Source: a candidate division FCPU426 bacterium (GTDB taxonomy: Bacteria; Oederibacteriota; Muellerivitia; Muellerivitales; DAHXKG01). Taken from it: a stretch of 64,000 nucleotides of DNA. The stretch is taken from positions 1-64,000 of the forward strand of contig DAHXKG010000003.1 in NCBI GenBank assembly GCA_027366525.1, in the 5' to 3' direction. The notes below the pieces were generated by a model. It did no database searches. It was given only the letters and a program-made list of their open reading frames with translations, and was not told where the DNA came from. How positions within the stretch are numbered: position 1 is the first letter of the stretch; every line of letters starts with the position of its first letter. This document shows positions 1 through 64,000 of the stretch, in pieces. The translations under genes were made by a program, and so were the position numbers.

Positions 1-150
1 CTACTCCTTCATCCTCTCCTACTTCTACTCCTTCGCTTACTCCCACTCGGACTTTAACCGCTTCCCCTACTCCTTCATCCTCTCCTACTTCTACTCCTTC
101 GCTTACTCCCACTCGGACTTTAACCGCTTCCCCTACTCCTTCACCTTCTC
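1..150 (+). repeat. 66-bp tandem repeat coding a Thr/Ser/Pro linker
   Basis: Two identical 66-bp units (1-66 and 67-132) are followed by a third that diverges after about 16 bases. The unit encodes 22 residues of Thr/Pro/Ser linker in frame with the downstream protein. Perfect identity between units suggests recent duplication or ongoing homogenisation. More units may lie left of the window. Confidence 0.9.
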
Positions 151-866
151 CTACTTCAACCCAAACATCTACTCCAACATTCGTATCCACTCTAACATTT
201 CAACAACAAGTCTCCTCCCACTCGACAATTCCTTCTGGAACTGTAACTTATGTACTCACACTCAATATTTATCAAGCTTCTACTACACAAATTCAAGTTC
301 AAGATCAATTACCATTAGAAATTTCATCCGTTATTTTACATAATGATCCTCTTTCAAATTCTGGAAAAATTCAAGGATCTCGAATCACCTGGAATATAAA
401 TAATCCGAATCCTGGCATTTACCAATTTTCATTTGAAATTCAAGTGAGTCCAACTGCCCCAAATGAAACAATTTTAAACAACCAATCTCTTGTGACGCTA
501 GGGAATGGATTAATCCTTCAATCTAATAGTGCCAATGTTACTGTTTATCAACAAACGCCTACTCCCACGCCCTTGCCCATTTCTGATCAAATTTCTAATC
601 CCTATCCCAACCCTTCAACAGGAGGACCTATTCATGTTCAAATTCACGTGATACATCCTTCCATCGTTCATTACTTCATATTTACCACTTCCTATCGAGT
701 GATTTTTGAAACTTCGCAATTCATGAATGGCTCTGGATTTATTCAATGGAACTTACGAGATGAATTAGGAATTCCCGTAGCCAATGGACTCTACTTCCTT
801 CAAATCCAAATTCAAACTTCTCATGGAATTATTGAAAAAATTGATAAAGTACTGATTTTGCGTTAG
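1..866 (+). CDS. Secreted/surface protein, 3' part (Thr/Pro linker, DUF11-like domain, FlgD-like tail)
   Basis: The reading frame is open from the window edge (first full codon at base 3) to the TAG at 864-866, so the start lies outside. The visible part opens with a Ser/Thr/Pro linker built from 66-bp repeats. A beta-rich stretch resembling a DUF11/repeat adhesin domain follows (about bases 200-540). The tail has the motifs NPYPNPSTGG, then W.LRDE.G.PVANGLYF and a final KVLILR, which is the pattern of FlgD-like Ig / secretion-tail domains. By analogy it is exported and held at or released from the surface. It resembles the protein at 10802-14344 in both linker and tail. Function unknown; the domain reading is from motifs only. 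Confidence 0.75.
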   Translation, partial: TPSSSPTSTPSLTPTRTLTASPTPSSSPTSTPSLTPTRTLTASPTPSPSPTSTQTSTPTFVSTLTFQQQVSSHSTIPSGTVTYVLTLNIYQASTTQIQVQDQLPLEISSVILHNDPLSNSGKIQGSRITWNINNPNPGIYQFSFEIQVSPTAPNETILNNQSLVTLGNGLILQSNSANVTVYQQTPTPTPLPISDQISNPYPNPSTGGPIHVQIHVIHPSIVHYFIFTTSYRVIFETSQFMNGSGFIQWNLRDELGIPVANGLYFLQIQIQTSHGIIEKIDKVLILR

Positions 867-911
867 TCTAAATATTTAACATAGATATTTCACAACCGCG
901 CTGGTTATGGC

Positions 912-940
912 TTGTCAAGAAGACGCATTCCATTTAAAAT
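912..940 (+). promoter_or_regulatory. Sigma-70-type promoter for the potassium channel gene
   Basis: A -35 element TTGTCA (912-917) and a -10 element TAAAAT (935-940) are separated by 17 bp, each one mismatch from consensus. Transcription would start near 947, leaving a leader of about 48 nt before the ATG at 995. Prediction from sequence only. Confidence 0.55.
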
Positions 941-994
941 AGGGCACATTATGTATCTAAGGTAATAGTTTGAAGATATAAATGAGACCATACT

Positions 995-1984
995 ATGTTT
1001 GAATATTTGTTGACGATTTACCACAAGTTGAATGTTTTGGCTTCAAATCATAAAAAAAAATTTTTTCAGTTATTAATTGTTCTATTAAGTATATTGATTT
1101 TTTTTGCCGCATTATTCAGTCATTACGAAAAAATATCATTTTTCAATGCATTTTATTGGGCATTAACGACTGCTTCTACCGTGGGATATGGAGACATTGT
1201 TCCTCGTACTCATGCCGGCAAAATTATTGCTATGTTTCTGATGATCATTGGAGTCGGCGTTCTTGGATTTTTTTTAACCAGCTTATCCTCTATTGTATTA
1301 GACTTTAAATTAGGACGGTTATTTGGAACTATGGAAAATCACTTTTCAAAAAATCATATTGTTATTTTGGGTTTTAATAACTTAGTAAAAAATGCTATTG
1401 ATGAAATGTTAAGTGAATCTCACAAAAATATTGTTCTCATGTCCGATATTGATACTAACCCATTTGAAAGCAGCCATCTAATTTTCATTAAGGGAGACAT
1501 TACTCAAGAAAAGGATCTTCATAAAACAAAAATCCAAAGTGCCAAGTTATGCATTATTTCTGATCGTGATGATGCCCGAACTCTCATTGCGGCCATGACG
1601 GTTCGGAATCTTTATAAAGATATTTATATTATTGCGCTCGTTGCTAAACGCGAGTTAGCTAAAGCACTCCAAGACCTTGGCATCAATGATGTCTTTGCTT
1701 CTGGAACTTTTTCCAGCAAACTCCTAATGAAATCCACACGGATCCCAGGAGTTTCAAAATTTTTCAATCAGCTCTTAGATGACAATTTCAAGGAAACTCT
1801 ATTAGAAAAAAAAATCCCTGTGCAGTTTATTCATAAAACATTTGAAGAAGCCTTCCATCAGATTAAAAAAGAAACTCATGAAATTTTAGTTGGGATCAAA
1901 CGAGATGGACAAATTTTTATAAACCCCTCTCAAGAAAATTTCACACTGATGGAAACCGACCGTTTTTTACTAATCGGAGAATAG
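995..1984 (+). CDS. Potassium channel with RCK (TrkA-N/TrkA-C) domain
   Basis: Two-transmembrane K+ channel subunit of the MthK/Kch type, expected to form a tetramer in the inner membrane. Helix one covers about residues 24-42. The pore carries the selectivity filter TVGYGD at residues 62-67, and helix two covers about 75-98. A cytoplasmic RCK domain begins near residue 105 (IVILGF), followed by a TrkA-C-like part to residue 329. The Rossmann glycine motif is weak (GFNNLV rather than GxGxxG), so the ligand may not be NAD. The gene stands alone on the plus strand, convergent with the cobalamin operon, with its own predicted promoter at 912-940. Confidence 0.9.
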   Translation: MFEYLLTIYHKLNVLASNHKKKFFQLLIVLLSILIFFAALFSHYEKISFFNAFYWALTTASTVGYGDIVPRTHAGKIIAMFLMIIGVGVLGFFLTSLSSIVLDFKLGRLFGTMENHFSKNHIVILGFNNLVKNAIDEMLSESHKNIVLMSDIDTNPFESSHLIFIKGDITQEKDLHKTKIQSAKLCIISDRDDARTLIAAMTVRNLYKDIYIIALVAKRELAKALQDLGINDVFASGTFSSKLLMKSTRIPGVSKFFNQLLDDNFKETLLEKKIPVQFIHKTFEEAFHQIKKETHEILVGIKRDGQIFINPSQENFTLMETDRFLLIGE

Positions 1985-2042
1985 CTGTTTTAATTTTTAT
2001 ATTCTCACCTCAATGCAATGAAGGTATTTGACTTGCCCCTAT

Positions 2043-3557
2043 TTATTTTTCAAAGACCTTGGATCGAATCTGATTCATCGATAGGTGTCGATCTATTTGA
2101 TATGCCATTTGCTCAAAAACACCCTCCATATCTTTTTGAGTATCGCGGATGCGTGGATTTCTTAAAAATCCTAATTCATGAATCAATGCGGAGCATATGC
2201 AGTGATTTTCAAAAAGTCCATGTAGGAGCGTTCCCACAATATTTCCCTGTGCATCGGTAGAACCTTCTTCACTTTGAATCCGTTCTTGATTTTGCATCGT
2301 TGTTTTAAAAAGTGATACTCCCGGTCGCTCCACTTGAACTTGCCCCATATGAATTTCATAGGCATTTATTTTTTCCCCAATTTGTCCCTGAGTTAAAAAA
2401 CTATTTTTTTGAATGCGTGCTGAAACTTGAACTGTTTTCTTGAATTTTTGAAACCGGGTTGAAACAGATAAAAAACCAAGTCCTTGAACACATGGTTGAT
2501 TGGATTCAATGTGATACGGATCCTCAATAACCCGTCCCATCATTTGATATCCACCGCAAATACCCAAAATCGGTCTGTGCTTTTTTATTCGATTCCTAAG
2601 CATTGCTTCAAATCCTTGTTTTCGAATCCAATGTAAATCAGACACAGTCGATTTAGTTCCTGGGAGAATGACTAAATCGGCTCCTGCACCCTCCCTAGGA
2701 TGCTGAATATACTTTACCTCCACTTCGCTCATTCTTTCTAATGGAAGAAATTCATCAAAATTAGATAGATGTGGATATCGAATAATCGCAATTCGTATTG
2801 AAGATCTTAATTTTGAATCTCTACTGGTGTAGTCTAGAGAAACTGCATCTTCTTCAGGTATTCTCAAATTTGGGAGATAGGGTAATACTCCTAAAACAGG
2901 TTTGAAAATTCTTTTTTCTAAGTTATGAATGCCGGGTTTTAAAATCCGTATATCCCCTCGAAATTTATTGATAATCAATCCCAAAATACGATTTTTCTGT
3001 TTACTCGTTAGCAATTCAATCGTTCCTACTAACGAAGCAAAAACGCCTCCCCGATCAATATCGCCTACAAGAATAACTTGAGCCTTTGCCCATTGAGCTG
3101 GTAATTCATTAGCTAAATCTATGTTTTGAAGATTTAACTCCGCAGGGCTTCCTGCTCCTTCTAAAATAATCAATTCATATTGACTTCTCAGACGATCAAG
3201 TGCTTGTGTAATTATAGATTTTAATTTTGGGATGTATTTTCGATATGTTGGAGCTGTCATTGATCCTACCGTTTGACCTGTAGTAATAATCTGCATCCGA
3301 TGTTTGGATTCGCACTTGATTAGAACCGGATTCATATCCACAGAGGGTACTATTCCACATGCTTGAGCTTGAACCGCCTGAGCTTTGGCCATTTCCAATC
3401 CATTTGAAGTCACAAATGAATTTAAGGACATATTCCAAGCTTTGAAAGGAGCCACCTTCACGCCTTGATTTTTGAAATATCGGCATAAAGCTGTTGCCAC
3501 AAAACTTTTTCCAACACCTGAAGCTGTACCCTGTATCATCAATACGCGAGCAGCCAC
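2043..3557 (-). CDS. cobQ: Adenosylcobyric acid synthase (glutamine-hydrolysing)
   Basis: CobQ amidates four side-chain carboxylates of adenosylcobyrinic acid a,c-diamide, using glutamine and ATP. The N-terminal half is the dethiobiotin-synthetase-like ATPase with P-loop GTASGVGKS near residue 11 and the family motif PFKAWNMS. The C-terminal half is a class I glutaminase with the nucleophile Cys in GICGGYQ and a conserved His in LLHGLFEN. Length 504 is normal for the family. The start is GTG at 3557, overlapping the cobO stop by one base (TAGTG), so the two are translationally coupled. It is the last gene of the riboswitch-controlled operon that begins with btuB. Confidence 0.95.
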   Translation of the reverse strand: MAARVLMIQGTASGVGKSFVATALCRYFKNQGVKVAPFKAWNMSLNSFVTSNGLEMAKAQAVQAQACGIVPSVDMNPVLIKCESKHRMQIITTGQTVGSMTAPTYRKYIPKLKSIITQALDRLRSQYELIILEGAGSPAELNLQNIDLANELPAQWAKAQVILVGDIDRGGVFASLVGTIELLTSKQKNRILGLIINKFRGDIRILKPGIHNLEKRIFKPVLGVLPYLPNLRIPEEDAVSLDYTSRDSKLRSSIRIAIIRYPHLSNFDEFLPLERMSEVEVKYIQHPREGAGADLVILPGTKSTVSDLHWIRKQGFEAMLRNRIKKHRPILGICGGYQMMGRVIEDPYHIESNQPCVQGLGFLSVSTRFQKFKKTVQVSARIQKNSFLTQGQIGEKINAYEIHMGQVQVERPGVSLFKTTMQNQERIQSEEGSTDAQGNIVGTLLHGLFENHCICSALIHELGFLRNPRIRDTQKDMEGVFEQMAYQIDRHLSMNQIRSKVFEK

Positions 3558-4144
3558 TAAAAATCCACTCCTGGTTTGGCAGGCATTCCATGGTCAAAGG
3601 GATGTTTAATTAATTTCATTTCGGTTACTAAATCAGCCATTTCAATTAAAGCGTCTGGCATATTTCGGCCTGTTAGAACCACCGTGAGCTGAAACGGACG
3701 CAATTTTAATGTTTGGACAACTTCATCTAATGAAAGAAATCCGTGTTGAAAGGTATAAGTAATTTCATCTAAAACCAAAAGAAAATACTGATTGGATTCG
3801 ATTAATTGTTTGGATTTGGCCCATGCCGCTTGAGCCATTTTTTTATCGATCTGCAAATCTTCACTTTCCCAAGTAAATCCATGTCCTAACGTCAAAAAAT
3901 CTATTTGAGAAAAAGAAGAAGCAAATCGACGTTCCCCGGTTTTCCATTTTCCCTTGATAAATTGAACCACACCGACTTTATGACTATATCCCATCGCTCT
4001 AAAAATCATGCCCAAAGCAGCCGTTGTTTTTCCCTTTCCATCACCCGTATATGCAATTAAAAGTCCTTGTTCTTTCGCTGATCGTGTCTTTTGAGAATCA
4101 CCCAATATTTCTTTCCTTCCCATCGGTTTTTTAAAATAAAACAA
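3557..4144 (-). CDS. cobO: Cob(I)yrinic acid a,c-diamide adenosyltransferase (CobA/CobO/BtuR type)
   Basis: This enzyme transfers the 5'-deoxyadenosyl group of ATP to Co(I) corrinoids. The P-loop GDGKGKTTAALG lies near residues 34-45, followed by VVQFIKGKWKTGER and the LVLDEITY strand, all typical of the BtuR family. Its 195 residues match the usual length. It is the penultimate gene of the cobalamin operon, 47 bp after the HAD gene and overlapping cobQ by one base. It can act both in de novo synthesis and on imported corrinoids; next to btuB a salvage role is likely. Confidence 0.95.
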   Translation of the reverse strand: MFYFKKPMGRKEILGDSQKTRSAKEQGLLIAYTGDGKGKTTAALGMIFRAMGYSHKVGVVQFIKGKWKTGERRFASSFSQIDFLTLGHGFTWESEDLQIDKKMAQAAWAKSKQLIESNQYFLLVLDEITYTFQHGFLSLDEVVQTLKLRPFQLTVVLTGRNMPDALIEMADLVTEMKLIKHPFDHGMPAKPGVDF

Positions 4145-4191
4145 TAGCTTGGCAATTCAATTAAAAAATGATGATCTTTGAGAATTGTCCA

Positions 4192-4854
4192 TTAACATTT
4201 CTGAATTTCATACAATAATTCTCGCAAAGGCATTTTGGGTAATGAATCCAATTGAAGATCAGCTTGGTCCAACGATAGTTGTCTCGTAATATCATTGGGA
4301 ATGGCTATACAGTAAATCGATGCTGCTTTAGCTGCCGCAATACCATTAGGAGAATCTTCAAATGCAATGGCTTGATGTGCTTCGATCCCCAGCGTTTCCA
4401 AAGTTAACCAATATAATTCTGGATGGGGCTTCACTTGATTAACATCTTCAAAGCACCGAATGGAGTCAAAATAGTCGGCCAATTGAAATCGAGAGAGATG
4501 TGATAAGACCCAGTCTTGATTCGAACTAGAAACAACCGCTAATCGGAGACCCAACTTTTTAGCTTCATGAAAATAATTCAAAATTCCTGGGCGTATTTCT
4601 TCTTTTTGCAATTGTCGCTGATACTTTTTTTGATAAGTTTCATAAATCTGATTCAACAAATCTGGTGAGAATAACTTTGCTTTGAGGTAAGACAAGGGAT
4701 GAAACGAACTTCCTCGAGTGCCAATACATTGTGCCCATTGATTTAACGGCAATTCTAAGCCATATGATTGAAATATAGACTGCCAACTTTGATAAGCCGG
4801 AGTTTCTGTATCTAAGATCAATCCATCAAAATCAAATAAAAGCGCTTCAATCAT
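4192..4854 (-). CDS. HAD-superfamily phosphatase (beta-phosphoglucomutase-like)
   Basis: A 220-residue HAD hydrolase of the DhbB/PGM-like subclass. Motif I is FDFDGLILDTE at residues 7-17 with the nucleophile Asp and a DxD pair. Motif II is VVSSS near 109-113. Motif III Lys lies in VKPHPE, and motif IV is AFEDSPNGI. A helical cap sits between motifs I and II (about 18-85). The substrate cannot be read from sequence. It lies fourth in the cobalamin operon, 25 bp after the PAP2 gene and 47 bp before cobO. A phosphatase step in nucleotide-loop assembly is possible, but general phosphosugar housekeeping is just as compatible. Confidence 0.8.
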   Translation of the reverse strand: MIEALLFDFDGLILDTETPAYQSWQSIFQSYGLELPLNQWAQCIGTRGSSFHPLSYLKAKLFSPDLLNQIYETYQKKYQRQLQKEEIRPGILNYFHEAKKLGLRLAVVSSSNQDWVLSHLSRFQLADYFDSIRCFEDVNQVKPHPELYWLTLETLGIEAHQAIAFEDSPNGIAAAKAASIYCIAIPNDITRQLSLDQADLQLDSLPKMPLRELLYEIQKC

Positions 4855-4879
4855 AATTAATCATTCCTATTTCAAAAAA

Positions 4880-5656
4880 TTAAAAATTCATTTGAACTTG
4901 CACACCAGATCCATCTGCTTCTGCCATTGGCTGAATGGATAGAGAAAGCTTTTTTAATTCTTGCAAATGATGAATCGTGAATGCACGTCCTATAATATAT
5001 CCTAAGGTAGCTCCAAATACCGTATCGGATAACCAATGAACATTCACATCCATTCGAGACACCGCAGTCAGAACTCCTAGTGCTAAGGCGGGAACCCCCA
5101 ATTTCCATCCATACATTCCCATTAAACTTCCTGCAACTGTAAAAGCAGCCGATGTATGACCGGAGGGAAATGAAAATTTATCTGCGCCATTTGGTCTTTC
5201 TCGAAGCACGATTCGCTTAAGAATTTGAACAATTGTTCCATCGACAGCCAAGGCTTCCAATTGAGCCTCACCATATTGTAATTCATGAGGATCATTTTTC
5301 CATAATCCATAACCTACACAGGCGCTTCCAAAAATCACTCCAGGAATACCAGTTCCCCAGAAATTTCCAACGACTTGCCAATTTCCAATCCGATTATGGT
5401 TATAAAAATATTGCTGTACCTGATGATCATAAGAAAAGGCAACACCTGTCGCAATGCTTCCACCTATAAAAATAATTGCATCCTGCTCATTTGGAATATC
5501 CTGAATGCCCTCCCAAACACTTTGAAACGGACGATACGGCGGAAGCGATTGTGCCCAAAGAAATTTGCCTTGCAAAACTAATATTCCTAACGTGATACTA
5601 ATGATTTTTAAAAAATAAAATCCTTGCTTATTCGAATATTTTTCATTAATCGACAT
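4880..5656 (-). CDS. PAP2-family phosphatase with N-terminal signal segment
   Basis: A 258-residue PAP2 (type 2 phosphatidic acid phosphatase) protein. The three-part active site is complete: K147..RP155, PSGH at 164-167, and SR..H..D at 200-211. An N-terminal hydrophobic segment ends at FLWAQ, which looks like a signal peptide, and several hydrophobic stretches follow. A longer in-frame start exists at 5761, but ATG 5656 is preferred because it has AAGGAG just upstream and does not run into the ABC gene ending at 5688. It lies in the cobalamin operon between the transporter and the HAD gene. PAP2 enzymes dephosphorylate lipids, but the position suggests a corrinoid phosphate; this is inference. 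Confidence 0.85.
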   Translation of the reverse strand: MSINEKYSNKQGFYFLKIISITLGILVLQGKFLWAQSLPPYRPFQSVWEGIQDIPNEQDAIIFIGGSIATGVAFSYDHQVQQYFYNHNRIGNWQVVGNFWGTGIPGVIFGSACVGYGLWKNDPHELQYGEAQLEALAVDGTIVQILKRIVLRERPNGADKFSFPSGHTSAAFTVAGSLMGMYGWKLGVPALALGVLTAVSRMDVNVHWLSDTVFGATLGYIIGRAFTIHHLQELKKLSLSIQPMAEADGSGVQVQMNF

Positions 5657-5687
5657 TATGGCTCCTTGGTTTTTATAGTTCCGTTTA

Positions 5688-7430
5688 TTATGCTCCCAAG
5701 GCCCATGGATTCCAAACCTTTGTAAAAAATTTTTCTGGATTTTGTTGATGCGCCGTACCAATAACTGTTATATGTGGAAATTGCTGCTGAATCAATTGGT
5801 AGAAATAAGCTTGAAGCTCCTCTTCGAGTGCCGAGGTGGCTTCATCCATAATTACCCATTCAGGCTGATAAAGAAACACTCTTCCCCAAGCAATACGCTG
5901 TTGTTCTCCAATCGAAAGAACCATTTCCCAATGCTGACACTCTTCCAATTTATATTTTAGGTAATCTAATTGACAAAGAGTAAGAACTTTTTTAACTGCT
6001 TCATGAGAAAAATCTGTTTCTGGTTTTGGATAAGTTAAAGTCGCCTTAAGCGTTCCAATCGGTAAATAGATCTTCTGTGGAATAAACATCATTCGGGCAC
6101 GAGAAGGTATAATCACTCGTCCTTGTGCATAGGGCCAAATTCCTTTCAACACACGGATCAAAGTACTTTTTCCACATCCTGAAGGACCTTTCATCATCAC
6201 TGACTCACCTGGATATAACGTCTGTGATGCCATCGATACTAATACTTTTTGAGAATTCGGAGCTAAAATAGATATTGCCTTAATCTGAATTGGCGATTGT
6301 TCTGAGTTGCGTTCTAACAAATGTTGAGCTTGTTGGTAGGCTTGTTTCGTCCGATTTACTTCACACTCAAACCCTTCCAATCGATCTACAACTGCGCTCC
6401 AGTAAGCCAGTTTTGCATAATTATCCAGTATCCAAGAAAGGGCTCCCTTAACTTGATAAAATGCTCCCCAAACTTGAATCAATCCCCCATAACCCATATG
6501 CTTGGTAAAATATCTTGGAGCTGCGACCACTAAAGGAAAAATATCTGAAAATTGATTGTAGCCGCTAGAAAAAAAATCCAAATACAACATTTTTTGAATA
6601 ATGGATTGAAAATTAGAAAAAACATGCTGAAAAGATTTTTTTAAGCTTGTTTCTTCCATCATTTCTCCATCGCTTAACGCAATATTTTCTCCATTTTCTC
6701 GAAGTCGAATGAGTGAAAATCTGAAATCAGCCTCTAAAAGCTGTTGATTATAATTAAGTCCCACCAAAGGACGACCTATTCGATGTGCTATCCAAGTTGA
6801 AATGCCTGCATAAATCAAGCAAGCCCATACCATATATCCCGGGATGGAAAGTATTCTTCCGTAACCAAGGGAAATATGCAAAGGGCCTGAAAGTGTCCAC
6901 AAAATCGCAATAAATGAAACAAACATGGCTACTTGATTGATTAATCCAACAAACAAAGATAGGCTTGAAGTCACAAATTCTCGAATATCATCAGAAATTC
7001 GTTGATCAGGATTATCGGTTTTCTGGGTTTCCAAATGCCAAAGATAATGGCTCTTATTTTGAAGCCACTGCTCCAGAAACCTTCGAGTCATCCACCGTCT
7101 CCATTGATTTTGAAGACTTTGAACAAGATACTTCTGAAAAGATGAAACGATCACAATCAGCAAAGTCAAAATCAAAAAATATCCCAAAAGTGTCCAAAAA
7201 ATACTTTCATTGAATTTTTGGATGGCATTATAAAAATGTCGTGTCCAAATGTTAACCAGAACCATCAAATAAACGTTGCCTAAGGTCAACAGTAGAACCA
7301 CGAATAATAATCCACGCCCGCTTCCTCCATCTTTAGAAATCCAATAGGATCGTCCTAATTTCCAAAAACTTTTCAAATGTGACTTGGTAAAAGGTACAGA
7401 AGAAAAAAACCTTGGATTACGGGAGTCCAT
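5688..7430 (-). CDS. SbmA/BacA-type ABC transporter (YddA/Rv1819c-like), candidate B12 importer
   Basis: A fused membrane and ATPase protein of 580 residues. The membrane half belongs to the ABC_membrane_2 / SbmA-BacA family, with hydrophobic helices at about 40-60, 78-98, 155-180 and 195-215. The ATPase half has Walker A GPSGCGKST at 415-423, signature LSIGEQQR at 505-512 and Walker B VIMDE at 526-530. Family members with a fused ATPase include mycobacterial Rv1819c, reported to import cobalamin. Here the gene follows btuB by 26 bp under a cobalamin riboswitch, and no BtuCDF is seen. Import of corrinoids across the inner membrane is therefore a strong inference, not a demonstrated function. 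Confidence 0.85.
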   Translation of the reverse strand: MDSRNPRFFSSVPFTKSHLKSFWKLGRSYWISKDGGSGRGLLFVVLLLTLGNVYLMVLVNIWTRHFYNAIQKFNESIFWTLLGYFLILTLLIVIVSSFQKYLVQSLQNQWRRWMTRRFLEQWLQNKSHYLWHLETQKTDNPDQRISDDIREFVTSSLSLFVGLINQVAMFVSFIAILWTLSGPLHISLGYGRILSIPGYMVWACLIYAGISTWIAHRIGRPLVGLNYNQQLLEADFRFSLIRLRENGENIALSDGEMMEETSLKKSFQHVFSNFQSIIQKMLYLDFFSSGYNQFSDIFPLVVAAPRYFTKHMGYGGLIQVWGAFYQVKGALSWILDNYAKLAYWSAVVDRLEGFECEVNRTKQAYQQAQHLLERNSEQSPIQIKAISILAPNSQKVLVSMASQTLYPGESVMMKGPSGCGKSTLIRVLKGIWPYAQGRVIIPSRARMMFIPQKIYLPIGTLKATLTYPKPETDFSHEAVKKVLTLCQLDYLKYKLEECQHWEMVLSIGEQQRIAWGRVFLYQPEWVIMDEATSALEEELQAYFYQLIQQQFPHITVIGTAHQQNPEKFFTKVWNPWALGA

Positions 7431-7456
7431 TGATTGTTCTCCTTTATATTCGATAA

Positions 7457-9475
7457 TTAAAAATTAATTTTCGTTCCGATATAAGTTGAAAAGCGAGCTG
7501 TTCCATAGCCATAAATTTCTTCGTATTGTTCATTGAATAAATTATCAATACGTCCATAGAGTTGCAGAGTGGGACTGATCTGGTATGATGCAGTGAGATT
7601 GACTACAACATAGGAAGGCATCGTCACTAATGTAACCGGGTAAACCGAGTAATTGTCATCCTCTCGTGTTCCAACATAAAAAATATTGATCCCGCAATGT
7701 ATTTGGTTCCATTGATAAAAAATATCTGCGTTCCATTGGTTTTTAGGACACTCCAGCAATGCAAGTCCCGTTTGAACATTGAGCGCCAGTGTATAGGTGT
7801 AATTTACGGCAATATTCAAGTGTTGAATTTCTTGATCAGAAATGCCGATTTCAAATCCTTGAGTTTGAGCCAGCCCAATATTTACATATTGCCCATATGG
7901 TGGAGTTGCAGTCGTGTTAAAATCAATCAAGTTGGAGAAGTCGGTGTGAAAAAAGTTAAAATTACCTCGAATTTTTCCTTGTTGAAAAAATTGATCCATT
8001 CCAGCCTCCCAACTCTGATCTTGTTCTGGCTGCAAATGTACATTCCCATAGGGTGAATATAATTGATATAACGATGGTATTCTAAAGCCAGTTCCATACG
8101 TGATCCGCAACTTACTTTCCCATCCTGGAATCCAATACGCTAACCCTTCTTGATGGGTAACATGATCACCAAAGGAAGTCCAATGATCATTTCGAACATT
8201 TAAAGAAACATGGATTTGGTGAAATAATGTTGTTTCATCTGCCGCAAACTCACTTTGTGTATCAATCGACTGATTAAACAATGTTTGATTCAATCCATAT
8301 CCATAATTCGCCCAGTCATTAATACTGCCCCATGCACGCTGATCTCTCAATCCAATCATGACCGTTTCGCCCGAACACAAATCGAAATTATTTTGCCAAC
8401 TTGCTTGAACTGCACGACCATCGAAAACACCTTGTTCATAATGAGAATTAGGGTAAGAACTAAATTGATCGGTATAGTTTTGTAAATCACTCGTATTGGA
8501 AATATTTAAAATCTGTTCCCAGGTTTGATGCAATAATTTCCATTTTACCTGATCACCGGCAATCCATTGTTGTTCATTTAAAAAGTAATTCGGATCGTCT
8601 CCACCAATACCCGCTTGAGCATCCAAATGAGTTCGAGACTGAATATCGTCGATCAAAATCGTATTTGTTAAATTCGATGTTGGAGCAATTTCAGCATGAA
8701 TGGATGACGTTGTATTACGATCACCATCATTGATTTGATTTCCAAAGGCTCGATCCGCTGAAGGAAATCCCTGGGTATTAAATTGAGAAATGAAAAGATT
8801 CACCTGAGCAAAATGATTGCCTGCTGAGGCCTCAGCTGATTCATGAAATGTTTGATACGCTCCCCCTTCCAAATTGACAAATCCAGATAGGGGGCCTGAA
8901 CCCGATTGAGTAATAATATTAATGACACCAGACCCTGCATTCGTTCCATACTCGGCACTTAAAGGGCCGCGGACAATATTAATGTGATCAATATTACCGG
9001 CAAATAGCTGATCCCAATTACTGAACGAATCATTCGTGGCAATCGGATCGTTAAGAGGTATCCCATCCATGAGTACTAACACTTGCCCTGAACTTGCCCC
9101 CTGCACATGGACTGAAGCAATCTCACCTGGAGCTCCATCCTGAGTCAGAAATAAGCCAGGAGTACCTTGTAATGCTTGCAAAACACTTTGAGCTTGTTTT
9201 CGTTGAATGTCTTGAGCCGTAATCATCGACAACGAATCTGCAATATCTTTCCAAGCAGTTTTTAATCGAGTGGCCGTAACCAACATCGTTAACGGCTTTG
9301 AAACTTGACGTTCTTGATGATTGGATTTTATTTTCGCTGTGATTGTGTTTTCACTAGCATTTATGGTCAACGTTTTTGAAATAGAAGGAGAAAGCTTCCA
9401 AGCCCAAAGTGGGGCACTCACTAGCAACCAAATCCACAAGATGAAAAAACATTTCCAACCATAAGAAATACGCAT
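7457..9475 (-). CDS. btuB: TonB-dependent cobalamin/corrinoid outer-membrane receptor
   Basis: A 672-residue outer-membrane receptor. The signal peptide spans about residues 1-26, ending in PLWAW. A TonB-box-like TMLVTATR lies at about 63-70. The plug domain follows (LMDGIPLNDP, NIVRGPLSAEYG, GVINIIT) and then a 22-strand-type barrel ending in Phe, as usual for these proteins. The frame is open further up to 9571, but ATG 9475 is chosen because it has GGGAG upstream, starts the signal peptide, and leaves the riboswitch intact. The gene is first in the operon and directly downstream of the cobalamin riboswitch, which makes corrinoid the expected ligand. Confidence 0.92.
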   Translation of the reverse strand: MRISYGWKCFFILWIWLLVSAPLWAWKLSPSISKTLTINASENTITAKIKSNHQERQVSKPLTMLVTATRLKTAWKDIADSLSMITAQDIQRKQAQSVLQALQGTPGLFLTQDGAPGEIASVHVQGASSGQVLVLMDGIPLNDPIATNDSFSNWDQLFAGNIDHINIVRGPLSAEYGTNAGSGVINIITQSGSGPLSGFVNLEGGAYQTFHESAEASAGNHFAQVNLFISQFNTQGFPSADRAFGNQINDGDRNTTSSIHAEIAPTSNLTNTILIDDIQSRTHLDAQAGIGGDDPNYFLNEQQWIAGDQVKWKLLHQTWEQILNISNTSDLQNYTDQFSSYPNSHYEQGVFDGRAVQASWQNNFDLCSGETVMIGLRDQRAWGSINDWANYGYGLNQTLFNQSIDTQSEFAADETTLFHQIHVSLNVRNDHWTSFGDHVTHQEGLAYWIPGWESKLRITYGTGFRIPSLYQLYSPYGNVHLQPEQDQSWEAGMDQFFQQGKIRGNFNFFHTDFSNLIDFNTTATPPYGQYVNIGLAQTQGFEIGISDQEIQHLNIAVNYTYTLALNVQTGLALLECPKNQWNADIFYQWNQIHCGINIFYVGTREDDNYSVYPVTLVTMPSYVVVNLTASYQISPTLQLYGRIDNLFNEQYEEIYGYGTARFSTYIGTKINF

Positions 9476-9480
9476 GATCC

Positions 9481-9526
9481 CATCTCCCGAGGAAGAAAGC
9501 TTTTTCATGCTTTGAAAAAGGAGATG
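9481..9526 (-). promoter_or_regulatory. Shine-Dalgarno-sequestering hairpin before btuB
   Basis: On the minus strand CATCTCC (9526-9520) is complementary to GGAGATG (9487-9481), which includes the btuB ribosome binding site. A nested stem CTTTTTC/GAAAAAG with loop AAAGCAT lies inside. This fits a translational expression platform for the upstream riboswitch. Complementarity is seen directly; the regulatory role is inferred. Confidence 0.6.
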
Positions 9527-9576
9527 TCTATCTGCATATCCACTTCCCATAGCCCGAAGAAGCTGTCTCAAAATAG

Positions 9577-9722
9577 CTTGAGGCCGGTCTCCTGACTTAG
9601 GGTTGATTCACGAATAAAAGCCTTCCCATTTAAAATAGTGACTTTTATTCCAGTTACTGCCCAACACCCTTCACAGTGGCGGGTCCGTACCGGAATTTCA
9701 CCGGTTTCCCGAACACCTCAAG
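9577..9722 (-). promoter_or_regulatory. Cobalamin riboswitch (aptamer)
   Basis: Read on the minus strand, the region has the conserved cobalamin-riboswitch blocks in order: GGGAAACCGGTGAAATTCCGG, then CCCGCCACTGT, then AGTCAGGAGACCGGCC. The closing P1 stem is CTTGAGG (9722-9716) with CCTCAAG (9583-9577). Immediately 3' of P1 a competing hairpin CTCAA-GCTATT-TTGAG can form. It sits between the predicted promoter and btuB and should repress the whole operon when adenosylcobalamin or another corrinoid is plentiful. Confidence 0.96.
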
Positions 9723-9733
9723 TTGTTGCATTA

Positions 9734-9762
9734 GTCATACATAAAAAATCAAGTCCTGTCAA
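9734..9762 (-). promoter_or_regulatory. Promoter of the cobalamin operon
   Basis: On the minus strand TTGACA (9762-9757) and TATGAC (9739-9734) are separated by 17 bp. The -35 is perfect; the -10 has two mismatches. The start site would fall about 5 nt before the riboswitch P1 stem, which is the spacing expected for a leader starting directly with the aptamer. Confidence 0.6.
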
Positions 9763-10801
9763 TTTTAAAATTTTTCATCTTTTCTCCAATATTTTTAATT
9801 TTTATGGATTATGAAATCGTTCGCTTTTTTCGTCAACAAATTCAAAATTGAAAAATTTTTAAAATTTTACCACAAAAATCCAATTCGGAGAGAGGGATAT
9901 GAATAAAAGTGATTTACCGTGGAGCCAATAAGCCTTGTATATTTATTTTTGGGCTTATTTTTGTTTTCTATAGTTATACTCGATATTTGTTTTTCTTGAT
10001 TTATTTCTTAACTCTAGAAACTTTCCAATTAACTCCGAAAACCTGAGTTCAAACTTCTGAGTCAGCCCTGAATATGTATTAATCAAAAACGTTAGTTTTT
10101 AACTTTTTGACCTCACGATGGATCCACTCCTTCATTCGCAAAAATTCTACTGGAGCAATGTTACTCAATGAACTTGAGAGTACTATGTGCTACACTTTTT
10201 CTTCCAAACTTATTTTTTCTTTTACGTCTGTCCACCCCAAAAAACAATGTTGATTTATCATTTCTTTCGAAAGCTAGAGTAAAACAAATCGATAAGCGAA
10301 TTATCTGCTGGTTGTGAGTTCTGTCCTAAAATTCAATACAATTTAAAGTAGTGTTTTTTATTTCCACCTATGTTCACGATATCCACAAGAATCATATTTA
10401 TACACTTTGGTTAAATTCGTGAAATTGTCACTGCACAGTCTATAGGTCTTGAAAATAGATTAATAAATTCTCAACGAAGTCAAGTTTCGATGTAATTTTC
10501 CAAGCCGTATAAAAATCTTGATTCCGCACAAACCTTGTTACTAAATCTTGAATTTTTTTAGATGTACGTTTTATCAAATTAAAAATTGATGTTTTGTTTT
10601 TAAGCTTGTTTCTATGAATATAAAAAATCGTTTTAAGGAATAAAATACTTAATTTCATTGATTTTTACTGAATGCGTTCTTCAAAAATATTCTAAAAACG
10701 TGTTTTTTCGTTAAAATTAATAACATTTAACGATCTACTCATTATTTTTTTTATGATACAATATAAGGAAAACGATTTAATGAGTATTCACTAGGATTGT
10801 T
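9763..10801. other. Long AT-rich intergenic region
   Basis: About 1 kb between the B12 operon promoter and the large surface-protein gene with no convincing gene. A 72-codon minus-strand frame at 10440-10658 has low-complexity Lys/Leu/Phe composition and no recognisable motif. A short minus-strand frame around 10086-10200 could be a gene remnant. The only structured element is the mini-ORF plus hairpin at 9899-9964. The region looks like decayed sequence. Confidence 0.5.
9899..9964 (+). other. 10-codon ORF overlapping a terminator-like hairpin
   Basis: ATG at 9899 follows a strong GGAGAGAGGGAT ribosome site and encodes MNKSDLPWSQ with stop at 9929-9931. The hairpin AATAAGCC (9927-9934) / GGCTTATT (9952-9959) begins inside the last codons and is followed by TTTTG. 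The layout is that of an attenuation leader or the tail of a lost gene. The nearest plus-strand gene is 840 bp away, so its target is unclear. Confidence 0.3.
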
Positions 10802-13800
10802 ATGTTAGCAAGATATTCTTTGAAAATTCTTATCTTTAGTTTAATCATTCACATTTTCTTGGGAATTTTTTCGCTGGTATTAGCCCAATGCACACCTGCA
10901 ACCGCCCAAATCTGTGTAGCAGTGGATGATTATGCAGAAGTTTATATTAATGGCGTTTTTTTAGGTCAAGTAAATTACTGTAATTGGAATGGTGCCGGAA
11001 CTTGTCCACCAGGTTGCTTGAGTGTCCCTGTCTCTTTATTAACCAATCCTATTTGTATTGCCATTGAAGATCAGAACACCGCACCAGAAGTTACTTACGC
11101 TTCATGGGATTTAGATATTACTTGTAGTAGTGGGTTGCATTCAGAAATTACATCCTCTGATGGAAATTATCAAGGTTATTACATTTCCACTGGAAATCCA
11201 GCACCTACCCCAGGCCCTGACTCGAGTGGGAATCCTTGGTACTCTCCCAATTATAATGGAAGTGGCGTCTTTACATTACCTCCTGTAACTGTAGTCAATG
11301 GAGATACTTGGGGACAACCCATTTTTAACCCAGTCACTGGACAACAAATCCCATTTATTGCTAACAACAATACTGGAGACTATGGAGATAGTGTTGGTGC
11401 TGTTTTCTGGAGGCAATGTGGTGTGACTATCCCAACCCCTCAACCTACGATAGGACCTGCAACTTTCACAATCACCAAAACATTGGATGGACCCGTAACT
11501 GCCAATGGATGTGGAACAAATGATTTTTGTGTAACATTTACGATTGTTGCTTGCAACACTGGAGGCGCCATTAATACTCCTGTAACCATTATGGATAATC
11601 TCATTACGCCTGCAGGATTTCAATTCGTAAATTGGGGCTATGATGGAACTTATCCTTACAATAGCCCTCCTAATGGAGAAGCACCCGTACCAAATTCAAA
11701 CATGATTTATTTTCCAACAGGACTCGGAAATGGATGTGTAACTTTGCAAGCTGTAGAAGAAAATTATTATTGGCCAAACAATCAGTGTCAACAAGAAGTA
11801 GATGAAGCCTCACTTAGTTATGGAGGAAGTGTTAGTATTTCTTCCGCTCCAATTACCGTAAATATCCCTTGTTTTACCCCCACTCCTACCTGGACTCCTA
11901 CTTTCACTCCCACTTGGACTCCTACCTGGACCCCTACTTGGACCCCCACTTTCACTCCTACCTGGACTCCTACGTGGACTCCCTCTCCAACACCAACTCA
12001 ATCAACTCCTACTTTTACTCCCACTCCAACTTTTACACCAACTAAAACGCCTACGCCTACAAATACTTTTACTCCAACAAAGACTTTAACGCCAACTAAT
12101 ACCTTTACACCCACTCAAACACCTACGCAGACTTCCACTCCGACACCCACTAATACGTTTACTTCTACTAGTACTTTTACTCCAACCCAAACCCCCACCT
12201 CAACTTTTACTCCCACTCCGACCCCTACGCATACTCCCACCTCGACACCCACTAGTACACCTACTCCAACCGCTACGAACACGCCTATCCCATCCGCAAC
12301 ATCAACTAATACCCCCACCAATACTCCTACACCGACGCATACTTTCACCCCTACCAACACTTCCACTCCCACTCCCACTAATAGCCCAACCGCTACTCCT
12401 ACTCAAACTCCAACCTCTACACCTACTTCAACACCCACTAACACATCTACCCCAACTGCTACTAATACACCTGTCCCATCCGCAACATCAACCAATACCC
12501 CCACTAATACTCCTACACCGACACATACTTTCACTCCTACCAACACCCCTACTCCCACTCCCACCAATAGTCCAACCGCTACGCCTACTCAAACTTTTAC
12601 ACCTACTCAAACTCCAACCTTTACGCCTACCTCAACACCCACTAACACATCTACCCCAACTGCTACTAATACGCCTGTCCCATCCGCAACGCCCACTAAT
12701 ACCCCTACCGATACTCCCACAGCAACTCATACCTTCACCCCTACCAACACCCCTACTCCTACTCCCACCAATAGTCCAACCGCTACTCCTACTCAAACTT
12801 TTACACCCACTCAAACTCCAACCTTTACGCCTACGCAAACTGTGACTAGTACACCAACCAACACAATTACAAATACACCCACCTTCACACCTACTTTTAC
12901 TCCAACTTCAACAACGACAAATACACCTACTTTTACTCCAACTTTCACATCAACTTATACACCTACCGTGACCAATACCCCAACCAATACCCCAACTGCC
13001 ACTTTCACCAGTACTCCCACTTCGACACCAACTCCCGTTGTTACCGTTGTCCTGAAAAAGAATGCTTCAAACGCTAATCCATCGTCTGGAGATCAAGAAA
13101 CGTATACCATTCAAGCAAACATATTTAATAACTCTGCCAAAAATATTGTTGTCTGGGATACTATTCCCACGGGCTTAACTTATGCCGGTGGTATAACACC
13201 CAACGGACAAGTCATTCCCCTACCAACGCCAGGTTCTTCTTCAACAGGTACATTACTTGTTTGGAATTTAGGCTCCGAATCTCCAGGATCTTATACCTTC
13301 AGTTATCGTGCAACCGTTAATCAATTGATTTTAGGGGGGACGGTAATTACCAACTGGGTTGCCTGGCAGGATTTAGAAGAACCTACTCCACTATTAGCTC
13401 AAGCTCCCATTACCATTACGGGTGCCTATACCATTAAAATTGGCATTTACAACGAATCCGGTGAAGAAGTTAAACAAATTTTAGAAACCCAACTTTCTCA
13501 ACCACTGGATACCATAAATTTAGAAGTCTCTTCTAATATTACGACGGTGAATGGAACCGTGACGATTTACTATCAAGGGGTGAATTTAGGAACATGGAAC
13601 GGAACTAATACGCAAGGACAGCTCGTGACAAATGGCCAATATTATGTGAAAGTTGACAATATTGATCCCGAAGGAGCTGTAACTTCCGTCACTAAAGCTA
13701 TCACGGTTGATCGCGCTCTTCAAACTATTACCGTTTTGGTTTATAACGAGTCTGGAGAAGTAGTTCGGCACTTATATGAAACTAATGAAAACTATAGCTC

Positions 13801-14344
13801 CACTAATAACATTACAGCGGAAACCGTTAGTTCAACGGTCCTCGTTCCTTCTACGGCGATGAACTCTCCTCTACTCACCATCCAGTGGATAAACAATTCA
13901 GGAGCTGTCATAGGAACAACCACTTGGGATGGCCGAAATGATGCTGGTGAAATCGTAACTAATGGAGAATATTTTATAGCGGTAGTCTCAAGTACGGGAA
14001 CGGGAGCCAATGTTTCACTCACCAAAGAAGTGACCATTAATGGTACTGGAGAAAACCTGGGTCAGGTCTACGCAGCTCCCAATATCCTTAACCATGGTAA
14101 CAGCTTACTAAACCTACGAGTCATTCCGCCTGCGGGAGCTGGAAATTGGACCATTAGTCGAGTCCGCGTTTATGATGTAAGCGGCGAATTAGTGGACGAA
14201 TTCGCCGGATCTCCAGGCTCTAATTCGGCCTCTTATAACCTTTCAACATTGGCGAGCGGACTTTATCTAGTCGTGGTGAATTTGGAAGATGCTCAGGGCC
14301 ATTTATTAGGTCATCAAATTATTCAAATTGTTATTCAACACTAA
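10802..14344 (+). CDS. Large secreted surface protein with Thr/Pro-rich linker and FlgD-like domains
   Basis: An 1180-residue exported protein. A signal peptide covers about residues 1-28 (ending VLAQC). Cys-rich beta domains follow to about 355, including a segment (about 220-355) that resembles DUF11-type repeats. Residues about 357-744 are an almost pure Thr/Pro linker. A DUF11-like domain follows (about 745-870). Two FlgD-like Ig domains come next, each with YNESGEEV-type openings and W.G.N..G..V.NG.Y closings, and the C-terminal tail ends in [14 protein letters not shown]. The tail resembles that of the protein at 1-866. A surface or secreted structural role is inferred; no enzyme motif is seen. 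The start ATG 10802 has a weak AGGA site. Confidence 0.85.
11873..13035 (+). repeat. Thr/Pro-rich coding repeat with higher-order units
   Basis: About 1.16 kb of degenerate ACN-CCN-ACN codons encoding a Thr/Pro linker. Within it a larger block, opening with PVPSAT or PIPSAT, recurs at about 12284, 12470 and 12674, giving units of 186 and 204 bp (62 and 68 residues). This points to block duplication on top of the short period. Slippage-prone and a likely site of length variation or assembly error. Confidence 0.9.
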
Positions 14345-14506
14345 AAAATTATGGTGATTCTTGATCGGATAGTTAATTTGATTCCATACAAATCGTTACT
14401 GGACTTCATCAATGACTTCCGGTGTCGCTTTGATTGAAAAATAAATATTTATTGTTTGAGCATCTGAAATTTTAAATTTTTTTAAACTTATTTTTCGAGG
14501 ACTTTG

Positions 14507-15439
14507 ATGAAAGAGCATACACATCCACTCCTCAACCACCCCATTGATGTCAGCAGGGAATTTTCAAATTTAGAAAATACCCTATTTCTACCAAAGCAAT
14601 TGTTGAATTTTAATCTCAAAACTATGATGGGTCAAATTGACTGGAACAGATACGCATATAAAATTCGCACAGCTTTCAATCAAGAAGGATTATCTCTGGT
14701 TGAACAATCGTCATGGGAGTTCCCTCCAATTTATGATCCTTATTCTGAATTGAACTCCTTTAAAATTACCTTTTATGGCAATCGAACCGTGAGAATACAA
14801 CTACATGGTCGATCTTATCCTCATGCTTCAACCTCTTCGCTTATGTTAGTGAATCATTTAAAGCCCTCCCCTCCCTGGCCAGTGAAGCACACTAAAAACC
14901 GTATTATCTATCAAAGCTCAGCCGGATCGCTCATTATTCATCAAAAGCCTTGGAGACTTGAAATCCGGGATGCCTCCCATCAAGTACTTACTCAAACAAT
15001 CAATCTCGAGGATCACCGAAGTCTGCGCAATACGGATCCCCTTCCTTTTTGTTTTATTCGACCCACACCTAATTATGCCCGAAAATTCGCCGCTACCTTT
15101 CAGCTTCATAATTGTGAAAAAATTTATGGCTGCGGGGAATCATTTACACGTTTAGACAAACGAGGACAAAAGTTGGTTTTGTTTACCTATGATTGTCATG
15201 GGGTTCAACATGATGGGATGTATAAACCCATTCCATTTTTCATGAGTAATCGAGGCTATGGCATGTTTCTTCATACCACCAGTCCCTCTACTTTTGATTT
15301 TGGCTATTCCTATGGCGAAGCAACCACTTTATTTACTGAGGATGAGATTTTGGATCTCTTTATATTTTTAGGCTCTCCCAAGGAAATTTTATCCGCCTAT
15401 ACTCATTGTACAGGCCGAAGTCCCATGCCACCATTCTGA
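14507..15439 (+). pseudogene. GH31 alpha-glycosidase, 5' fragment (YicI-like)
   Basis: About 310 residues of a GH31 family glycosidase: the N-terminal beta-sandwich and the start of the barrel, with YGCGESFTRLDKRGQ and DCHGVQHDGMYKPIPFF motifs resembling alpha-xylosidase YicI. Homology stops at TGRSPMPP (about 15433), exactly where GH31 proteins normally continue into the barrel, and a stop follows two codons later. ATG 14507 is preferred over the TTG one codon earlier because CGAGGA lies upstream. The 3' remainder of the same gene is at 18901-19662. The middle with both catalytic Asp residues is missing, so the gene cannot make an active enzyme. Confidence 0.88.
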
Positions 15440-15584
15440 AAACTCAATTTTAAACCACATTTCTAAACTATTTGTTCCATCTGTAAAATCCGAATAATCT
15501 AAAAGTATCTCATATCCATCTGGAGGTATTGGTATAAATCCAAGATCAATTTGCTTTGGGCTTTTTTTATTTTTCCAATAACTA
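15434..15584 (-). pseudogene. Unidentified AT-rich ORF fragment
   Basis: A minus-strand frame of about 50 codons with coding-like composition (motifs IDLGFIPIPPDGYE and LDYSDFTDGTNSLEMW). It lacks a plausible start and runs directly into the antisense of the GH31 fragment. Its base composition is close to the host and unlike the GC-rich part of the insert. I do not recognise the family. Confidence 0.35.
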
Positions 15585-15647
15585 TTAAGCGCGGATGCGT
15601 TTGATGCCCGTTCCAGCCTTTTCAATGAAGCCAACACGATGCAACAG
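15585..15647 (-). pseudogene. Remnant of an AlbA_2/HATPase_c_4 (RecG-like) protein
   Basis: On the minus strand the frame reads DLLHRVGFIEKAGTGIKRIR and ends at a TAA (15587-15585). This resembles the conserved C-terminal helix motif (LxRxGxIExxGTGIxRI) of putative ATP-dependent DNA-binding proteins with AlbA_2/HATPase_c_4 domains. Only about 20 residues remain, cut off at the first 15-bp repeat. The family match is from memory of the motif. Confidence 0.5.
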
Positions 15648-15662
15648 GTCCCCGTCGTGGAC
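15648..15662. repeat. 15-bp boundary repeat, copy 1
   Basis: GTCCCCGTCGTGGAC, with GTCC/GGAC arms. It lies immediately left of the SnoaL-like gene and truncates the AlbA_2 remnant. Identical to copy 2. Confidence 0.75.
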
Positions 15663-15676
15663 GACCGGGAACGGGA

Positions 15677-16048
15677 TTACTTCTGTTCGTTCAAATAGAA
15701 AGCTTTTACTTTTTGGGCTTTGTTTTCCGCGTTCAACTCCACCACATCAAGAACCTGATTACCGTTATCCCGCCGGTAAAGGACCGCGTAACCGCTGGGC
15801 GCGGAAAAAACCTGCTCCAGGGTGAAGTGGATATGAGGCGCCAAGGAAAGTCCCAAGCGGAAATGCTCGCGCAACTCCGTTAATCCATGAAGTTTTCCAT
15901 CGGGTTTATGCCAACGCACCACCACCGTGTTGGCCTCAAATTCAATCGTGTCGGCATAGTGACCCATGATTCGATCCAGGTCATGGGCGTTCCAGGCCTC
16001 GATCCAATCCCCAGCGATCGTCCGTAAGTCGGCAATATTTTTGAGCAT
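15677..16048 (-). CDS. SnoaL/NTF2-like domain protein
   Basis: A 123-residue single-domain protein of the SnoaL-like (NTF2 fold) type. The N-terminal helix reads WIEAWNAHDLDRIMGHYAD, the usual opening of the family, and the rest alternates beta strands (EFEANTVVVRWHKPDG, AVLYRRDN, VLDVVELNAENK). Such proteins are diverse small-molecule isomerases/hydrolases or ligand binders, so no reaction can be assigned. It is GC-rich, unlike the host genes, and is bracketed by copies 1 and 2 of the 15-bp repeat, suggesting it arrived as a unit. Confidence 0.7.
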   Translation of the reverse strand: MLKNIADLRTIAGDWIEAWNAHDLDRIMGHYADTIEFEANTVVVRWHKPDGKLHGLTELREHFRLGLSLAPHIHFTLEQVFSAPSGYAVLYRRDNGNQVLDVVELNAENKAQKVKAFYLNEQK

Positions 16049-16093
16049 GATGAAATTACCTATTCTTATTTCACTTTTTCTTGTCGACTCCGG

Positions 16094-16108
16094 GTCCCCG
16101 TCGTGGAC
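16094..16108. repeat. 15-bp boundary repeat, copy 2
   Basis: GTCCCCGTCGTGGAC, identical to copy 1, lying in the 72-bp gap between the SnoaL-like gene and the methyltransferase gene. Confidence 0.75.
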
Positions 16109-16120
16109 AAGTAAGCAATG

Positions 16121-16978
16121 TCAAACCGTCGCCACTAGGAACTCTTCGCCACTGAATGGCCTAAAGCCATCCTTCCGATTCGAAAAATACCGCTGGGCCA
16201 ATTCATCCGACGAGACGTGGCGAGCTTTTTGAAACCCAGCCTCGCGGGCAAGGGCCGTCATCTCCTCCGGCCTGAAGAAACTAACAAAAGGGGTCCCGGC
16301 GGCTTTGGCGCCTGCGACCGCTCGCTCCATCCCCACGCGGATCTCAGAGGCAACCATCTCGATTGGAAAGATGAAGGTCATAGCAAGCGTAGAACCAGGA
16401 GCCGACTGGGCGATGCGATGCAGAGTATCAAAAACGGCGTCCTTCGTAAGGTACATGGAAACTCCCGTGGAGGCTACTACCACTGGGTGGGAGGAATCAA
16501 ACCCTGCCCCTTGAAGAGCCAGCTTCCAATCCTCCCCAGCCTCAAAGTCCACTGGAACAAACTTGAGCGAATCCGGGACACCAAAACCCAGTTCCGCTAG
16601 GCGCCGAACTTTCCAGGCTTGTGTACTGGGCTGATCCACTTCGAAGACCTGAAGCTTCTTGGACATTTCCGGCCTACGTTGGACGAAGCTATCCAAGCCA
16701 GCGCCGAGGATCACATACTGACCAACGCCCCTTCCCACCTGATCCACCACTAAGTCCTCCACAAACCGAGCTCGGGCCACGATGGAGGCCTGGAAATATT
16801 TCGTCCATTCGGGATGCATGTCGGGCCGGTCACGCCAGCCCGCTTCGGGTGCCACCAGTTTCAGACCAATTTCATCCTCGAAAATCGGAGGCTTGTCGTC
16901 CACCTGAAGGTGCATTGCCCGCCAAAGAGCGGTTCTAACGGCCGTTTGATCAGGAATAAGCGGTTGTATGTTTTTCAT
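16121..16978 (-). CDS. Class I SAM-dependent methyltransferase, leucine carboxyl methyltransferase-like
   Basis: About 285 residues of the TIGR00027/PPM-LCM methyltransferase family. The visible signature is YVILGAGLDSF (SAM-binding glycine loop), then FEVDQPSTQAWK (acidic ribose-binding residue) and FVPVDFE, followed by GVSMYLT, which is typical for the family. The substrate is unknown. ATG 16978 is preferred over the upstream GTG (16993) because it has GGGAGATAGGGG in front. It is GC-rich and lies between repeat copies 2 and 3, on the same strand as the other genes of the insert. Confidence 0.82.
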   Translation of the reverse strand: MKNIQPLIPDQTAVRTALWRAMHLQVDDKPPIFEDEIGLKLVAPEAGWRDRPDMHPEWTKYFQASIVARARFVEDLVVDQVGRGVGQYVILGAGLDSFVQRRPEMSKKLQVFEVDQPSTQAWKVRRLAELGFGVPDSLKFVPVDFEAGEDWKLALQGAGFDSSHPVVVASTGVSMYLTKDAVFDTLHRIAQSAPGSTLAMTFIFPIEMVASEIRVGMERAVAGAKAAGTPFVSFFRPEEMTALAREAGFQKARHVSSDELAQRYFSNRKDGFRPFSGEEFLVATV

Positions 16979-17007
16979 GCCCCTATCTCCCACCTACTTT
17001 TTTTAGT

Positions 17008-17022
17008 GTCCCCATCGTGGAC
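17008..17022. repeat. 15-bp boundary repeat, copy 3
   Basis: GTCCCCATCGTGGAC, one mismatch to copies 1 and 2, extended here to a TGTCC/GGACA inverted repeat. It lies between the methyltransferase start and the HEPN gene end. Confidence 0.75.
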
Positions 17023-17049
17023 AAGTTTTCGACTACAAGTTGTACGTCT

Positions 17050-17463
17050 TTACTTCAAAATATCCTTCGGAAAACTTGTGCGAATCGCCGTTCTTACCTT
17101 AACGGCTAAGGCCGTCGTTTCTTCGGCTTCCTGCCGATTCATGGGTTCCCAATTCCCCGGATAGCGGCCCATCCAGGCATAACTCGTTAATTTTTCCTGC
17201 TCAGCAAGGGTCAATGGAAAACTAAAACCCAAAGGAAAAAGTTTGACGATTTCCGCGATGTCATGGCTTTTCGGGAAGTCGATCGAGAGGTAGACTAGGC
17301 GTGATTTTAAATATTTTTCGATGCATTGTTGGGCCAGGAAACAAACCACATCGCAGGGGCAATCATCGCCCATTTTTAGGAGGTTTTGAAAAGCCTTATG
17401 ATCGTTTTCAGCCTTCTCGATCCATTGGCGGACAATCGCAAATTGTTCAGGCGGCACGCTCAT
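17050..17463 (-). CDS. HEPN-domain protein (putative toxin of HEPN/MNT pair)
   Basis: A 137-residue all-helical HEPN protein. The motifs W.EKAENDHKAF, CFLAQQCIEKYLKSRL and KSHDI.E..KL are the usual family landmarks. The catalytic Rx4-6H motif of HEPN ribonucleases is not evident, so nuclease activity is uncertain. It overlaps the upstream MNT gene by 17 bp, the standard arrangement of HEPN/MNT toxin-antitoxin modules, in which the nucleotidyltransferase neutralises the HEPN partner. GC-rich, part of the insert. Confidence 0.82.
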   Translation of the reverse strand: MSVPPEQFAIVRQWIEKAENDHKAFQNLLKMGDDCPCDVVCFLAQQCIEKYLKSRLVYLSIDFPKSHDIAEIVKLFPLGFSFPLTLAEQEKLTSYAWMGRYPGNWEPMNRQEAEETTALAVKVRTAIRTSFPKDILK

Positions 17464-17776
17464 AGAGAACTTTCCCCTCGTGAACAGCCGTCTTGATAAT
17501 GGTCCCCACGATATCCCTGAACTTTCGGACCTCCTCGGGGGTCACCACAAAAACATCCTTTGCCAAACCTATCCCACTCAGGGCAAGGCGCACCTCCACA
17601 CATTTATCGACATGGCGACCTGCGAAGGGCATAACAACTAAAAGGTCCACGTCGCTATCCTGGCCGGCCGTCCCCCGGGCATAGGAACCGAAAAGGATGA
17701 TCTGAACCGGGTTAAATTTTTCGACGATCCGCCGGACCATTTCTTGGATGATGTCTTGAGCGCTCACGCTTTGCAT
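17447..17776 (-). CDS. MNT nucleotidyltransferase (putative antitoxin)
   Basis: A 109-residue minimal nucleotidyltransferase. The catalytic motif GSYARGTAGQDSDVD fits GSx10DxD exactly, followed by LLVVMPF. In characterised HEPN/MNT modules this protein AMPylates or otherwise blocks the HEPN partner. The ATG at 17776 has AAGGGA upstream and directly follows the TAA of a small upstream frame (17777-17896), so coupling is likely. It overlaps the HEPN gene by 17 bp. Confidence 0.85.
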   Translation of the reverse strand: MQSVSAQDIIQEMVRRIVEKFNPVQIILFGSYARGTAGQDSDVDLLVVMPFAGRHVDKCVEVRLALSGIGLAKDVFVVTPEEVRKFRDIVGTIIKTAVHEGKVLYERAA

Positions 17777-17896
17777 TTAATTCCCTTTATGACTCGAATA
17801 GGCAATAACGGCTTCAACGATATCCTTGAACGACATTATACCGGAATTTCCCAGATGGCATTGTCTGGCAACGTTGACGGGTAACTTGGTGTTCAT
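17777..17896 (-). CDS. Possible 39-residue small protein before the MNT gene
   Basis: The frame starts at ATG 17896 behind a G-rich potential ribosome site and ends with a TAA that abuts the MNT start codon (TAAATG). Its last codons supply the MNT ribosome site. The C-terminal part (GNSGIMSFKDIVEAVIAYSS) looks protein-like. No family recognised. It may be a real leader or third module component, or the tail of a truncated gene. Confidence 0.3.
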   Translation of the reverse strand: MNTKLPVNVARQCHLGNSGIMSFKDIVEAVIAYSSHKGN

Positions 17897-18013
17897 TATA
17901 TCGCCCCCCCCCCGCTTTTTCCATCCGATTTTGGGGTCAGGACCCAACCTAGGCGCCAAGCTTAGTCTCCTCAAGCCTTTGGAGACCCCCAAAGCAACTC
18001 CGAAATGGTTTTT

Positions 18014-18026
18014 TCCTCTCGTGGAC
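18014..18026. repeat. Degenerate fourth copy of the boundary repeat
   Basis: On the minus strand TGTCCACGAGAGGA matches the first nine bases of the repeat seen at 15648, 16094 and 17008 and then diverges. It lies between the HEPN/MNT unit and the IS1380 remnant, where a cassette boundary would be expected. Confidence 0.4.
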
Positions 18027-18080
18027 AGACACCTATCCCTTTGAGATTTTCAGACAGCCGACTTTTTGACCCTTCCTAAA

Positions 18081-18900
18081 CTACCCGAGCCCCGGCGCCC
18101 GTGGCCTCATGGATCCCAAGTCCCGAATCCGGTCCAGAATTTCGGAGAACAGTTGCCTGGAAACAGCCACTTCCGCCATCCGGAAGACCACGTACCTAGA
18201 ATGCCGCACCACGTGGGCCCCGATCTTGATAAGTTTTTCCCGCAAGCTCGTCATTGACCAGTGCTTCACGGGTTCCGGCAGTACCAGACGGCGCAGAAAG
18301 TTGCCCAGGTTGTAGGCCAGGGTAAAAAGCTGGAGCCGCACTTGGTTGTCCACGAAATCATGGCAACTTAGCCGCGTCCACTTGACTGCGTTTTTCCCCT
18401 CTTTGATCCACTGCTCGGCTGTGCCTCGCCCGTTGTAGAACTTCACCACCTGCCGCGCCCAATACCGGAGGTTTGTCACGATGAACCCAACGCGTGGAAA
18501 AAGTTCCCCGTTGTGGTGTTCGATCTTCGCCACCACCCGGCGGGGTTTTCCCCAACTGGCAGCCTGGTACTGGAAGCTGTGATACCGAACCAAGGGTCTG
18601 TGGGAAGGGCACCCTACGGGACGGGCCAAAAAAGGCTCGACTTCCCGCTCCAACACGTCATTGGAAGCCAAGCGAATGACGTAAGAGTAGCCTTCCTTCT
18701 CAAGGAACTCATACAGCTCCGGCCGGGCAAACGCCGCGTCGCCCCGGAAGAATCGCTGGATGGGCAGGTCTCGGTAGCGTTCCACGATGGGTTCCAACAT
18801 CGAACGCCACTGGTCGGCGCTAGCGACGTTTCCATTCCGCAAAAAGGCTCTTTCCAGGTCGCCGAACTGGTTGAAGCAGAACAAAGGGTGATAGCAAGCA
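18081..18900 (-). mobile_element. Truncated IS1380-family transposase
   Basis: About 273 codons of an IS1380-type DDE transposase, complete at the C-terminus (TAG at 18081) but missing the N-terminal third. Visible landmarks are CYHPLFCFNQFGD at the broken end, FFRGDAAFA with the second catalytic Asp, HNGELFPRVGFIVTNL and NGRGTAEQWIKEGKNAVKW with the catalytic Glu, then the family LAYNLGNFLRR. The first catalytic Asp would lie in the missing part, so it is inactive. Homology ends at about 18899, where the GH31 3' fragment begins. No terminal inverted repeat is recognisable. GC-rich. Confidence 0.88.
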
Positions 18901-19662
18901 TTGGGAGGAATGGCGGCATCGCTTCGTGGAGGGCTCTCGCTAGGGCTTTGTGGATTTTCATTTTGGAGTCACGATATTGGCGGTTTTTCTCATCCTCCCA
19001 GTTTAGAACTATATCGGCGGTGGGTGCCATTTGGCATGCTGCTGTCCCATAGCCGTTGTCATGGAGTTCCTCCGAGAGAGCCTTGGTTTTATGGGCAATC
19101 ATTTGAAAACGAATTTCGCTTATCCGTTGAATTGCGGTATCGGTTAATGCCTTATCTTTATGCGCAATCCCTGGATAGTTGTCACCAAGGTCATCCTCTC
19201 ATGCGACCGCTTTTTTTTGAATATCCAAATGATCTTGTTTCCTGGCTTATTGAAGATGAATATTTACTCGGTTCAAATTTACTTATTGCACCTCTTTTAG
19301 AAATTTCACTCCAGCGTCCGGTTTACCTACCTCCGGGTGAATGGATCGATTATCAGTCTTCCGTACAATATTCAGGAGGCCAATGGCATATCATTGAATC
19401 TGGAAAAATTCCTTGTATTATTCTCGTAAAAAGCGGAACTGTACTCCCGGAAACCTCTGTTGTACCCTCGACACAATTCATCGATTGGTCTCATTTGAAC
19501 TTAAATCTCTATGGCTCCGAACACGAATTTCAGGGTCTGATTGCGCTTCCCCATCGTCCACATCTTCATCCTATTCAAATTCAATGGCACCAAAATCAAT
19601 GGAAAATTCAAAAAGGACATCTTTCAAACGTCATTTATCACATTCAAAAAGTAGCTCCCTAG
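18901..19662 (+). pseudogene. GH31 alpha-glycosidase, 3' fragment
   Basis: About 253 residues of GH31 resuming at GGMAASLRGGLSLGL, then GFSFWSHDIGGF, RWVPFGMLLSHSR, RYRLMPYLYAQ, HPLMRPLFFEYPND and the C-terminal beta domains (YLPPGEWIDYQ). Each motif aligns with the YicI layout downstream of the catalytic acid/base. Together with 14507-15439 it accounts for one gene minus the central barrel segment. The TAG stop lies inside the stem of the terminator at 19651-19682. There is no credible start of its own. Confidence 0.88.
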
Positions 19663-19690
19663 TTCGATAACTAGGGAGCTACCATCTTTT
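19651..19690. terminator. Bidirectional rho-independent terminator
   Basis: A perfect 14-bp stem, GTAGCTCCCTAGTT (19651-19664) and AACTAGGGAGCTAC (19669-19682), with loop CGAT. On the minus strand it is followed directly by TTTTT (end of htrA); on the plus strand by CATCTTTTT (end of the GH31 fragment). The GH31 stop codon is within the left arm. Confidence 0.9.
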
Positions 19691-21204
19691 TAATTATCTT
19701 GTAAAAATCCGTATAAGGTAATTCCATTTCTCCAAACTAAAAGTCTAAGTCCTTGTTTTAAATTACTTTTATTCAAAACACGGGTTAATTGAGCAGCAGT
19801 ATACACTCGTTGATCATTCGCTTGTATGACCACATCGCCCGGCTTGAATCCAGCTTGACCCGCAGGTCCATTAGGATTTACATGAGTTAAAATGGGGCCT
19901 TTAGGAGCCCCTGCTGGCAAGGGATGATTGGCGGATGAATTAACATATGAAATGCCTAAATTATGAATGGTATTGCTCCCGCCTGTAGTTGTTTTCTCCT
20001 CCTGTTGCTTCATTTTCTTTTCAAATCCCGGTGTTAACGCTTCCAACGTAACATGAAGCTTTTGAATATGACCATTTCTGAAAATCGTCAAAATAATATG
20101 CTGCCCTGGATTATAAGTATAAAGTTCTGCAACCAAATCCGTTGAATTAATAATTCGAATACCATCCAGTTTGAGAATGATATCTCCTGTTTTTAATCCC
20201 GCTTTTTGTGCTGCACTTCCTGGGTTTACATAGGAAACCAAAGCTCCTTCTGTTGTATTCAGTCCAAAACTTTTAGCCATTTTATAACTCAAGGATTGAA
20301 CAATGGCACCTAGTCCCGCTCGAATGACTTTTCCAGTATCCACTAAATCTTCTGCTACTTTTTTGGCTACATTAATAGGAATGGCAAATCCAATACCTAT
20401 CGATCCGCCGGATTGACTATAAATCGCCGTATTAATTCCGATGACTTCACCCTCAATATTACATAGCGGACCTCCCGAATTTCCTGGATTAATCGAAGCA
20501 TCCGTTTGAATATAACTTTGATACGTTGAATCTTCGCTAATCGGAATACTACGACCTTTGGCCGATACCACACCACTCGTAACGGTATGATTCAATCCAA
20601 AGGGATTGCCAATGGCAATGACCCATTGCCCGACTTGAATATTATTTGAATTGCCCAGCACTACATGAGGCAAATATTTATGCGCATTAATTTTAACAAC
20701 TGCAATATCCGTTTTGGGATCCTTCCCAATAATAGTCCCCTTGAAATGCTCGCCATCCTGAAGAATAACCGTAATCCGTTTTGCTTTTCCAATGACATGG
20801 TTATTCGTCAGAATGTAGCCTGAAGAGGTAATAATAAACCCTGATCCCAAAGCCTGTTCCTTTTGTTTATACTCTGGGATTTGCCCACCTTGCCCTCCAT
20901 TAAACCAAAAATTAAAAAATTGATTCAATGAACCAAAATTATTCATTGGAACATTTTCAGTCCACTCAGAACTAATATTCACGACTGCCGGACTAACTTT
21001 TGTTGCAACGTCAATAAACGCTTGCTGCACAGCCAAGGCTGGATTACTGGAGCCTAATTGAACCGGTGGAGGGCCTGAGGGCAGCTGCAATGTTCGTGCA
21101 GAAATTTTTGAAACGATACTCCCTGCAATAAAAGCCAGTACTCCTAAAAAGAGAACTAATTTAATTCTTTTTTTTAGTTTTCCGTTTAAATTTATTAAGT
21201 TCAT
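19690..21204 (-). CDS. htrA: HtrA/DegP-type periplasmic serine protease
   Basis: A 504-residue envelope protease. An N-terminal signal/anchor lies at about 15-32. The trypsin-like domain carries the triad His136 (TNNHV), Asp166 (KTDIAVV) and Ser243 (GNSGGP). Two PDZ domains follow (about 290-380 and 420-500). It would degrade or chaperone misfolded envelope proteins. ATG 21204 has AAGGAG at the right distance, so the 44-bp overlap with the upstream MerR-like gene is genuine and implies coupled translation. It is third in the sigma factor/regulator operon, ending at a strong terminator. Confidence 0.95.
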   Translation of the reverse strand: MNLINLNGKLKKRIKLVLFLGVLAFIAGSIVSKISARTLQLPSGPPPVQLGSSNPALAVQQAFIDVATKVSPAVVNISSEWTENVPMNNFGSLNQFFNFWFNGGQGGQIPEYKQKEQALGSGFIITSSGYILTNNHVIGKAKRITVILQDGEHFKGTIIGKDPKTDIAVVKINAHKYLPHVVLGNSNNIQVGQWVIAIGNPFGLNHTVTSGVVSAKGRSIPISEDSTYQSYIQTDASINPGNSGGPLCNIEGEVIGINTAIYSQSGGSIGIGFAIPINVAKKVAEDLVDTGKVIRAGLGAIVQSLSYKMAKSFGLNTTEGALVSYVNPGSAAQKAGLKTGDIILKLDGIRIINSTDLVAELYTYNPGQHIILTIFRNGHIQKLHVTLEALTPGFEKKMKQQEEKTTTGGSNTIHNLGISYVNSSANHPLPAGAPKGPILTHVNPNGPAGQAGFKPGDVVIQANDQRVYTAAQLTRVLNKSNLKQGLRLLVWRNGITLYGFLQDN

Positions 21205-21556
21205 GTGATAACTCCTTGGATAAAAATGGTTCCTCCGAAACTTTGAATTTTTCTTCTGAGGAATGTTTCATCAATGACAACTGTTGTAAAAACACTTTTT
21301 CAATCTCTTCATTTGAACTCGACAACTGAACAAATATTCGGACACCTGCTAGATTGACACCACATTCTTTGACCAAAAAAGTAATACGTTCGAGTCGCTC
21401 CACATCGTCTTTGGAAAACATACGAATTTGATTAGCAGATCGACAAGGTTTAATTAATCCTAATCGTTCGTATTGACGAATCGTTTGCTCATGTAATCCC
21501 AAAAGACGAGCTACCACTCGAATAGTAAATACAGGATCTAGCGGATCGACATCCAT
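21161..21556 (-). CDS. MerR-family regulator, HspR-like
   Basis: A 131-residue MerR-type DNA-binding protein. The winged helix reads FTIRVVARLLGLHEQTIRQYERLGLIKPCRS, and the frame continues with RMFSKDDVERLERI..L..ECGVNLAGVRI, characteristic of HspR heat-shock repressors. A short coiled effector part with a Lys-rich tail follows. It is 27 bp downstream of the sigma factor gene and overlaps htrA by 44 bp. A role in controlling protein-folding stress genes, including its own operon, is inferred from family and position. Confidence 0.85.
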   Translation of the reverse strand: MDVDPLDPVFTIRVVARLLGLHEQTIRQYERLGLIKPCRSANQIRMFSKDDVERLERITFLVKECGVNLAGVRIFVQLSSSNEEIEKVFLQQLSLMKHSSEEKFKVSEEPFLSKELSHELNKFKRKTKKKN

Positions 21557-21583
21557 TCTTATTTATTACCTTTTAAAAGTATG

Positions 21584-22438
21584 TTAAACTTCAACAAATT
21601 CCCGAAGTTTTTCGACCTGAGTGGATTTCCGAATTTTATTCATTGCACGTTCTTCAATTTGTCGAACGCGCTCTTTAGAAATATTAAGTCGTTTACCAAT
21701 AGCATCCAGTGTTTGTGCTCCTTGCCCATCCAATCCATATCGCCATACCAAAATTTTTTCATCCCGCGATCCCAATTTGCTGAGAATGGCTTGCAAATCT
21801 CTTGTTAAATCTTGATTCATCAGTTGCTTCTCAAACGCCTCGGTTCCGTGCTGTGGATCCTTCAAAAAATCCAAAATCGGATGTTCCTGATCGCCAAGAA
21901 CAGTGGTATCAAGTGATAAATATTTCTGATTGAATCGTTGGAGGTCATTTACGACTTCTTGATTGAGATTCATTTTGTCCATTGCTTCGGATTCTTTGAG
22001 GACTTCTCCACTCGCTTGTTGGAGTGCCGCTACTTGCTTGTTCAGTTTCCTCATTTTTTTAGTTTGACTTTGTGGAATTCGAACTACTCCTATTTTATCC
22101 ATTAATGCCGCTAAGATCGCTTGTTTAATCCACCAAACTGCATATGACACAAATCGAACGTTGCGCTTTGGATCAAATGTTTTCGCAGCACGAATGAGTC
22201 CTAAATTACCTTCATTAATTAAATCCAACATTGCTAATCCACGATTCGAATAATTTTTAGCTACCGAGACCACAAATCGAAGATTGGCTTCAATTAGTTG
22301 ATCAAATGCTTTGCTGTCGCCCTGCAAGGTTTTTTCAGCCAATTGTTTTTCTTCTTCAGCGGTTAACAAAGGAATTCTTGCTATTTCCTTGAGATATGTT
22401 GAAAGTGATTTTTCTTCGTTAAAATAAGTCAAAACCAT
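21584..22438 (-). CDS. RNA polymerase sigma factor, sigma-70 group 2 type
   Basis: A 284-residue sigma factor lacking region 1.1. Region 1.2 is [18 protein letters not shown]. Region 2 carries [25 protein letters not shown] and [13 protein letters not shown], the RpoD-type core and -10 recognition helix. Region 3 is present in the middle of the protein. Region 4 has the helix-turn-helix [22 protein letters not shown]. Length and layout fit an RpoS/RpoH-like alternative sigma factor rather than the housekeeping one. ATG 22438 has GAGGAGGG upstream. First gene of the sigma-regulator-htrA operon behind a near-perfect promoter. Confidence 0.92.
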
Positions 22439-22502
22439 AATCGCCCTCCTCTATCTTGTAAATCCTGGGATTATTTGGAATAAATTTTATTTAGTTTTAA
22501 AT

Positions 22503-22531
22503 ATAATATAAGTTGAGCCACTTCATGTCAA
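22503..22531 (-). promoter_or_regulatory. Consensus promoter of the sigma factor operon
   Basis: On the minus strand TTGACA (22531-22526), a 17-bp spacer and TATTAT (22508-22503). The -35 is perfect and the -10 has one mismatch. The start site would lie near 22496, giving a leader of about 58 nt. This implies recognition by the housekeeping sigma factor. Confidence 0.75.
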
Positions 22532-22627
22532 GTGTATTTATTTCAATTTTATAGGTTAGACGTCTGAGTCTTGAAAAAAGTTTATCTGAAATTGAAGTTT
22601 TGAAGAATAATTATATTGTTAAATATT

Positions 22628-23677
22628 TTATTCTTTTCTGGAAATTGCTTTATTATAAAAAATATTTCGAATCGTATCTAAATACAAAGTAAAGGCCACG
22701 GCCATGGGAATCAAATAATAAACAACCCGAAACAGTAAAATGGCAATCAAGACTTGATCAATATGTAGCCCTAAAGTATAAAAAAGCCCTGTCACCGCAC
22801 TTTCAGCAATACCTATTCCACCTGGTACAATATTGAGATTGGATAAAAGGAATTGGATAGAAAATCCCACCAACAAAAATCCAAAAGGCAGTGCAATGTT
22901 CACGGCACGAAAACAAAAGTAAAATACCAATACCGTAAAAGTCCAATCCATAATTACCCAAAATAATGTAATCCCCAATTGCAACCATCCCTGATGCAAT
23001 AATTGAATGGATTCATCAAAATTGTGCAGCATCCGACTCCAAATTGAATTTCTGGATTTTTTTCGAAACCAGCGAATCCAAACCCAATCCCAAATTTTAA
23101 AACTATAGTTTAAAACCTTATGACGAAACACTGTACTCAAAAAACCAAGCGCAAAAAAAAGCACCATAATTCCTAACCCGACAATAAGCACACCCACCAA
23201 ATCTATACCCCATCCGGTATAAATTTTTTTCCACTCCAAAAGATAAACTCCTCCACTCAAACATAAAATCAATAACACGAAATTTGTTAACATCCCTTGA
23301 GCTATTGAAATCGAAATGCCAAATGAATATGAAATCTTAGCTTGTTTAAAAAGAAATGCGCGTACCGCTAAACTAGAAAGCCCTGCGGATGAAACAATAT
23401 AATTAAATGTTGAAGATATGAATGTGATCGAAAATAACCGCGGAAATGGAATCGTTGTTTTAATTAGTTCAAATAACCCACTAAAGGATAAAGCAATCGA
23501 AATGTACGCAAGCGTCGTACAGATTAAAGCAAATATTAGCGCTGAAATTTTCAAATGATCCAATACACTTGGAAGCTTTGAAATATTAACTAAAAATGAA
23601 GCAACTAATCCAAACAAAAACAAACCGAGAATGGCTAATGCAATCAAACCATGTGTAGGACGAACGGAACGAGTCAT
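22628..23677 (-). CDS. Lysylphosphatidylglycerol synthase TM-region family (flippase-like) membrane protein
   Basis: A membrane protein of about 349 residues of the UPF0104/LPG_synthase_TM family, with about eight hydrophobic helices. Typical landmarks are ISSTFNYIVSSAGLSSLAVRAFLF near the N-terminal third and LSNLNIVPGGIGIAESAVTGLF near the C-terminus. The family includes the flippase domain of MprF and many stand-alone proteins of unknown substrate. ATG 23677 is preferred over the TTG two codons earlier because GAGGA is positioned for it. It lies 30 bp after the gyrA-linked kinase-like gene on the same strand. Confidence 0.82.
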   Translation of the reverse strand: MTRSVRPTHGLIALAILGLFLFGLVASFLVNISKLPSVLDHLKISALIFALICTTLAYISIALSFSGLFELIKTTIPFPRLFSITFISSTFNYIVSSAGLSSLAVRAFLFKQAKISYSFGISISIAQGMLTNFVLLILCLSGGVYLLEWKKIYTGWGIDLVGVLIVGLGIMVLFFALGFLSTVFRHKVLNYSFKIWDWVWIRWFRKKSRNSIWSRMLHNFDESIQLLHQGWLQLGITLFWVIMDWTFTVLVFYFCFRAVNIALPFGFLLVGFSIQFLLSNLNIVPGGIGIAESAVTGLFYTLGLHIDQVLIAILLFRVVYYLIPMAVAFTLYLDTIRNIFYNKAISRKE

Positions 23678-23707
23678 GCGCAATCCTCGACCAAAGTGAT
23701 GGTGTTG

Positions 23708-26590
23708 TTATTGAATAATTTCACCATCGTCCAAATCTTTTTCTAAATCCTTTACAAAGGATTTAGACGATGGAGGCGGTCCAGAATAGCCTGGGGGGGC
23801 ACCCGGTAGCCCAGGTGCCGCTCCTGCCACGGAAGACTTGGATGCCGTTTCGGTTGAAGGTGTTGAAGAAGTTGGCGATGAAGGTGGTGCGGTTGATTGA
23901 GCTGATTGAGAATTTGTCCCATTGGATAAGGATGGAGATGGATTTACAGACTTTGCCGGTTCAGAACTCCCGATTGGTTTAGGGGCCATCGAAGCCAGCG
24001 GTGGAGTTGCTGGTGATGGTGCTGAAGCCAAACTTGGAGAAGGAGGCACGGGACTTGGTTTTTTGTTTAAAAGAGCTTCTAATCCTCCGGAAAGCGAGTT
24101 GGACAACGACGGTGTGGGTTCTGATTTGGACATGGAAGATAAATTATCCAAAGTACCTGAGGATTTAGTGGCAGACTCGGTCTTTGATAAGAGTGGCTCA
24201 ATCCCTCCCAGCGGCGACTTTACACCCGGAGTCATGGTTGAAGTCGTTAAGGGAGCGGTAGGCTTTGAAGCATTTCCCGACAATTCCACCGTAGCTGTGG
24301 ATTTTGATTCCTCCCGTGGTAAACCAGATATTGGCGGCTTCCCGGTAAAATTAAAAGAACCTAATGCATCCAATGAGGCTGATTTTAGCGTTGCAGCTTT
24401 TTCACCTCCGCTACTTGCAGAACCTCCGGCTGTTTTAGGTGTAGTCGATTTCATCTTTGCTGAAAAAGCCAAGCTTAATCGGGTTCCTGGATCTGCACTT
24501 TCAGCAGTAATCCATCCTCCATACGTCACTAAAATAGTTTTCACTAACGCTAATTTTAATCCCGTGCCAGCCAGTTGAGGTGATCCTGAATGCTTCACAT
24601 CGTAAAACTCATTAAATACATTGGATAAATTATCGGGCGCAATGGTAAGGCCAGGATCTTGGATTGTTACTTTAATCGACTCCCCCACCGATTCTAAGTG
24701 AATCGGGATCACCGAACCCCGCGGGGCATCTTTAATAATCTGCAGAAGAATAATATTCCATAATTGAACAAATCTTTTACGAACCACCGATATGGGTGGT
24801 AAATCTAGCTTGGATTCTAGTTTGAATTTTAAATTTTTAATTTCCGACTGACTTTGAAAATTAAAAATCAAAGCTTCAATTTCATTCGATAAAACAATAT
24901 CTTCCTTAACTGCTGTTTCCTTTTCAATTTCCACCATATAAATGTCTAAGATATCATTAATAAATTTCTCCAATCGAGCACTACGATTAATTACCATGCC
25001 CAAAAATTCCTGTTGCTTTTCGGAAATACCACCTTGAGCGCTTGAAAGCGCCGATGAAACATATCCTTTGATAATACCGAGCGTAGTTTTTAATTCTTCG
25101 GACATCGCCTTAATCGCATCCACTCGAACCTTGGAAACCTGAGTGCTGGATGTGGTGGAAATAATTTTAAGTAATTTCTCTTCGGCCTCTTTGGATTTTG
25201 CTTCGGCTTGGATGAGTTTATTTTGAAAATCCTTTTCTTTTTCTTGTAGATTCGTAATTTGCATTTTCATTTTAGAATTTTCGGTTCGAACTTGTTCCGT
25301 CTGAGATCGAAGTCCTTCGGTCATATTTTTTAATGCCGCCAATTCCGTCAGCTTATCTTCTAATTGTTGATTCTTTTGCTTAAGATCTTCTTCAAGTTCT
25401 TCTGCCTGATGTTGAAATTGCTTTGTTTCTTCCATCAGTTGATCCAGTTGAGTCTTGGCATTTTTTTTAATAGTTTCTAATTCTAAACCCGTCGCTTCCT
25501 TTTCTTTATTCAATCGATCCGTCCAAGAAGCTACAATTTGGAGCACCTGTCCTACTTCATCTTTACGGCTTAAAGCATTTCCCGGAAGCGGGTTGGAATT
25601 TTTAGCAGACTTAGTTAAATAATCCTCAATCTGATGCCAGGGCTTCTTTAGCGATCGATTTTCCAAACTTCCGATGATTAGAATCCACAGCACAATTAAA
25701 ATTAATGAAGCACTTAAAGGGCTTTCTTCCAAGGCTTGTATGGATAGTGGGTGTTTCATTCCACCCATGGAGGTTGTTGATGGCATTGCGATGCTCTGAA
25801 CAATTCCAAATGCCCCTAAGCCTAAAGGCGTAAAAACATCAACTTTTTGACGATCTGGATTTATCGAAAAACCCGATTTTCCTTTTTCAAGATCCTGTTG
25901 AATTTTTGATAGCCATGGACGCTGCTGTGGATTAAATGCCGTTGGAATCAAGGATACATTTGAATCATAAAAATACTTTCCCAAATTCGGTTCTAACAGC
26001 CCAATGTTCCCGCCGTTCAGCGTGGCAGTTGCAAAAAAAGTATTTAAATTCAGAACCACTCCTAATATCCACTTGGGTTTTACAACAGTCGTAAAAATGA
26101 GGGCCGAATACGGAAGTCGCTGAGTAAAAAATTGGTAGGGAGGATGAAATGCCGGGTTTGAAAATTTTTGTCGAATAATTTTAAATTCATGCGTTGCTGC
26201 ATAGTTGGGTGGAATAAGCCCTGCATTGGATGGAAACATTTTCAAAAAAACACCTTGTTGATTGACTAAAAAAGCTCCCGCAAGCTCTGGGTGATCCACT
26301 AGAAATTTTTGGATGCCTGAATCGGTTTCAGGCTGATGGGTCCATTTTTGCATCTTTTGATAGGTACTCGTAATTGAATGCAGCAGATCGGAAGCAATAT
26401 TTTTTTGTTCCGACTCTACGGGCGCAATCAATGACTTTAAATGAATCGTTGGCGCAACATTAGACGAACCTGCACTGATTTTAGGGAACCATGGTAGCGA
26501 TTGAATAAACGTAAAATAAAACCCTGCTCCCAACAGTAGCAGTGGAATAATCGTCATCCCAATTAAGATTGAAAAAAATTTTTTATTCAC
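23708..26590 (-). CDS. Membrane sensor with degenerate histidine-kinase core (pseudokinase)
   Basis: A 960-residue protein. It has an N-terminal membrane helix (about 8-30), an extracytoplasmic sensor of CACHE-like size (about 60-285), a second helix (about 292-309), a HAMP-like linker (315-360) and a long coiled coil (365-480). A HisKA/HATPase-like core follows (about 488-712), and then a Pro/Ser-rich tail of about 240 residues. The core is degenerate: the position of the phospho-accepting His is Glu498 (SEELKTTL), the N-box Asn is Gln617, and the G1 box reads DPGLT, while GTGLKLALVK of the G2 box is kept. It overlaps the gyrA end by 8 bp. It probably senses or scaffolds without autophosphorylation. 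Confidence 0.8.
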   Translation of the reverse strand: MNKKFFSILIGMTIIPLLLLGAGFYFTFIQSLPWFPKISAGSSNVAPTIHLKSLIAPVESEQKNIASDLLHSITSTYQKMQKWTHQPETDSGIQKFLVDHPELAGAFLVNQQGVFLKMFPSNAGLIPPNYAATHEFKIIRQKFSNPAFHPPYQFFTQRLPYSALIFTTVVKPKWILGVVLNLNTFFATATLNGGNIGLLEPNLGKYFYDSNVSLIPTAFNPQQRPWLSKIQQDLEKGKSGFSINPDRQKVDVFTPLGLGAFGIVQSIAMPSTTSMGGMKHPLSIQALEESPLSASLILIVLWILIIGSLENRSLKKPWHQIEDYLTKSAKNSNPLPGNALSRKDEVGQVLQIVASWTDRLNKEKEATGLELETIKKNAKTQLDQLMEETKQFQHQAEELEEDLKQKNQQLEDKLTELAALKNMTEGLRSQTEQVRTENSKMKMQITNLQEKEKDFQNKLIQAEAKSKEAEEKLLKIISTTSSTQVSKVRVDAIKAMSEELKTTLGIIKGYVSSALSSAQGGISEKQQEFLGMVINRSARLEKFINDILDIYMVEIEKETAVKEDIVLSNEIEALIFNFQSQSEIKNLKFKLESKLDLPPISVVRKRFVQLWNIILLQIIKDAPRGSVIPIHLESVGESIKVTIQDPGLTIAPDNLSNVFNEFYDVKHSGSPQLAGTGLKLALVKTILVTYGGWITAESADPGTRLSLAFSAKMKSTTPKTAGGSASSGGEKAATLKSASLDALGSFNFTGKPPISGLPREESKSTATVELSGNASKPTAPLTTSTMTPGVKSPLGGIEPLLSKTESATKSSGTLDNLSSMSKSEPTPSLSNSLSGGLEALLNKKPSPVPPSPSLASAPSPATPPLASMAPKPIGSSEPAKSVNPSPSLSNGTNSQSAQSTAPPSSPTSSTPSTETASKSSVAGAAPGLPGAPPGYSGPPPSSKSFVKDLEKDLDDGEIIQ

Positions 26591-29120
26591 GTATTTCCTC
26601 CTCTGATTCTCTAGGAACAGAAACCACTGAGACTAATCGATCATTTTCTTCAAGCTTAATTAAACGCACCCCTTGAGCCATACGACCCGTAGTCTTAATT
26701 TCCTTTACTTGTTGGCGAATAACTTTTCCCTCGGCTGTCATTGCAATAAATTCCTCTTCATCTAATACCGTAATAATGGAAACCACTATGCCGTTTTTAG
26801 GAGTGGTTTTTATGTTCAAAATACCTTTCCCCCCACGGCCTTGACGCCGATAAGCCGTTAGCTTGGTTCGCTTTCCATATCCACGATCGGTCGCTGTCAT
26901 CAAGGTTTTGCCTTCGATAATTACCTGCATACCTACAACTTGATCATTTTTATCTAAGCGAATACCGCGTACCCCTTTGCCGGCTCGCCCTACTTCACGA
27001 ATTTGTTTTTCTGAAAATCGTATACCCTTTCCTGTGCGCGTCGCAAGAAAAATATCTTGTTTTCCATTAGTAATTTCTGCAGAAATCAAGCTATCACTTT
27101 TTTCCAAGGTAATGGCAACAATGCCTCCCGATCGCGGCTTTTCAAACGCGGATAAGGCTGTTTTTTTGATCAATCCATGCGCCGTAGCCATTTGGACAAA
27201 TTGCTGTCCTTGAAATTCCTTTACGGGAAGGACTGCAGAAATTTTTTCTCCTTCTTCCTGACGAATCAAATTGGCTAACGAAGTCCCCTTGGCCGTTCGG
27301 GACGATTCGGGAATATCGTAAACCCTCAGCCAATGCACTTTTCCTAAATTAGTAAAAATCAATAAAACATCATGTGTGGAAGCTGTAAAAATCGTTTCAA
27401 TAAAATCCGACTCGCGAATCCCGGCGCCGGTAATTCCGCGGCCTCCTCTTCGCTGCTTTTGATAAAGATCCATGGGCATGCGTTTCACGTACCCATCATG
27501 GGATCGGGTAATAATCACCGTTTCATTTTTAATCAAATCCTCTTCCCGCAAACTCTCTTCTTTGCCAATAATTTGAGTCCGACGTGGATCGGCATATTGT
27601 ATTTGAATTTGATTCAGTTCTTCTTTGATCACCTGCCATAGTTTTTTTTCAGAAGCCAATATACTTTTCAAACGCTCAATCAATTTAATAATTTCCAAAT
27701 ATTCGTCTTCAATTTTTTTGATTTCCAAATTCGTCAATTGTCGCAATTGCATTTCCAAAATCGCCTGAGCCTGAATATCCGAAAGGCGAAATTGACGCAC
27801 TAATTCTAGTTTAGCTTCTTCAGAATTTTTGGAATGCCGGATCACCTTAATCACCTGATCCAAATTGACAATGGCTATTTTCAGTCCTTCTAAGATGTGG
27901 GCACGACGCTCTGCTTTTTCCAAATCAAATTGAGTTCTTCGAATCACCACTTCTTTACGATGTTCCAAATAATAATGCAATAATCCCTTAAGATTTAAAA
28001 CTCGAGGTTGTCCATTTACCAATGCCAGTTGGATGACTCCAAACGAGGTTCGCAGGGACGTGCTTGTTAAAAGATTATTTAAAACGACCTGTACATGAGC
28101 GCCTTTGGAGATTTCGACTACAATCCGCATCCCTTCTCGATCCGACTCATCTCTCAAATCTGATATGCCATCTAGCTTTTTATCTCGAACCAATTCTGCA
28201 ATTTTTTCAATTAATTGAGCTTTGTTAACTTGAAATGGAAGTTCTGATACAATAATTTGCTCTCGATCATTTTTAAGATTTTCGATGCTCGTTTTAGCTT
28301 GAAGTCGGATACTTCCACGTCCGGTCGTATAGGCATCCGTAATCCCCTCGCGCCCCAAAATAAATCCACCTGTTGGAAAATCTGGCCCTTGAACATATTG
28401 CATTAATTCTTTGATTGAGGCTTCCGGATGATCTATTAAATACACCAAAGCTTGAATAATTTCTCCGAGATTATGTGGAGGAATATTGGTTGCCATTCCT
28501 ACCGCAATCCCCTGAGCTCCATTTACCAAAAGATTGGGAAATCCGCATGGAAGCACTGTCGGTTCTTCTCGAGTATTATCATAATTGGGAACAAAATTTA
28601 CTGTATTTTTATCAATATCGCGCAGTAGTTCTTCAGCCAGAGGGGACATCCGAACTTCTGTATATCGCTCAGCCGCAGGTGGATCTCCATCAATGGAACC
28701 AAAATTTCCCTGGCCATCTACTAACACATAACGCATAGAAAAATCTTGCGCTAGCCGGACAATCGAATCGTAAACACTGGCCGTTCCATGCGGATGATAA
28801 TTACCAGTCACATCTCCAGTTACTTTAGCCGATTTGCGATAGGGTTTTCGAGCAGTTAAGGAAAGGTCATGCATTCCCATAAAAATGCGACGATGAACTG
28901 GTTTAAGTCCGTCTCGAACATCGGGCAAGGCTCGACCCACAATAACACTCATCGCATAATCTAAGTACGATTCTTTCATCTCCTCTTCAACATACGTTGA
29001 AACAACATGGCCTCTCAAATCGCCGCCACTTGAAGAAGATGATTGATTTTTTAAAAGAGGTAACTCATCCGATCGAAAATCATCGCCAGAATTATTTTTT
29101 CTAGTTTTAGGACGTGCCAT
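26583..29120 (-). CDS. gyrA: DNA gyrase subunit A
   Basis: GyrA is the DNA-cleaving subunit of gyrase. An unusual polar 35-residue N-terminal extension precedes the winged-helix/tower domain. The catalytic Tyr153 lies in AERYTEVRMS. The equivalent of the E. coli quinolone-determining region reads HPHGTASVYD (109-118), giving Ala114 where E. coli has Ser83. The C-terminal beta-pinwheel carries the GyrA box QRRGGRG. Length 845 is normal. It follows gyrB by 20 bp. The first helix-containing GyrA domain is complete, with no frameshift. Confidence 0.97.
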   Translation of the reverse strand: MARPKTRKNNSGDDFRSDELPLLKNQSSSSSGGDLRGHVVSTYVEEEMKESYLDYAMSVIVGRALPDVRDGLKPVHRRIFMGMHDLSLTARKPYRKSAKVTGDVTGNYHPHGTASVYDSIVRLAQDFSMRYVLVDGQGNFGSIDGDPPAAERYTEVRMSPLAEELLRDIDKNTVNFVPNYDNTREEPTVLPCGFPNLLVNGAQGIAVGMATNIPPHNLGEIIQALVYLIDHPEASIKELMQYVQGPDFPTGGFILGREGITDAYTTGRGSIRLQAKTSIENLKNDREQIIVSELPFQVNKAQLIEKIAELVRDKKLDGISDLRDESDREGMRIVVEISKGAHVQVVLNNLLTSTSLRTSFGVIQLALVNGQPRVLNLKGLLHYYLEHRKEVVIRRTQFDLEKAERRAHILEGLKIAIVNLDQVIKVIRHSKNSEEAKLELVRQFRLSDIQAQAILEMQLRQLTNLEIKKIEDEYLEIIKLIERLKSILASEKKLWQVIKEELNQIQIQYADPRRTQIIGKEESLREEDLIKNETVIITRSHDGYVKRMPMDLYQKQRRGGRGITGAGIRESDFIETIFTASTHDVLLIFTNLGKVHWLRVYDIPESSRTAKGTSLANLIRQEEGEKISAVLPVKEFQGQQFVQMATAHGLIKKTALSAFEKPRSGGIVAITLEKSDSLISAEITNGKQDIFLATRTGKGIRFSEKQIREVGRAGKGVRGIRLDKNDQVVGMQVIIEGKTLMTATDRGYGKRTKLTAYRRQGRGGKGILNIKTTPKNGIVVSIITVLDEEEFIAMTAEGKVIRQQVKEIKTTGRMAQGVRLIKLEENDRLVSVVSVPRESEEEIRE

Positions 29121-29140
29121 GGATTAATGTTGTTCCTTAA

Positions 29141-31729
<2,589 letters not shown>

Positions 31730-31732
31730 TTA

Positions 31733-32077
31733 TTATTTCCTTCCACTTGCAATACGAAATTCAACTTGTTGAATATTCAATTCAGGAAATTTTTGTTGAA
31801 ACAACCGTAGTCCTTGTTGTTTGCGAAACATCATTTCTTGCAATAAAATCGGATGATTAAATTCTAAAATTAATTTTCTGGATTTTAAATGAAAGCGGTT
31901 AAAAGCATTGGACGCCTTGTCGCCAATCCATTGACGAATCAATTGTTCCAATTGAAAGCGATCTTGCTCGGATTTCATCCCCAATTTTTGAAAAGTTCCA
32001 GACAAAAAATAAGACAGCGGTGTCATTTCTTTTCGAATGCCATATGATTTTTTATCTTTCAGCGATTTAGAACTCAT
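31733..32077 (-). CDS. dciA: DciA-like (DUF721) helicase-operator protein
   Basis: A 114-residue DUF721 protein. The conserved block W.GDKASNAFNRFHLKSRKLILEFNHPILLQEM matches the KH-like domain of DciA, the replicative-helicase loader found in bacteria that lack DnaC/DnaI. It overlaps recF by one base and lies 6 bp before gyrB. Location in a replication operon agrees with the role. The family is divergent, so the assignment rests on the core motif plus context. Confidence 0.85.
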   Translation of the reverse strand: MSSKSLKDKKSYGIRKEMTPLSYFLSGTFQKLGMKSEQDRFQLEQLIRQWIGDKASNAFNRFHLKSRKLILEFNHPILLQEMMFRKQQGLRLFQQKFPELNIQQVEFRIASGRK

Positions 32078-33195
32078 CAGTTTTTATTACTCCCCTCGTT
32101 TTCTAAAGCAACGCGACCAGCATCGACTTTAAAAACCCGAGCATCCCCTAAAAATTTTTTGAAATCCTGCTTGGAGGTTCCAGTTAAAAACGTTTGCCCT
32201 TGTTTCTGAAGATGAGCAAGGAAAAATGCTTGACGTTGCTCGTCGAGCTCTGCCATCACATCATCAAACAGGACTAAGGGATGGGAGCGTTGCTCACCCA
32301 ACAATGTTAATTGAGCAAGTTTCAAAGCCAAAGCTACTGTTCGTTGCTGCCCCTGACTTCCAAAATGCTTAATCGATTTTCCATTCAGGATCAGCTCTAC
32401 ATCATCTCGATGAGGACCCACCAAGGTAATTTGCCTCATCCTTTCTTCCTTTTGAGCTTGCGTCAATTTTTCTAGAAACAATTGCTGCGTTTGATCTATC
32501 GATCCATTCCATGAAATAGAAGCCAAGTATCTCAAGGTCAATTGTTCCTGATTACCCGTTAATTCCGACAATGCATGCTCGGCAATGCGCTCCAAGTGTT
32601 GCACCACTTCTTGACGACGTTGGATGACCCGCGATCCCGCCTGAGACAACGTGCGATTCCACACTTGCCATTCTTTTTCAAGAAATGTTTCTTTTTTTTT
32701 CAGCAAGGCATTTCTTTGTTTTAAAACTCGTTCATACTGCTGTAAATCCGCTAGGTAACTCAGATCCCGTTGCCATAGTACTGCATCCAAATATTTTCGG
32801 CGTAAACCCGGTCCGCCTTTGACTAAATATAAATCATCTGGAGAAAAAATCACCATGGGGATTTTCCCGAGAATCAAGGAAAGTCGTTTTTGTTTTTTCT
32901 CTTCAAAATAAAGTGTTTTTCCAAAGCCTTTTTTAAATTCCAAAGCCACTCGCTCACTTCCATGATCATCCATTAATTGGGCTTCTAAGCGCATGGCTGT
33001 CTGATCAAATTGGATAAGTTCGTCTTCAGAAACCATTCGAAAGGATCGTGTGGTTGAAAGACAATAGAGCGCTTCTAAAATATTGGTTTTCCCTTGCGCA
33101 TTATTCCCCAAAAATAAATTCATCCGAGGATGAAATAGGATTTCCAAGGTATCATAATTTCGAAAATGCGTACATCGAAGCCATTGAACATGCAA
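32077..33195 (-). CDS. recF: DNA replication and repair protein RecF
   Basis: RecF is an SMC-like ATPase of gap repair. Walker A is GNNAQGKTN at about residues 30-38, the opening LRCTHFRNYDTLEI is typical, and the signature FGSQGQQRTVALALK and Walker B VLFDDVMAELD are present. Length 372 is normal. The start is a TTG at 33195 with AAGGA upstream. It is the first gene of recF-dciA-gyrB-gyrA. In most bacteria dnaN lies directly upstream; here a 235-bp gap and a convergent-free membrane protein gene are found instead. Confidence 0.96.
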   Translation of the reverse strand: MHVQWLRCTHFRNYDTLEILFHPRMNLFLGNNAQGKTNILEALYCLSTTRSFRMVSEDELIQFDQTAMRLEAQLMDDHGSERVALEFKKGFGKTLYFEEKKQKRLSLILGKIPMVIFSPDDLYLVKGGPGLRRKYLDAVLWQRDLSYLADLQQYERVLKQRNALLKKKETFLEKEWQVWNRTLSQAGSRVIQRRQEVVQHLERIAEHALSELTGNQEQLTLRYLASISWNGSIDQTQQLFLEKLTQAQKEERMRQITLVGPHRDDVELILNGKSIKHFGSQGQQRTVALALKLAQLTLLGEQRSHPLVLFDDVMAELDEQRQAFFLAHLQKQGQTFLTGTSKQDFKKFLGDARVFKVDAGRVALENEGSNKN

Positions 33196-33431
33196 TCCCT
33201 TAAAATCCTTATCCTATGATCTGTTAACCTAATTTTCAAATTTTCGACGATCTCGAGTTAACTCTATTGCCGATGAATGTTATCGCACACACCCCTAGCT
33301 CAAAAAATATCTTTTATTCCTTATCATTATAATGCAAAAATAAATATTTCAGTATTAAAAAATAGAATAATTCAATTTGTTAATCGTTTGTATCTTGAAG
33401 ATCGCCCACAGAAGCAACTTATTGAGTTTGA

Positions 33432-33983
33432 TTAAGAGCGTTTATGAAATGTTATTCCCAAGGTCCATAAACCTCCCCCCACTAACGAAACAATTAGGAG
33501 CAGTATACTTCCTCGAAACCCAGGATGATCTATCATTAATAACACGGCCCCGAGCGTTAAAGCCCGCAAACTATTATAGAAGACCCAGATTTTCTTGGAT
33601 CTCAAAAGAGCCACTTGATCGGTGGAAAGCGAACCGGTCGTCGTTGAATTTAAGGATCGAAATCCTTTTTTTATCCATGATCCCAGTCCTCCCCCATTAA
33701 GAGCTCCCATCAAAATCAAAAATATAACCGCCATTTGAATGTATGCTTGATGACTGGCTTGAATTTGAATGGTCAAAAATATCCCTGTGACTAATAATAA
33801 CAATAAAAACCAAGAGGCCTGTCGATTACAAGTTCTAGCCATCGTCACCCACGAGCGAACGACTTCTACATTGTCGAATTGCTGAATCCGGGTCAAGCCG
33901 ATTCCAAAACTCCACATCAATCCCACAAATCCTAATACTCCAATTAAATGCAGAAATAAAACCAATCGAAAAATAAGACTCAT
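33432..33983 (-). CDS. DUF2269-like four-helix membrane protein
   Basis: About 183 residues with four to five hydrophobic helices. The N-terminus reads LVLFLHLIGVLGFVGLMWSFG and a Arg-rich loop (ARTCNRQASW) precedes the second helix. This resembles small DUF2269/DUF2214-type membrane proteins of unknown function. ATG 33983 is used because GGAGGG precedes it; a TTG four codons upstream is less likely. It lies 102 bp after the ABC permease gene, on the same strand. Confidence 0.6.
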   Translation of the reverse strand: MSLIFRLVLFLHLIGVLGFVGLMWSFGIGLTRIQQFDNVEVVRSWVTMARTCNRQASWFLLLLLVTGIFLTIQIQASHQAYIQMAVIFLILMGALNGGGLGSWIKKGFRSLNSTTTGSLSTDQVALLRSKKIWVFYNSLRALTLGAVLLMIDHPGFRGSILLLIVSLVGGGLWTLGITFHKRS

Positions 33984-34085
33984 GTTGCCCTCCAAGGACT
34001 TAGTTTAATTACATCTTCAATAGAACACCTTCATTTATTTCAAGCTAATACGGATGTCCTTCTTCATTCACAAGTCGTGCTCCAT

Positions 34086-34856
34086 TTATTTGACGAGCCG
34101 TTGAATCATCGAATAACGTGCTATCCACACGAAAATAACTGTCCACGCCAGCATAATGCCCATTGCCATGAATTGAAAGGGCAATCCGAGTGTTAAAGTT
34201 CGTACTAGTGAATTTACCGCAGTTAGGGGAAAAATCCAAGCAATATACTGCAAGATCCGGGGAAGATTCCCAATGGGATAAAAAACACCACAAAAAAGAA
34301 ACATTGGAAAAACCAAAAGATACTGTGGATAGGAAAGTTCATCAATCGTTCGTGAATATCCGGCAGAAGCCAGCCCCATAGCTGAAAAAAGCATCCCACC
34401 TAAAAAGCAAACAGGAATTAAGGTAATGAGGGATTCTAAATAAAAATGCCCTGCAATTACTCCAATCATACCGACCACCTCGGCTGCAACGGTAGCTTTG
34501 GTGGCATCCCATAATAGTTCTCCCCACAAAACTTCTGAAAGTGTTACTGGTGTAATTGCAATCGCTTGAAAAATCTTTTGATAATACATGCGTACAAATC
34601 CACCAAATCCCCCTTCAAAAAAACCTTGAAAAAGAAGCGTTTGAGCAATGATGCCTGAAAAAACAAAACTTCGATATGACAAAATTCGTCCCTGCGTATG
34701 AATATTGCCCACCAAGGTTCCCACGCCAATGCCAAATGCCAATAAATAAAAAATAGGTTCCAAAAAAGTAGTTAAAAGATAATATGGGAGACTTTTTAAA
34801 AAAGCGACGTAATACCTTTTCCAAACGCATTGAATGTTCCATAATGAATCTGACAT
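34086..34856 (-). CDS. ABC-2 type transporter permease (NodJ-like)
   Basis: A 256-residue integral membrane protein with six predicted helices. The motifs TTFLEPIFYLLAFGIGVG, GELLWDATKATVAAEVV and VFPMFLFCGVFYPIGNLP are typical of ABC-2 exporters of the NodJ/DrrB group. It directly follows its ATPase gene (3 bp gap), so the two form one exporter. The substrate is not evident; relatives export lipo-oligosaccharides, drugs or polysaccharides. Confidence 0.88.
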   Translation of the reverse strand: MSDSLWNIQCVWKRYYVAFLKSLPYYLLTTFLEPIFYLLAFGIGVGTLVGNIHTQGRILSYRSFVFSGIIAQTLLFQGFFEGGFGGFVRMYYQKIFQAIAITPVTLSEVLWGELLWDATKATVAAEVVGMIGVIAGHFYLESLITLIPVCFLGGMLFSAMGLASAGYSRTIDELSYPQYLLVFPMFLFCGVFYPIGNLPRILQYIAWIFPLTAVNSLVRTLTLGLPFQFMAMGIMLAWTVIFVWIARYSMIQRLVK

Positions 34857-34859
34857 TAT

Positions 34860-35690
34860 TTACAATCCTTCTATACCCAGTCGGCTTCCTGTCAATTTTA
34901 AATAAACATCTTCTAAATTCGGTTTGCGTTTCCAAATAACACCCGGACGAACTTCTTCCTCAACCATTTCTCGAATAATATGCTTGCTAATGAGCCTGTC
35001 TGGCGAATCAATATCCAATATTTTTCCAAGATGCAAAATGGCAATACGATCACAAAGTCGTTGCGCTTCTTCCATATAATGGGTCGATAATAAAATAGCT
35101 ACGCCCTTTTGTCTCGCGGCCACTAAAACATCCCAAAGCATGCGACGAACATCAGGATCTAAACCTGTTGTAGGTTCATCTAATACTAAAACAGAAGGAT
35201 TAGAAACCAGCGCTCGTGCTACCTGCAATCGACGTTTCATCCCCCCCGACAGCGTTTCGACATTGGCTTGAATATATTGCATTAATCCAAATTGTTCTAA
35301 TAATTTCTGACTTCTTTGATAGGCTTCTCTTTTAGCAATTCGATAATAACTGGCATGCAAAATCAATTGATCGATTACATTGAAATCGGTATCAAGCGTT
35401 TCCTCTTGGTTACAAACACCCAGTCTAGTACGAGCTTGCCGAGGTTGTCGATGAACATCATAGCCCTCAATCAGGACTTGCCCACTCGTAGGCGGAAAAA
35501 AACCGGTGATGCACTGAATCGATGTTGATTTCCCAGCACCATTCGGTCCTAATAATCCAAAGCACTCTCCTGAATATACTTGAAAAGAAATATCCGAAAC
35601 TGCTTCAACAATTAAACTTTTTTTCTTATTTTGATAATGTTTACTTAAGTGTATAACGGTTAATGGGCTCTGACTCATTCTGTAATCCAT
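34860..35690 (-). CDS. ABC transporter ATPase (NodI/DrrA-like)
   Basis: A 276-residue ATPase. Walker A is GPNGAGKST, the Q-loop region is CNQEETLD, the signature is LSGGMKRR, Walker B is VLVLDEPTTGLD, and the H-loop His is in STHYMEE. The NQE(E)TLD form of the Q-loop is characteristic of NodI-type subunits. The start is either ATG 35690 or ATG 35678; neither has a strong ribosome site. It pairs with the permease at 34086-34856 and lies 33 bp after cobU on the same strand. Confidence 0.9.
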   Translation of the reverse strand: MDYRMSQSPLTVIHLSKHYQNKKKSLIVEAVSDISFQVYSGECFGLLGPNGAGKSTSIQCITGFFPPTSGQVLIEGYDVHRQPRQARTRLGVCNQEETLDTDFNVIDQLILHASYYRIAKREAYQRSQKLLEQFGLMQYIQANVETLSGGMKRRLQVARALVSNPSVLVLDEPTTGLDPDVRRMLWDVLVAARQKGVAILLSTHYMEEAQRLCDRIAILHLGKILDIDSPDRLISKHIIREMVEEEVRPGVIWKRKPNLEDVYLKLTGSRLGIEGL

Positions 35691-35723
35691 ACCATCTTAA
35701 ATTCTGAATATAATTTCCACTCA

Positions 35724-36281
35724 TCATTTTAATTGTTTTACAATGCCCGCTGTTAAATAAAATACTCGTTCAGCTTGAGCGGCTATCCTTTGATTTGCAA
35801 TACCTTGCAATCGAACAAATTGGCGAGCTAGGGCATTAGAACCAATGACACCCAATCCAACTTCATTAGAAACGATATAAACACTGGCTTTAATTGTTTG
35901 AAGAATTCCTGTCAAATGTTCAAGTTCACTGACAATCTCTTGCTCATTCATTTTTTTACCGCCAATACCCGACAAAAGATTTGAAAGCCATAATGTAAGG
36001 CAATCCAGGACAAGAAGATCTGTTTTTTTCCACGACGCATTCTGAAATACCTGAGAAATCATATAAGGTTCCTCCATAGTAATCCATTGGGCTGCGCGTT
36101 GTTGCTGATGCATCTGAATCGCTTGTTTCATTTCCAAATCTAAAGCACAAGCGGTAGCTAAAAAATATCGTTTGGAAAAATTTTCCATTTCTCCTTTTTG
36201 AAGCGCATATTTGGATTTCCCGGATTTAACGCCTCCTAAAATCAGCGTTACTGTTTGAAGGGAATTTATATGATTTTTCAC
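35724..36281 (-). CDS. cobU: Adenosylcobinamide kinase / adenosylcobinamide-phosphate guanylyltransferase
   Basis: CobU phosphorylates adenosylcobinamide and attaches GMP, activating it for nucleotide-loop assembly. The P-loop GGVKSGKSKYA, then DLLVLDCLTLWLSNLL and VSNEVGLGVIGSN..AR, are the standard family motifs, and 185 residues is the usual size. It is far from the other cobalamin genes (2.0-9.5 kb) and is not preceded by a riboswitch that I can see. No cobS, cobT or cobC is in the window. Confidence 0.94.
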   Translation of the reverse strand: MKNHINSLQTVTLILGGVKSGKSKYALQKGEMENFSKRYFLATACALDLEMKQAIQMHQQQRAAQWITMEEPYMISQVFQNASWKKTDLLVLDCLTLWLSNLLSGIGGKKMNEQEIVSELEHLTGILQTIKASVYIVSNEVGLGVIGSNALARQFVRLQGIANQRIAAQAERVFYLTAGIVKQLK

Positions 36282-36474
36282 ACTAACCTACAAATTCAAA
36301 AAATTTAATTAACTCTATTTTACAATGAGAACGCTTAATTTTTGGAAGATTATTTTTATCAATATCAATACTGATCATTCCAATAATGTTTGAAACTACT
36401 TTAATGCAACTGACCATCCATAAAAAGTGAGCCGTATTCACATACAAAGGCATGATTAACATAGCAATCCGTAA

Positions 36475-36925
36475 CTTCAACTGGATCTGATGCATTCACG
36501 GAAATCGCCGTTGGATAATACACCAAGCTTCCTGAATTCGTCCAGAAGAGTTTGTCTTGAGACGAATATTTTTCAATCTGGTTATTATATAATCTGCCAC
36601 GTAAACATTACCTGCTGGTTCTAAAGCCATCTCCAGTGGGTAATCAACACCTCCCCAAAAAGTGACAGGCATCCCTGAGACCATAAGATTTGGATCAAAT
36701 TAGCATTATACGCTAGGGCATCCCTATGGTCAGAACACTGATACAGACCTGGGTTGCATAACTTCCTGAATACCTTGTCCCAAAACCAAAGAAGCCGGAG
36801 GGTGAGATTGTGTGGGTTTGGCTATCAACCCATAGCTCCGAAAGTCATTGGATTCGTATTGGATTTACACGCTCAGGTAAGTCAAAGACTGCAGACACAC
36901 AAAAATATCCATACAAATGTTTTCC
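36475..36925 (-). pseudogene. Decayed copy of the NHL-repeat lipoprotein gene at 60.6 kb
   Basis: The stretch aligns base for base over many segments with 61050-61500 on the same strand, for example GATGCATTCACGGAAATCGC and GTTGCATAACTTCCTGAATA. Substitutions, a deletion in the middle and several stops break the frame. Short open pieces still read VADYIITRLKN and LEMALEPAGNVYVADY, corresponding to the NHL repeats of the intact gene. The signal-peptide end has decayed furthest. It is a paralogous pseudogene from duplication or transposition without a visible mobile element. Confidence 0.85.
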
Positions 36926-36989
36926 CAAAATTATTAAAAACATATACTCACTGAAAACCAATCATTTTATTTATTTCTTTAAGGATAGA

Positions 36990-37018
36990 TTGACGATTGA
37001 AAATCCATTCGCTACAAT
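36990..37018 (+). promoter_or_regulatory. Promoter of the rpmH operon
   Basis: TTGACG (36990-36995), a 17-bp spacer and TACAAT (37013-37018), each one mismatch from the sigma-70 consensus. Transcription would start near 37025, leaving about 80 nt before rpmH. No GC-rich stringent discriminator is obvious. Confidence 0.75.
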
Positions 37019-37107
37019 GAGATGCTGACAGAGAGTTTTAGGATTGATCGATATACCTAAGGACTCACTTTTAAAATTATTTATCTTTTAAGAAGGAATT
37101 GAGGTTC

Positions 37108-37245
37108 ATGAAACGTACATACCAGCCGAATCGGCGAAAACGCCAGAAAGTCCATGGATTTCGTCGTCGAATGAAGAGTGTGGGCGGACGTCGAGTTCTC
37201 AATGCTAGGAGAAAAAAAAGACGTAAAAAAGTAAGTGTTCAGTAA
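37108..37245 (+). CDS. rpmH: 50S ribosomal protein L34
   Basis: A 45-residue L34, too short for many gene callers. It starts [20 protein letters not shown] and continues with [18 protein letters not shown], the conserved L34 sequence. ATG 37108 follows GAAGGAATTGAGG. It heads the plus-strand operon rpmH-rnpA-yidD-yidC-jag-mnmE, whose order is conserved across bacteria next to the origin. In most genomes dnaA lies on its other side; here there is a pseudogene and then cobU. Confidence 0.97.
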
Positions 37246-37267
37246 ATAATTGGTTGGAAAGAATTTT

Positions 37268-37651
37268 ATGCCGCGTTTTTTAAAATCAGAGCGGCTTCGG
37301 CATACGCAAGAATTTAAAAAGGTTTTTCAACGTTGTCGAAAATATGAAAATGAGTGCTTTGCATTTTATATTCAGCATCACTCAGACGTAATGATTAGAA
37401 AATATGGAATTTCGATTGGACGGGCTTATGGTAAAGCTCATCTTCGAAATTTGTTAAAAAGGCAGATGCGGGAAATTTATCGGGTGGAACGAGAACAATT
37501 TCAAGGGGGGTATTCCATGATTCTTCTTCCCAAGAAAATTTGTTCCAAAGTCTCTTTTCATGAGCTTAAAAAAGCGTTTCAATTTTTGGCTCAAAAAGCT
37601 GGACTTTACTCCCGGACGAAAACCATCGAGGGTTCAGACCTCACGGTATGA
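37268..37651 (+). CDS. rnpA: Ribonuclease P protein component
   Basis: RnpA binds RNase P RNA and helps mature tRNA 5' ends. The RNR signature HLRNLLKRQMREIYR is clear, as is the N-terminal SERLRHTQEFKKVF. About 127 residues, normal size. ATG 37268 (MPRFLKSERL) is preferred over the upstream TTG 37250 because it matches the family start and has GGAAAG in front. It lies 22 bp after rpmH. Confidence 0.94.
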   Translation: MPRFLKSERLRHTQEFKKVFQRCRKYENECFAFYIQHHSDVMIRKYGISIGRAYGKAHLRNLLKRQMREIYRVEREQFQGGYSMILLPKKICSKVSFHELKKAFQFLAQKAGLYSRTKTIEGSDLTV

Positions 37652-37697
37652 CTGTGAAGAGACAAGACGATTTAAGATCATTTGAAGGAATGCTTTG

Positions 37698-37907
37698 ATG
37701 AAATGTGGAATTTTATTCATGATTAAATTATATCAGCTTTATATTTCACCTTTTTTTCCACCTTCATGCCGGTTTACACCGACATGCTCAGAATATACTT
37801 CTCAAGCTATCTATAAATATGGGATCCTCAAAGGAATCTGGATGGGTCTTAAACGCCTAAGTCATTGTCATCCGTTTTCGTCGGGAGGTTTTCACCCCGT
37901 TCCTTAA
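37698..37907 (+). CDS. yidD: Membrane protein insertion efficiency factor YidD
   Basis: A 69-residue YidD. The conserved core IKLYQLYISPFFPPSCRF, then TPTCSEY and CHPFSSGGFHPVP, is complete. ATG 37698 has AAGGA upstream; ATG 37719 is a shorter alternative. It works at the inner membrane with YidC, which follows 21 bp downstream. Confidence 0.93.
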   Translation: MKCGILFMIKLYQLYISPFFPPSCRFTPTCSEYTSQAIYKYGILKGIWMGLKRLSHCHPFSSGGFHPVP

Positions 37908-37928
37908 TTTTAAATACGGGGGGCTTTT

Positions 37929-39653
37929 TTGAATAGTAATCTTCGTTTTTTGTTCTTTATTGGCATTTCAGTTTTGATTTTAGTCGCCTTTGGGTATTGG
38001 TTCCCATCGTCGCCACCTTTGCCATCCACGCCTTCTTCCGTGGCGCCAGTCACGGTCAATTCTCGGCATTCTTCTGTACTTACGTCCAACCATGCCCTCT
38101 GGAAACATACCAATCCATGGGTTCGACCGTCTAATTGGAAGTCTGTTCATCTCCAATCGGTAACCATTCAAACCAATGAATATACCGCTATTTTTACCAA
38201 TCAAGGAGCCTTGCTTAAGAGTTTTCAATTAAAAAAATATTTCAACCAAAATAATCGCCATCCAGTTCAATTGGTGGGCCAACTTCTGCATCATCCACTT
38301 CCATTTGAAATCCAGTATGCTGGATTGACTCACATCAATCATAAAAACTTTCAAATTTTAAGTTCATCTTGTGTTTTAAAGGCTCAGCATCCAACCACCC
38401 AATTGATTTTTCAATATACCGATCGCTTAGGAACCGAAATTCAAAAAATTTATCATTTTCAATGGAACAGTTATTTAATTGGACTTTCAGTAAAAATTAT
38501 TCAAAAAGGTCCCGTTCGAATTCCGGCATCTTCGCTAAAAATTCAGTGGGCAGATACTTTAGGACCCATGGAATATACGGGAACGAATGCAAGAACCGAA
38601 ACGCAATGCCGCGTGCTTACCTTAACGGATACCAACACGCTTTCGACCCAATCAGAAAAGAATCATAAAGGTTTGATCCTTGTCGACTCCCCTATTCGAT
38701 GGGCTGCTTTGGCTGATCAATTTTTCACCGCCATCTTAATTCCCAAACTTGGTGAAGAAACCACCGTTCAAATTATTCGAAGAATACCCGCACTTCGATC
38801 CCCCACCCAAAAACATCCAACCCCTCGCGTTAAAAAAGGTTGGTATGCTCCCCAACCAGTTTTAATTTTTCCATGTAATTCTCTCTCCCAAGGCGAGCGT
38901 TTGTCTCGGTCGGTTCATGTTTTCTTGGGACCCCAAGATTATTTCTTGCTGAAAAGTTATCATCTTCAAATGCAACGCATTGTCAATTTAGGCATCTTTG
39001 GATTTATTGGCATTTATATGCTTTATGTGCTCCGTTGGTTTGATCTTCTGGTACATAACTGGGGATTGGCCATTATTCTGCTTGCTCTATTAGTCAAATT
39101 GATTCTTTGGTGGCCGACTCACTCGAGTTATCGCAATATGTACGAAACACAAAGAAAACTCCGAGAAATTCAGCCTAAAATTGATTCCTTAAAGAAAAAA
39201 TATCCCAATGACCGTCAAAAACAGAATCAAGAAATGATGGTGCTTTACCAACAAGCCGGCATCAATCCTTTAGGTGGCTGTCTGCCCCTCATTGCACAAA
39301 TGCCTGTCTTTTTTGCTTTATATGCAACACTTGAAAACTGTATTGAATTGCGAGGAGCTTCCCTTTTGTGGATCCCCGACTTGACGCTTAAAGATCCTTA
39401 TGGCATTTTACCGATCTTGATGGGGCTGAGCATGATTGTTCAACAAAAAATTTCTGGACAAGCCATGGCCTCATCGATAAGCAGTCAACAAAAATTCATG
39501 ATGTGGATTTTCCCGATTTTTCTGACTTTGATTTCCTTCCAATGGCCATCGGGACTATTGCTCTACTGGGTGGTGGCAAATCTTCTTTCCATCGTCCAGC
39601 AAAGAATGGCTAATAAGCCGATATCAAAAAAAGAGGTAAAAAATGAAAAATGA
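37929..39653 (+). CDS. yidC: Membrane protein insertase YidC
   Basis: A 574-residue YidC of the Gram-negative type. An N-terminal signal-anchor helix (about 5-25) is followed by a large periplasmic beta domain (about 60-340). The conserved Oxa1 domain has five helices, containing NWGLAIILLALLVKLILWWPT, MMVLYQQAGINPLGGCLPL and MPVFFALYATLEN. The hydrophilic groove Arg equivalent is not individually confirmed. The start is a TTG at 37929 after a G-rich stretch. It overlaps jag by 11 bp. Confidence 0.95.
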   Translation: MNSNLRFLFFIGISVLILVAFGYWFPSSPPLPSTPSSVAPVTVNSRHSSVLTSNHALWKHTNPWVRPSNWKSVHLQSVTIQTNEYTAIFTNQGALLKSFQLKKYFNQNNRHPVQLVGQLLHHPLPFEIQYAGLTHINHKNFQILSSSCVLKAQHPTTQLIFQYTDRLGTEIQKIYHFQWNSYLIGLSVKIIQKGPVRIPASSLKIQWADTLGPMEYTGTNARTETQCRVLTLTDTNTLSTQSEKNHKGLILVDSPIRWAALADQFFTAILIPKLGEETTVQIIRRIPALRSPTQKHPTPRVKKGWYAPQPVLIFPCNSLSQGERLSRSVHVFLGPQDYFLLKSYHLQMQRIVNLGIFGFIGIYMLYVLRWFDLLVHNWGLAIILLALLVKLILWWPTHSSYRNMYETQRKLREIQPKIDSLKKKYPNDRQKQNQEMMVLYQQAGINPLGGCLPLIAQMPVFFALYATLENCIELRGASLLWIPDLTLKDPYGILPILMGLSMIVQQKISGQAMASSISSQQKFMMWIFPIFLTLISFQWPSGLLLYWVVANLLSIVQQRMANKPISKKEVKNEK

Positions 39654-40680
39654 ATCACGTTCAACTCATAATAGTCGACATTTCAAAAATGCAGCAGAGA
39701 AATCAAACTTCTCCTCTAACTACCATTCGAAATCTTCTGCATCCTCCCAAGCTCGACGAAATGGATCATCTTCTAATTCCCGCTCTTATAACAATTGGAA
39801 TCGTCCTGTAAGCAAGCCACGGTTTTCTTCTAATACGTATGCTAATGCCAAACCATTTCGCAACTCATATTCTAAATCCAAAGATTTAAACTGGATTGAA
39901 ATCAGTGGGCGAACTTTGGAAGAAGCCAAACTAGAAGCAGCAAATCGCTTTCAGGTTTCGCTAGAAAATCTGAAAGTTGAAATTCTGGATGAGGGCAATA
40001 AAGGTTTTTTAGGTATTGGATCTAAACCTACACGAATCAAAGTTGCGCTCCATAAAGAAGCCTTGCCTTCTTTTGTGGAATCCATCGTTGCTCGTCTTTT
40101 AAAAGAAATGGATTTTTCGGACCAAGTCCATGTTCAACATGATGCTGACGGTAAACTCCTTTTAAATATTCAAGGGCCTTCGAGTGCTACTTTGATTGGA
40201 CGTCATGGGCATACCCTTGAAGCCTTACAATATCTAACGACTAAAATTGTACAGCGACTTACGGGTGAAGAACGCATTCATTTTAGCATTGATGTTGAGA
40301 ACTATTTGAATCGTCAAAAGGAAAAATTAATTGAATTAGCCAAAAATATTGCCTTCAAAGCTAAAGAAATTGGATCCGAAATCCCTCTGCGCCCAATGGA
40401 TGCCAAGGATCGTCGTATTATCCATATTACTCTTAAGGATCATCCTGACGTTACCACTCAAAGTCGAGGCGAAGGACTCCGACGCCGCGTTATCGTTATT
40501 CCTAAACTGAAAACCGTGGCTCCGGCCTCTCCCGCTTCCACTCCAGAAGCATCGCCGACAACACTTCCCTTAGATTCTGAATCTGCGTCCCCCACACTTG
40601 AAGAACCTTCTCCGTCCACGATGTCTGCTTCAGAGGCTAAGCCAGTTTCAAATATCGATGACAATTTTGGGAATCGATAA
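39643..40680 (+). CDS. jag: RNA-binding protein Jag/KhpB
   Basis: A 345-residue Jag protein. Residues 1-80 are a low-complexity Ser/Asn/Arg-rich extension. The Jag-N domain follows (WIEISGRTLEEAKLEAANRF, GFLGIGSKPTRI), then a KH domain (IGRHGHTLEALQYL) and an R3H domain (ALRPM-type LRPMDAKDRRIIHI, then RGEGLRRRVIVIP). A Pro/Ser/Glu-rich tail of about 55 residues ends the protein. It overlaps yidC by 11 bp. The extension and tail are longer than usual for the family. Confidence 0.92.
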   Translation: MKNESRSTHNSRHFKNAAEKSNFSSNYHSKSSASSQARRNGSSSNSRSYNNWNRPVSKPRFSSNTYANAKPFRNSYSKSKDLNWIEISGRTLEEAKLEAANRFQVSLENLKVEILDEGNKGFLGIGSKPTRIKVALHKEALPSFVESIVARLLKEMDFSDQVHVQHDADGKLLLNIQGPSSATLIGRHGHTLEALQYLTTKIVQRLTGEERIHFSIDVENYLNRQKEKLIELAKNIAFKAKEIGSEIPLRPMDAKDRRIIHITLKDHPDVTTQSRGEGLRRRVIVIPKLKTVAPASPASTPEASPTTLPLDSESASPTLEEPSPSTMSASEAKPVSNIDDNFGNR

Positions 40681-40714
40681 TGAAGTTTAGATCCTCTTAT
40701 TTTCGGATACGGAA

Positions 40715-42082
40715 GTGTATTTCTTAGGCGACACAATTTGTGCCATTGCGACGCCGATGGGGCGAGGTGGTGTTGGAATTGTTCGAGTTTCTGGCCCCCA
40801 AGCTTTTGCTTTAGCTTCTTTAATCTCACGCAAAAACCATCTGATTCCTACGTTCGCTCCGCAAGTCTTGGTCTCAAAATTTTATCATCCCCAAACACAA
40901 GAATTGTTAGATGAAGGACTTTTATTAATCATGACTGCACCTAAAAGCTATACCACGGAAGATGTTGTTGAATTCCAGATTCATGGAAGTCCATTTATCT
41001 TATCAAATTTTATTAAAATTTTAACGCAACAGGGGTGCCGTCTCGCCGAGCCCGGAGAATTTACTTATCGCGCTTATCGACATGGTCGAATTGATTTAAC
41101 ACAAGCTGAAGCTGTTGAAACCTTAGTGTCGGCCGCCGGAGAAGTGACCGCCCAACAAGCTCTTCGCCAACTTTCAGGAGGCTTGTCCAATTTTCTTGAA
41201 CCTTTAGAAGAGCTTTTAAAATCACTTTATTTGGATATTGAATCCCGACTGGAATTTTCTGAAGATGGAATTCCTCCTCTCGATGAAACCACTTTTCAAC
41301 AAACGCTTCATCAAACTCAAACTACCATTCAAACCCTGATTGCCAGTTATGCTCAAGGTAAAATTCTCAAGCAAGGATTAACCGTAACTTTGGCGGGTCC
41401 TCCCAATGTTGGAAAATCGAGCATATTAAATCATCTTCTTGGAAACCAGCGATCTATTGTCACGCCCTTGCCGGGAACCACACGAGATCTTATTGAAGGA
41501 GAACTTTTCATCCACGGTATTAAAATCCGTTTTTGGGATACTGCGGGGCTTCGAAAAACCCGCCATTTGATTGAACAAGAGGGTATTGCTCGTAGTTATC
41601 AAATGATTAAAGAAGCCGATATGATTTGGTGGGTGGCTGATGCTTCCCGCTCTTTGTCCCGAACTTCTCTTAAAGTTATCCAAACGCTCCCCGCAGATCG
41701 CACTTGGTTTCTCTTAAATAAGCAGGACTTAGTTGTTCATCCATCGTCCCTTACTTTCCCATTTCCGGAAAACCGATGTTGGAACCTTTCTTGTAAAACA
41801 CAACAAGGATTCGATTCTCTTTTGAATTTTTTACATCAGTGGGTTTCGGGAACCGTTGAAGGAGATCAATTGATGCTGCTTTCGATTCGTCATTGTTTAG
41901 AACTAGAAACTGCGTTGTCCCATTTGAAAAATATCAACCAGCTTATTCAAACGCATCAACCCCGCGAACTCTGGGCAGAGGAGCTCAAAGAAGCCGTATT
42001 GGCTATTGGAAAAATCCGTGGAAAAAATCTTCAAGAAGAAGCTTTTGAAGCAATTTTTAAAAATTTTTGCGTTGGAAAATAG
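40715..42082 (+). CDS. mnmE: tRNA modification GTPase MnmE
   Basis: MnmE with MnmG installs carboxymethylaminomethyl on wobble uridine 34. The N-terminal folate-binding domain begins DTICAIATPMGRGGVGIVRVSG. The G domain has G1 GPPNVGKSS, G3 DTAGLR and G4 NKQD. The C-terminal K-loop Cys motif FCVGK ends the protein. The start is GTG 40715 with GGA upstream. Last gene of the rpmH operon. mnmG is not in the window. Confidence 0.96.
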   Translation: MYFLGDTICAIATPMGRGGVGIVRVSGPQAFALASLISRKNHLIPTFAPQVLVSKFYHPQTQELLDEGLLLIMTAPKSYTTEDVVEFQIHGSPFILSNFIKILTQQGCRLAEPGEFTYRAYRHGRIDLTQAEAVETLVSAAGEVTAQQALRQLSGGLSNFLEPLEELLKSLYLDIESRLEFSEDGIPPLDETTFQQTLHQTQTTIQTLIASYAQGKILKQGLTVTLAGPPNVGKSSILNHLLGNQRSIVTPLPGTTRDLIEGELFIHGIKIRFWDTAGLRKTRHLIEQEGIARSYQMIKEADMIWWVADASRSLSRTSLKVIQTLPADRTWFLLNKQDLVVHPSSLTFPFPENRCWNLSCKTQQGFDSLLNFLHQWVSGTVEGDQLMLLSIRHCLELETALSHLKNINQLIQTHQPRELWAEELKEAVLAIGKIRGKNLQEEAFEAIFKNFCVGK

Positions 42083-42125
42083 CTATGCGCTGCAACTCTC
42101 CACATAAACTTTCATTCCATTTGGG

Positions 42126-42914
42126 TTAAATCAGAAATTCGGCAACTAAAAACGTATGATCCGACGCTTTCGCTGCGGATCGTGGCTCCTTATCAATCCA
42201 AATGGATTTGAGCAATTGCCGCATCGATTCCGTGCCTAGAATGTGATCAATTCTCCATCCACGATTCAATTCAAAATTCATCGGTTGACGATAATCCCAA
42301 AAGGTATAGTGCCCTGGACCCTTTTCCTTTTCTCGAAAAAGGTCAATCCACGTTGATCCTTTGGTTTTTTCAAATACTTGACGGACTTCCGAATGGAAAC
42401 AAACATGATTTTGATTGTGCAAAGGATCATATAAATCAATTTCGGTAGGAGCAACATTAAGATCCCCTAACCATAGGGCACATTGCGTGCGAGAAATGGT
42501 TTGATGAAAATATTCTTGTAATCGACGAAAATAATTTAATTTAAACTGATATTTTTCACTTTCAATTTGAAAACCCTGCGGAATATACGTATTTACAACT
42601 CGAATCTTTCCAAAGGTCGCTGCAATAAATCGAGCTTCTTCTTGAACAGAATCTGGGAAAAGCAATGTTTCTATTTTCTGGGGATCGCTTCGTGAAATTA
42701 ATGAAACACCATTATAGCTCTTTTGTCCTCTAAAAATAACCTTCCATCCTTGTTGCGTGAAAGCTTCTTGTGGAAAATCTGCATCTTGAACCTTTGTTTC
42801 CTGAATGGCTAATACATCAGGACGATGTTGATCCAACCACTTTAAAATAATCGGCATCCGCATTCGGATGGAATTCGCATTAAATGTAGCAATTTTAAAT
42901 ACCGTAGATTCCAT
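42126..42914 (-). CDS. xth: Exodeoxyribonuclease III (AP endonuclease)
   Basis: A 262-residue Xth/ExoIII protein of the endonuclease-exonuclease-phosphatase fold. Catalytic landmarks: FNANSIR at the N-terminus, QETK (metal Glu), GDLN (Asp and Asn) and SDH at the C-terminus. It would cleave abasic sites in base excision repair. It lies 6 bp after the Dabb-domain gene on the same strand and convergent with mnmE. Confidence 0.95.
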   Translation of the reverse strand: MESTVFKIATFNANSIRMRMPIILKWLDQHRPDVLAIQETKVQDADFPQEAFTQQGWKVIFRGQKSYNGVSLISRSDPQKIETLLFPDSVQEEARFIAATFGKIRVVNTYIPQGFQIESEKYQFKLNYFRRLQEYFHQTISRTQCALWLGDLNVAPTEIDLYDPLHNQNHVCFHSEVRQVFEKTKGSTWIDLFREKEKGPGHYTFWDYRQPMNFELNRGWRIDHILGTESMRQLLKSIWIDKEPRSAAKASDHTFLVAEFLI

Positions 42915-42920
42915 ATAGCA

Positions 42921-43211
42921 CTAAGCTTCTTCTTGAAAATCAATGACTCGACGTTCTTCGGCTAACGTTTTAATCCATTGTGCGACTTTCTGATGTTCGG
43001 GATGATGAATATATTGATTCAACTCGTTGAGCGAGTTAAAGCGGGTAATCAGAACAATATCACTTTTGGATTCCGAGCTATGGTTTATATTAATGCCAAC
43101 CTCGAGATTTTGAATTTCATGAATCAAATTTTTAAGTCCCTCTAATTTTTGTTTCATTTCTGTTGCTTGAGCTGTTTGTTTTAATCTCCATACGACGATA
43201 TGTTTAATCAT
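42921..43211 (-). CDS. Dabb (stress-responsive A/B barrel) domain protein
   Basis: A 96-residue dimeric A/B-barrel protein. It opens with MIKHIVVWRLK, has the mid-domain strand DIVLITRFNS and ends with HPEHQKVAQWIKTLAEERRVIDF, which is the Dabb pattern. Biochemical role unknown; family members range from stress proteins to polyketide cyclases. It lies between the AGE-family epimerase and xth. Confidence 0.85.
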   Translation of the reverse strand: MIKHIVVWRLKQTAQATEMKQKLEGLKNLIHEIQNLEVGININHSSESKSDIVLITRFNSLNELNQYIHHPEHQKVAQWIKTLAEERRVIDFQEEA

Positions 43212-43271
43212 TGTAATTCCTTTCCAATCATTTTCTTAAGCTTTTAGTCGGAGTTGCTTAAATGCCCATCT

Positions 43272-44414
43272 TTAACTTATCTCCTGGTGTGATTTTCTCC
43301 AGTTCCATAGTTCTACAACGCCCATCATTAAATGATACATCGAGCTTGATGGAACTAATTCTTTTGAAGGAATACCGTTTTGGGTGATTCGATCTTCCCA
43401 TATGCCCCGTGGAGTACAATTCAAGTAATATTTGAACAAATTCTGTTCAATTTGTTGAACGTGGATATGACGACTTTGATCCGTAATTTTTTTTCGTACC
43501 AACCAAGCTTTAAGAGCTTCCGTTTGAACCCATAATCGATGTGTAAATTGTGTAATTTCTCCTTGATGACTTACTTGATCATAAACTAATTTTGTTTCAT
43601 GATTAACACCCACTTGATCTGCAAAATCAAGTAATTGATAGGCGATATTTTCATTGACTGCCATATGATTTTTAGCTCTGAGTATTAGCCAAGCCCACTC
43701 ATAATGATGCCCTGGTTCCACTAAAATTTTTCCATTTTCATGAATCGGGTTCCATTGATCGTTGAATAATTCTCTTAAAACACCATGCGGTATATCGATT
43801 AATTTTTGTTCAGCTAATTGATACATTCTTTTCGCTTCAGTCAAAAATCGTTCATCTTGCGTTACCTCAAATCCAAACACCATTGATTCAAACCAGTGCA
43901 TATGTGGATTTTGACGTAAAATAGAAACCTCATCCTGGGATTGTCGATAACCTAATCGTGAGGATGAGATTAAAGAGCCTTGAACTCTTTTCAAGGTTTT
44001 CCATACTAATTGAAGCACTTCCTGCTTTTGAGATAATTGATAATACGTTACTAATCCTAAAACAATAAATGCCGTATCATAAAGATTCATCTGCGCATCC
44101 AAAATCTTTCCATCACGAGCAATGCGACTAACCCATTCCCCTGTAGAAATCTGGCATGTTGCTTTGATGAATTCATAGCCTTGTTCTGCTGCCTTCGGTG
44201 CCTGATCATGCCATTTCAAGAGCGCTGCCATGGAAAAACAAAATAATTGTCGCCCTTGGACTCGCACGCGTTTAAATTCCACATTAGAAATGCTTCCGTC
44301 TGGATTGAGGGACTCAATAAACCCCCCATATGTATCATCGACTCCTCTTTGCACCCAAAAAGGAAGTGCTTCTGATTTCATCCACGACACAAGATCCATG
44401 TTTGTTTCATTCAT
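43272..44414 (-). CDS. AGE-family sugar epimerase/isomerase
   Basis: About 380 residues of the N-acylglucosamine 2-epimerase / cellobiose 2-epimerase / mannose isomerase family, an (alpha/alpha)6 barrel. Motifs include DTYGGF, VRVQGRQLF, LYDTAFIVLGL and the active-site segment VEPGHHYEWAWLILR. The exact sugar (free mannose, N-acylglucosamine or a disaccharide) cannot be told. ATG 44414 is preferred because GAGG lies in front; ATG 44426 has no ribosome site. It is divergent from fabI. Confidence 0.85.
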   Translation of the reverse strand: MNETNMDLVSWMKSEALPFWVQRGVDDTYGGFIESLNPDGSISNVEFKRVRVQGRQLFCFSMAALLKWHDQAPKAAEQGYEFIKATCQISTGEWVSRIARDGKILDAQMNLYDTAFIVLGLVTYYQLSQKQEVLQLVWKTLKRVQGSLISSSRLGYRQSQDEVSILRQNPHMHWFESMVFGFEVTQDERFLTEAKRMYQLAEQKLIDIPHGVLRELFNDQWNPIHENGKILVEPGHHYEWAWLILRAKNHMAVNENIAYQLLDFADQVGVNHETKLVYDQVSHQGEITQFTHRLWVQTEALKAWLVRKKITDQSRHIHVQQIEQNLFKYYLNCTPRGIWEDRITQNGIPSKELVPSSSMYHLMMGVVELWNWRKSHQEIS

Positions 44415-44592
44415 GATTGGCCTCATTAAAATTAAGTCTCATTTGCAATTACATAGCATGATTAATTTTACTCAATACGTATACTCAATATTTTCATTTT
44501 TTTAGTTTATGAAACAACCAAATTCTTTTATGCTATACCTAGTAACGGTCATTGAGTGCTGTTCTACTCTCACCAATTCAAGGAGAAATTAT

Positions 44593-45378
44593 ATGGGACT
44601 ATTATCGGGGAAAAAAGCTTTAATTCTAGGTGTGGCCAACGATCGTTCCATCGCTTGGGGAATTTCAAAAGCTTTTCATCAAGAAGGTGCAGAATTAGGA
44701 TTTACATTTTTAGGTGAAGCGCTTGAAAAGCGAGTTCGACCTTTGGCCGAATCCATCGGCTCCAAATTCATTTTTCCTTGTGATGTTTCTCAAGATGATC
44801 AAATTAATCAGCTTTTTCAAGCGGTAGCAAAACAATGGGGTAAATTTGATATTCTGGTACATGCGATTGCTTTTGCCAACAAGGATGAACTTGGTGGATT
44901 TTTCTATAATACAAGTCGTCCTGGATTCCATTTAGCTCTTGATATTTCAGCTTATAGTCTTATTGCCGTTACACGTCCAGCCGTCCCTCTTTTAAATCCT
45001 GGTGGCAGTATCATCACGCTAACTTATTACGGATCCGAAAAGGTGGTTCCTAATTATAATATTATGGGAGTGGCCAAAGCCGCTCTCGAAGCTTCTGTTC
45101 GATATTTAGCTTATGATCTTGGCCCTCAACAAATTCGAGTGAACGCTATTTCAGCAGGGCCCATTAAAACCCTAGCAGCAAGTGGAGTCAGTGGGTTTAA
45201 ATCGATGTTAAAAGCTTCAGAAACCACAACTCCTTTAAAACGGAATGTTTCTCAGGATGAAGTTGGATCCACGGCTCTTTATCTAGCCAGTTCGCTAGCG
45301 TCGGGGGTTACTGGAGAAATTATCTTTGTGGATGCCGGAGCCAATATTATCGGAATGCAATTAGATAAAGAAAATTGA
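44593..45378 (+). CDS. fabI: Enoyl-[acyl-carrier-protein] reductase (NADH)
   Basis: FabI completes each fatty-acid elongation cycle. The first residues [24 protein letters not shown] are the FabI cofactor motif. The catalytic pair fits Yx6K in [13 protein letters not shown], and [15 protein letters not shown] precedes it. Length 261 is typical. A longer in-frame start exists at 44509, but ATG 44593 has AAGGAG at the right spacing and matches the family start. It precedes lexA on the same strand with an 89-bp gap. Confidence 0.96.
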
Positions 45379-45392
45379 TGGCTTAAAAGGAC

Positions 45393-45457
45393 TTGATTAA
45401 GGATACGTTTGTATTCTAAAATAGATGAGTTAAAAATTTTATACTTAATCTATTTAG
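45393..45457 (+). promoter_or_regulatory. lexA promoter with dyad (possible operator)
   Basis: TTGATT (45393-45398), an 18-bp spacer and TAAAAT (45417-45422) form a possible promoter. An imperfect inverted repeat, CTAAAATAGAT (45416-45426) and ATCTATTTAG (45448-45457), overlaps the -10 and extends downstream. LexA normally represses its own gene, so this dyad may be its operator, though it matches neither the E. coli nor the Bacillus SOS box. Confidence 0.4.
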
Positions 45458-45467
45458 GACCGACACT

Positions 45468-46085
45468 ATGGGCATCAAGTCCGATCTAACCAGTAAACAA
45501 CAGCAAGTTTGGAACTATATTCAAACCTGCATTCTACAAGATCACTGTCCTCCTACTGTTCGACAAATCATGCTTCAGTTTCATTGGCACTCGCCTCAAA
45601 GTGCTCGAAAACATATTCTCGCATTGGAACAAAAGGGATATTTAAAGCGACAATCTAAAACTTCTCGTGGAATTTTATTAAGTCACTCGCCTTCGCTAGC
45701 TATTGCTTTGCCCATTTTGGGAAAAGTATCTGCTGGGATTCCACTCCTTGCAGAAGAAAACCAAAATGGAACGATTCTTGTTGACGCGGGAATGGTTCGT
45801 AATCGCAAGAATCTTTTTGTGCTTGAAATTCGTGGAGATTCGATGATCGATTCTCATATTTTACCAGGCGATAAGGTCATTGTTCAACAAACAGCTCAGG
45901 CCGAGTCGGGCGATATTATCGTAGCTTTGATCGATGGAGAAGCCACGGTAAAATATTTCAAAAAAATCAATCAACAAATCTTACTCATGCCAGCTAATCC
46001 TAAATACAAACCTATTCTAATTAAAGATCAAGAATTTCGAGTTATTGGAAAGGTTGTTGGCGTGATTAGTGTACGACAATCCTAA
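45468..46085 (+). CDS. lexA: SOS repressor LexA
   Basis: A 205-residue LexA. The N-terminal winged helix contains PPTVRQIMLQFHWHSPQSARKHI. The self-cleavage site is Ala89-Gly90 in VSAGIP. The catalytic Ser125 is in RGDSMID and Lys162 in EATVKYFK, 37 residues apart as in E. coli LexA. It would repress SOS genes until RecA-stimulated autocleavage. Its own promoter carries a dyad (45416-45457). Confidence 0.95.
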   Translation: MGIKSDLTSKQQQVWNYIQTCILQDHCPPTVRQIMLQFHWHSPQSARKHILALEQKGYLKRQSKTSRGILLSHSPSLAIALPILGKVSAGIPLLAEENQNGTILVDAGMVRNRKNLFVLEIRGDSMIDSHILPGDKVIVQQTAQAESGDIIVALIDGEATVKYFKKINQQILLMPANPKYKPILIKDQEFRVIGKVVGVISVRQS

Positions 46086-46098
46086 AAGGATTTATTTT
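46078..46098 (+). terminator. Weak terminator after lexA
   Basis: AATCCT (46078-46083) and AGGATT (46087-46092) with loop AAA, followed by TATTTTT. The stem is short and AT-rich and overlaps the lexA stop, so its strength is doubtful. Confidence 0.35.
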
Positions 46099-46099
46099 T

Positions 46100-46316
46100 A
46101 AGTTCGATTTTATTCAATCGGATTGATCTTTATGCCGTATCCTCGCAAATGTTAAGAATTATTCCAACGCTTCGGTGTGCCATTTTTCATAGACCCTGTG
46201 GAACGGTGTGAATAGCCCACCTAAGCAAATTCCCTCCTCATGGTTTGATTGCCTTGTAAGGTATGAACAATAGCGTAGCCATCTATTCATCGGACAACCG
46301 ACATGATTTTGAATTG
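46100..46316. other. Convergent intergenic region, possibly structured RNA
   Basis: About 215 bp between the convergent ends of lexA and the Nudix gene. It is less AT-rich than other spacers here and contains several short hairpins, for example GGTGTG-AATAG-CCCACC and TCGG-ACAA-CCGA. No tmRNA, SRP, RNase P or 6S signature is recognised, and no ORF of note. Confidence 0.25.
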
Positions 46317-46886
46317 TTAGAACATTACTGTTATTTTTTCAGGATGCTGTCGCTGAAACTCTCTTAAGAAATAAAAGGCAACAATGACCAAAGAATGACG
46401 GATTATGCCTTGAGTAATCAAATTGGGAATCTGAATTAAGGGATGAACCTCTACCTCTAATTCTTCGGATGGATCTAAATGAAGTTCTGAAACTTTTTGA
46501 ACTCCTAATGCTAAAAAACAAAAGCATCGATTATTTTGAATCGCTGGATTAGGATAAACTGAGCCCAATTGAGCCCATTCTTGAGCTTGGCACCCTGTTT
46601 CTTCCAAGAGCTCTCGCTGTGCTGCTGCTTGAGGCGTTGAATCATTGGGATCGATGGCCCCCCCTGGAATTTCCAAACTAATTTCTTCCGTTCCATGTCG
46701 ATATTGTGAAACTAACATGACATGAAAATCCGGTGTCAAGGCTACAATATTGACCCAATCATGCGTCGAAAGAATCCAAAATGGATATTGTCGATGACTT
46801 TGAGGCGATCGGCTCTGATACTTCAGGATGCGAAACAAACCACAATTATACTCGATATTTTGAGACAATTTTTCCCAAGGTTGCAT
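46317..46886 (-). CDS. Nudix hydrolase (ADP-ribose pyrophosphatase-like)
   Basis: A 189-residue Nudix protein. The Nudix box is present as GGAIDPNDS..AAAQRELLEETG, with one extra residue relative to the usual spacing and Asp or Ser in place of the first Glu. The REL.EE core that binds Mg is intact. The N-terminal strands (VNIVALTPD, QYRHGTEEISLEIPGG) resemble ADP-ribose pyrophosphatases (NudF/YffH group). ATG 46886 has GAGGG upstream. It follows the aldo/keto reductase gene by 7 bp. Confidence 0.85.
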   Translation of the reverse strand: MQPWEKLSQNIEYNCGLFRILKYQSRSPQSHRQYPFWILSTHDWVNIVALTPDFHVMLVSQYRHGTEEISLEIPGGAIDPNDSTPQAAAQRELLEETGCQAQEWAQLGSVYPNPAIQNNRCFCFLALGVQKVSELHLDPSEELEVEVHPLIQIPNLITQGIIRHSLVIVAFYFLREFQRQHPEKITVMF

Positions 46887-46893
46887 ATAACCC

Positions 46894-48048
46894 TCATTTA
46901 TGTTTTTTCTTAATACTGCCCTTTTTTTTATGAATCTTCACGACTCGTTTTCTTTTGACTGTTTTCTTTATTTTTGAACTACGTGTTTTGATTTTAGCTG
47001 ATTTATGCTTCTTACTCGCTCGAAGTTTAAACCCTGACATGAATACCGCATGGATTGCTGCGGTCGAATCGATGGTCTGAATGGGCCGTCCAAAATTATT
47101 ATTATAAAGCTTTTCTGCTTTTCGAACCCATGAGTCCTTTAATGGAGGAAGCTCGCCTGCTTTACAATTATCAATGGCTTGTCTTAAATTTCTAATCCCA
47201 GGGATGGTGGTTGAAACCTCAGGATATGCCAAAGTCCATTGAATGGCCGTCTCCGCCATGGATTTTGAAGATGCAGCTAAAAATTGAAGCTTTTTCACTT
47301 TTAATAACGTTTCTTGAAGTGATGAACCCCGATAAAGATTTTTTCGATGATCATCGCCCAAAAAAATCGTTTGAGCATTAAATCGACCGGATAAAGCTCC
47401 AAAAGCTAACGGAACTCGCGCAATCATGCCGATTTTATATTTTTTTAAGATTGGAAATAACTTGGAAATGGGCTCTTGGTATAAGAGATTAAAAAACACC
47501 TGAAGTACATCCACCTGTCTCCATTGAATCAACTCATTTGCCGCATTTGGTTCTTTATCCTTAAGTGAAATTCCAAAAGCTCGAATTTTTCCTGCTTGTT
47601 TCAATTCAGCAATTGTTTTCAAAACACTCGAGCACTGATCATTCCATTCTCTATTCCATGTATGCAATTGCAACACATCAATACATTCTGTCTTTAAATT
47701 TCTCAAGGACGTTTCCACTTGGTCCTGAATGGATTCAGCTGAAAAGACATCTTCCAATGGGGTTCCAACGGAATTATTCCAATTTAAATTTTTAGGACGA
47801 ACCTTAGTCGCTATGATAGCCCGCTCCCCTCTTTCCTGGAGAACGGAAGCAATCAGTCGTTCACTATGACCATTGCCATATGCCAAAGCTGTATCAATAA
47901 AATTGCATCCCATATTGAGTGCCTGGTGTAAAGCTTGCCGAGAATAAAAATCATCCTGTGGACCCCACATGGATCCTCCAATGGCCCATGCTCCAAATCC
48001 AATTTCGCTTACATAAAGCCCCGTTGTTCCTAGCCATCGATATCGCAT
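46894..48048 (-). CDS. Aldo/keto reductase with Lys/Arg-rich C-terminal tail
   Basis: A 384-residue protein. Residues 1-335 are an aldo/keto reductase barrel with NADPH-dependent features: EIGFGAWAIGG, IDTALAYGNGHSE (Asp and Tyr), ATKV (Lys), LQLHTW (His) and the C-terminal TTIPGIRN. The last 46 residues are extremely basic (about half Lys or Arg), an addition not seen in ordinary members. The tail may bind nucleic acid or a membrane; function unknown. ATG 48048 is chosen because GGAGCGGG precedes it. It lies upstream of the Nudix gene. Confidence 0.85.
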   Translation of the reverse strand: MRYRWLGTTGLYVSEIGFGAWAIGGSMWGPQDDFYSRQALHQALNMGCNFIDTALAYGNGHSERLIASVLQERGERAIIATKVRPKNLNWNNSVGTPLEDVFSAESIQDQVETSLRNLKTECIDVLQLHTWNREWNDQCSSVLKTIAELKQAGKIRAFGISLKDKEPNAANELIQWRQVDVLQVFFNLLYQEPISKLFPILKKYKIGMIARVPLAFGALSGRFNAQTIFLGDDHRKNLYRGSSLQETLLKVKKLQFLAASSKSMAETAIQWTLAYPEVSTTIPGIRNLRQAIDNCKAGELPPLKDSWVRKAEKLYNNNFGRPIQTIDSTAAIHAVFMSGFKLRASKKHKSAKIKTRSSKIKKTVKRKRVVKIHKKKGSIKKKHK

Positions 48049-48081
48049 TGCCCGCTCCTTCATTTTCAGATTTTTTTGAAA

Positions 48082-49182
48082 TTATTTTAGATTTTTTTGG
48101 TGATCCTCTAAATATACTTCTCGATAAATAGAAAAAAAAGCAAGTCCCAAGGAAAGTATAATGGGTCCTAAAAAAATACCTAAAACGCCATAAACTTTTA
48201 ACCCTCCAATGATAGTAAAAAAAATTAGAAAAAATGGAAGTTGACTATCATTTCCGATCATCCATGTTTTGACCAAATTATCCGACAGGTTTACTACAAT
48301 AATCCCCCATAATGACAAAAGAATCGCTGCCCCAATATGTCCCTGATTCAATACCCAAAGAATGGTGGGAATCCAAATCATAAAAACACTTAAAAAGGGC
48401 ACAAATGAACTAAAAAAAACACTGACACCTAATAAAACAGGCACCGGAGCCCCTACGATGGCAAAGCCGGCTCCTGCTAAAATTCCATGAATCAAATTCG
48501 TTACTACTAAAGCTCGAACTACTGTTACAACGGTTTGAGTAAATGTCTTTACTACTTTTTCTCGATGGTCCGGTTCGATCGGTAAAAAATCTATAATCTT
48601 TCTAGAATATTTTTCACCATCTCTTAAAAAGAAAAATACAGCTACAATCACGAATAATCCATCCATTGCAAATAACGCAATATGTTTAAAAACAAAAGCC
48701 AATTTATTGAGTGCTAATTGCGATAGTTTTTGAATGGATGATGTAATTGTCTGATTAATCAATGATTCTGCATGCACTGGATCAAATCCAAATTTTTCCA
48801 TTAAAATCAGGATACCCAAATGATTGACTTTCGATTGAAGCCAATCTTTTTTTTGATCCAAACTCATCCTTGAAAACGTGTGGTACAGATGTCCGATTTC
48901 TTGTCCTAATTGAGTCAGCATCCAAAATCCTGGTAAAACAATAATAATCATCATTAAAATTGTTACCAAGGCAGCTGATATATTTGCTCGTCTTCCCAAC
49001 CATTGATCGATCCGTTGATAAAACGGATAAAAAACAAGAGCTAAAATCAGAGCCCAAAAAAAAGAGACAAGAAATGGTCCAAAAAGAGTAATGAGTAAAA
49101 CCAGTAGTCCAATAAGAATTACAAAAAAAGCTATTGCGAAAATATTTTTTTTGTTAATTACCGAAGTAGCCAAATGTGTCAT
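48082..49182 (-). CDS. AI-2E-family (UPF0118) membrane transporter
   Basis: A 366-residue membrane protein with about eight helices. The opening LLITLFGPFLVSFFWALILALVFYPFY and the C-terminal blocks VPVLLGVSVFFSSFVPFLSVF and GGLKVYGVLGIFLGPIIL are diagnostic of the AI-2E family. Members have been proposed to export autoinducer-2 or act in Na+/H+ exchange; the substrate here cannot be told. It lies 33 bp upstream of the aldo/keto reductase on the minus strand and is divergent from the rhodanese gene. Confidence 0.88.
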   Translation of the reverse strand: MTHLATSVINKKNIFAIAFFVILIGLLVLLITLFGPFLVSFFWALILALVFYPFYQRIDQWLGRRANISAALVTILMMIIIVLPGFWMLTQLGQEIGHLYHTFSRMSLDQKKDWLQSKVNHLGILILMEKFGFDPVHAESLINQTITSSIQKLSQLALNKLAFVFKHIALFAMDGLFVIVAVFFFLRDGEKYSRKIIDFLPIEPDHREKVVKTFTQTVVTVVRALVVTNLIHGILAGAGFAIVGAPVPVLLGVSVFFSSFVPFLSVFMIWIPTILWVLNQGHIGAAILLSLWGIIVVNLSDNLVKTWMIGNDSQLPFFLIFFTIIGGLKVYGVLGIFLGPIILSLGLAFFSIYREVYLEDHQKNLK

Positions 49183-49386
49183 CCTTCACTATGATCTAAA
49201 CTACTTTACATTTGCCTTTGGCTTTTTTACTATAGTTAAATCTCAATAAACAAGACTCTTTTATAAAAAACTTGCTTTATGTTATTATGTTTTCTACTCT
49301 AATTTAAGACAATTTATAGCGTTATGCTATTCAAAAATGCTAATGAATTCATGAAAATCATGAAATAGATCAAGAGAGCCAAACCG

Positions 49387-49989
49387 GTGAAACGAAATTC
49401 AAGATTTCTGGACTGGATTCAAACTTTATGTCCCTTTTCGATGCGTACCGCTTTACGCCAAGCCATGGATATTTTTTTTATTTCCTCCCTGATTGCCCTT
49501 TTATTCAATTCATTTTTTACCTATGGAATTAACCTTAAAGTTCACCCAGTCATTCCCATTTCGATTCAACAAATCTTAAAAAAATCCAAAGCCATTCATT
49601 ATGCAGGCTGGAACGCCCCAGGCTCCCCAACTACTCCTCACATTAATAAAATTATGTTTATTAACCTTCAAGGAGCCAAAAATCGATTTGATCAACACGT
49701 TACCTTTTTAGATGCCCGTTCTCCCATGGCCTATCGAGCCGGACATATTGAAGGCGCCCTGAACTTTTATTCAGAACACTTGAATCAATCTGCTCAAAAA
49801 ATACTTCCACATCTTTTGAATAAAAAGAAAGAATTAGTCACCTACTGTGAAGGAGGATCTTGTGACTTAGCAATTCGACTCGCTCAATTTCTTCATGAGC
49901 AAGGTTATTCGGATGTGGATGTTTTTGTTGGCGGTTTCCCTCAATGGGCACATGCGCATTACCCTATTCACCAAGGATCGCACCGATGA
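49387..49989 (+). CDS. Membrane-anchored rhodanese-like protein
   Basis: A 200-residue protein with one N-terminal membrane helix (about 25-45) and a rhodanese domain from about residue 90. The catalytic-type loop has Cys154 in TYCEGGSCD, preceded by FLDARSP..YRAGHIEGA. The domain probably faces the periplasm and carries sulfur or performs redox chemistry. The start is GTG 49387. Its TGA overlaps the next start (ATGA), coupling it to the MauE/DoxX-type gene; the pair recurs in other genomes as a thiol/redox module. Confidence 0.85.
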   Translation: MKRNSRFLDWIQTLCPFSMRTALRQAMDIFFISSLIALLFNSFFTYGINLKVHPVIPISIQQILKKSKAIHYAGWNAPGSPTTPHINKIMFINLQGAKNRFDQHVTFLDARSPMAYRAGHIEGALNFYSEHLNQSAQKILPHLLNKKKELVTYCEGGSCDLAIRLAQFLHEQGYSDVDVFVGGFPQWAHAHYPIHQGSHR

Positions 49990-50453
49990 AAAAAAAATTA
50001 CACCCCTCCCATCTATGGATTCCAACCCTACTACGAATTATTTGTGGGCTTATCCTTGTTTATGCTAGTCTCGACAAGATTGGACATGCCGCAACGCTCA
50101 TGCACATTATTGAAGCTTATCAAGTTCTTCCTGTGGCTCTCGTTCCACTAGCCGCCGTTATTATTCCATGGTTAGAGTTTTTTACTGGTCTTTTACTCTG
50201 CTTGGGCGTTTATTGGCGAGGTGCCCTCTTAATCTTCTGCACGTTAATGATCGTTTATATCTTTGCGCTTGCTTCGGATTTGATTCGAGGCATTGAATTA
50301 AATTGTGGATGTTTTTCAATTCGATCAACCGACATGATTAGCTGGTGGACCGTCCTTCGTGATCTTGGTTTTTTGGGTTTGGGATTATTCACGCTGAAAA
50401 GTCCTAAGACCTATTTGTCATTCGATCCCTCTGATTCTTCCTCCAAATCGTAG
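49986..50453 (+). CDS. MauE/DoxX-like membrane protein
   Basis: About 155 residues with four hydrophobic helices. Motifs RIICGLILVYASLDKIGH, PWLEFFTGLLLCLG and a loop with CGCF belong to the MauE/DoxX family, thought to take part in periplasmic disulfide or heme-related redox chemistry. ATG 49986 overlaps the rhodanese stop by four bases. The CGC Cys pair fits a redox role alongside the rhodanese domain; this is inference. Confidence 0.82.
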   Translation: MKKKLHPSHLWIPTLLRIICGLILVYASLDKIGHAATLMHIIEAYQVLPVALVPLAAVIIPWLEFFTGLLLCLGVYWRGALLIFCTLMIVYIFALASDLIRGIELNCGCFSIRSTDMISWWTVLRDLGFLGLGLFTLKSPKTYLSFDPSDSSSKS

Positions 50454-50454
50454 C

Positions 50455-51990
50455 ATGGATTTCTCAAAATCCATTTCTAAATATTTCTGGTTTTTTTCAT
50501 TACTTATTCTTGCGATGGCCTTTCAGGGATCTCGAGGCATATGGGAGTCCGGTGAAGGTTATTATGCCGGTGCCGCATGCTCGATGTTTCAAAATCACCA
50601 ATGGATGCTTCCCTCCATTTATGGAAGCCCTTTCCTTGACAAACCCCCCCTCTTATATTGGGGCATGATCTTGTGCATGAAATGCTTAGGTCCCCACACC
50701 TGGGGAGCAAGACTTTTTATCGCCTTATGCTTTCTTGGAACAACGTTGATGATTAAAAAAATTGGAGATGACTTTTGGAGTCCTGTAGAAGGACAATGGG
50801 CTGCAATCATTTACGCCACAATGTTACTCCCTTTTGCTGCGGCCAATATTATTACGCCTGATACTCCGTTAACTTTTCTTAGTACAACTATGTTTTTCTT
50901 TTTTTTAAAAGCAGTACGCGCCCCTGTTCAGAACTTCAATCCATGGAAAATTTTATTTTTTGTTTTTATAGGATTGGGTTTTTTAACTAAAGGGCCTGCC
51001 ATTTTAGTCTTGATCCCTTCTTTGATGATTTATTTAATTTATCAAAAAAAATTAAAACAATTCTTATTACATTGGGATATCGGTTTAGGAATTTTGATTT
51101 CCATGATTCTGGGACTGAGTTGGTACGTCTGGATCGCCGTTCATATTCCCGGATCGCTGAAATATTTTTTAAATAATGAAGTCGTTGGCCGATTGTTCAC
51201 CGCCCAATATCACCGTAATAATGGGTTTTGGGGAACTTTCATTTATATTCCGGTTTTAGTCCTCGGAACTCTTCCCTGGAGTATATCTTGGATCCCTCAG
51301 ATTTCTAAATCATATCACCAGCTTCAAAAAAATTGGAACTATCGATTTCAACAGCATACGGCCTTTTTATTCATTTTATGTTGGATTTTACCCTCGTTTT
51401 TAATTTTTTCGCTTGCTCAATCCCGGCTGCCACTTTATGTACTCCCGCTTTTCCCGCCTTGTGCATTGGCTACGGCACGCATGTTAAAAGTGTCTGACTC
51501 GACTTTCGGCTTAAAATACACTCTAGTTAAAAAACATCTAAACTCATTACTTCTTGGATTATTGATCATTGGTTTATTGATTTTAAGATGGAGTTTGGCT
51601 TGGATTCCAACTTCTCAAAATACGCAAACGCTTTGTCATACATTGCAGAAGATTATTCCAGCTTCCGAACCCATTGTTCTAATCAATCAAAATATCTTTG
51701 GAATGCAAATGTATCTACCTAATTCCATTCTTTGTACTAAATTGGGAACGAATTATCCTTTATTTCATCTCCAAAAGAATCTGACGACTATCTTGCCACA
51801 TATGGATTTGAAAAATACCTCGGTTGCTTTCTTGATTTCAAGTCAGCAAAAAAAGCAAGTCGAGCATCTTCTATTACAGTTTGGAATTCTGGAAAAAACT
51901 ATTCGTTTGCCTTTTCAAAGAATGATTCTTTTTTATGATTTGAAATCACAGGCTCATTTATACAAAAATAGAGTTAAATCCACCGGATGA
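50455..51990 (+). CDS. GT39-like membrane glycosyltransferase (ArnT/PMT_2 family)
   Basis: A 511-residue integral membrane protein with about twelve helices. The first periplasmic loop has E31 and E34 in WESGEGYY, corresponding to the catalytic acidic pair of ArnT/PMT enzymes. DKPPLLYW and the PDTPLTF region also match. It would transfer a sugar from a polyprenyl-phosphate donor to lipid A or another acceptor at the periplasmic face. It starts 1 bp after the MauE-like stop. Its 3' end overlaps the convergent methyltransferase by 37 bp. Confidence 0.86.
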   Translation: MDFSKSISKYFWFFSLLILAMAFQGSRGIWESGEGYYAGAACSMFQNHQWMLPSIYGSPFLDKPPLLYWGMILCMKCLGPHTWGARLFIALCFLGTTLMIKKIGDDFWSPVEGQWAAIIYATMLLPFAAANIITPDTPLTFLSTTMFFFFLKAVRAPVQNFNPWKILFFVFIGLGFLTKGPAILVLIPSLMIYLIYQKKLKQFLLHWDIGLGILISMILGLSWYVWIAVHIPGSLKYFLNNEVVGRLFTAQYHRNNGFWGTFIYIPVLVLGTLPWSISWIPQISKSYHQLQKNWNYRFQQHTAFLFILCWILPSFLIFSLAQSRLPLYVLPLFPPCALATARMLKVSDSTFGLKYTLVKKHLNSLLLGLLIIGLLILRWSLAWIPTSQNTQTLCHTLQKIIPASEPIVLINQNIFGMQMYLPNSILCTKLGTNYPLFHLQKNLTTILPHMDLKNTSVAFLISSQQKKQVEHLLLQFGILEKTIRLPFQRMILFYDLKSQAHLYKNRVKSTG

Positions 51991-52613
51991 TAGTGGTCAA
52001 AAATTTTTACTTGCCGCACTGGCAGCTGCCTCGCAAACCTAACAATTTCCGCCGCATTCACTGAAAATCGATTGGATTCCTGAAAAACTAATTCTCGATT
52101 GAGAATATTAAATGCAACGGCCTTTTTCGTTTGTTTCAATGCAACCGTAAGTATGCTTTTCATATACTTCCAGTTATCCTGAATTTGAATATTGAAAAGA
52201 CCCGATAAAAATGAAAAATCAAAACGCCCCGCGGGATAGGGTTTCATCAAGAGATGCCGCACCTCAAAATAACCTTGTGGATTCATTTGTTGAGCAGTTT
52301 GGAGTATTTCTGGAAATAAATCAATGCCGATATATTGAGCTGAAATTTTTTTGCGATATAAAAACTGACAGAAAGCGCCAAGTCCACAACCGATGTCTAA
52401 AAGTTTCTGATGATTTAATTCTCCAATTTTTAAAAATATTTCAAATCGCTCTTTTTGACCTTTTTTTGAATTCCAACCCACTTTCTGCTCCAAATTTTTT
52501 TGAGTTTTGAATTGAGTCATATAATACGCTCGAAATTGAATTAAATCTGTTCGAGAAAATCCCGGAAAATATTTTTGACGAAACATGGAATTCAAATGAT
52601 CCGATCGTGTCAT
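51954..52613 (-). CDS. SAM-dependent methyltransferase (class I)
   Basis: About 219 residues. The SAM-binding motif is LLDIGCGLGAFCQFL, followed by YIGIDLFPEIL with the acidic ribose-binding residue and FDFSFLSGLFNI (post II). The substrate is unknown. The frame is open to 52670, but that would overlap the hydrolase gene; ATG 52613 gives a 7-bp gap instead, although its ribosome site is weak. The 3' end overlaps the convergent GT39 gene by 37 bp. Confidence 0.75.
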   Translation of the reverse strand: MTRSDHLNSMFRQKYFPGFSRTDLIQFRAYYMTQFKTQKNLEQKVGWNSKKGQKERFEIFLKIGELNHQKLLDIGCGLGAFCQFLYRKKISAQYIGIDLFPEILQTAQQMNPQGYFEVRHLLMKPYPAGRFDFSFLSGLFNIQIQDNWKYMKSILTVALKQTKKAVAFNILNRELVFQESNRFSVNAAEIVRFARQLPVRQVKIFDHYHPVDLTLFLYK

Positions 52614-52620
52614 TAATTGA

Positions 52621-53460
52621 TTACGCTCGAAAAAAACGAACCGTTTTCTGTGTTGCTTGTTGAAGAACATTTGACGCTGTTTTAAAGGGATGGGAGCTAT
52701 TAAATTTGTGATCGGCCTCAGGAATCAAAAACGTTTCCATGTTTTTTGAAAATTGCGCTAGCTCCTGCGTTTCTTGAAAGGGAACGGTGTAATCGGCTTG
52801 CCCATGGACAGCAAGGATGGGAATCGATAATTTTTCTATGCAACCTTTTATATCGCCTTGCAATTCCCAATATTCCAGATCTTCCAAACAGGATTTCAAA
52901 TATTGCAAGGTTTGGCCCGTACGTGAACTTTCAAATTTTAAAAAGCCCTGGTGTTTCCAACTCTGTTTGACTTCATTGGAATATCGATTGACATGCGCAA
53001 TGGTAGCCCAAGTGCAAATTTTTTTAACTTCAGGAGTTAATGCAGCCACAATGAAGCTAAGTGCTCCGCCACGCGAATGCCCCCATAAATAAATGTTTTT
53101 TCTTGAATCCAATTCTTTTATCACTTGTCCTTCTTGAATTTTCTGAATTAATATTTGGCATTCCTGCATTTGCTGAGATAACGTATCCTTTTCAAAAGAA
53201 CCTAAATCGGAAAATATGCCATCATTTGACGTCATTCCCGTACCTGAAAAATTAAAACGAATCGTTGGAAATCCTGCCTCCGCCAAAACTTGGGCTAACC
53301 ATGGAAAAAAACTCCAGTCTTTATAGCCTAAAAATCCATGAATCATCAAAATACAAGCCGAAGATTCATGATCTATGGGATTTGGAGTATGCAATGTTCC
53401 TCGAATCATTCTCGAGGAGGAAATTTCTGTTTGAAATTCAATTGTTTTTCCTTGATCCAT
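52621..53460 (-). CDS. Alpha/beta hydrolase (esterase/acyl hydrolase type)
   Basis: A 279-residue alpha/beta hydrolase. The oxyanion strand is ILMIHGFLGYK, the nucleophile elbow GHSRGG, the acid Asp in HGQADYTVP and the catalytic His in EADHKF. It resembles YfhR/FrsA-like or feruloyl-esterase-like hydrolases without a definable substrate. No signal peptide. It follows the DUF255 gene by 5 bp. Confidence 0.86.
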   Translation of the reverse strand: MDQGKTIEFQTEISSSRMIRGTLHTPNPIDHESSACILMIHGFLGYKDWSFFPWLAQVLAEAGFPTIRFNFSGTGMTSNDGIFSDLGSFEKDTLSQQMQECQILIQKIQEGQVIKELDSRKNIYLWGHSRGGALSFIVAALTPEVKKICTWATIAHVNRYSNEVKQSWKHQGFLKFESSRTGQTLQYLKSCLEDLEYWELQGDIKGCIEKLSIPILAVHGQADYTVPFQETQELAQFSKNMETFLIPEADHKFNSSHPFKTASNVLQQATQKTVRFFRA

Positions 53461-53465
53461 AAAAA

Positions 53466-55526
53466 CTAGTCTCCTATCTCTTTGAATACTTCATTCAAAT
53501 CGGTCATTGGTTTTTGACAATGATAATTTTGGCAAATGTACACTGTATCTTTCCCTACCATTTGATGTTTGCCTTCCATCCATGGAATATCGTTTGTGAT
53601 TGTTTGTATCACTTCTGGCGTTCCCGAAAAAATCATTTGATAGGGCATAAATTTTTTCCAAAGTGCTTGAAGTATTGCACTCGGAACCATTGATGCAACC
53701 ACCACCACCTCACTCGGCGGTGAACTGATCCACTGATAAGCTTGAAGCATTTGAGTAAAATGTTCTCCTTGAGTTGCAAGACTATCCTGAAAATATTCCA
53801 AGATATGATCGGCCTGTTTTCTGAAATCATCTTGAGCGCACCAAACTGACAGTCGATACAAATTCAAAGCGGCTATGGAGTTTCCTGAAGGAATAGCTTG
53901 ATCCCAGCCCTCTTTCCATCGAATTAAAAGATGGGGATCCTCTTGATCGATACCCGTAAAATAAAAAGCGCCTGTTGAGGCATCTCCAAACAGATGATCC
54001 ATTTCATGCTTCAAAAAAACAGCTTCCTTTAAATACTGAATTTCAAAAGTGCTTTCAAACAGATCCAACTGACTTTTTTGAAAAAAAGCATAATCATCAA
54101 TGAAGGCCTTGGTTTTTACAGAACCTTGACAATAGGAAGCATATAATCGGTTATCTTTTTTTAAGTAATTCAAAATAAAATCAGATGCGCTTCGAGCCGC
54201 TTCTAAGTATTTCCGATCTCCCAATACCCGATAGCCGATTGCCAATGCGGAAATAGCTAAACTATTCCAAGCCGTTAGAATTTTATAATCCAATCGAGGG
54301 CGTATGCGTTTTGCCCGGGCCCGAATTAAATCTGTTCTACATTGTTCAAACCATTTCCAATCCTTATTAATCTTTTGGAGTTGTTGAAATAAGGGTGATT
54401 TTAGAAAAAGAACGTTTTTGCCATCAAAATTACCGGAGGGAGTTACATTAAATAATTCAATCCATTTTTGGGCATCCTCTGGATTTAATTCATTATAAAA
54501 ATCATCCAAATTCCAAGTATAAAATTTTCCTTCAACACCCTCACTATCGGCATCTTCGGCGCTGAAAAACCCTCCTAAAGTAGGATCACGAAGCTTATTA
54601 AGCAAATAGTCTAAAATTTCCGAAGCCACTCGTCGATATTCTGAATTTTGAGTTAGTTGAAATCCTTCCAAATATACTTGTGCCAGCAATGCATTATCAT
54701 ACAACATTTTCTCAAAATGAGGGATTTGCCAATATCGATCCGTCGAATAGCGGGAAAATCCACCTTCTAAATGATCGTAAATACCTCCTTCAGCCATTTG
54801 ATTTAGTGTTTGATTCAACCACGTTAAAATCCAAGCATCTTTGTTTTTTTGATAAAAACGCAACAAAAACGAAATACGTGTCGGTTGAGGAAACTTGATG
54901 GAATATCCAAATCCTCCATAAATAAAATCAGCTTCTTTTTTAAGTGTTTCCACCACCTGGGTTTCCCAGGCAACATCTATTTTTCCAGAAGAAATTTGAG
55001 GTTTACTTAAGCTTTCACGAACCTGATTAAAAATCGTCATTCCACTTTGAATTAATTCATTTCGATGATTCATCCATGATTTATGAATCCCTAACAAAAG
55101 TTCCTTAAATCCAGTTCGACCATATCGAGTTTCCGGAGGAAAGTATGTACCACCCCAAAATGGCGTTAAGTCTGGCGTCAACCATAAGCTGATGGGCCAC
55201 CCACCCTGACCCGTGAGAAGCATCACCGCATTCATATAAATTTGATCTAAATCAGGTCGTTCTTCTCGGTCGATTTTGATAGCGATATAAAATTCGTTCA
55301 AAATCCGTGCGATCGTTTCATTTTCAAAAGATTCTTTTTCCATCACGTGGCACCAGTGACACGTTGAATACCCAATCGAAAGGAAAATGACTTTGAATTC
55401 GCTCTGGGCCTTTGCTAAGGCTTCATGACCCCATGGATACCAATTTACAGGATTATGGGCATGTTGAAGCAGATAAGGATTTTTCTCATAGATCAATTGA
55501 TTGGTAAACGAGGACTCTGAAGCCAT
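53466..55526 (-). CDS. YyaL/SSP411 family protein (DUF255 thioredoxin fold plus alpha/alpha barrel)
   Basis: A 686-residue member of the YyaL/SPATA20 family. The N-terminal thioredoxin-like domain has [11 protein letters not shown] with a CxxC motif and [13 protein letters not shown]. The remainder is an AGE-like (alpha/alpha)6 barrel with [31 protein letters not shown] and [11 protein letters not shown]. The biochemical role is unsettled in the literature. Head of a three-gene minus-strand run with the hydrolase and methyltransferase. Confidence 0.92.
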
Positions 55527-55842
55527 ATTATTTTAAATTTATGTCTTTCCTTGATTCAATTTGTTCATTGTATCATACCCTGAGTTTTGTCTTTTTCAAA
55601 ACATCCCTACTGTATTTAAAAATTTTTATCCCTTTCAAAATCCATTTATTCTTAAAGTTTAATTAAATTATTAAACCTCATATGCATTTTTATTGGATTT
55701 TTTTAATTTTAGCAATCAAACTTTGAGAGCCTTTGTCTCACTCATCCCCTGATTCACGTATTAGAGATATGCGGATGGAGTTAGAAATCAATCTCGCTCA
55801 AATCGATTATGATGATGAAAAAAACGCAGGTTCTCTTTATCC
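55527..55842. other. AT-rich intergenic region
   Basis: 316 bp between two minus-strand genes. A 25-codon plus-strand frame starting at about 55768 (RMELEINLAQIDYDDE) looks vaguely coding, but has no ribosome site and no match I recognise. No RNA gene or terminator seen. Confidence 0.4.
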
Positions 55843-57978
55843 CTAATGCGTTTCCATGGGGGTTTGTTCGATCAACTTTATTTGTTTTTTATTATAAAAA
55901 TTAATACCTAAGATTCCCAAAAAAACTATCCATCCTATCGCTGAAATTAATAAACCTATATAAACCCACTTGGGTTGGTATTTCATGGTAACAAGATGAT
56001 GGCCTGCTGGAACAACCACTGCCCGAAAGGCTCCATCGGCTCTAAAAATTTTGGTGGATTTTCCATCAATTGAAGCCTTCCAACCCGGGAAATAGGGATC
56101 CGATAAAAATAAAAGACCCGCTCGTGGCGCCCAATACCGAATGGATACCTCATTATCCCGATAATTAACAATTCGAGCTTTTCCATCGATTGCCGGATTT
56201 GAATCGCCTAAAAATTTCGGGTGATGCGTTAACAAGATGATCTTACGTGCTTGAAACCTTGGACTTAATAGCGCATTTTTAGTTGCAAGAATTCCTCCTT
56301 TGACTATTTGGTAACCACTCGCTATAAACGTGCGTGGATCGGTTTTTTGATTAACCCAAAAATTTGGTCCTTCTTTTTTCTTAAATCCAAAATCATTTGG
56401 ATAAGCTGAATACTTCAGATTAATTAAATCAAGTAGTGGATCATTCCCAAGTTTGGTTGGACCTTCAATAAAGATACCCATTTCACTTAAAAAGCATGTA
56501 TCGGGACTTGAGCGTTGCGAAAGATGATAATACATATTGGCGCAAACACGATTGGCAGGATCCACTCTTGGAAAAGTTGGATCATGAAGTACTTTTTGAA
56601 ACATGGGCTGAGGGAAAAGCGGATCTGTTACATAGAATAGGTGATGTGTTGTATTTAACAAAGTTGCCTTGAAAAATGGTCGCCCGAAGTGAACTAAATC
56701 TAAAACGGTTCCAATTAATAAAATTCTCGCTATCCACTTCTTCCATATTAAAAATGATTGTGGTTTTTGATCTGATGAATATTGAAATATATAATTGAAC
56801 ACTAGTCCCGCACCAAGCACCATTGAAAAATCAGTGATAATCATCATCCGACCCAACACTCTATTTTTTGAAAATCCAGGAAACCAATGGTAGAAAATTT
56901 GGAAAATCAGGCTTGATAACGGCGTTGAACTCCCCATCGATAATAATAGTGCCAGAATGGCCATCCCCCATAACCATAATAACTGAGGAATTTTTTTGAA
57001 TAAAAAAATTCCAATTAAAAATAGGATCAACGGAATAATCCCAATATAATTCACCAATGACTGATATCCCCAGCGTCCATGCCACGTATTGGTACAAACA
57101 CTTCCTAAAAAATTGGGTTCTATAAAATGCCATAAATTTATTGGTGCCAAATAATCGGTCATACAGGACCAATAACTCATATGCCATCGGTTGGTATGAA
57201 TCACGAATTGATACGAAGGTAAAATTTGGCAAGCCGCTAAAACAAAGAAAAAAATGACAAATAACAATCCATTTTGTATGGCTTGCTTCAGAGTAATTTT
57301 TCTTGAAATCCAAAAGCAAAAAATCCACCACGCACATGCCATCAATAGATACAACGCAATTTGGGGGTATCCCTGAAAAAGAGTCCATGCACAACTTGCT
57401 GCTGCCAATCCAAATAATGTTTTGTTTTTTTGATTTAATCCCTTATCCCAGAAGTAGAGAGTCCAAGGAATCCAGGGTAATGCACATACTAACGCATACT
57501 CACCCGTCACCATCTGTGCGAGTGGATAGGCTCCAAATGCATAAGCAATCCCCCCTAAAATTCCACATTCCCACATACAGCCTTTTTCAATCAAGAACAC
57601 ATAAACCCCTAGAGCCGCTAATCCTAAGCTGAAAAAATAAGTTAATGTTGTGGCATAAGCTGGATTAAATATAAAATAAAATAAATTAAAAATCGAATAG
57701 GCTCCGATGGATGGACACGCTAAGAAAGGTTCTCCCATACTCGCATATGGATTCCACAATGCTGGTGTTCGGTTCTTTAAGCTGTTAATCCAATAAACCT
57801 TATAGGGAAGAAAAATCGTCATATCATTCCCCCCAATCAAGGCTTGAAAATGAAACAAAGGGAAATGAAACATCATTATGTCATAAATTAATAAAAGGAA
57901 AACACCCCACCATATTTTGTAGTTAGAATTCCATTTTGTTGTGGAATCAGTAGAGGTCATAATGCGCTTCAAGTTCAT
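55843..57978 (-). CDS. YfhO-family multi-spanning membrane protein
   Basis: A 711-residue protein with about twelve helices followed by a C-terminal extracytoplasmic domain. The opening GGNDMTIFLPYKVYWINSLKN..ALWNPYASMGEPFLACP and the C-terminal block SDPYFPGWKASIDGK..IFRADGAFRAVVVPAGHH match YfhO/GT-C-like proteins involved in polymer or lipid glycosylation. No acidic catalytic pair can be assigned with certainty. The start may be 57978 or the ATG at 57960; neither has a strong ribosome site. Confidence 0.8.
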   Translation of the reverse strand: MNLKRIMTSTDSTTKWNSNYKIWWGVFLLLIYDIMMFHFPLFHFQALIGGNDMTIFLPYKVYWINSLKNRTPALWNPYASMGEPFLACPSIGAYSIFNLFYFIFNPAYATTLTYFFSLGLAALGVYVFLIEKGCMWECGILGGIAYAFGAYPLAQMVTGEYALVCALPWIPWTLYFWDKGLNQKNKTLFGLAAASCAWTLFQGYPQIALYLLMACAWWIFCFWISRKITLKQAIQNGLLFVIFFFVLAACQILPSYQFVIHTNRWHMSYWSCMTDYLAPINLWHFIEPNFLGSVCTNTWHGRWGYQSLVNYIGIIPLILFLIGIFLFKKIPQLLWLWGMAILALLLSMGSSTPLSSLIFQIFYHWFPGFSKNRVLGRMMIITDFSMVLGAGLVFNYIFQYSSDQKPQSFLIWKKWIARILLIGTVLDLVHFGRPFFKATLLNTTHHLFYVTDPLFPQPMFQKVLHDPTFPRVDPANRVCANMYYHLSQRSSPDTCFLSEMGIFIEGPTKLGNDPLLDLINLKYSAYPNDFGFKKKEGPNFWVNQKTDPRTFIASGYQIVKGGILATKNALLSPRFQARKIILLTHHPKFLGDSNPAIDGKARIVNYRDNEVSIRYWAPRAGLLFLSDPYFPGWKASIDGKSTKIFRADGAFRAVVVPAGHHLVTMKYQPKWVYIGLLISAIGWIVFLGILGINFYNKKQIKLIEQTPMETH

Positions 57979-58069
57979 TTTTCAAAATAAGTACCTGCCT
58001 TCTAAAATATCTCAACTTGAATACTCCTATTAGTTTTATATTTATCCATTCTTATTCAAGGTCATCAAA

Positions 58070-58537
58070 CTATTGAATTTTATTTTGATTTTGTTGTCGT
58101 AATGCTTCATAGATTACAATACCCACCGATGTTGACAAATTCAAGCTACGAATTGCATCCGAATACTGCGGAATTTTAAATAATTGATCTTGATACCGTT
58201 CGTAAAAATATTTTGGAAATCCCGCTGTCTCTTTACCAAAAATAAAATACGAATGGTCTTGAACTTTCATATCCCATAAACTTCTTTGCCCTCGTGTTGA
58301 AAGAAAATATAACTGCGAGAGATCCTGCAATGTCTTTAAAAAATCCTCCCAAGTGACATGGTGAACCCAATCCACTTTTCCCCAGTAATCCAAGCCTGCT
58401 CTCTTCAATTCCGGTGAATCCAAATGAAACCCAAGTCGCCCCACGAGATGAAGACGAACACCGGCGGCTAAGCATGTTCGGCCAATATTGCCTGTATTCC
58501 AAGGAATTTCCGGTTCAATCAAAACGACGTGCATCAT
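58070..58537 (-). CDS. trmL: tRNA (cytidine/uridine-34 2'-O)-methyltransferase TrmL
   Basis: A 155-residue SPOUT methyltransferase. The deep-trefoil-knot motifs are EIPWNTGNIGRTCLA, FGKETAGFP and the C-terminal IRSLNLSTSVGIVIYEALRQ. It methylates the wobble ribose in certain leucine tRNAs. Length and motifs agree with TrmL/YibK. It follows purC by 21 bp on the same strand. Confidence 0.93.
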   Translation of the reverse strand: MMHVVLIEPEIPWNTGNIGRTCLAAGVRLHLVGRLGFHLDSPELKRAGLDYWGKVDWVHHVTWEDFLKTLQDLSQLYFLSTRGQRSLWDMKVQDHSYFIFGKETAGFPKYFYERYQDQLFKIPQYSDAIRSLNLSTSVGIVIYEALRQQNQNKIQ

Positions 58538-58558
58538 ATCATCATGAAACGCTTCAAA

Positions 58559-59467
58559 TTAATTTTTAAATACTTGGCCTGTAATACGCTCATACGCCTC
58601 AATATATTTTAAACGAGTTTTTGCAATGACTTCATCGGGCAGCGTAGGCCCTGGCGGTGTTTGATCCCACTTCAAGGTCAATAAATAATCTCTTACAAAT
58701 TGTTTGTCAAAACTCTTTTGAGATTGGCCTTCTTGATACCCATCTAAGGGCCAAAATCGTGAAGAATCCGGGGTTAAAATCTCATCAATTAAAAGCAATT
58801 GACCTTTATATAATCCAAATTCAAATTTAGTATCGGCAATTATAATTCCTTTTTTTTCAGCTAAGTCCCGTCCCAATTGATAAAGCTTTAAACTGATGTC
58901 CTTAATTTGATTGGCTAAGGCGTTATCTTTAAGAATTTGCTTCATCGTTTCAAATGAAATATTCACATCGTGACCTTGGGTTGCTTTGGTCGATGGTGTA
59001 AATAAGGGTTCCGGAAGTCGAGACGCTTCTACTAACCTCGGTGGAAGAGATATGCCAGAAACTTTACCGGTTTGCTGATACTCTTTTAATCCCGAACCTG
59101 TTAAATATCCGCGAACAATACATTCGACGGGAAGCGGTTTGCATTTTTTAACCAGCATACTTCGCCCCTCAATTTGGGGGTTTTCTTTTTTTTGAAAAAT
59201 TTCTGGAAAATCCGTTGATGTGATTGAAAGCGCATGATTCGTAATGATTGAGTGTGTTTGTTGAAACCAATAATGCGAAATTTGATTTAATACTTTGCCC
59301 TTATCCGGAATTCCACTGGGTAATACCACATCAAATGCAGAAATGCGATCGGTTACCACAATCAACAATTGATCTCCTAAATCATAGATATCACGAACTT
59401 TGCCTCGTTGAGGCAAAGGGACACCTGGAATAGTCGTTTGTAATACCACTGCATCCGCCTGGGTCAT
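58559..59467 (-). CDS. purC: Phosphoribosylaminoimidazole-succinocarboxamide synthase
   Basis: PurC (SAICAR synthetase) of the longer, about 300-residue type. It has GKVRDIYDLGDQLLIVVTDRISAFD at the N-terminus, then CIVRGYLTGSGLKEYQ, TKAT.GHD and FEFGLYKGQLLLIDEILTPDSSRFWP. It starts 4 bases into the hldD stop (ATGA overlap), so the two are coupled. No other purine genes are in the window. Confidence 0.96.
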   Translation of the reverse strand: MTQADAVVLQTTIPGVPLPQRGKVRDIYDLGDQLLIVVTDRISAFDVVLPSGIPDKGKVLNQISHYWFQQTHSIITNHALSITSTDFPEIFQKKENPQIEGRSMLVKKCKPLPVECIVRGYLTGSGLKEYQQTGKVSGISLPPRLVEASRLPEPLFTPSTKATQGHDVNISFETMKQILKDNALANQIKDISLKLYQLGRDLAEKKGIIIADTKFEFGLYKGQLLLIDEILTPDSSRFWPLDGYQEGQSQKSFDKQFVRDYLLTLKWDQTPPGPTLPDEVIAKTRLKYIEAYERITGQVFKN

Positions 59468-60438
59468 TTTTCATATCCTTTATTTTTATTTTTCAACAAT
59501 TGTTGGACATACGTTGCGATGCCTTCCTCTAAAGAAATAAATGAATCTTGAAATCCGACATTGCGGGTTTTAGTCATATCGGCTTGAGTAAAATATTGAT
59601 ATCCATTTCTAAACTTTTCAGGCGTTGGAATCCATTCAATATTGACAGGCACTTGTAACGTTTTGAATAAACTTAGCGCCATATCATAAAAACTCCGGGC
59701 TTGTCCTGTTCCACAATTATATATTCCCGATGCTGGTCTTTTTTTTGAAAAGAAACAACATAAGCGGACAATGTCATCAATAAAAATAAAATCCCTTTTT
59801 TGTTGTCCATCGGGAATATCGGCGCGATGCGATTTAAATAAAATCATTTTTTTCCCGGTTTGAATCTGATGAAAACCATGATAAATGGTTGAAGCCATAC
59901 GTCCCTTGTGATTTTCATCAAATCCAAAAACATTAAAAAATTTCAATCCATACCATGCGGGAGGCGTTTTAGGCTGTTGAAGTGCCCAAAGATCAAAATC
60001 CTGTTTGCTTTGACCATAAAGATTCAGTGGTTTTAATTTGAAAATTCGGGCATGATCATCGGAATATCCAAACTCACCTGAACCATACGTTGCCGCACTC
60101 GAAGCATAAATAAGTGGAATCTGTCTTTCTGTACACCATTTAAAAATCGTACATGTATAATCCGTATTCCATTTTTTTAAATAGTTTTCATCCGTTTGCC
60201 CTGTATCCGTACAAGCACCCAAATGAAAAACTATTTTAATTGAAGTTAACCTGGGTAATCGGTCTAAAAATTGATCTCGATCAATAAAAGGAACACTTGC
60301 TAATCCTTGGGCACAAGATCGTGAACGACCATTTGAAAATGAATCGACTAAAAGAAGTTCTTCTTCTTGTGTTTGCAATAACTGATGCGCTAATTGACTT
60401 CCAATAAATCCATAAGCTCCCGTTATTAAAATAGCCAT
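59464..60438 (-). CDS. hldD: ADP-L-glycero-D-manno-heptose 6-epimerase
   Basis: HldD makes the ADP-heptose used for the LPS inner core. The NADP Rossmann motif TGAYGFIGS opens the protein. HLGACTDT, the catalytic YASSAATYG and Yx3K in LNLYGQSK, and FFNVFGFDENHKG are characteristic of HldD rather than other SDR epimerases. 324 residues is normal. Its presence argues for an LPS-bearing outer membrane. It overlaps purC by four bases. Confidence 0.93.
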   Translation of the reverse strand: MAILITGAYGFIGSQLAHQLLQTQEEELLLVDSFSNGRSRSCAQGLASVPFIDRDQFLDRLPRLTSIKIVFHLGACTDTGQTDENYLKKWNTDYTCTIFKWCTERQIPLIYASSAATYGSGEFGYSDDHARIFKLKPLNLYGQSKQDFDLWALQQPKTPPAWYGLKFFNVFGFDENHKGRMASTIYHGFHQIQTGKKMILFKSHRADIPDGQQKRDFIFIDDIVRLCCFFSKKRPASGIYNCGTGQARSFYDMALSLFKTLQVPVNIEWIPTPEKFRNGYQYFTQADMTKTRNVGFQDSFISLEEGIATYVQQLLKNKNKGYEK

Positions 60439-60576
60439 GATCTCATCTAATATATCAAATTTTAATTTAAACTTTTAACCGTATTACTTTTATTGGTTTT
60501 TAAAAATTTCTGTATTCAATTTCTTAGATAAAATTAATGATTTAAAAATATGAACCTCAATTTTTCTAGAAAAAAA

Positions 60577-61509
60577 TTACGGCAACTTAATCCAACTCTT
60601 CAAGCTTAAGTCCGGATTCAATTCAATAATCGAGTTATTATGATTATCATAAGTCCACACATTACCCTTCCCATCAACCGAAACTTGCCAACTCGCAGGG
60701 GACGTCAAACTTGATGTATGAATCACTTGCTCCGTCGCTAAATCTATTTCAGAAATTTGCCCCTCACCATCAACATAATAAATATCCGTGTTCTCATTAT
60801 TCAAGGTGATTCCCGCTAGTTCCGATGCACTGGCCGGAATTGTCTTTAACAATACCCCATTCGAGGTATATTCATTAATAGCCTCTGTGTCATAATCAGC
60901 AACATAAACTTCCCCTTGATTGCTTAACGCGATTCCAAAAAAATCATCATAACTTTTTGATGCTCCTGGCCACTGCTTCAGAACTACTCCCGTACGGGGA
61001 TTAAGCTGTAAAATACCATAACCTGAACCACTATAATAATCACTCGCTTCCACTTGATCGGATGCATTCACGGAAATCGCCGTTGGATAATATATATCAG
61101 GTCCTGAACTCGTCCAGAGAAGTTTCCCTTGGGGCGTATACTTTTCTATACGGTCATTATAGGTATTCGCCACATAAATATTGCCCGCCGGCCCCAAAGC
61201 CATATCATACGGATCAACAAACCTTTTCCAAGAAGTGACTGCCATTCCGGAGGGGCTATAGATGTTGATCGCATCTTTACCATAGTCTAGTACATCAATA
61301 TCGCCAGAGCCACTGACACAGACTTGAGTTGCATAACTTCCTGAATAACTTTGGCCTAAAACCAAGGGAGTCGGAGGGACGGATCGCGTGGGCTCAGCCA
61401 CAGGCACCATTGAACCTGAAGTCATGGGATTTGTATTGGACTTGCACGCTAAGGGTAACCAAAGACTGCCAATGCACAAAAGTCCCAATAAAAATTGTTT
61501 ATTCGTCAT
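60577..61509 (-). CDS. NHL/beta-propeller repeat lipoprotein
   Basis: A 310-residue predicted lipoprotein. A signal peptide ends in the lipobox LPLAC at residues 18-22. The mature part consists of NHL/SMP-30-like propeller repeats with recurring YDMALGPAGNIYVAN, FFGIALSNQGEVYVADYD and WQVSVDGKGNVWTYD. Such proteins bind or sense ligands at the cell surface; no activity is assigned. It has its own promoter at 61562-61590 and no co-directional partner close by. A decayed copy lies at 36475-36925. Confidence 0.85.
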   Translation of the reverse strand: MTNKQFLLGLLCIGSLWLPLACKSNTNPMTSGSMVPVAEPTRSVPPTPLVLGQSYSGSYATQVCVSGSGDIDVLDYGKDAINIYSPSGMAVTSWKRFVDPYDMALGPAGNIYVANTYNDRIEKYTPQGKLLWTSSGPDIYYPTAISVNASDQVEASDYYSGSGYGILQLNPRTGVVLKQWPGASKSYDDFFGIALSNQGEVYVADYDTEAINEYTSNGVLLKTIPASASELAGITLNNENTDIYYVDGEGQISEIDLATEQVIHTSSLTSPASWQVSVDGKGNVWTYDNHNNSIIELNPDLSLKSWIKLP

Positions 61510-61561
61510 TTAAAATTCTCTTTTCAAAAAATGGATTTAACCTTCATCTCAAAACGCATTA

Positions 61562-61590
61562 ACTATAATCAATTCAATGCGTGTTGTAAA
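61562..61590 (-). promoter_or_regulatory. Promoter of the lipoprotein gene
   Basis: On the minus strand TTTACA (61590-61585), a 17-bp spacer and TATAGT (61567-61562), each one mismatch from consensus. The start site would be near 61555, about 45 nt before the ATG. Confidence 0.6.
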
Positions 61591-61624
61591 GAAATTTATC
61601 CACGCTTTCAAAATAAACGATACG

Positions 61625-62722
61625 TTATATAGCTAATCGTTGTGGCAAAAAAGGATCTAAAGACAATTCCGGCTGCTCATTTAAAATGGACTGAGTAATC
61701 AATCGGGCGGTTCCTGGTGCTTGTACAATGCCATGTTTATAATGCCCGGAGGCCATCCAAACATTTTCGAGTGGACTTAATTTTCCTAAAATCGGGTATT
61801 CATCTACGGATTTAGGACGTAGTCCAGACCAAGTTTTTTCAATCAACGATTCTTGAAATTTTGGAAATACTTTGCGTGCTCCGTTTTTCAGTTTTGAGAG
61901 TCCTTCGGATGTAACGGATTTATCAAATCCGACATCCTCCAGTGTACTTCCAACAAAAATACGTCCATCCAAGCGTGGAACCACATAAACCGTAGGCGTA
62001 AATAAAATATGTTTCAATTGAATTTGTGGAGAATAAAAAAGTATCGCTTGACCTCGAATGGGTTTAATCCAATTAGGCATGCCTAATTGATTCAATAAAA
62101 GGCTTGTCCAAGCTCCGCTAGCAATAACCAATTGATCAATGGGAATACGTCTTTGCGAAGTTTCGATGGATTCCACGCGATTTTGATGAATATGGAATGC
62201 TTGAATGGTTTCATGTGTATGAAACAACACCTGACGATGATTTAAAACCTGAGTTAAGGCTTGTAAAAGCCGGGGAGATCGTACTTGACGTGTAACCGGT
62301 AGATACAAAGCGCGGGCGATATCGGATGCGATATCGGGTTCGCTCGCCTGAACTTGTTTTTTCGAGAACCATTCAAAATCAATCTGCCTTTTTTGCATTC
62401 GATCTTCGACGACCTTCATTTGTACTTCATCTTCCAAAGTCCAGCCTAAGGTTAAACTTCCCGAGCGTACATATTCGGGATCCACCGTACTCTCTTGCTT
62501 AATCCGATCAATAAATTCCGGAAAACAATCATAGGAAAACTTGCACAGTGAAAAAAGTGCTTCTTCCCCCCAAGGAATATTAAAATCTAGATAGCCCGCT
62601 GCTGCCCAAGAAGCCTCTTGCCCTAATTCATTTTTTTCAAAAATTTGAACCTCACAATTTCGATACGTCAGATATTCAGCAATCGAAAGTCCAATCAGGC
62701 CGCCTCCAATAATGGTGATCAT
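61625..62722 (-). CDS. thiO: Glycine oxidase ThiO (FAD-dependent)
   Basis: A 365-residue FAD-dependent amine oxidase of the DAO family. The Rossmann motif IIGGGLIGLSIAEYL opens the protein. WAAAGYLDF, IASGAWTSLLL, KPIRGQAILF and the C-terminal TWSGLRPKSVDEYPILG with ASGHYKHGI are typical of ThiO, which supplies dehydroglycine for thiazole synthesis. ATG 62722 is chosen because AGGAGA precedes it; the frame upstream lies inside the MscS gene. It overlaps that gene by four bases (ATGA). Other thi genes are not in the window. Confidence 0.9.
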   Translation of the reverse strand: MITIIGGGLIGLSIAEYLTYRNCEVQIFEKNELGQEASWAAAGYLDFNIPWGEEALFSLCKFSYDCFPEFIDRIKQESTVDPEYVRSGSLTLGWTLEDEVQMKVVEDRMQKRQIDFEWFSKKQVQASEPDIASDIARALYLPVTRQVRSPRLLQALTQVLNHRQVLFHTHETIQAFHIHQNRVESIETSQRRIPIDQLVIASGAWTSLLLNQLGMPNWIKPIRGQAILFYSPQIQLKHILFTPTVYVVPRLDGRIFVGSTLEDVGFDKSVTSEGLSKLKNGARKVFPKFQESLIEKTWSGLRPKSVDEYPILGKLSPLENVWMASGHYKHGIVQAPGTARLITQSILNEQPELSLDPFLPQRLAI

Positions 62723-64000
62723 ATTTTTATCTCCTGAAAATTTTTTGAAAATGTCGCCGTGGAAATTTCTGCTCGTACTTTTGGAAGACTTTGTGGATAT
62801 TGTTGCTGGAGGTAAATAACGACTTTTTCTCGTATTGCACATCTTAAATCCCATAATTGAGCAGAGTCCTTGGCAGTTACCAGAATACGAAGTTGCATGG
62901 CCTGTTCATTCGAATCTGTGACTTGCAAATTCCAAAGTCGTTGATCCCAAAGCGGCTGGGTTTCAATTACATCTTTTAACATTTTACGCAGTTCCTCCAA
63001 AGGGACCGTATAATCAACCCAAATAAACACTGCGCCGATCAATTTTGAAGATAATCGAGTCCAGTTCTGGAACGGTTTTTCAATAAAATAACTCAAAGGA
63101 ATCACCAATCGACGATCATCCCAAATATGCAGAATGACATATGTCAACGTAATTTCTTCAATACGCCCCCATTCACCTTCGATAACCACCACATCATCCA
63201 TCCGAATCGGCTGGGTTAAAGCAATCTGAATCCCTGCAAAAAAATTTGCAATGGTTTTTTGCACGGCAAATCCCAGTACAATGCCCGCGACGCCAGCCGA
63301 AGCTAAGAGGCTCGCCCCCAAATCTCGTACGCTCTTAAATAACATCAAAATAGAAATCAATGTAAAAAATGCAATGAGCGAATACAAGATGCGCCCAATC
63401 ACCCGAACATGGGTGTGAATTTTTCTGGCCTGTAAATTATTAGTCGTATCCAAACCATATTGTTTTAAGATGGTTTTCTCACCCACCTGAACGATTTCAT
63501 AAAAGACTAATGCTATCGCGATAATGAATACTATATTTATGATTTGAGTCATTATGGGTTGAGCTGGCATAGATAAGTTCAAACGCGTGATGACCCAATC
63601 CACGCTGATCACAACAATAAGAATACGTAAAATTTTTCCTGCAAGTTGAATGAACAATTCATTCCATAAGTTCACCGTTCGGGTTTTCCAAGTTTCAAGG
63701 ATACCTTCGAACCAATAGGTCCATTGGAAAACCACCCAAAATCCTAAAATCATTAAGATCAAATCCATGAGGCGATTGATTTTTTCTAAACCCATGGCAT
63801 GGCCCATGAACCAACGGGTCATCAGCGCTCCCATCATCAAATATCCTATGACTGCCCATAAAATAAGGATCAAAGGTTTTTGAAGGCGTTCATATGAAAG
63901 ATTTATTTCTTGAAGAGTAACGTGTTTTTGGGGATCTTGCTTTTTTTTGAAAATTTTTTTCAATCCCAGATGGAGTCCCAAACCTATCATCAAAAAAATT
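62719..64000 (-). CDS. MscS-family mechanosensitive channel (5' end outside window)
   Basis: At least 424 residues of a small-conductance mechanosensitive channel, with a frame still open at the window edge, so the true start is probably outside. Several helices precede the conserved pore helix, which reads GASLLASAGVAGIVLGFAVQKTIANFFAG, followed by the beta domain start PIRMDDVVVIEGEWGRIEEITL. The cytoplasmic alpha/beta part completes the protein. It protects against hypo-osmotic shock. It overlaps thiO by four bases. Confidence 0.9.
   Translation of the reverse strand, partial: IFLMIGLGLHLGLKKIFKKKQDPQKHVTLQEINLSYERLQKPLILILWAVIGYLMMGALMTRWFMGHAMGLEKINRLMDLILMILGFWVVFQWTYWFEGILETWKTRTVNLWNELFIQLAGKILRILIVVISVDWVITRLNLSMPAQPIMTQIINIVFIIAIALVFYEIVQVGEKTILKQYGLDTTNNLQARKIHTHVRVIGRILYSLIAFFTLISILMLFKSVRDLGASLLASAGVAGIVLGFAVQKTIANFFAGIQIALTQPIRMDDVVVIEGEWGRIEEITLTYVILHIWDDRRLVIPLSYFIEKPFQNWTRLSSKLIGAVFIWVDYTVPLEELRKMLKDVIETQPLWDQRLWNLQVTDSNEQAMQLRILVTAKDSAQLWDLRCAIREKVVIYLQQQYPQSLPKVRAEISTATFSKNFQEIKI

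What the first reader, a model, noticed from the sequence alone, without database searches (positions are those of the whole stretch)
5688..9475. SbmA/BacA-type ABC transporter under a cobalamin riboswitch with btuB and no BtuCDF
The inner-membrane partner next to btuB is not BtuCD but a fused SbmA-type exporter-fold protein, like mycobacterial Rv1819c, which is reported to import cobalamin. Pairing it with an outer-membrane BtuB in a diderm under riboswitch control suggests a complete alternative B12 uptake route.
Basis: partly seen in the sequence, partly recalled or inferred. Interest (0 to 1): 0.6.

Follow-up and report, generated by a model that had tools for sequence, protein, structure and literature searches.

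The report
Alternative vitamin B12 inner-membrane importer operon
In an uncultured bacterium that cannot make vitamin B12 but appears to need it, the usual inner-membrane B12 importer (BtuCDF) is missing, and a duplicated, fast-evolving ABC transporter related to the mycobacterial B12 transporter Rv1819c sits in its place in the B12-controlled operon, probably as a substitute importer.

Summary
On the minus strand a cobalamin riboswitch (9735-9565) is followed by btuB, a fused ABC transporter, PAP2, HAD, cobO and cobQ, with gaps of 47 bp or less. The riboswitch is the only one in the genome. The transporter is better called YddA/Rv1819c-type (ABC_membrane_2 plus nucleotide-binding domain) than SbmA proper; its best solved relative by sequence and by fold is Rv1819c. 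The genome (97.5% complete) has no BtuC-family permease, no BtuF and no ECF transmembrane subunit; 24 of 25 good genomes of the phylum (candidate division FCPU426) have a BtuC-family match. In a same-order relative, riboswitch-btuD-btuC precedes cobO/cobQ, and btuF lies between cbiA and a cytoplasmic binding protein. Here both places are intact and the genes are gone. The genome has MetH, no MetE and no corrin-ring methyltransferases, so it should need imported corrinoid; it has TonB and ExbB/D. The transporter is a duplicate of another gene in the same genome, on a sixfold longer branch. No other ABC_membrane_2 locus examined lies near btuB or a cobalamin riboswitch. Best reading: an SBP-free, Rv1819c-type corrinoid importer displaced BtuCDF behind BtuB. 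Transport itself is untested.

The parts
9565..9735 (-). Cobalamin riboswitch aptamer (RF00174)
   Evidence: 95.2 bits against gathering 31.5, E 1.9e-22, model 1-189 complete; only copy in the genome
9466..9543 (-). Expression platform: hairpin that pairs the Shine-Dalgarno (9488-9481) and part of the btuB start codon (AUG at 9475-9473, U and G paired); -25.9 kcal/mol alone
   Evidence: the whole leader folds with z = -2.1. Indicates translational control; switching not tested
7457..9475 (-). btuB: TonB-dependent outer-membrane corrinoid receptor; by inspection a signal-peptide-like N-terminus and a TonB-box-like 'LTMLVTA'
   Evidence: TIGR01779 best hit 1.9e-82, E. coli BtuB best PDB hit; relative G007 BtuB 442 bits
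5688..7430 (-). YddA/Rv1819c-type fused half ABC transporter (type IV fold), proposed inner-membrane corrinoid importer
   Evidence: PF06472 + PF00005; Rv1819c 6tqe best PDB sequence hit 2e-79 and best Foldseek hit 1.3e-27; key NBD positions K421, Q452, D529, E530, H561 invariant among relatives
4880..5656 (-). PAP2-superfamily phosphatase, likely start ATG 5656; role in the operon unknown
   Evidence: PF01569 52 bits; 31 bp gap
4192..4854 (-). HAD-family hydrolase; role unknown (possibly a phosphatase of nucleotide-loop assembly, speculative)
   Evidence: PF13419 128 bits
3557..4144 (-). cobO/btuR: ATP:corrinoid adenosyltransferase
   Evidence: PF02572 210 bits; TIGR00708 202 bits, over cut-off
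2043..3557 (-). cobQ/cbiP: cobyric acid synthase
   Evidence: TIGR00313 458 bits; NF001989 568 bits, over cut-off
35724..36281 (-). cobU/cobP: adenosylcobinamide kinase/guanylyltransferase, elsewhere in the window; assimilation gene
   Evidence: NF004469 151 bits, just under its cut-off of 161

Best explanation
This is a B12-repressible corrinoid uptake and assimilation operon in which the standard inner-membrane importer BtuCDF has been displaced by a YddA/Rv1819c-type ABC transporter. Proposed working: when adenosylcobalamin is scarce, the riboswitch leaves the btuB Shine-Dalgarno open and the operon is expressed. TonB-driven BtuB brings corrinoids into the periplasm. The 580-aa half-transporter dimerises and moves them into the cytoplasm by ATP-driven alternating access through a large hydrophilic cavity, without a dedicated periplasmic binding protein. 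CobO and CobQ, with CbiA and CobU elsewhere, adenosylate and complete them for MetH. The gene arose by duplication of a second transporter of the same genome and was recruited into the B12 operon. Shown: anatomy, operon spacing, riboswitch, lack of BtuCDF and ECF, emptied syntenic sites, lack of corrin-ring methyltransferases and MetE, duplication and acceleration. Inferred: corrinoid as substrate, import direction, dimerisation, riboswitch switching, co-transcription.
For: Riboswitch and operon with gaps of 26, 31, 25, 47 and -1 bp. No FecCD in own genome, while 24 of 25 good phylum genomes have a match. No BtuF, no CbiQ. Synteny: G004 has riboswitch-btuD-btuC-...-cobO-...-cobQ; G004 and G007 have SBP(+)|BtuF(-)-CbiA(-)-riboswitch-BtuB; own genome has SBP(+)|CbiA(-) without BtuF, and riboswitch-btuB-transporter-...-cobO-cobQ. 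Predicted need for B12: MetH and a B12-binding radical SAM-like protein present; only CobA/HemD and one further TP_methylase, so no corrin-ring methyltransferases; no MetE. TonB with ExbB/ExbD-like genes. Rv1819c is the nearest solved relative by sequence and fold, is the sole cobalamin importer of M. tuberculosis (PMC3603451), and its M. marinum homologue transports cobalamin in liposomes (PMC10960864). Duplicate of own paralogue (98/99), branch 0.63 against 0.11, 55 against 9 departures from otherwise invariant sites.
Against: No transport data. The operon also holds PAP2 and HAD genes with no clear B12 role, so co-transcription is not proof of function. Only one genome shows the arrangement: none of the ABC_membrane_2 loci found in 12 other genomes, nor the paralogue, lies near btuB or a cobalamin riboswitch. 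E. coli YddA, a family member, has been reported as a multidrug exporter (PMC9728188). The fast divergence, larger in the NBD (45% identical to the paralogue) than in the TMD (68%), could partly be relaxed constraint. The BtuM family was not tested. Completeness is 97.5%, not 100%.
Confidence: 0.77

Rival explanations
1. The transporter is a passenger: a duplicated YddA-type transporter (peptide, siderophore, Fe-S or drug) that landed in the B12 operon, while corrinoids enter by an unrecognised inner-membrane protein.
For: The PAP2 and HAD genes show the operon contains genes of no known B12 role. YddA-type genes on plasmids often sit by TonB-dependent receptors of other kinds: 5 of 9 loci looked at. 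BtuM-type solitary carriers were not tested.
Against: BtuC, BtuF and ECF were searched and are missing while BtuB, MetH, CobO and CobQ are kept. The transporter sits directly behind btuB and upstream of cobO/cobQ, where relatives have btuDC. Nearest characterised relative is a B12 transporter.
Confidence: 0.13
2. The transporter exports something (corrinoid surplus, drug, lipid or peptide), as reported for E. coli YddA, and is not an importer.
For: Type IV fold is shared with exporters such as MsbA, and with ABCD1-3; E. coli YddA reported as multidrug exporter (PMC9728188); mycobacterial BacA moves cobalamin both ways (PMC10960864).
Against: Riboswitch repression by B12 means expression when B12 is scarce, which fits uptake. 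A cell predicted to need imported B12 with no other recognised importer would be left without a route.
Confidence: 0.05
3. Absence of BtuCDF is an assembly artefact and the transporter only supplements it.
For: The genome is in 33 contigs and 97.5% complete; same-order relative G007 (84% complete) has BtuF but no detected BtuC, so a gap can mimic loss.
Against: Both ancestral positions lie inside intact contigs: cobO/cobQ are preceded by btuB-transporter, and CbiA abuts the SBP-like gene with about 280 bp between. BtuC and BtuF are missing independently at two loci, and no second riboswitch exists.
Confidence: 0.05

Closest known systems
Rv1819c / BacA of Mycobacterium (6tqe; PMC3603451, PMC10960864)
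   Same: Fused TMD-NBD ABC_membrane_2 half-transporter; best sequence and fold match; replaces BtuCD as the inner-membrane B12 route; no SBP
   Different: About 28% identical; Rv1819c acts without BtuB, whereas here the gene is a lineage-specific duplicate coupled to a TonB-dependent BtuB and a riboswitch
BtuB-BtuCDF (E. coli and most FCPU426 relatives)
   Same: Outer-membrane BtuB, TonB energisation, translational-type cobalamin riboswitch, cob genes nearby
   Different: No BtuC/BtuD pair and no BtuF; inner-membrane step by a type IV rather than a type II ABC transporter, no periplasmic binding protein
FusA-FusD / YddB-YddA-PqqL (PMC5095587, PMC3855560)
   Same: TonB-dependent receptor in one operon with a YddA-type fused ABC transporter
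   Different: Proposed cargo is ferredoxin iron-sulphur or another nutrient, with an M16 protease and no B12 riboswitch
BtuM and ECF-CbrT
   Same: Alternative inner-membrane B12 importers used where BtuCDF is lacking
   Different: Unrelated proteins; no CbiQ/EcfT here; BtuM not tested
ABCD4 (6jbj)
   Same: Same ABC_membrane_2 family, moves cobalamin across a membrane; in the sequence and Foldseek lists
   Different: Human lysosomal transporter, more distant than Rv1819c

Membership tests
YddA/Rv1819c-type (ABC_membrane_2) full-length ABC transporters | ABC_membrane_2 TMD fused to ABC_tran NBD in one chain | tested here: met
   PF06472 184 bits and PF00005 53.5 bits, both over cut-off; best hit Rv1819c over residues 20-567
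YddA/Rv1819c-type (ABC_membrane_2) full-length ABC transporters | Intact catalytic NBD motifs | tested here: met
   Walker A GPSGCGKST, Q452, MDE Walker B with E530 and H561 kept; signature reads LSIGE (LSVGE in G007, LSPGE in Rv1819c) and the D-loop SALE
Rv1819c-like cobalamin transporters | Transports cobalamin | not testable with these tools
   Needs biochemistry or complementation
SbmA/BacA (SLiPT) proton-driven transporters | TMD only, no NBD | tested here: not met
   NBD present; SbmA_BacA and SbmA models score below ABC_membrane_2, and the SbmA equivalog (98 bits) is below its cut-off of 492
BtuCDF | FecCD-family BtuC permease | tested here: not met
   No PF01032 match in own genome; control positive in 13 of 14
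BtuCDF | Periplasmic BtuF | tested here: not met
   Only one Peripla_BP_2 gene, no evident signal peptide, orthologous to the cytoplasmic-type protein next to BtuF in relatives
ECF-type B12 transporters (CbrT) | EcfT/CbiQ transmembrane subunit | tested here: not met
   No PF02361 match
BtuM | BtuM-family membrane protein | not tested
   No model for this family was searched
BtuB | TIGR01779 equivalog cut-off | tested here: inconclusive
   Best family hit but 278 bits against 600; the riboswitch-linked BtuB of relative G007 also scores only 331
Cobalamin riboswitch RF00174 | Score over gathering threshold, full aptamer | tested here: met
   95.2 against 31.5, positions 1-189

The most novel reading that the evidence does not exclude
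A duplicated YddA-type ABC transporter has specialised into a dedicated corrinoid importer that completes a binding-protein-free BtuB route in a diderm, a displacement of BtuCDF that can be followed gene by gene in one bacterial order.
Probability: 0.55. Interest if true: 0.65.

Novelty: new variant of a known kind. Interest (0 to 1): 0.56.

Why it matters
The natural role of the YddA/BacA-like ABC family is largely unknown, and mycobacterial BacA has been viewed as promiscuous. Here gene order, riboswitch control and the loss of BtuCDF together point to a physiological substrate for one member and give a before-and-after pair (the B12 copy and its unspecialised paralogue in the same genome), so residues for corrinoid specificity and direction can be tested. 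It also warns that genome surveys which call B12 uptake by btuCDF alone will miss such consumers.

Tried and rejected
Co-occurrence of the transporter with missing BtuC across the phylum looked suggestive (G000, G007, G012, G018 have the transporter and no FecCD), but G007 keeps BtuF, these three relatives are 76-89% complete, and their transporter copies are not near B12 genes, so I do not use it as evidence. The lone Peripla_BP_2 gene was considered as BtuF and rejected: no evident signal peptide, and its orthologue sits beside a separate BtuF in relatives. The genome-contig scan gave only the unspecialised orthologues. The plasmid search found many YddA-type genes; of nine neighbourhoods opened none contained an annotated B12 gene. 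My first alignment used a wrong frame for G012 and was redone. Literature searches found no description of btuB with this transporter under a riboswitch in the papers held; most subscription papers are not held.

Full report
What is there. On the minus strand of the window a full-length cobalamin riboswitch (9735-9565; 95.2 bits, gathering 31.5) is followed by btuB (9475-7457), a 580-residue fused ABC transporter (7430-5688), a PAP2 phosphatase (5656-4880), a HAD hydrolase (4854-4192), cobO (4144-3557) and cobQ (3557-2043). The intergenic gaps are 26, 31, 25, 47 and -1 bp. Between aptamer and btuB start, an eight-pair stem covers the Shine-Dalgarno (9488-9481) and extends over part of the start codon, -25.9 kcal/mol for the hairpin alone; this looks like translational control. 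It is the only cobalamin riboswitch in the 2.02 Mb, 97.5% complete genome. GenBank titles of relatives place the lineage in candidate division FCPU426.

What the transporter is. Pfam gives ABC_membrane_2 (184 bits), SbmA_BacA (120 bits) and ABC_tran. SbmA/BacA proper have no NBD (PMC13316013), so the accurate name is YddA/Rv1819c-type. Rv1819c of M. tuberculosis (6tqe) is the best sequence hit (2e-79, residues 20-567) and the best fold hit of an AlphaFold model (pLDDT 75.7, pTM 0.58; Foldseek E 1.3e-27, TM 0.65). ABCD4, the human lysosomal cobalamin transporter, is also in both lists. Walker A, Q-loop, Walker B with catalytic glutamate, and the switch histidine are kept; signature LSIGE and D-loop SALE deviate mildly.

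Does the genome have another B12 importer? No FecCD (BtuC) match, although the same search finds matches in 38 of 45 phylum genomes, and 24 of 25 good ones. No CbiQ/EcfT. The single Peripla_BP_2 gene (C1) has no evident signal peptide and is the orthologue of a protein that lies beside, and is distinct from, BtuF in relatives. BtuM was not tested.

Is the loss real? In the same-order relative G004, a riboswitch leads btuD-btuC and further down cobO and cobQ; in G004 and G007 the order is SBP-like(+) | btuF(-) - cbiA(-) - riboswitch - btuB. In the window genome the SBP-like gene and cbiA are still side by side with btuF gone and about 280 bp between them, and cobO/cobQ are preceded by btuB and the ABC transporter instead of btuDC. 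Two independent sites within intact contigs therefore lack the genes; an assembly gap would have to hit both.

Would the cell need B12? MetH and one B12-binding radical SAM-like protein are present; the B12-independent methionine synthase domain is absent; only two TP_methylase genes exist, a CobA/HemD fusion and one more (322-codon frame; taken as RsmI-like from its size, not tested further), so the corrin-ring methyltransferases are lacking. CbiA, CobQ, CobO and CobU are present, so late-stage corrinoids could be finished. TonB with ExbB/ExbD-like neighbours is present. The predicted state is auxotrophy with a need for uptake; uptake of methionine from outside could soften it.

Where the gene came from. 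The same genome holds a second copy on contig C29 (60% identical), not near recognised B12 genes. The tree joins the two with 98/99 support; the window copy has a branch of 0.63, the C29 copy 0.11. Relative to the FCPU426 orthologues the window copy departs at 55 otherwise invariant positions and the C29 copy at 9; between the copies the TMD is 68% and the NBD 45% identical. So the B12-operon copy is a duplicate that has changed quickly, as expected on recruitment to a new role, though relaxed constraint cannot be excluded.

How general is it? Of 384 genomes only 13 carry a strong ABC_membrane_2 gene, and only this genome has two. None of the other loci has btuB (BtuB-like protein search) or a cobalamin riboswitch within the several kilobases examined. 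In nine plasmid loci spread over Proteobacteria and Cyanobacteria, five have a TonB-dependent receptor close by, one of them also with TonB/ExbB/ExbD. With FusA/FusD and YddB/YddA (PMC5095587, PMC3855560), this makes receptor plus YddA-type transporter a recurrent pairing, probably for nutrient uptake, of which the window would be the B12 version.

Verdict. The substrate and direction are inference; the strongest rival is a passenger gene plus an unrecognised importer.

Noticed in passing
window 14504-19662: A glycoside hydrolase 31 gene seems split: N-terminal part 14504-15439 and C-terminal part 18901-19662, with a GC-richer stretch (about 46-57% against 39%) between them that holds a SnoaL-like gene, a leucine-carboxyl-methyltransferase-like gene and part of a DDE transposase; an insertion or an assembly join.
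   Followed up: partly
L110-L116 (plasmid loci): YddA-type ABC transporters on plasmids sit next to or near TonB-dependent receptors in five of nine loci opened, three of these with a sigma factor and FecR and one with TonB-ExbB-ExbD, suggesting a general role as inner-membrane partner of such receptors.
   Followed up: partly
G000:C1, L094 7948-8901: A signal-less BtuF-like (Peripla_BP_2) protein conserved next to btuF/cbiA in same-order relatives, kept here after btuF was lost; function unknown.
   Followed up: partly
window 10802-14344: A 1180-residue secreted-type protein with a long threonine-proline repeat and FlgD-like and sorting-domain C-terminal parts.
   Followed up: no
window 4192-5656: PAP2 and HAD phosphatase genes inside the B12 operon had no match in the B12 loci of relatives; possible stand-ins for a missing nucleotide-loop phosphatase, speculative.
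   Followed up: no
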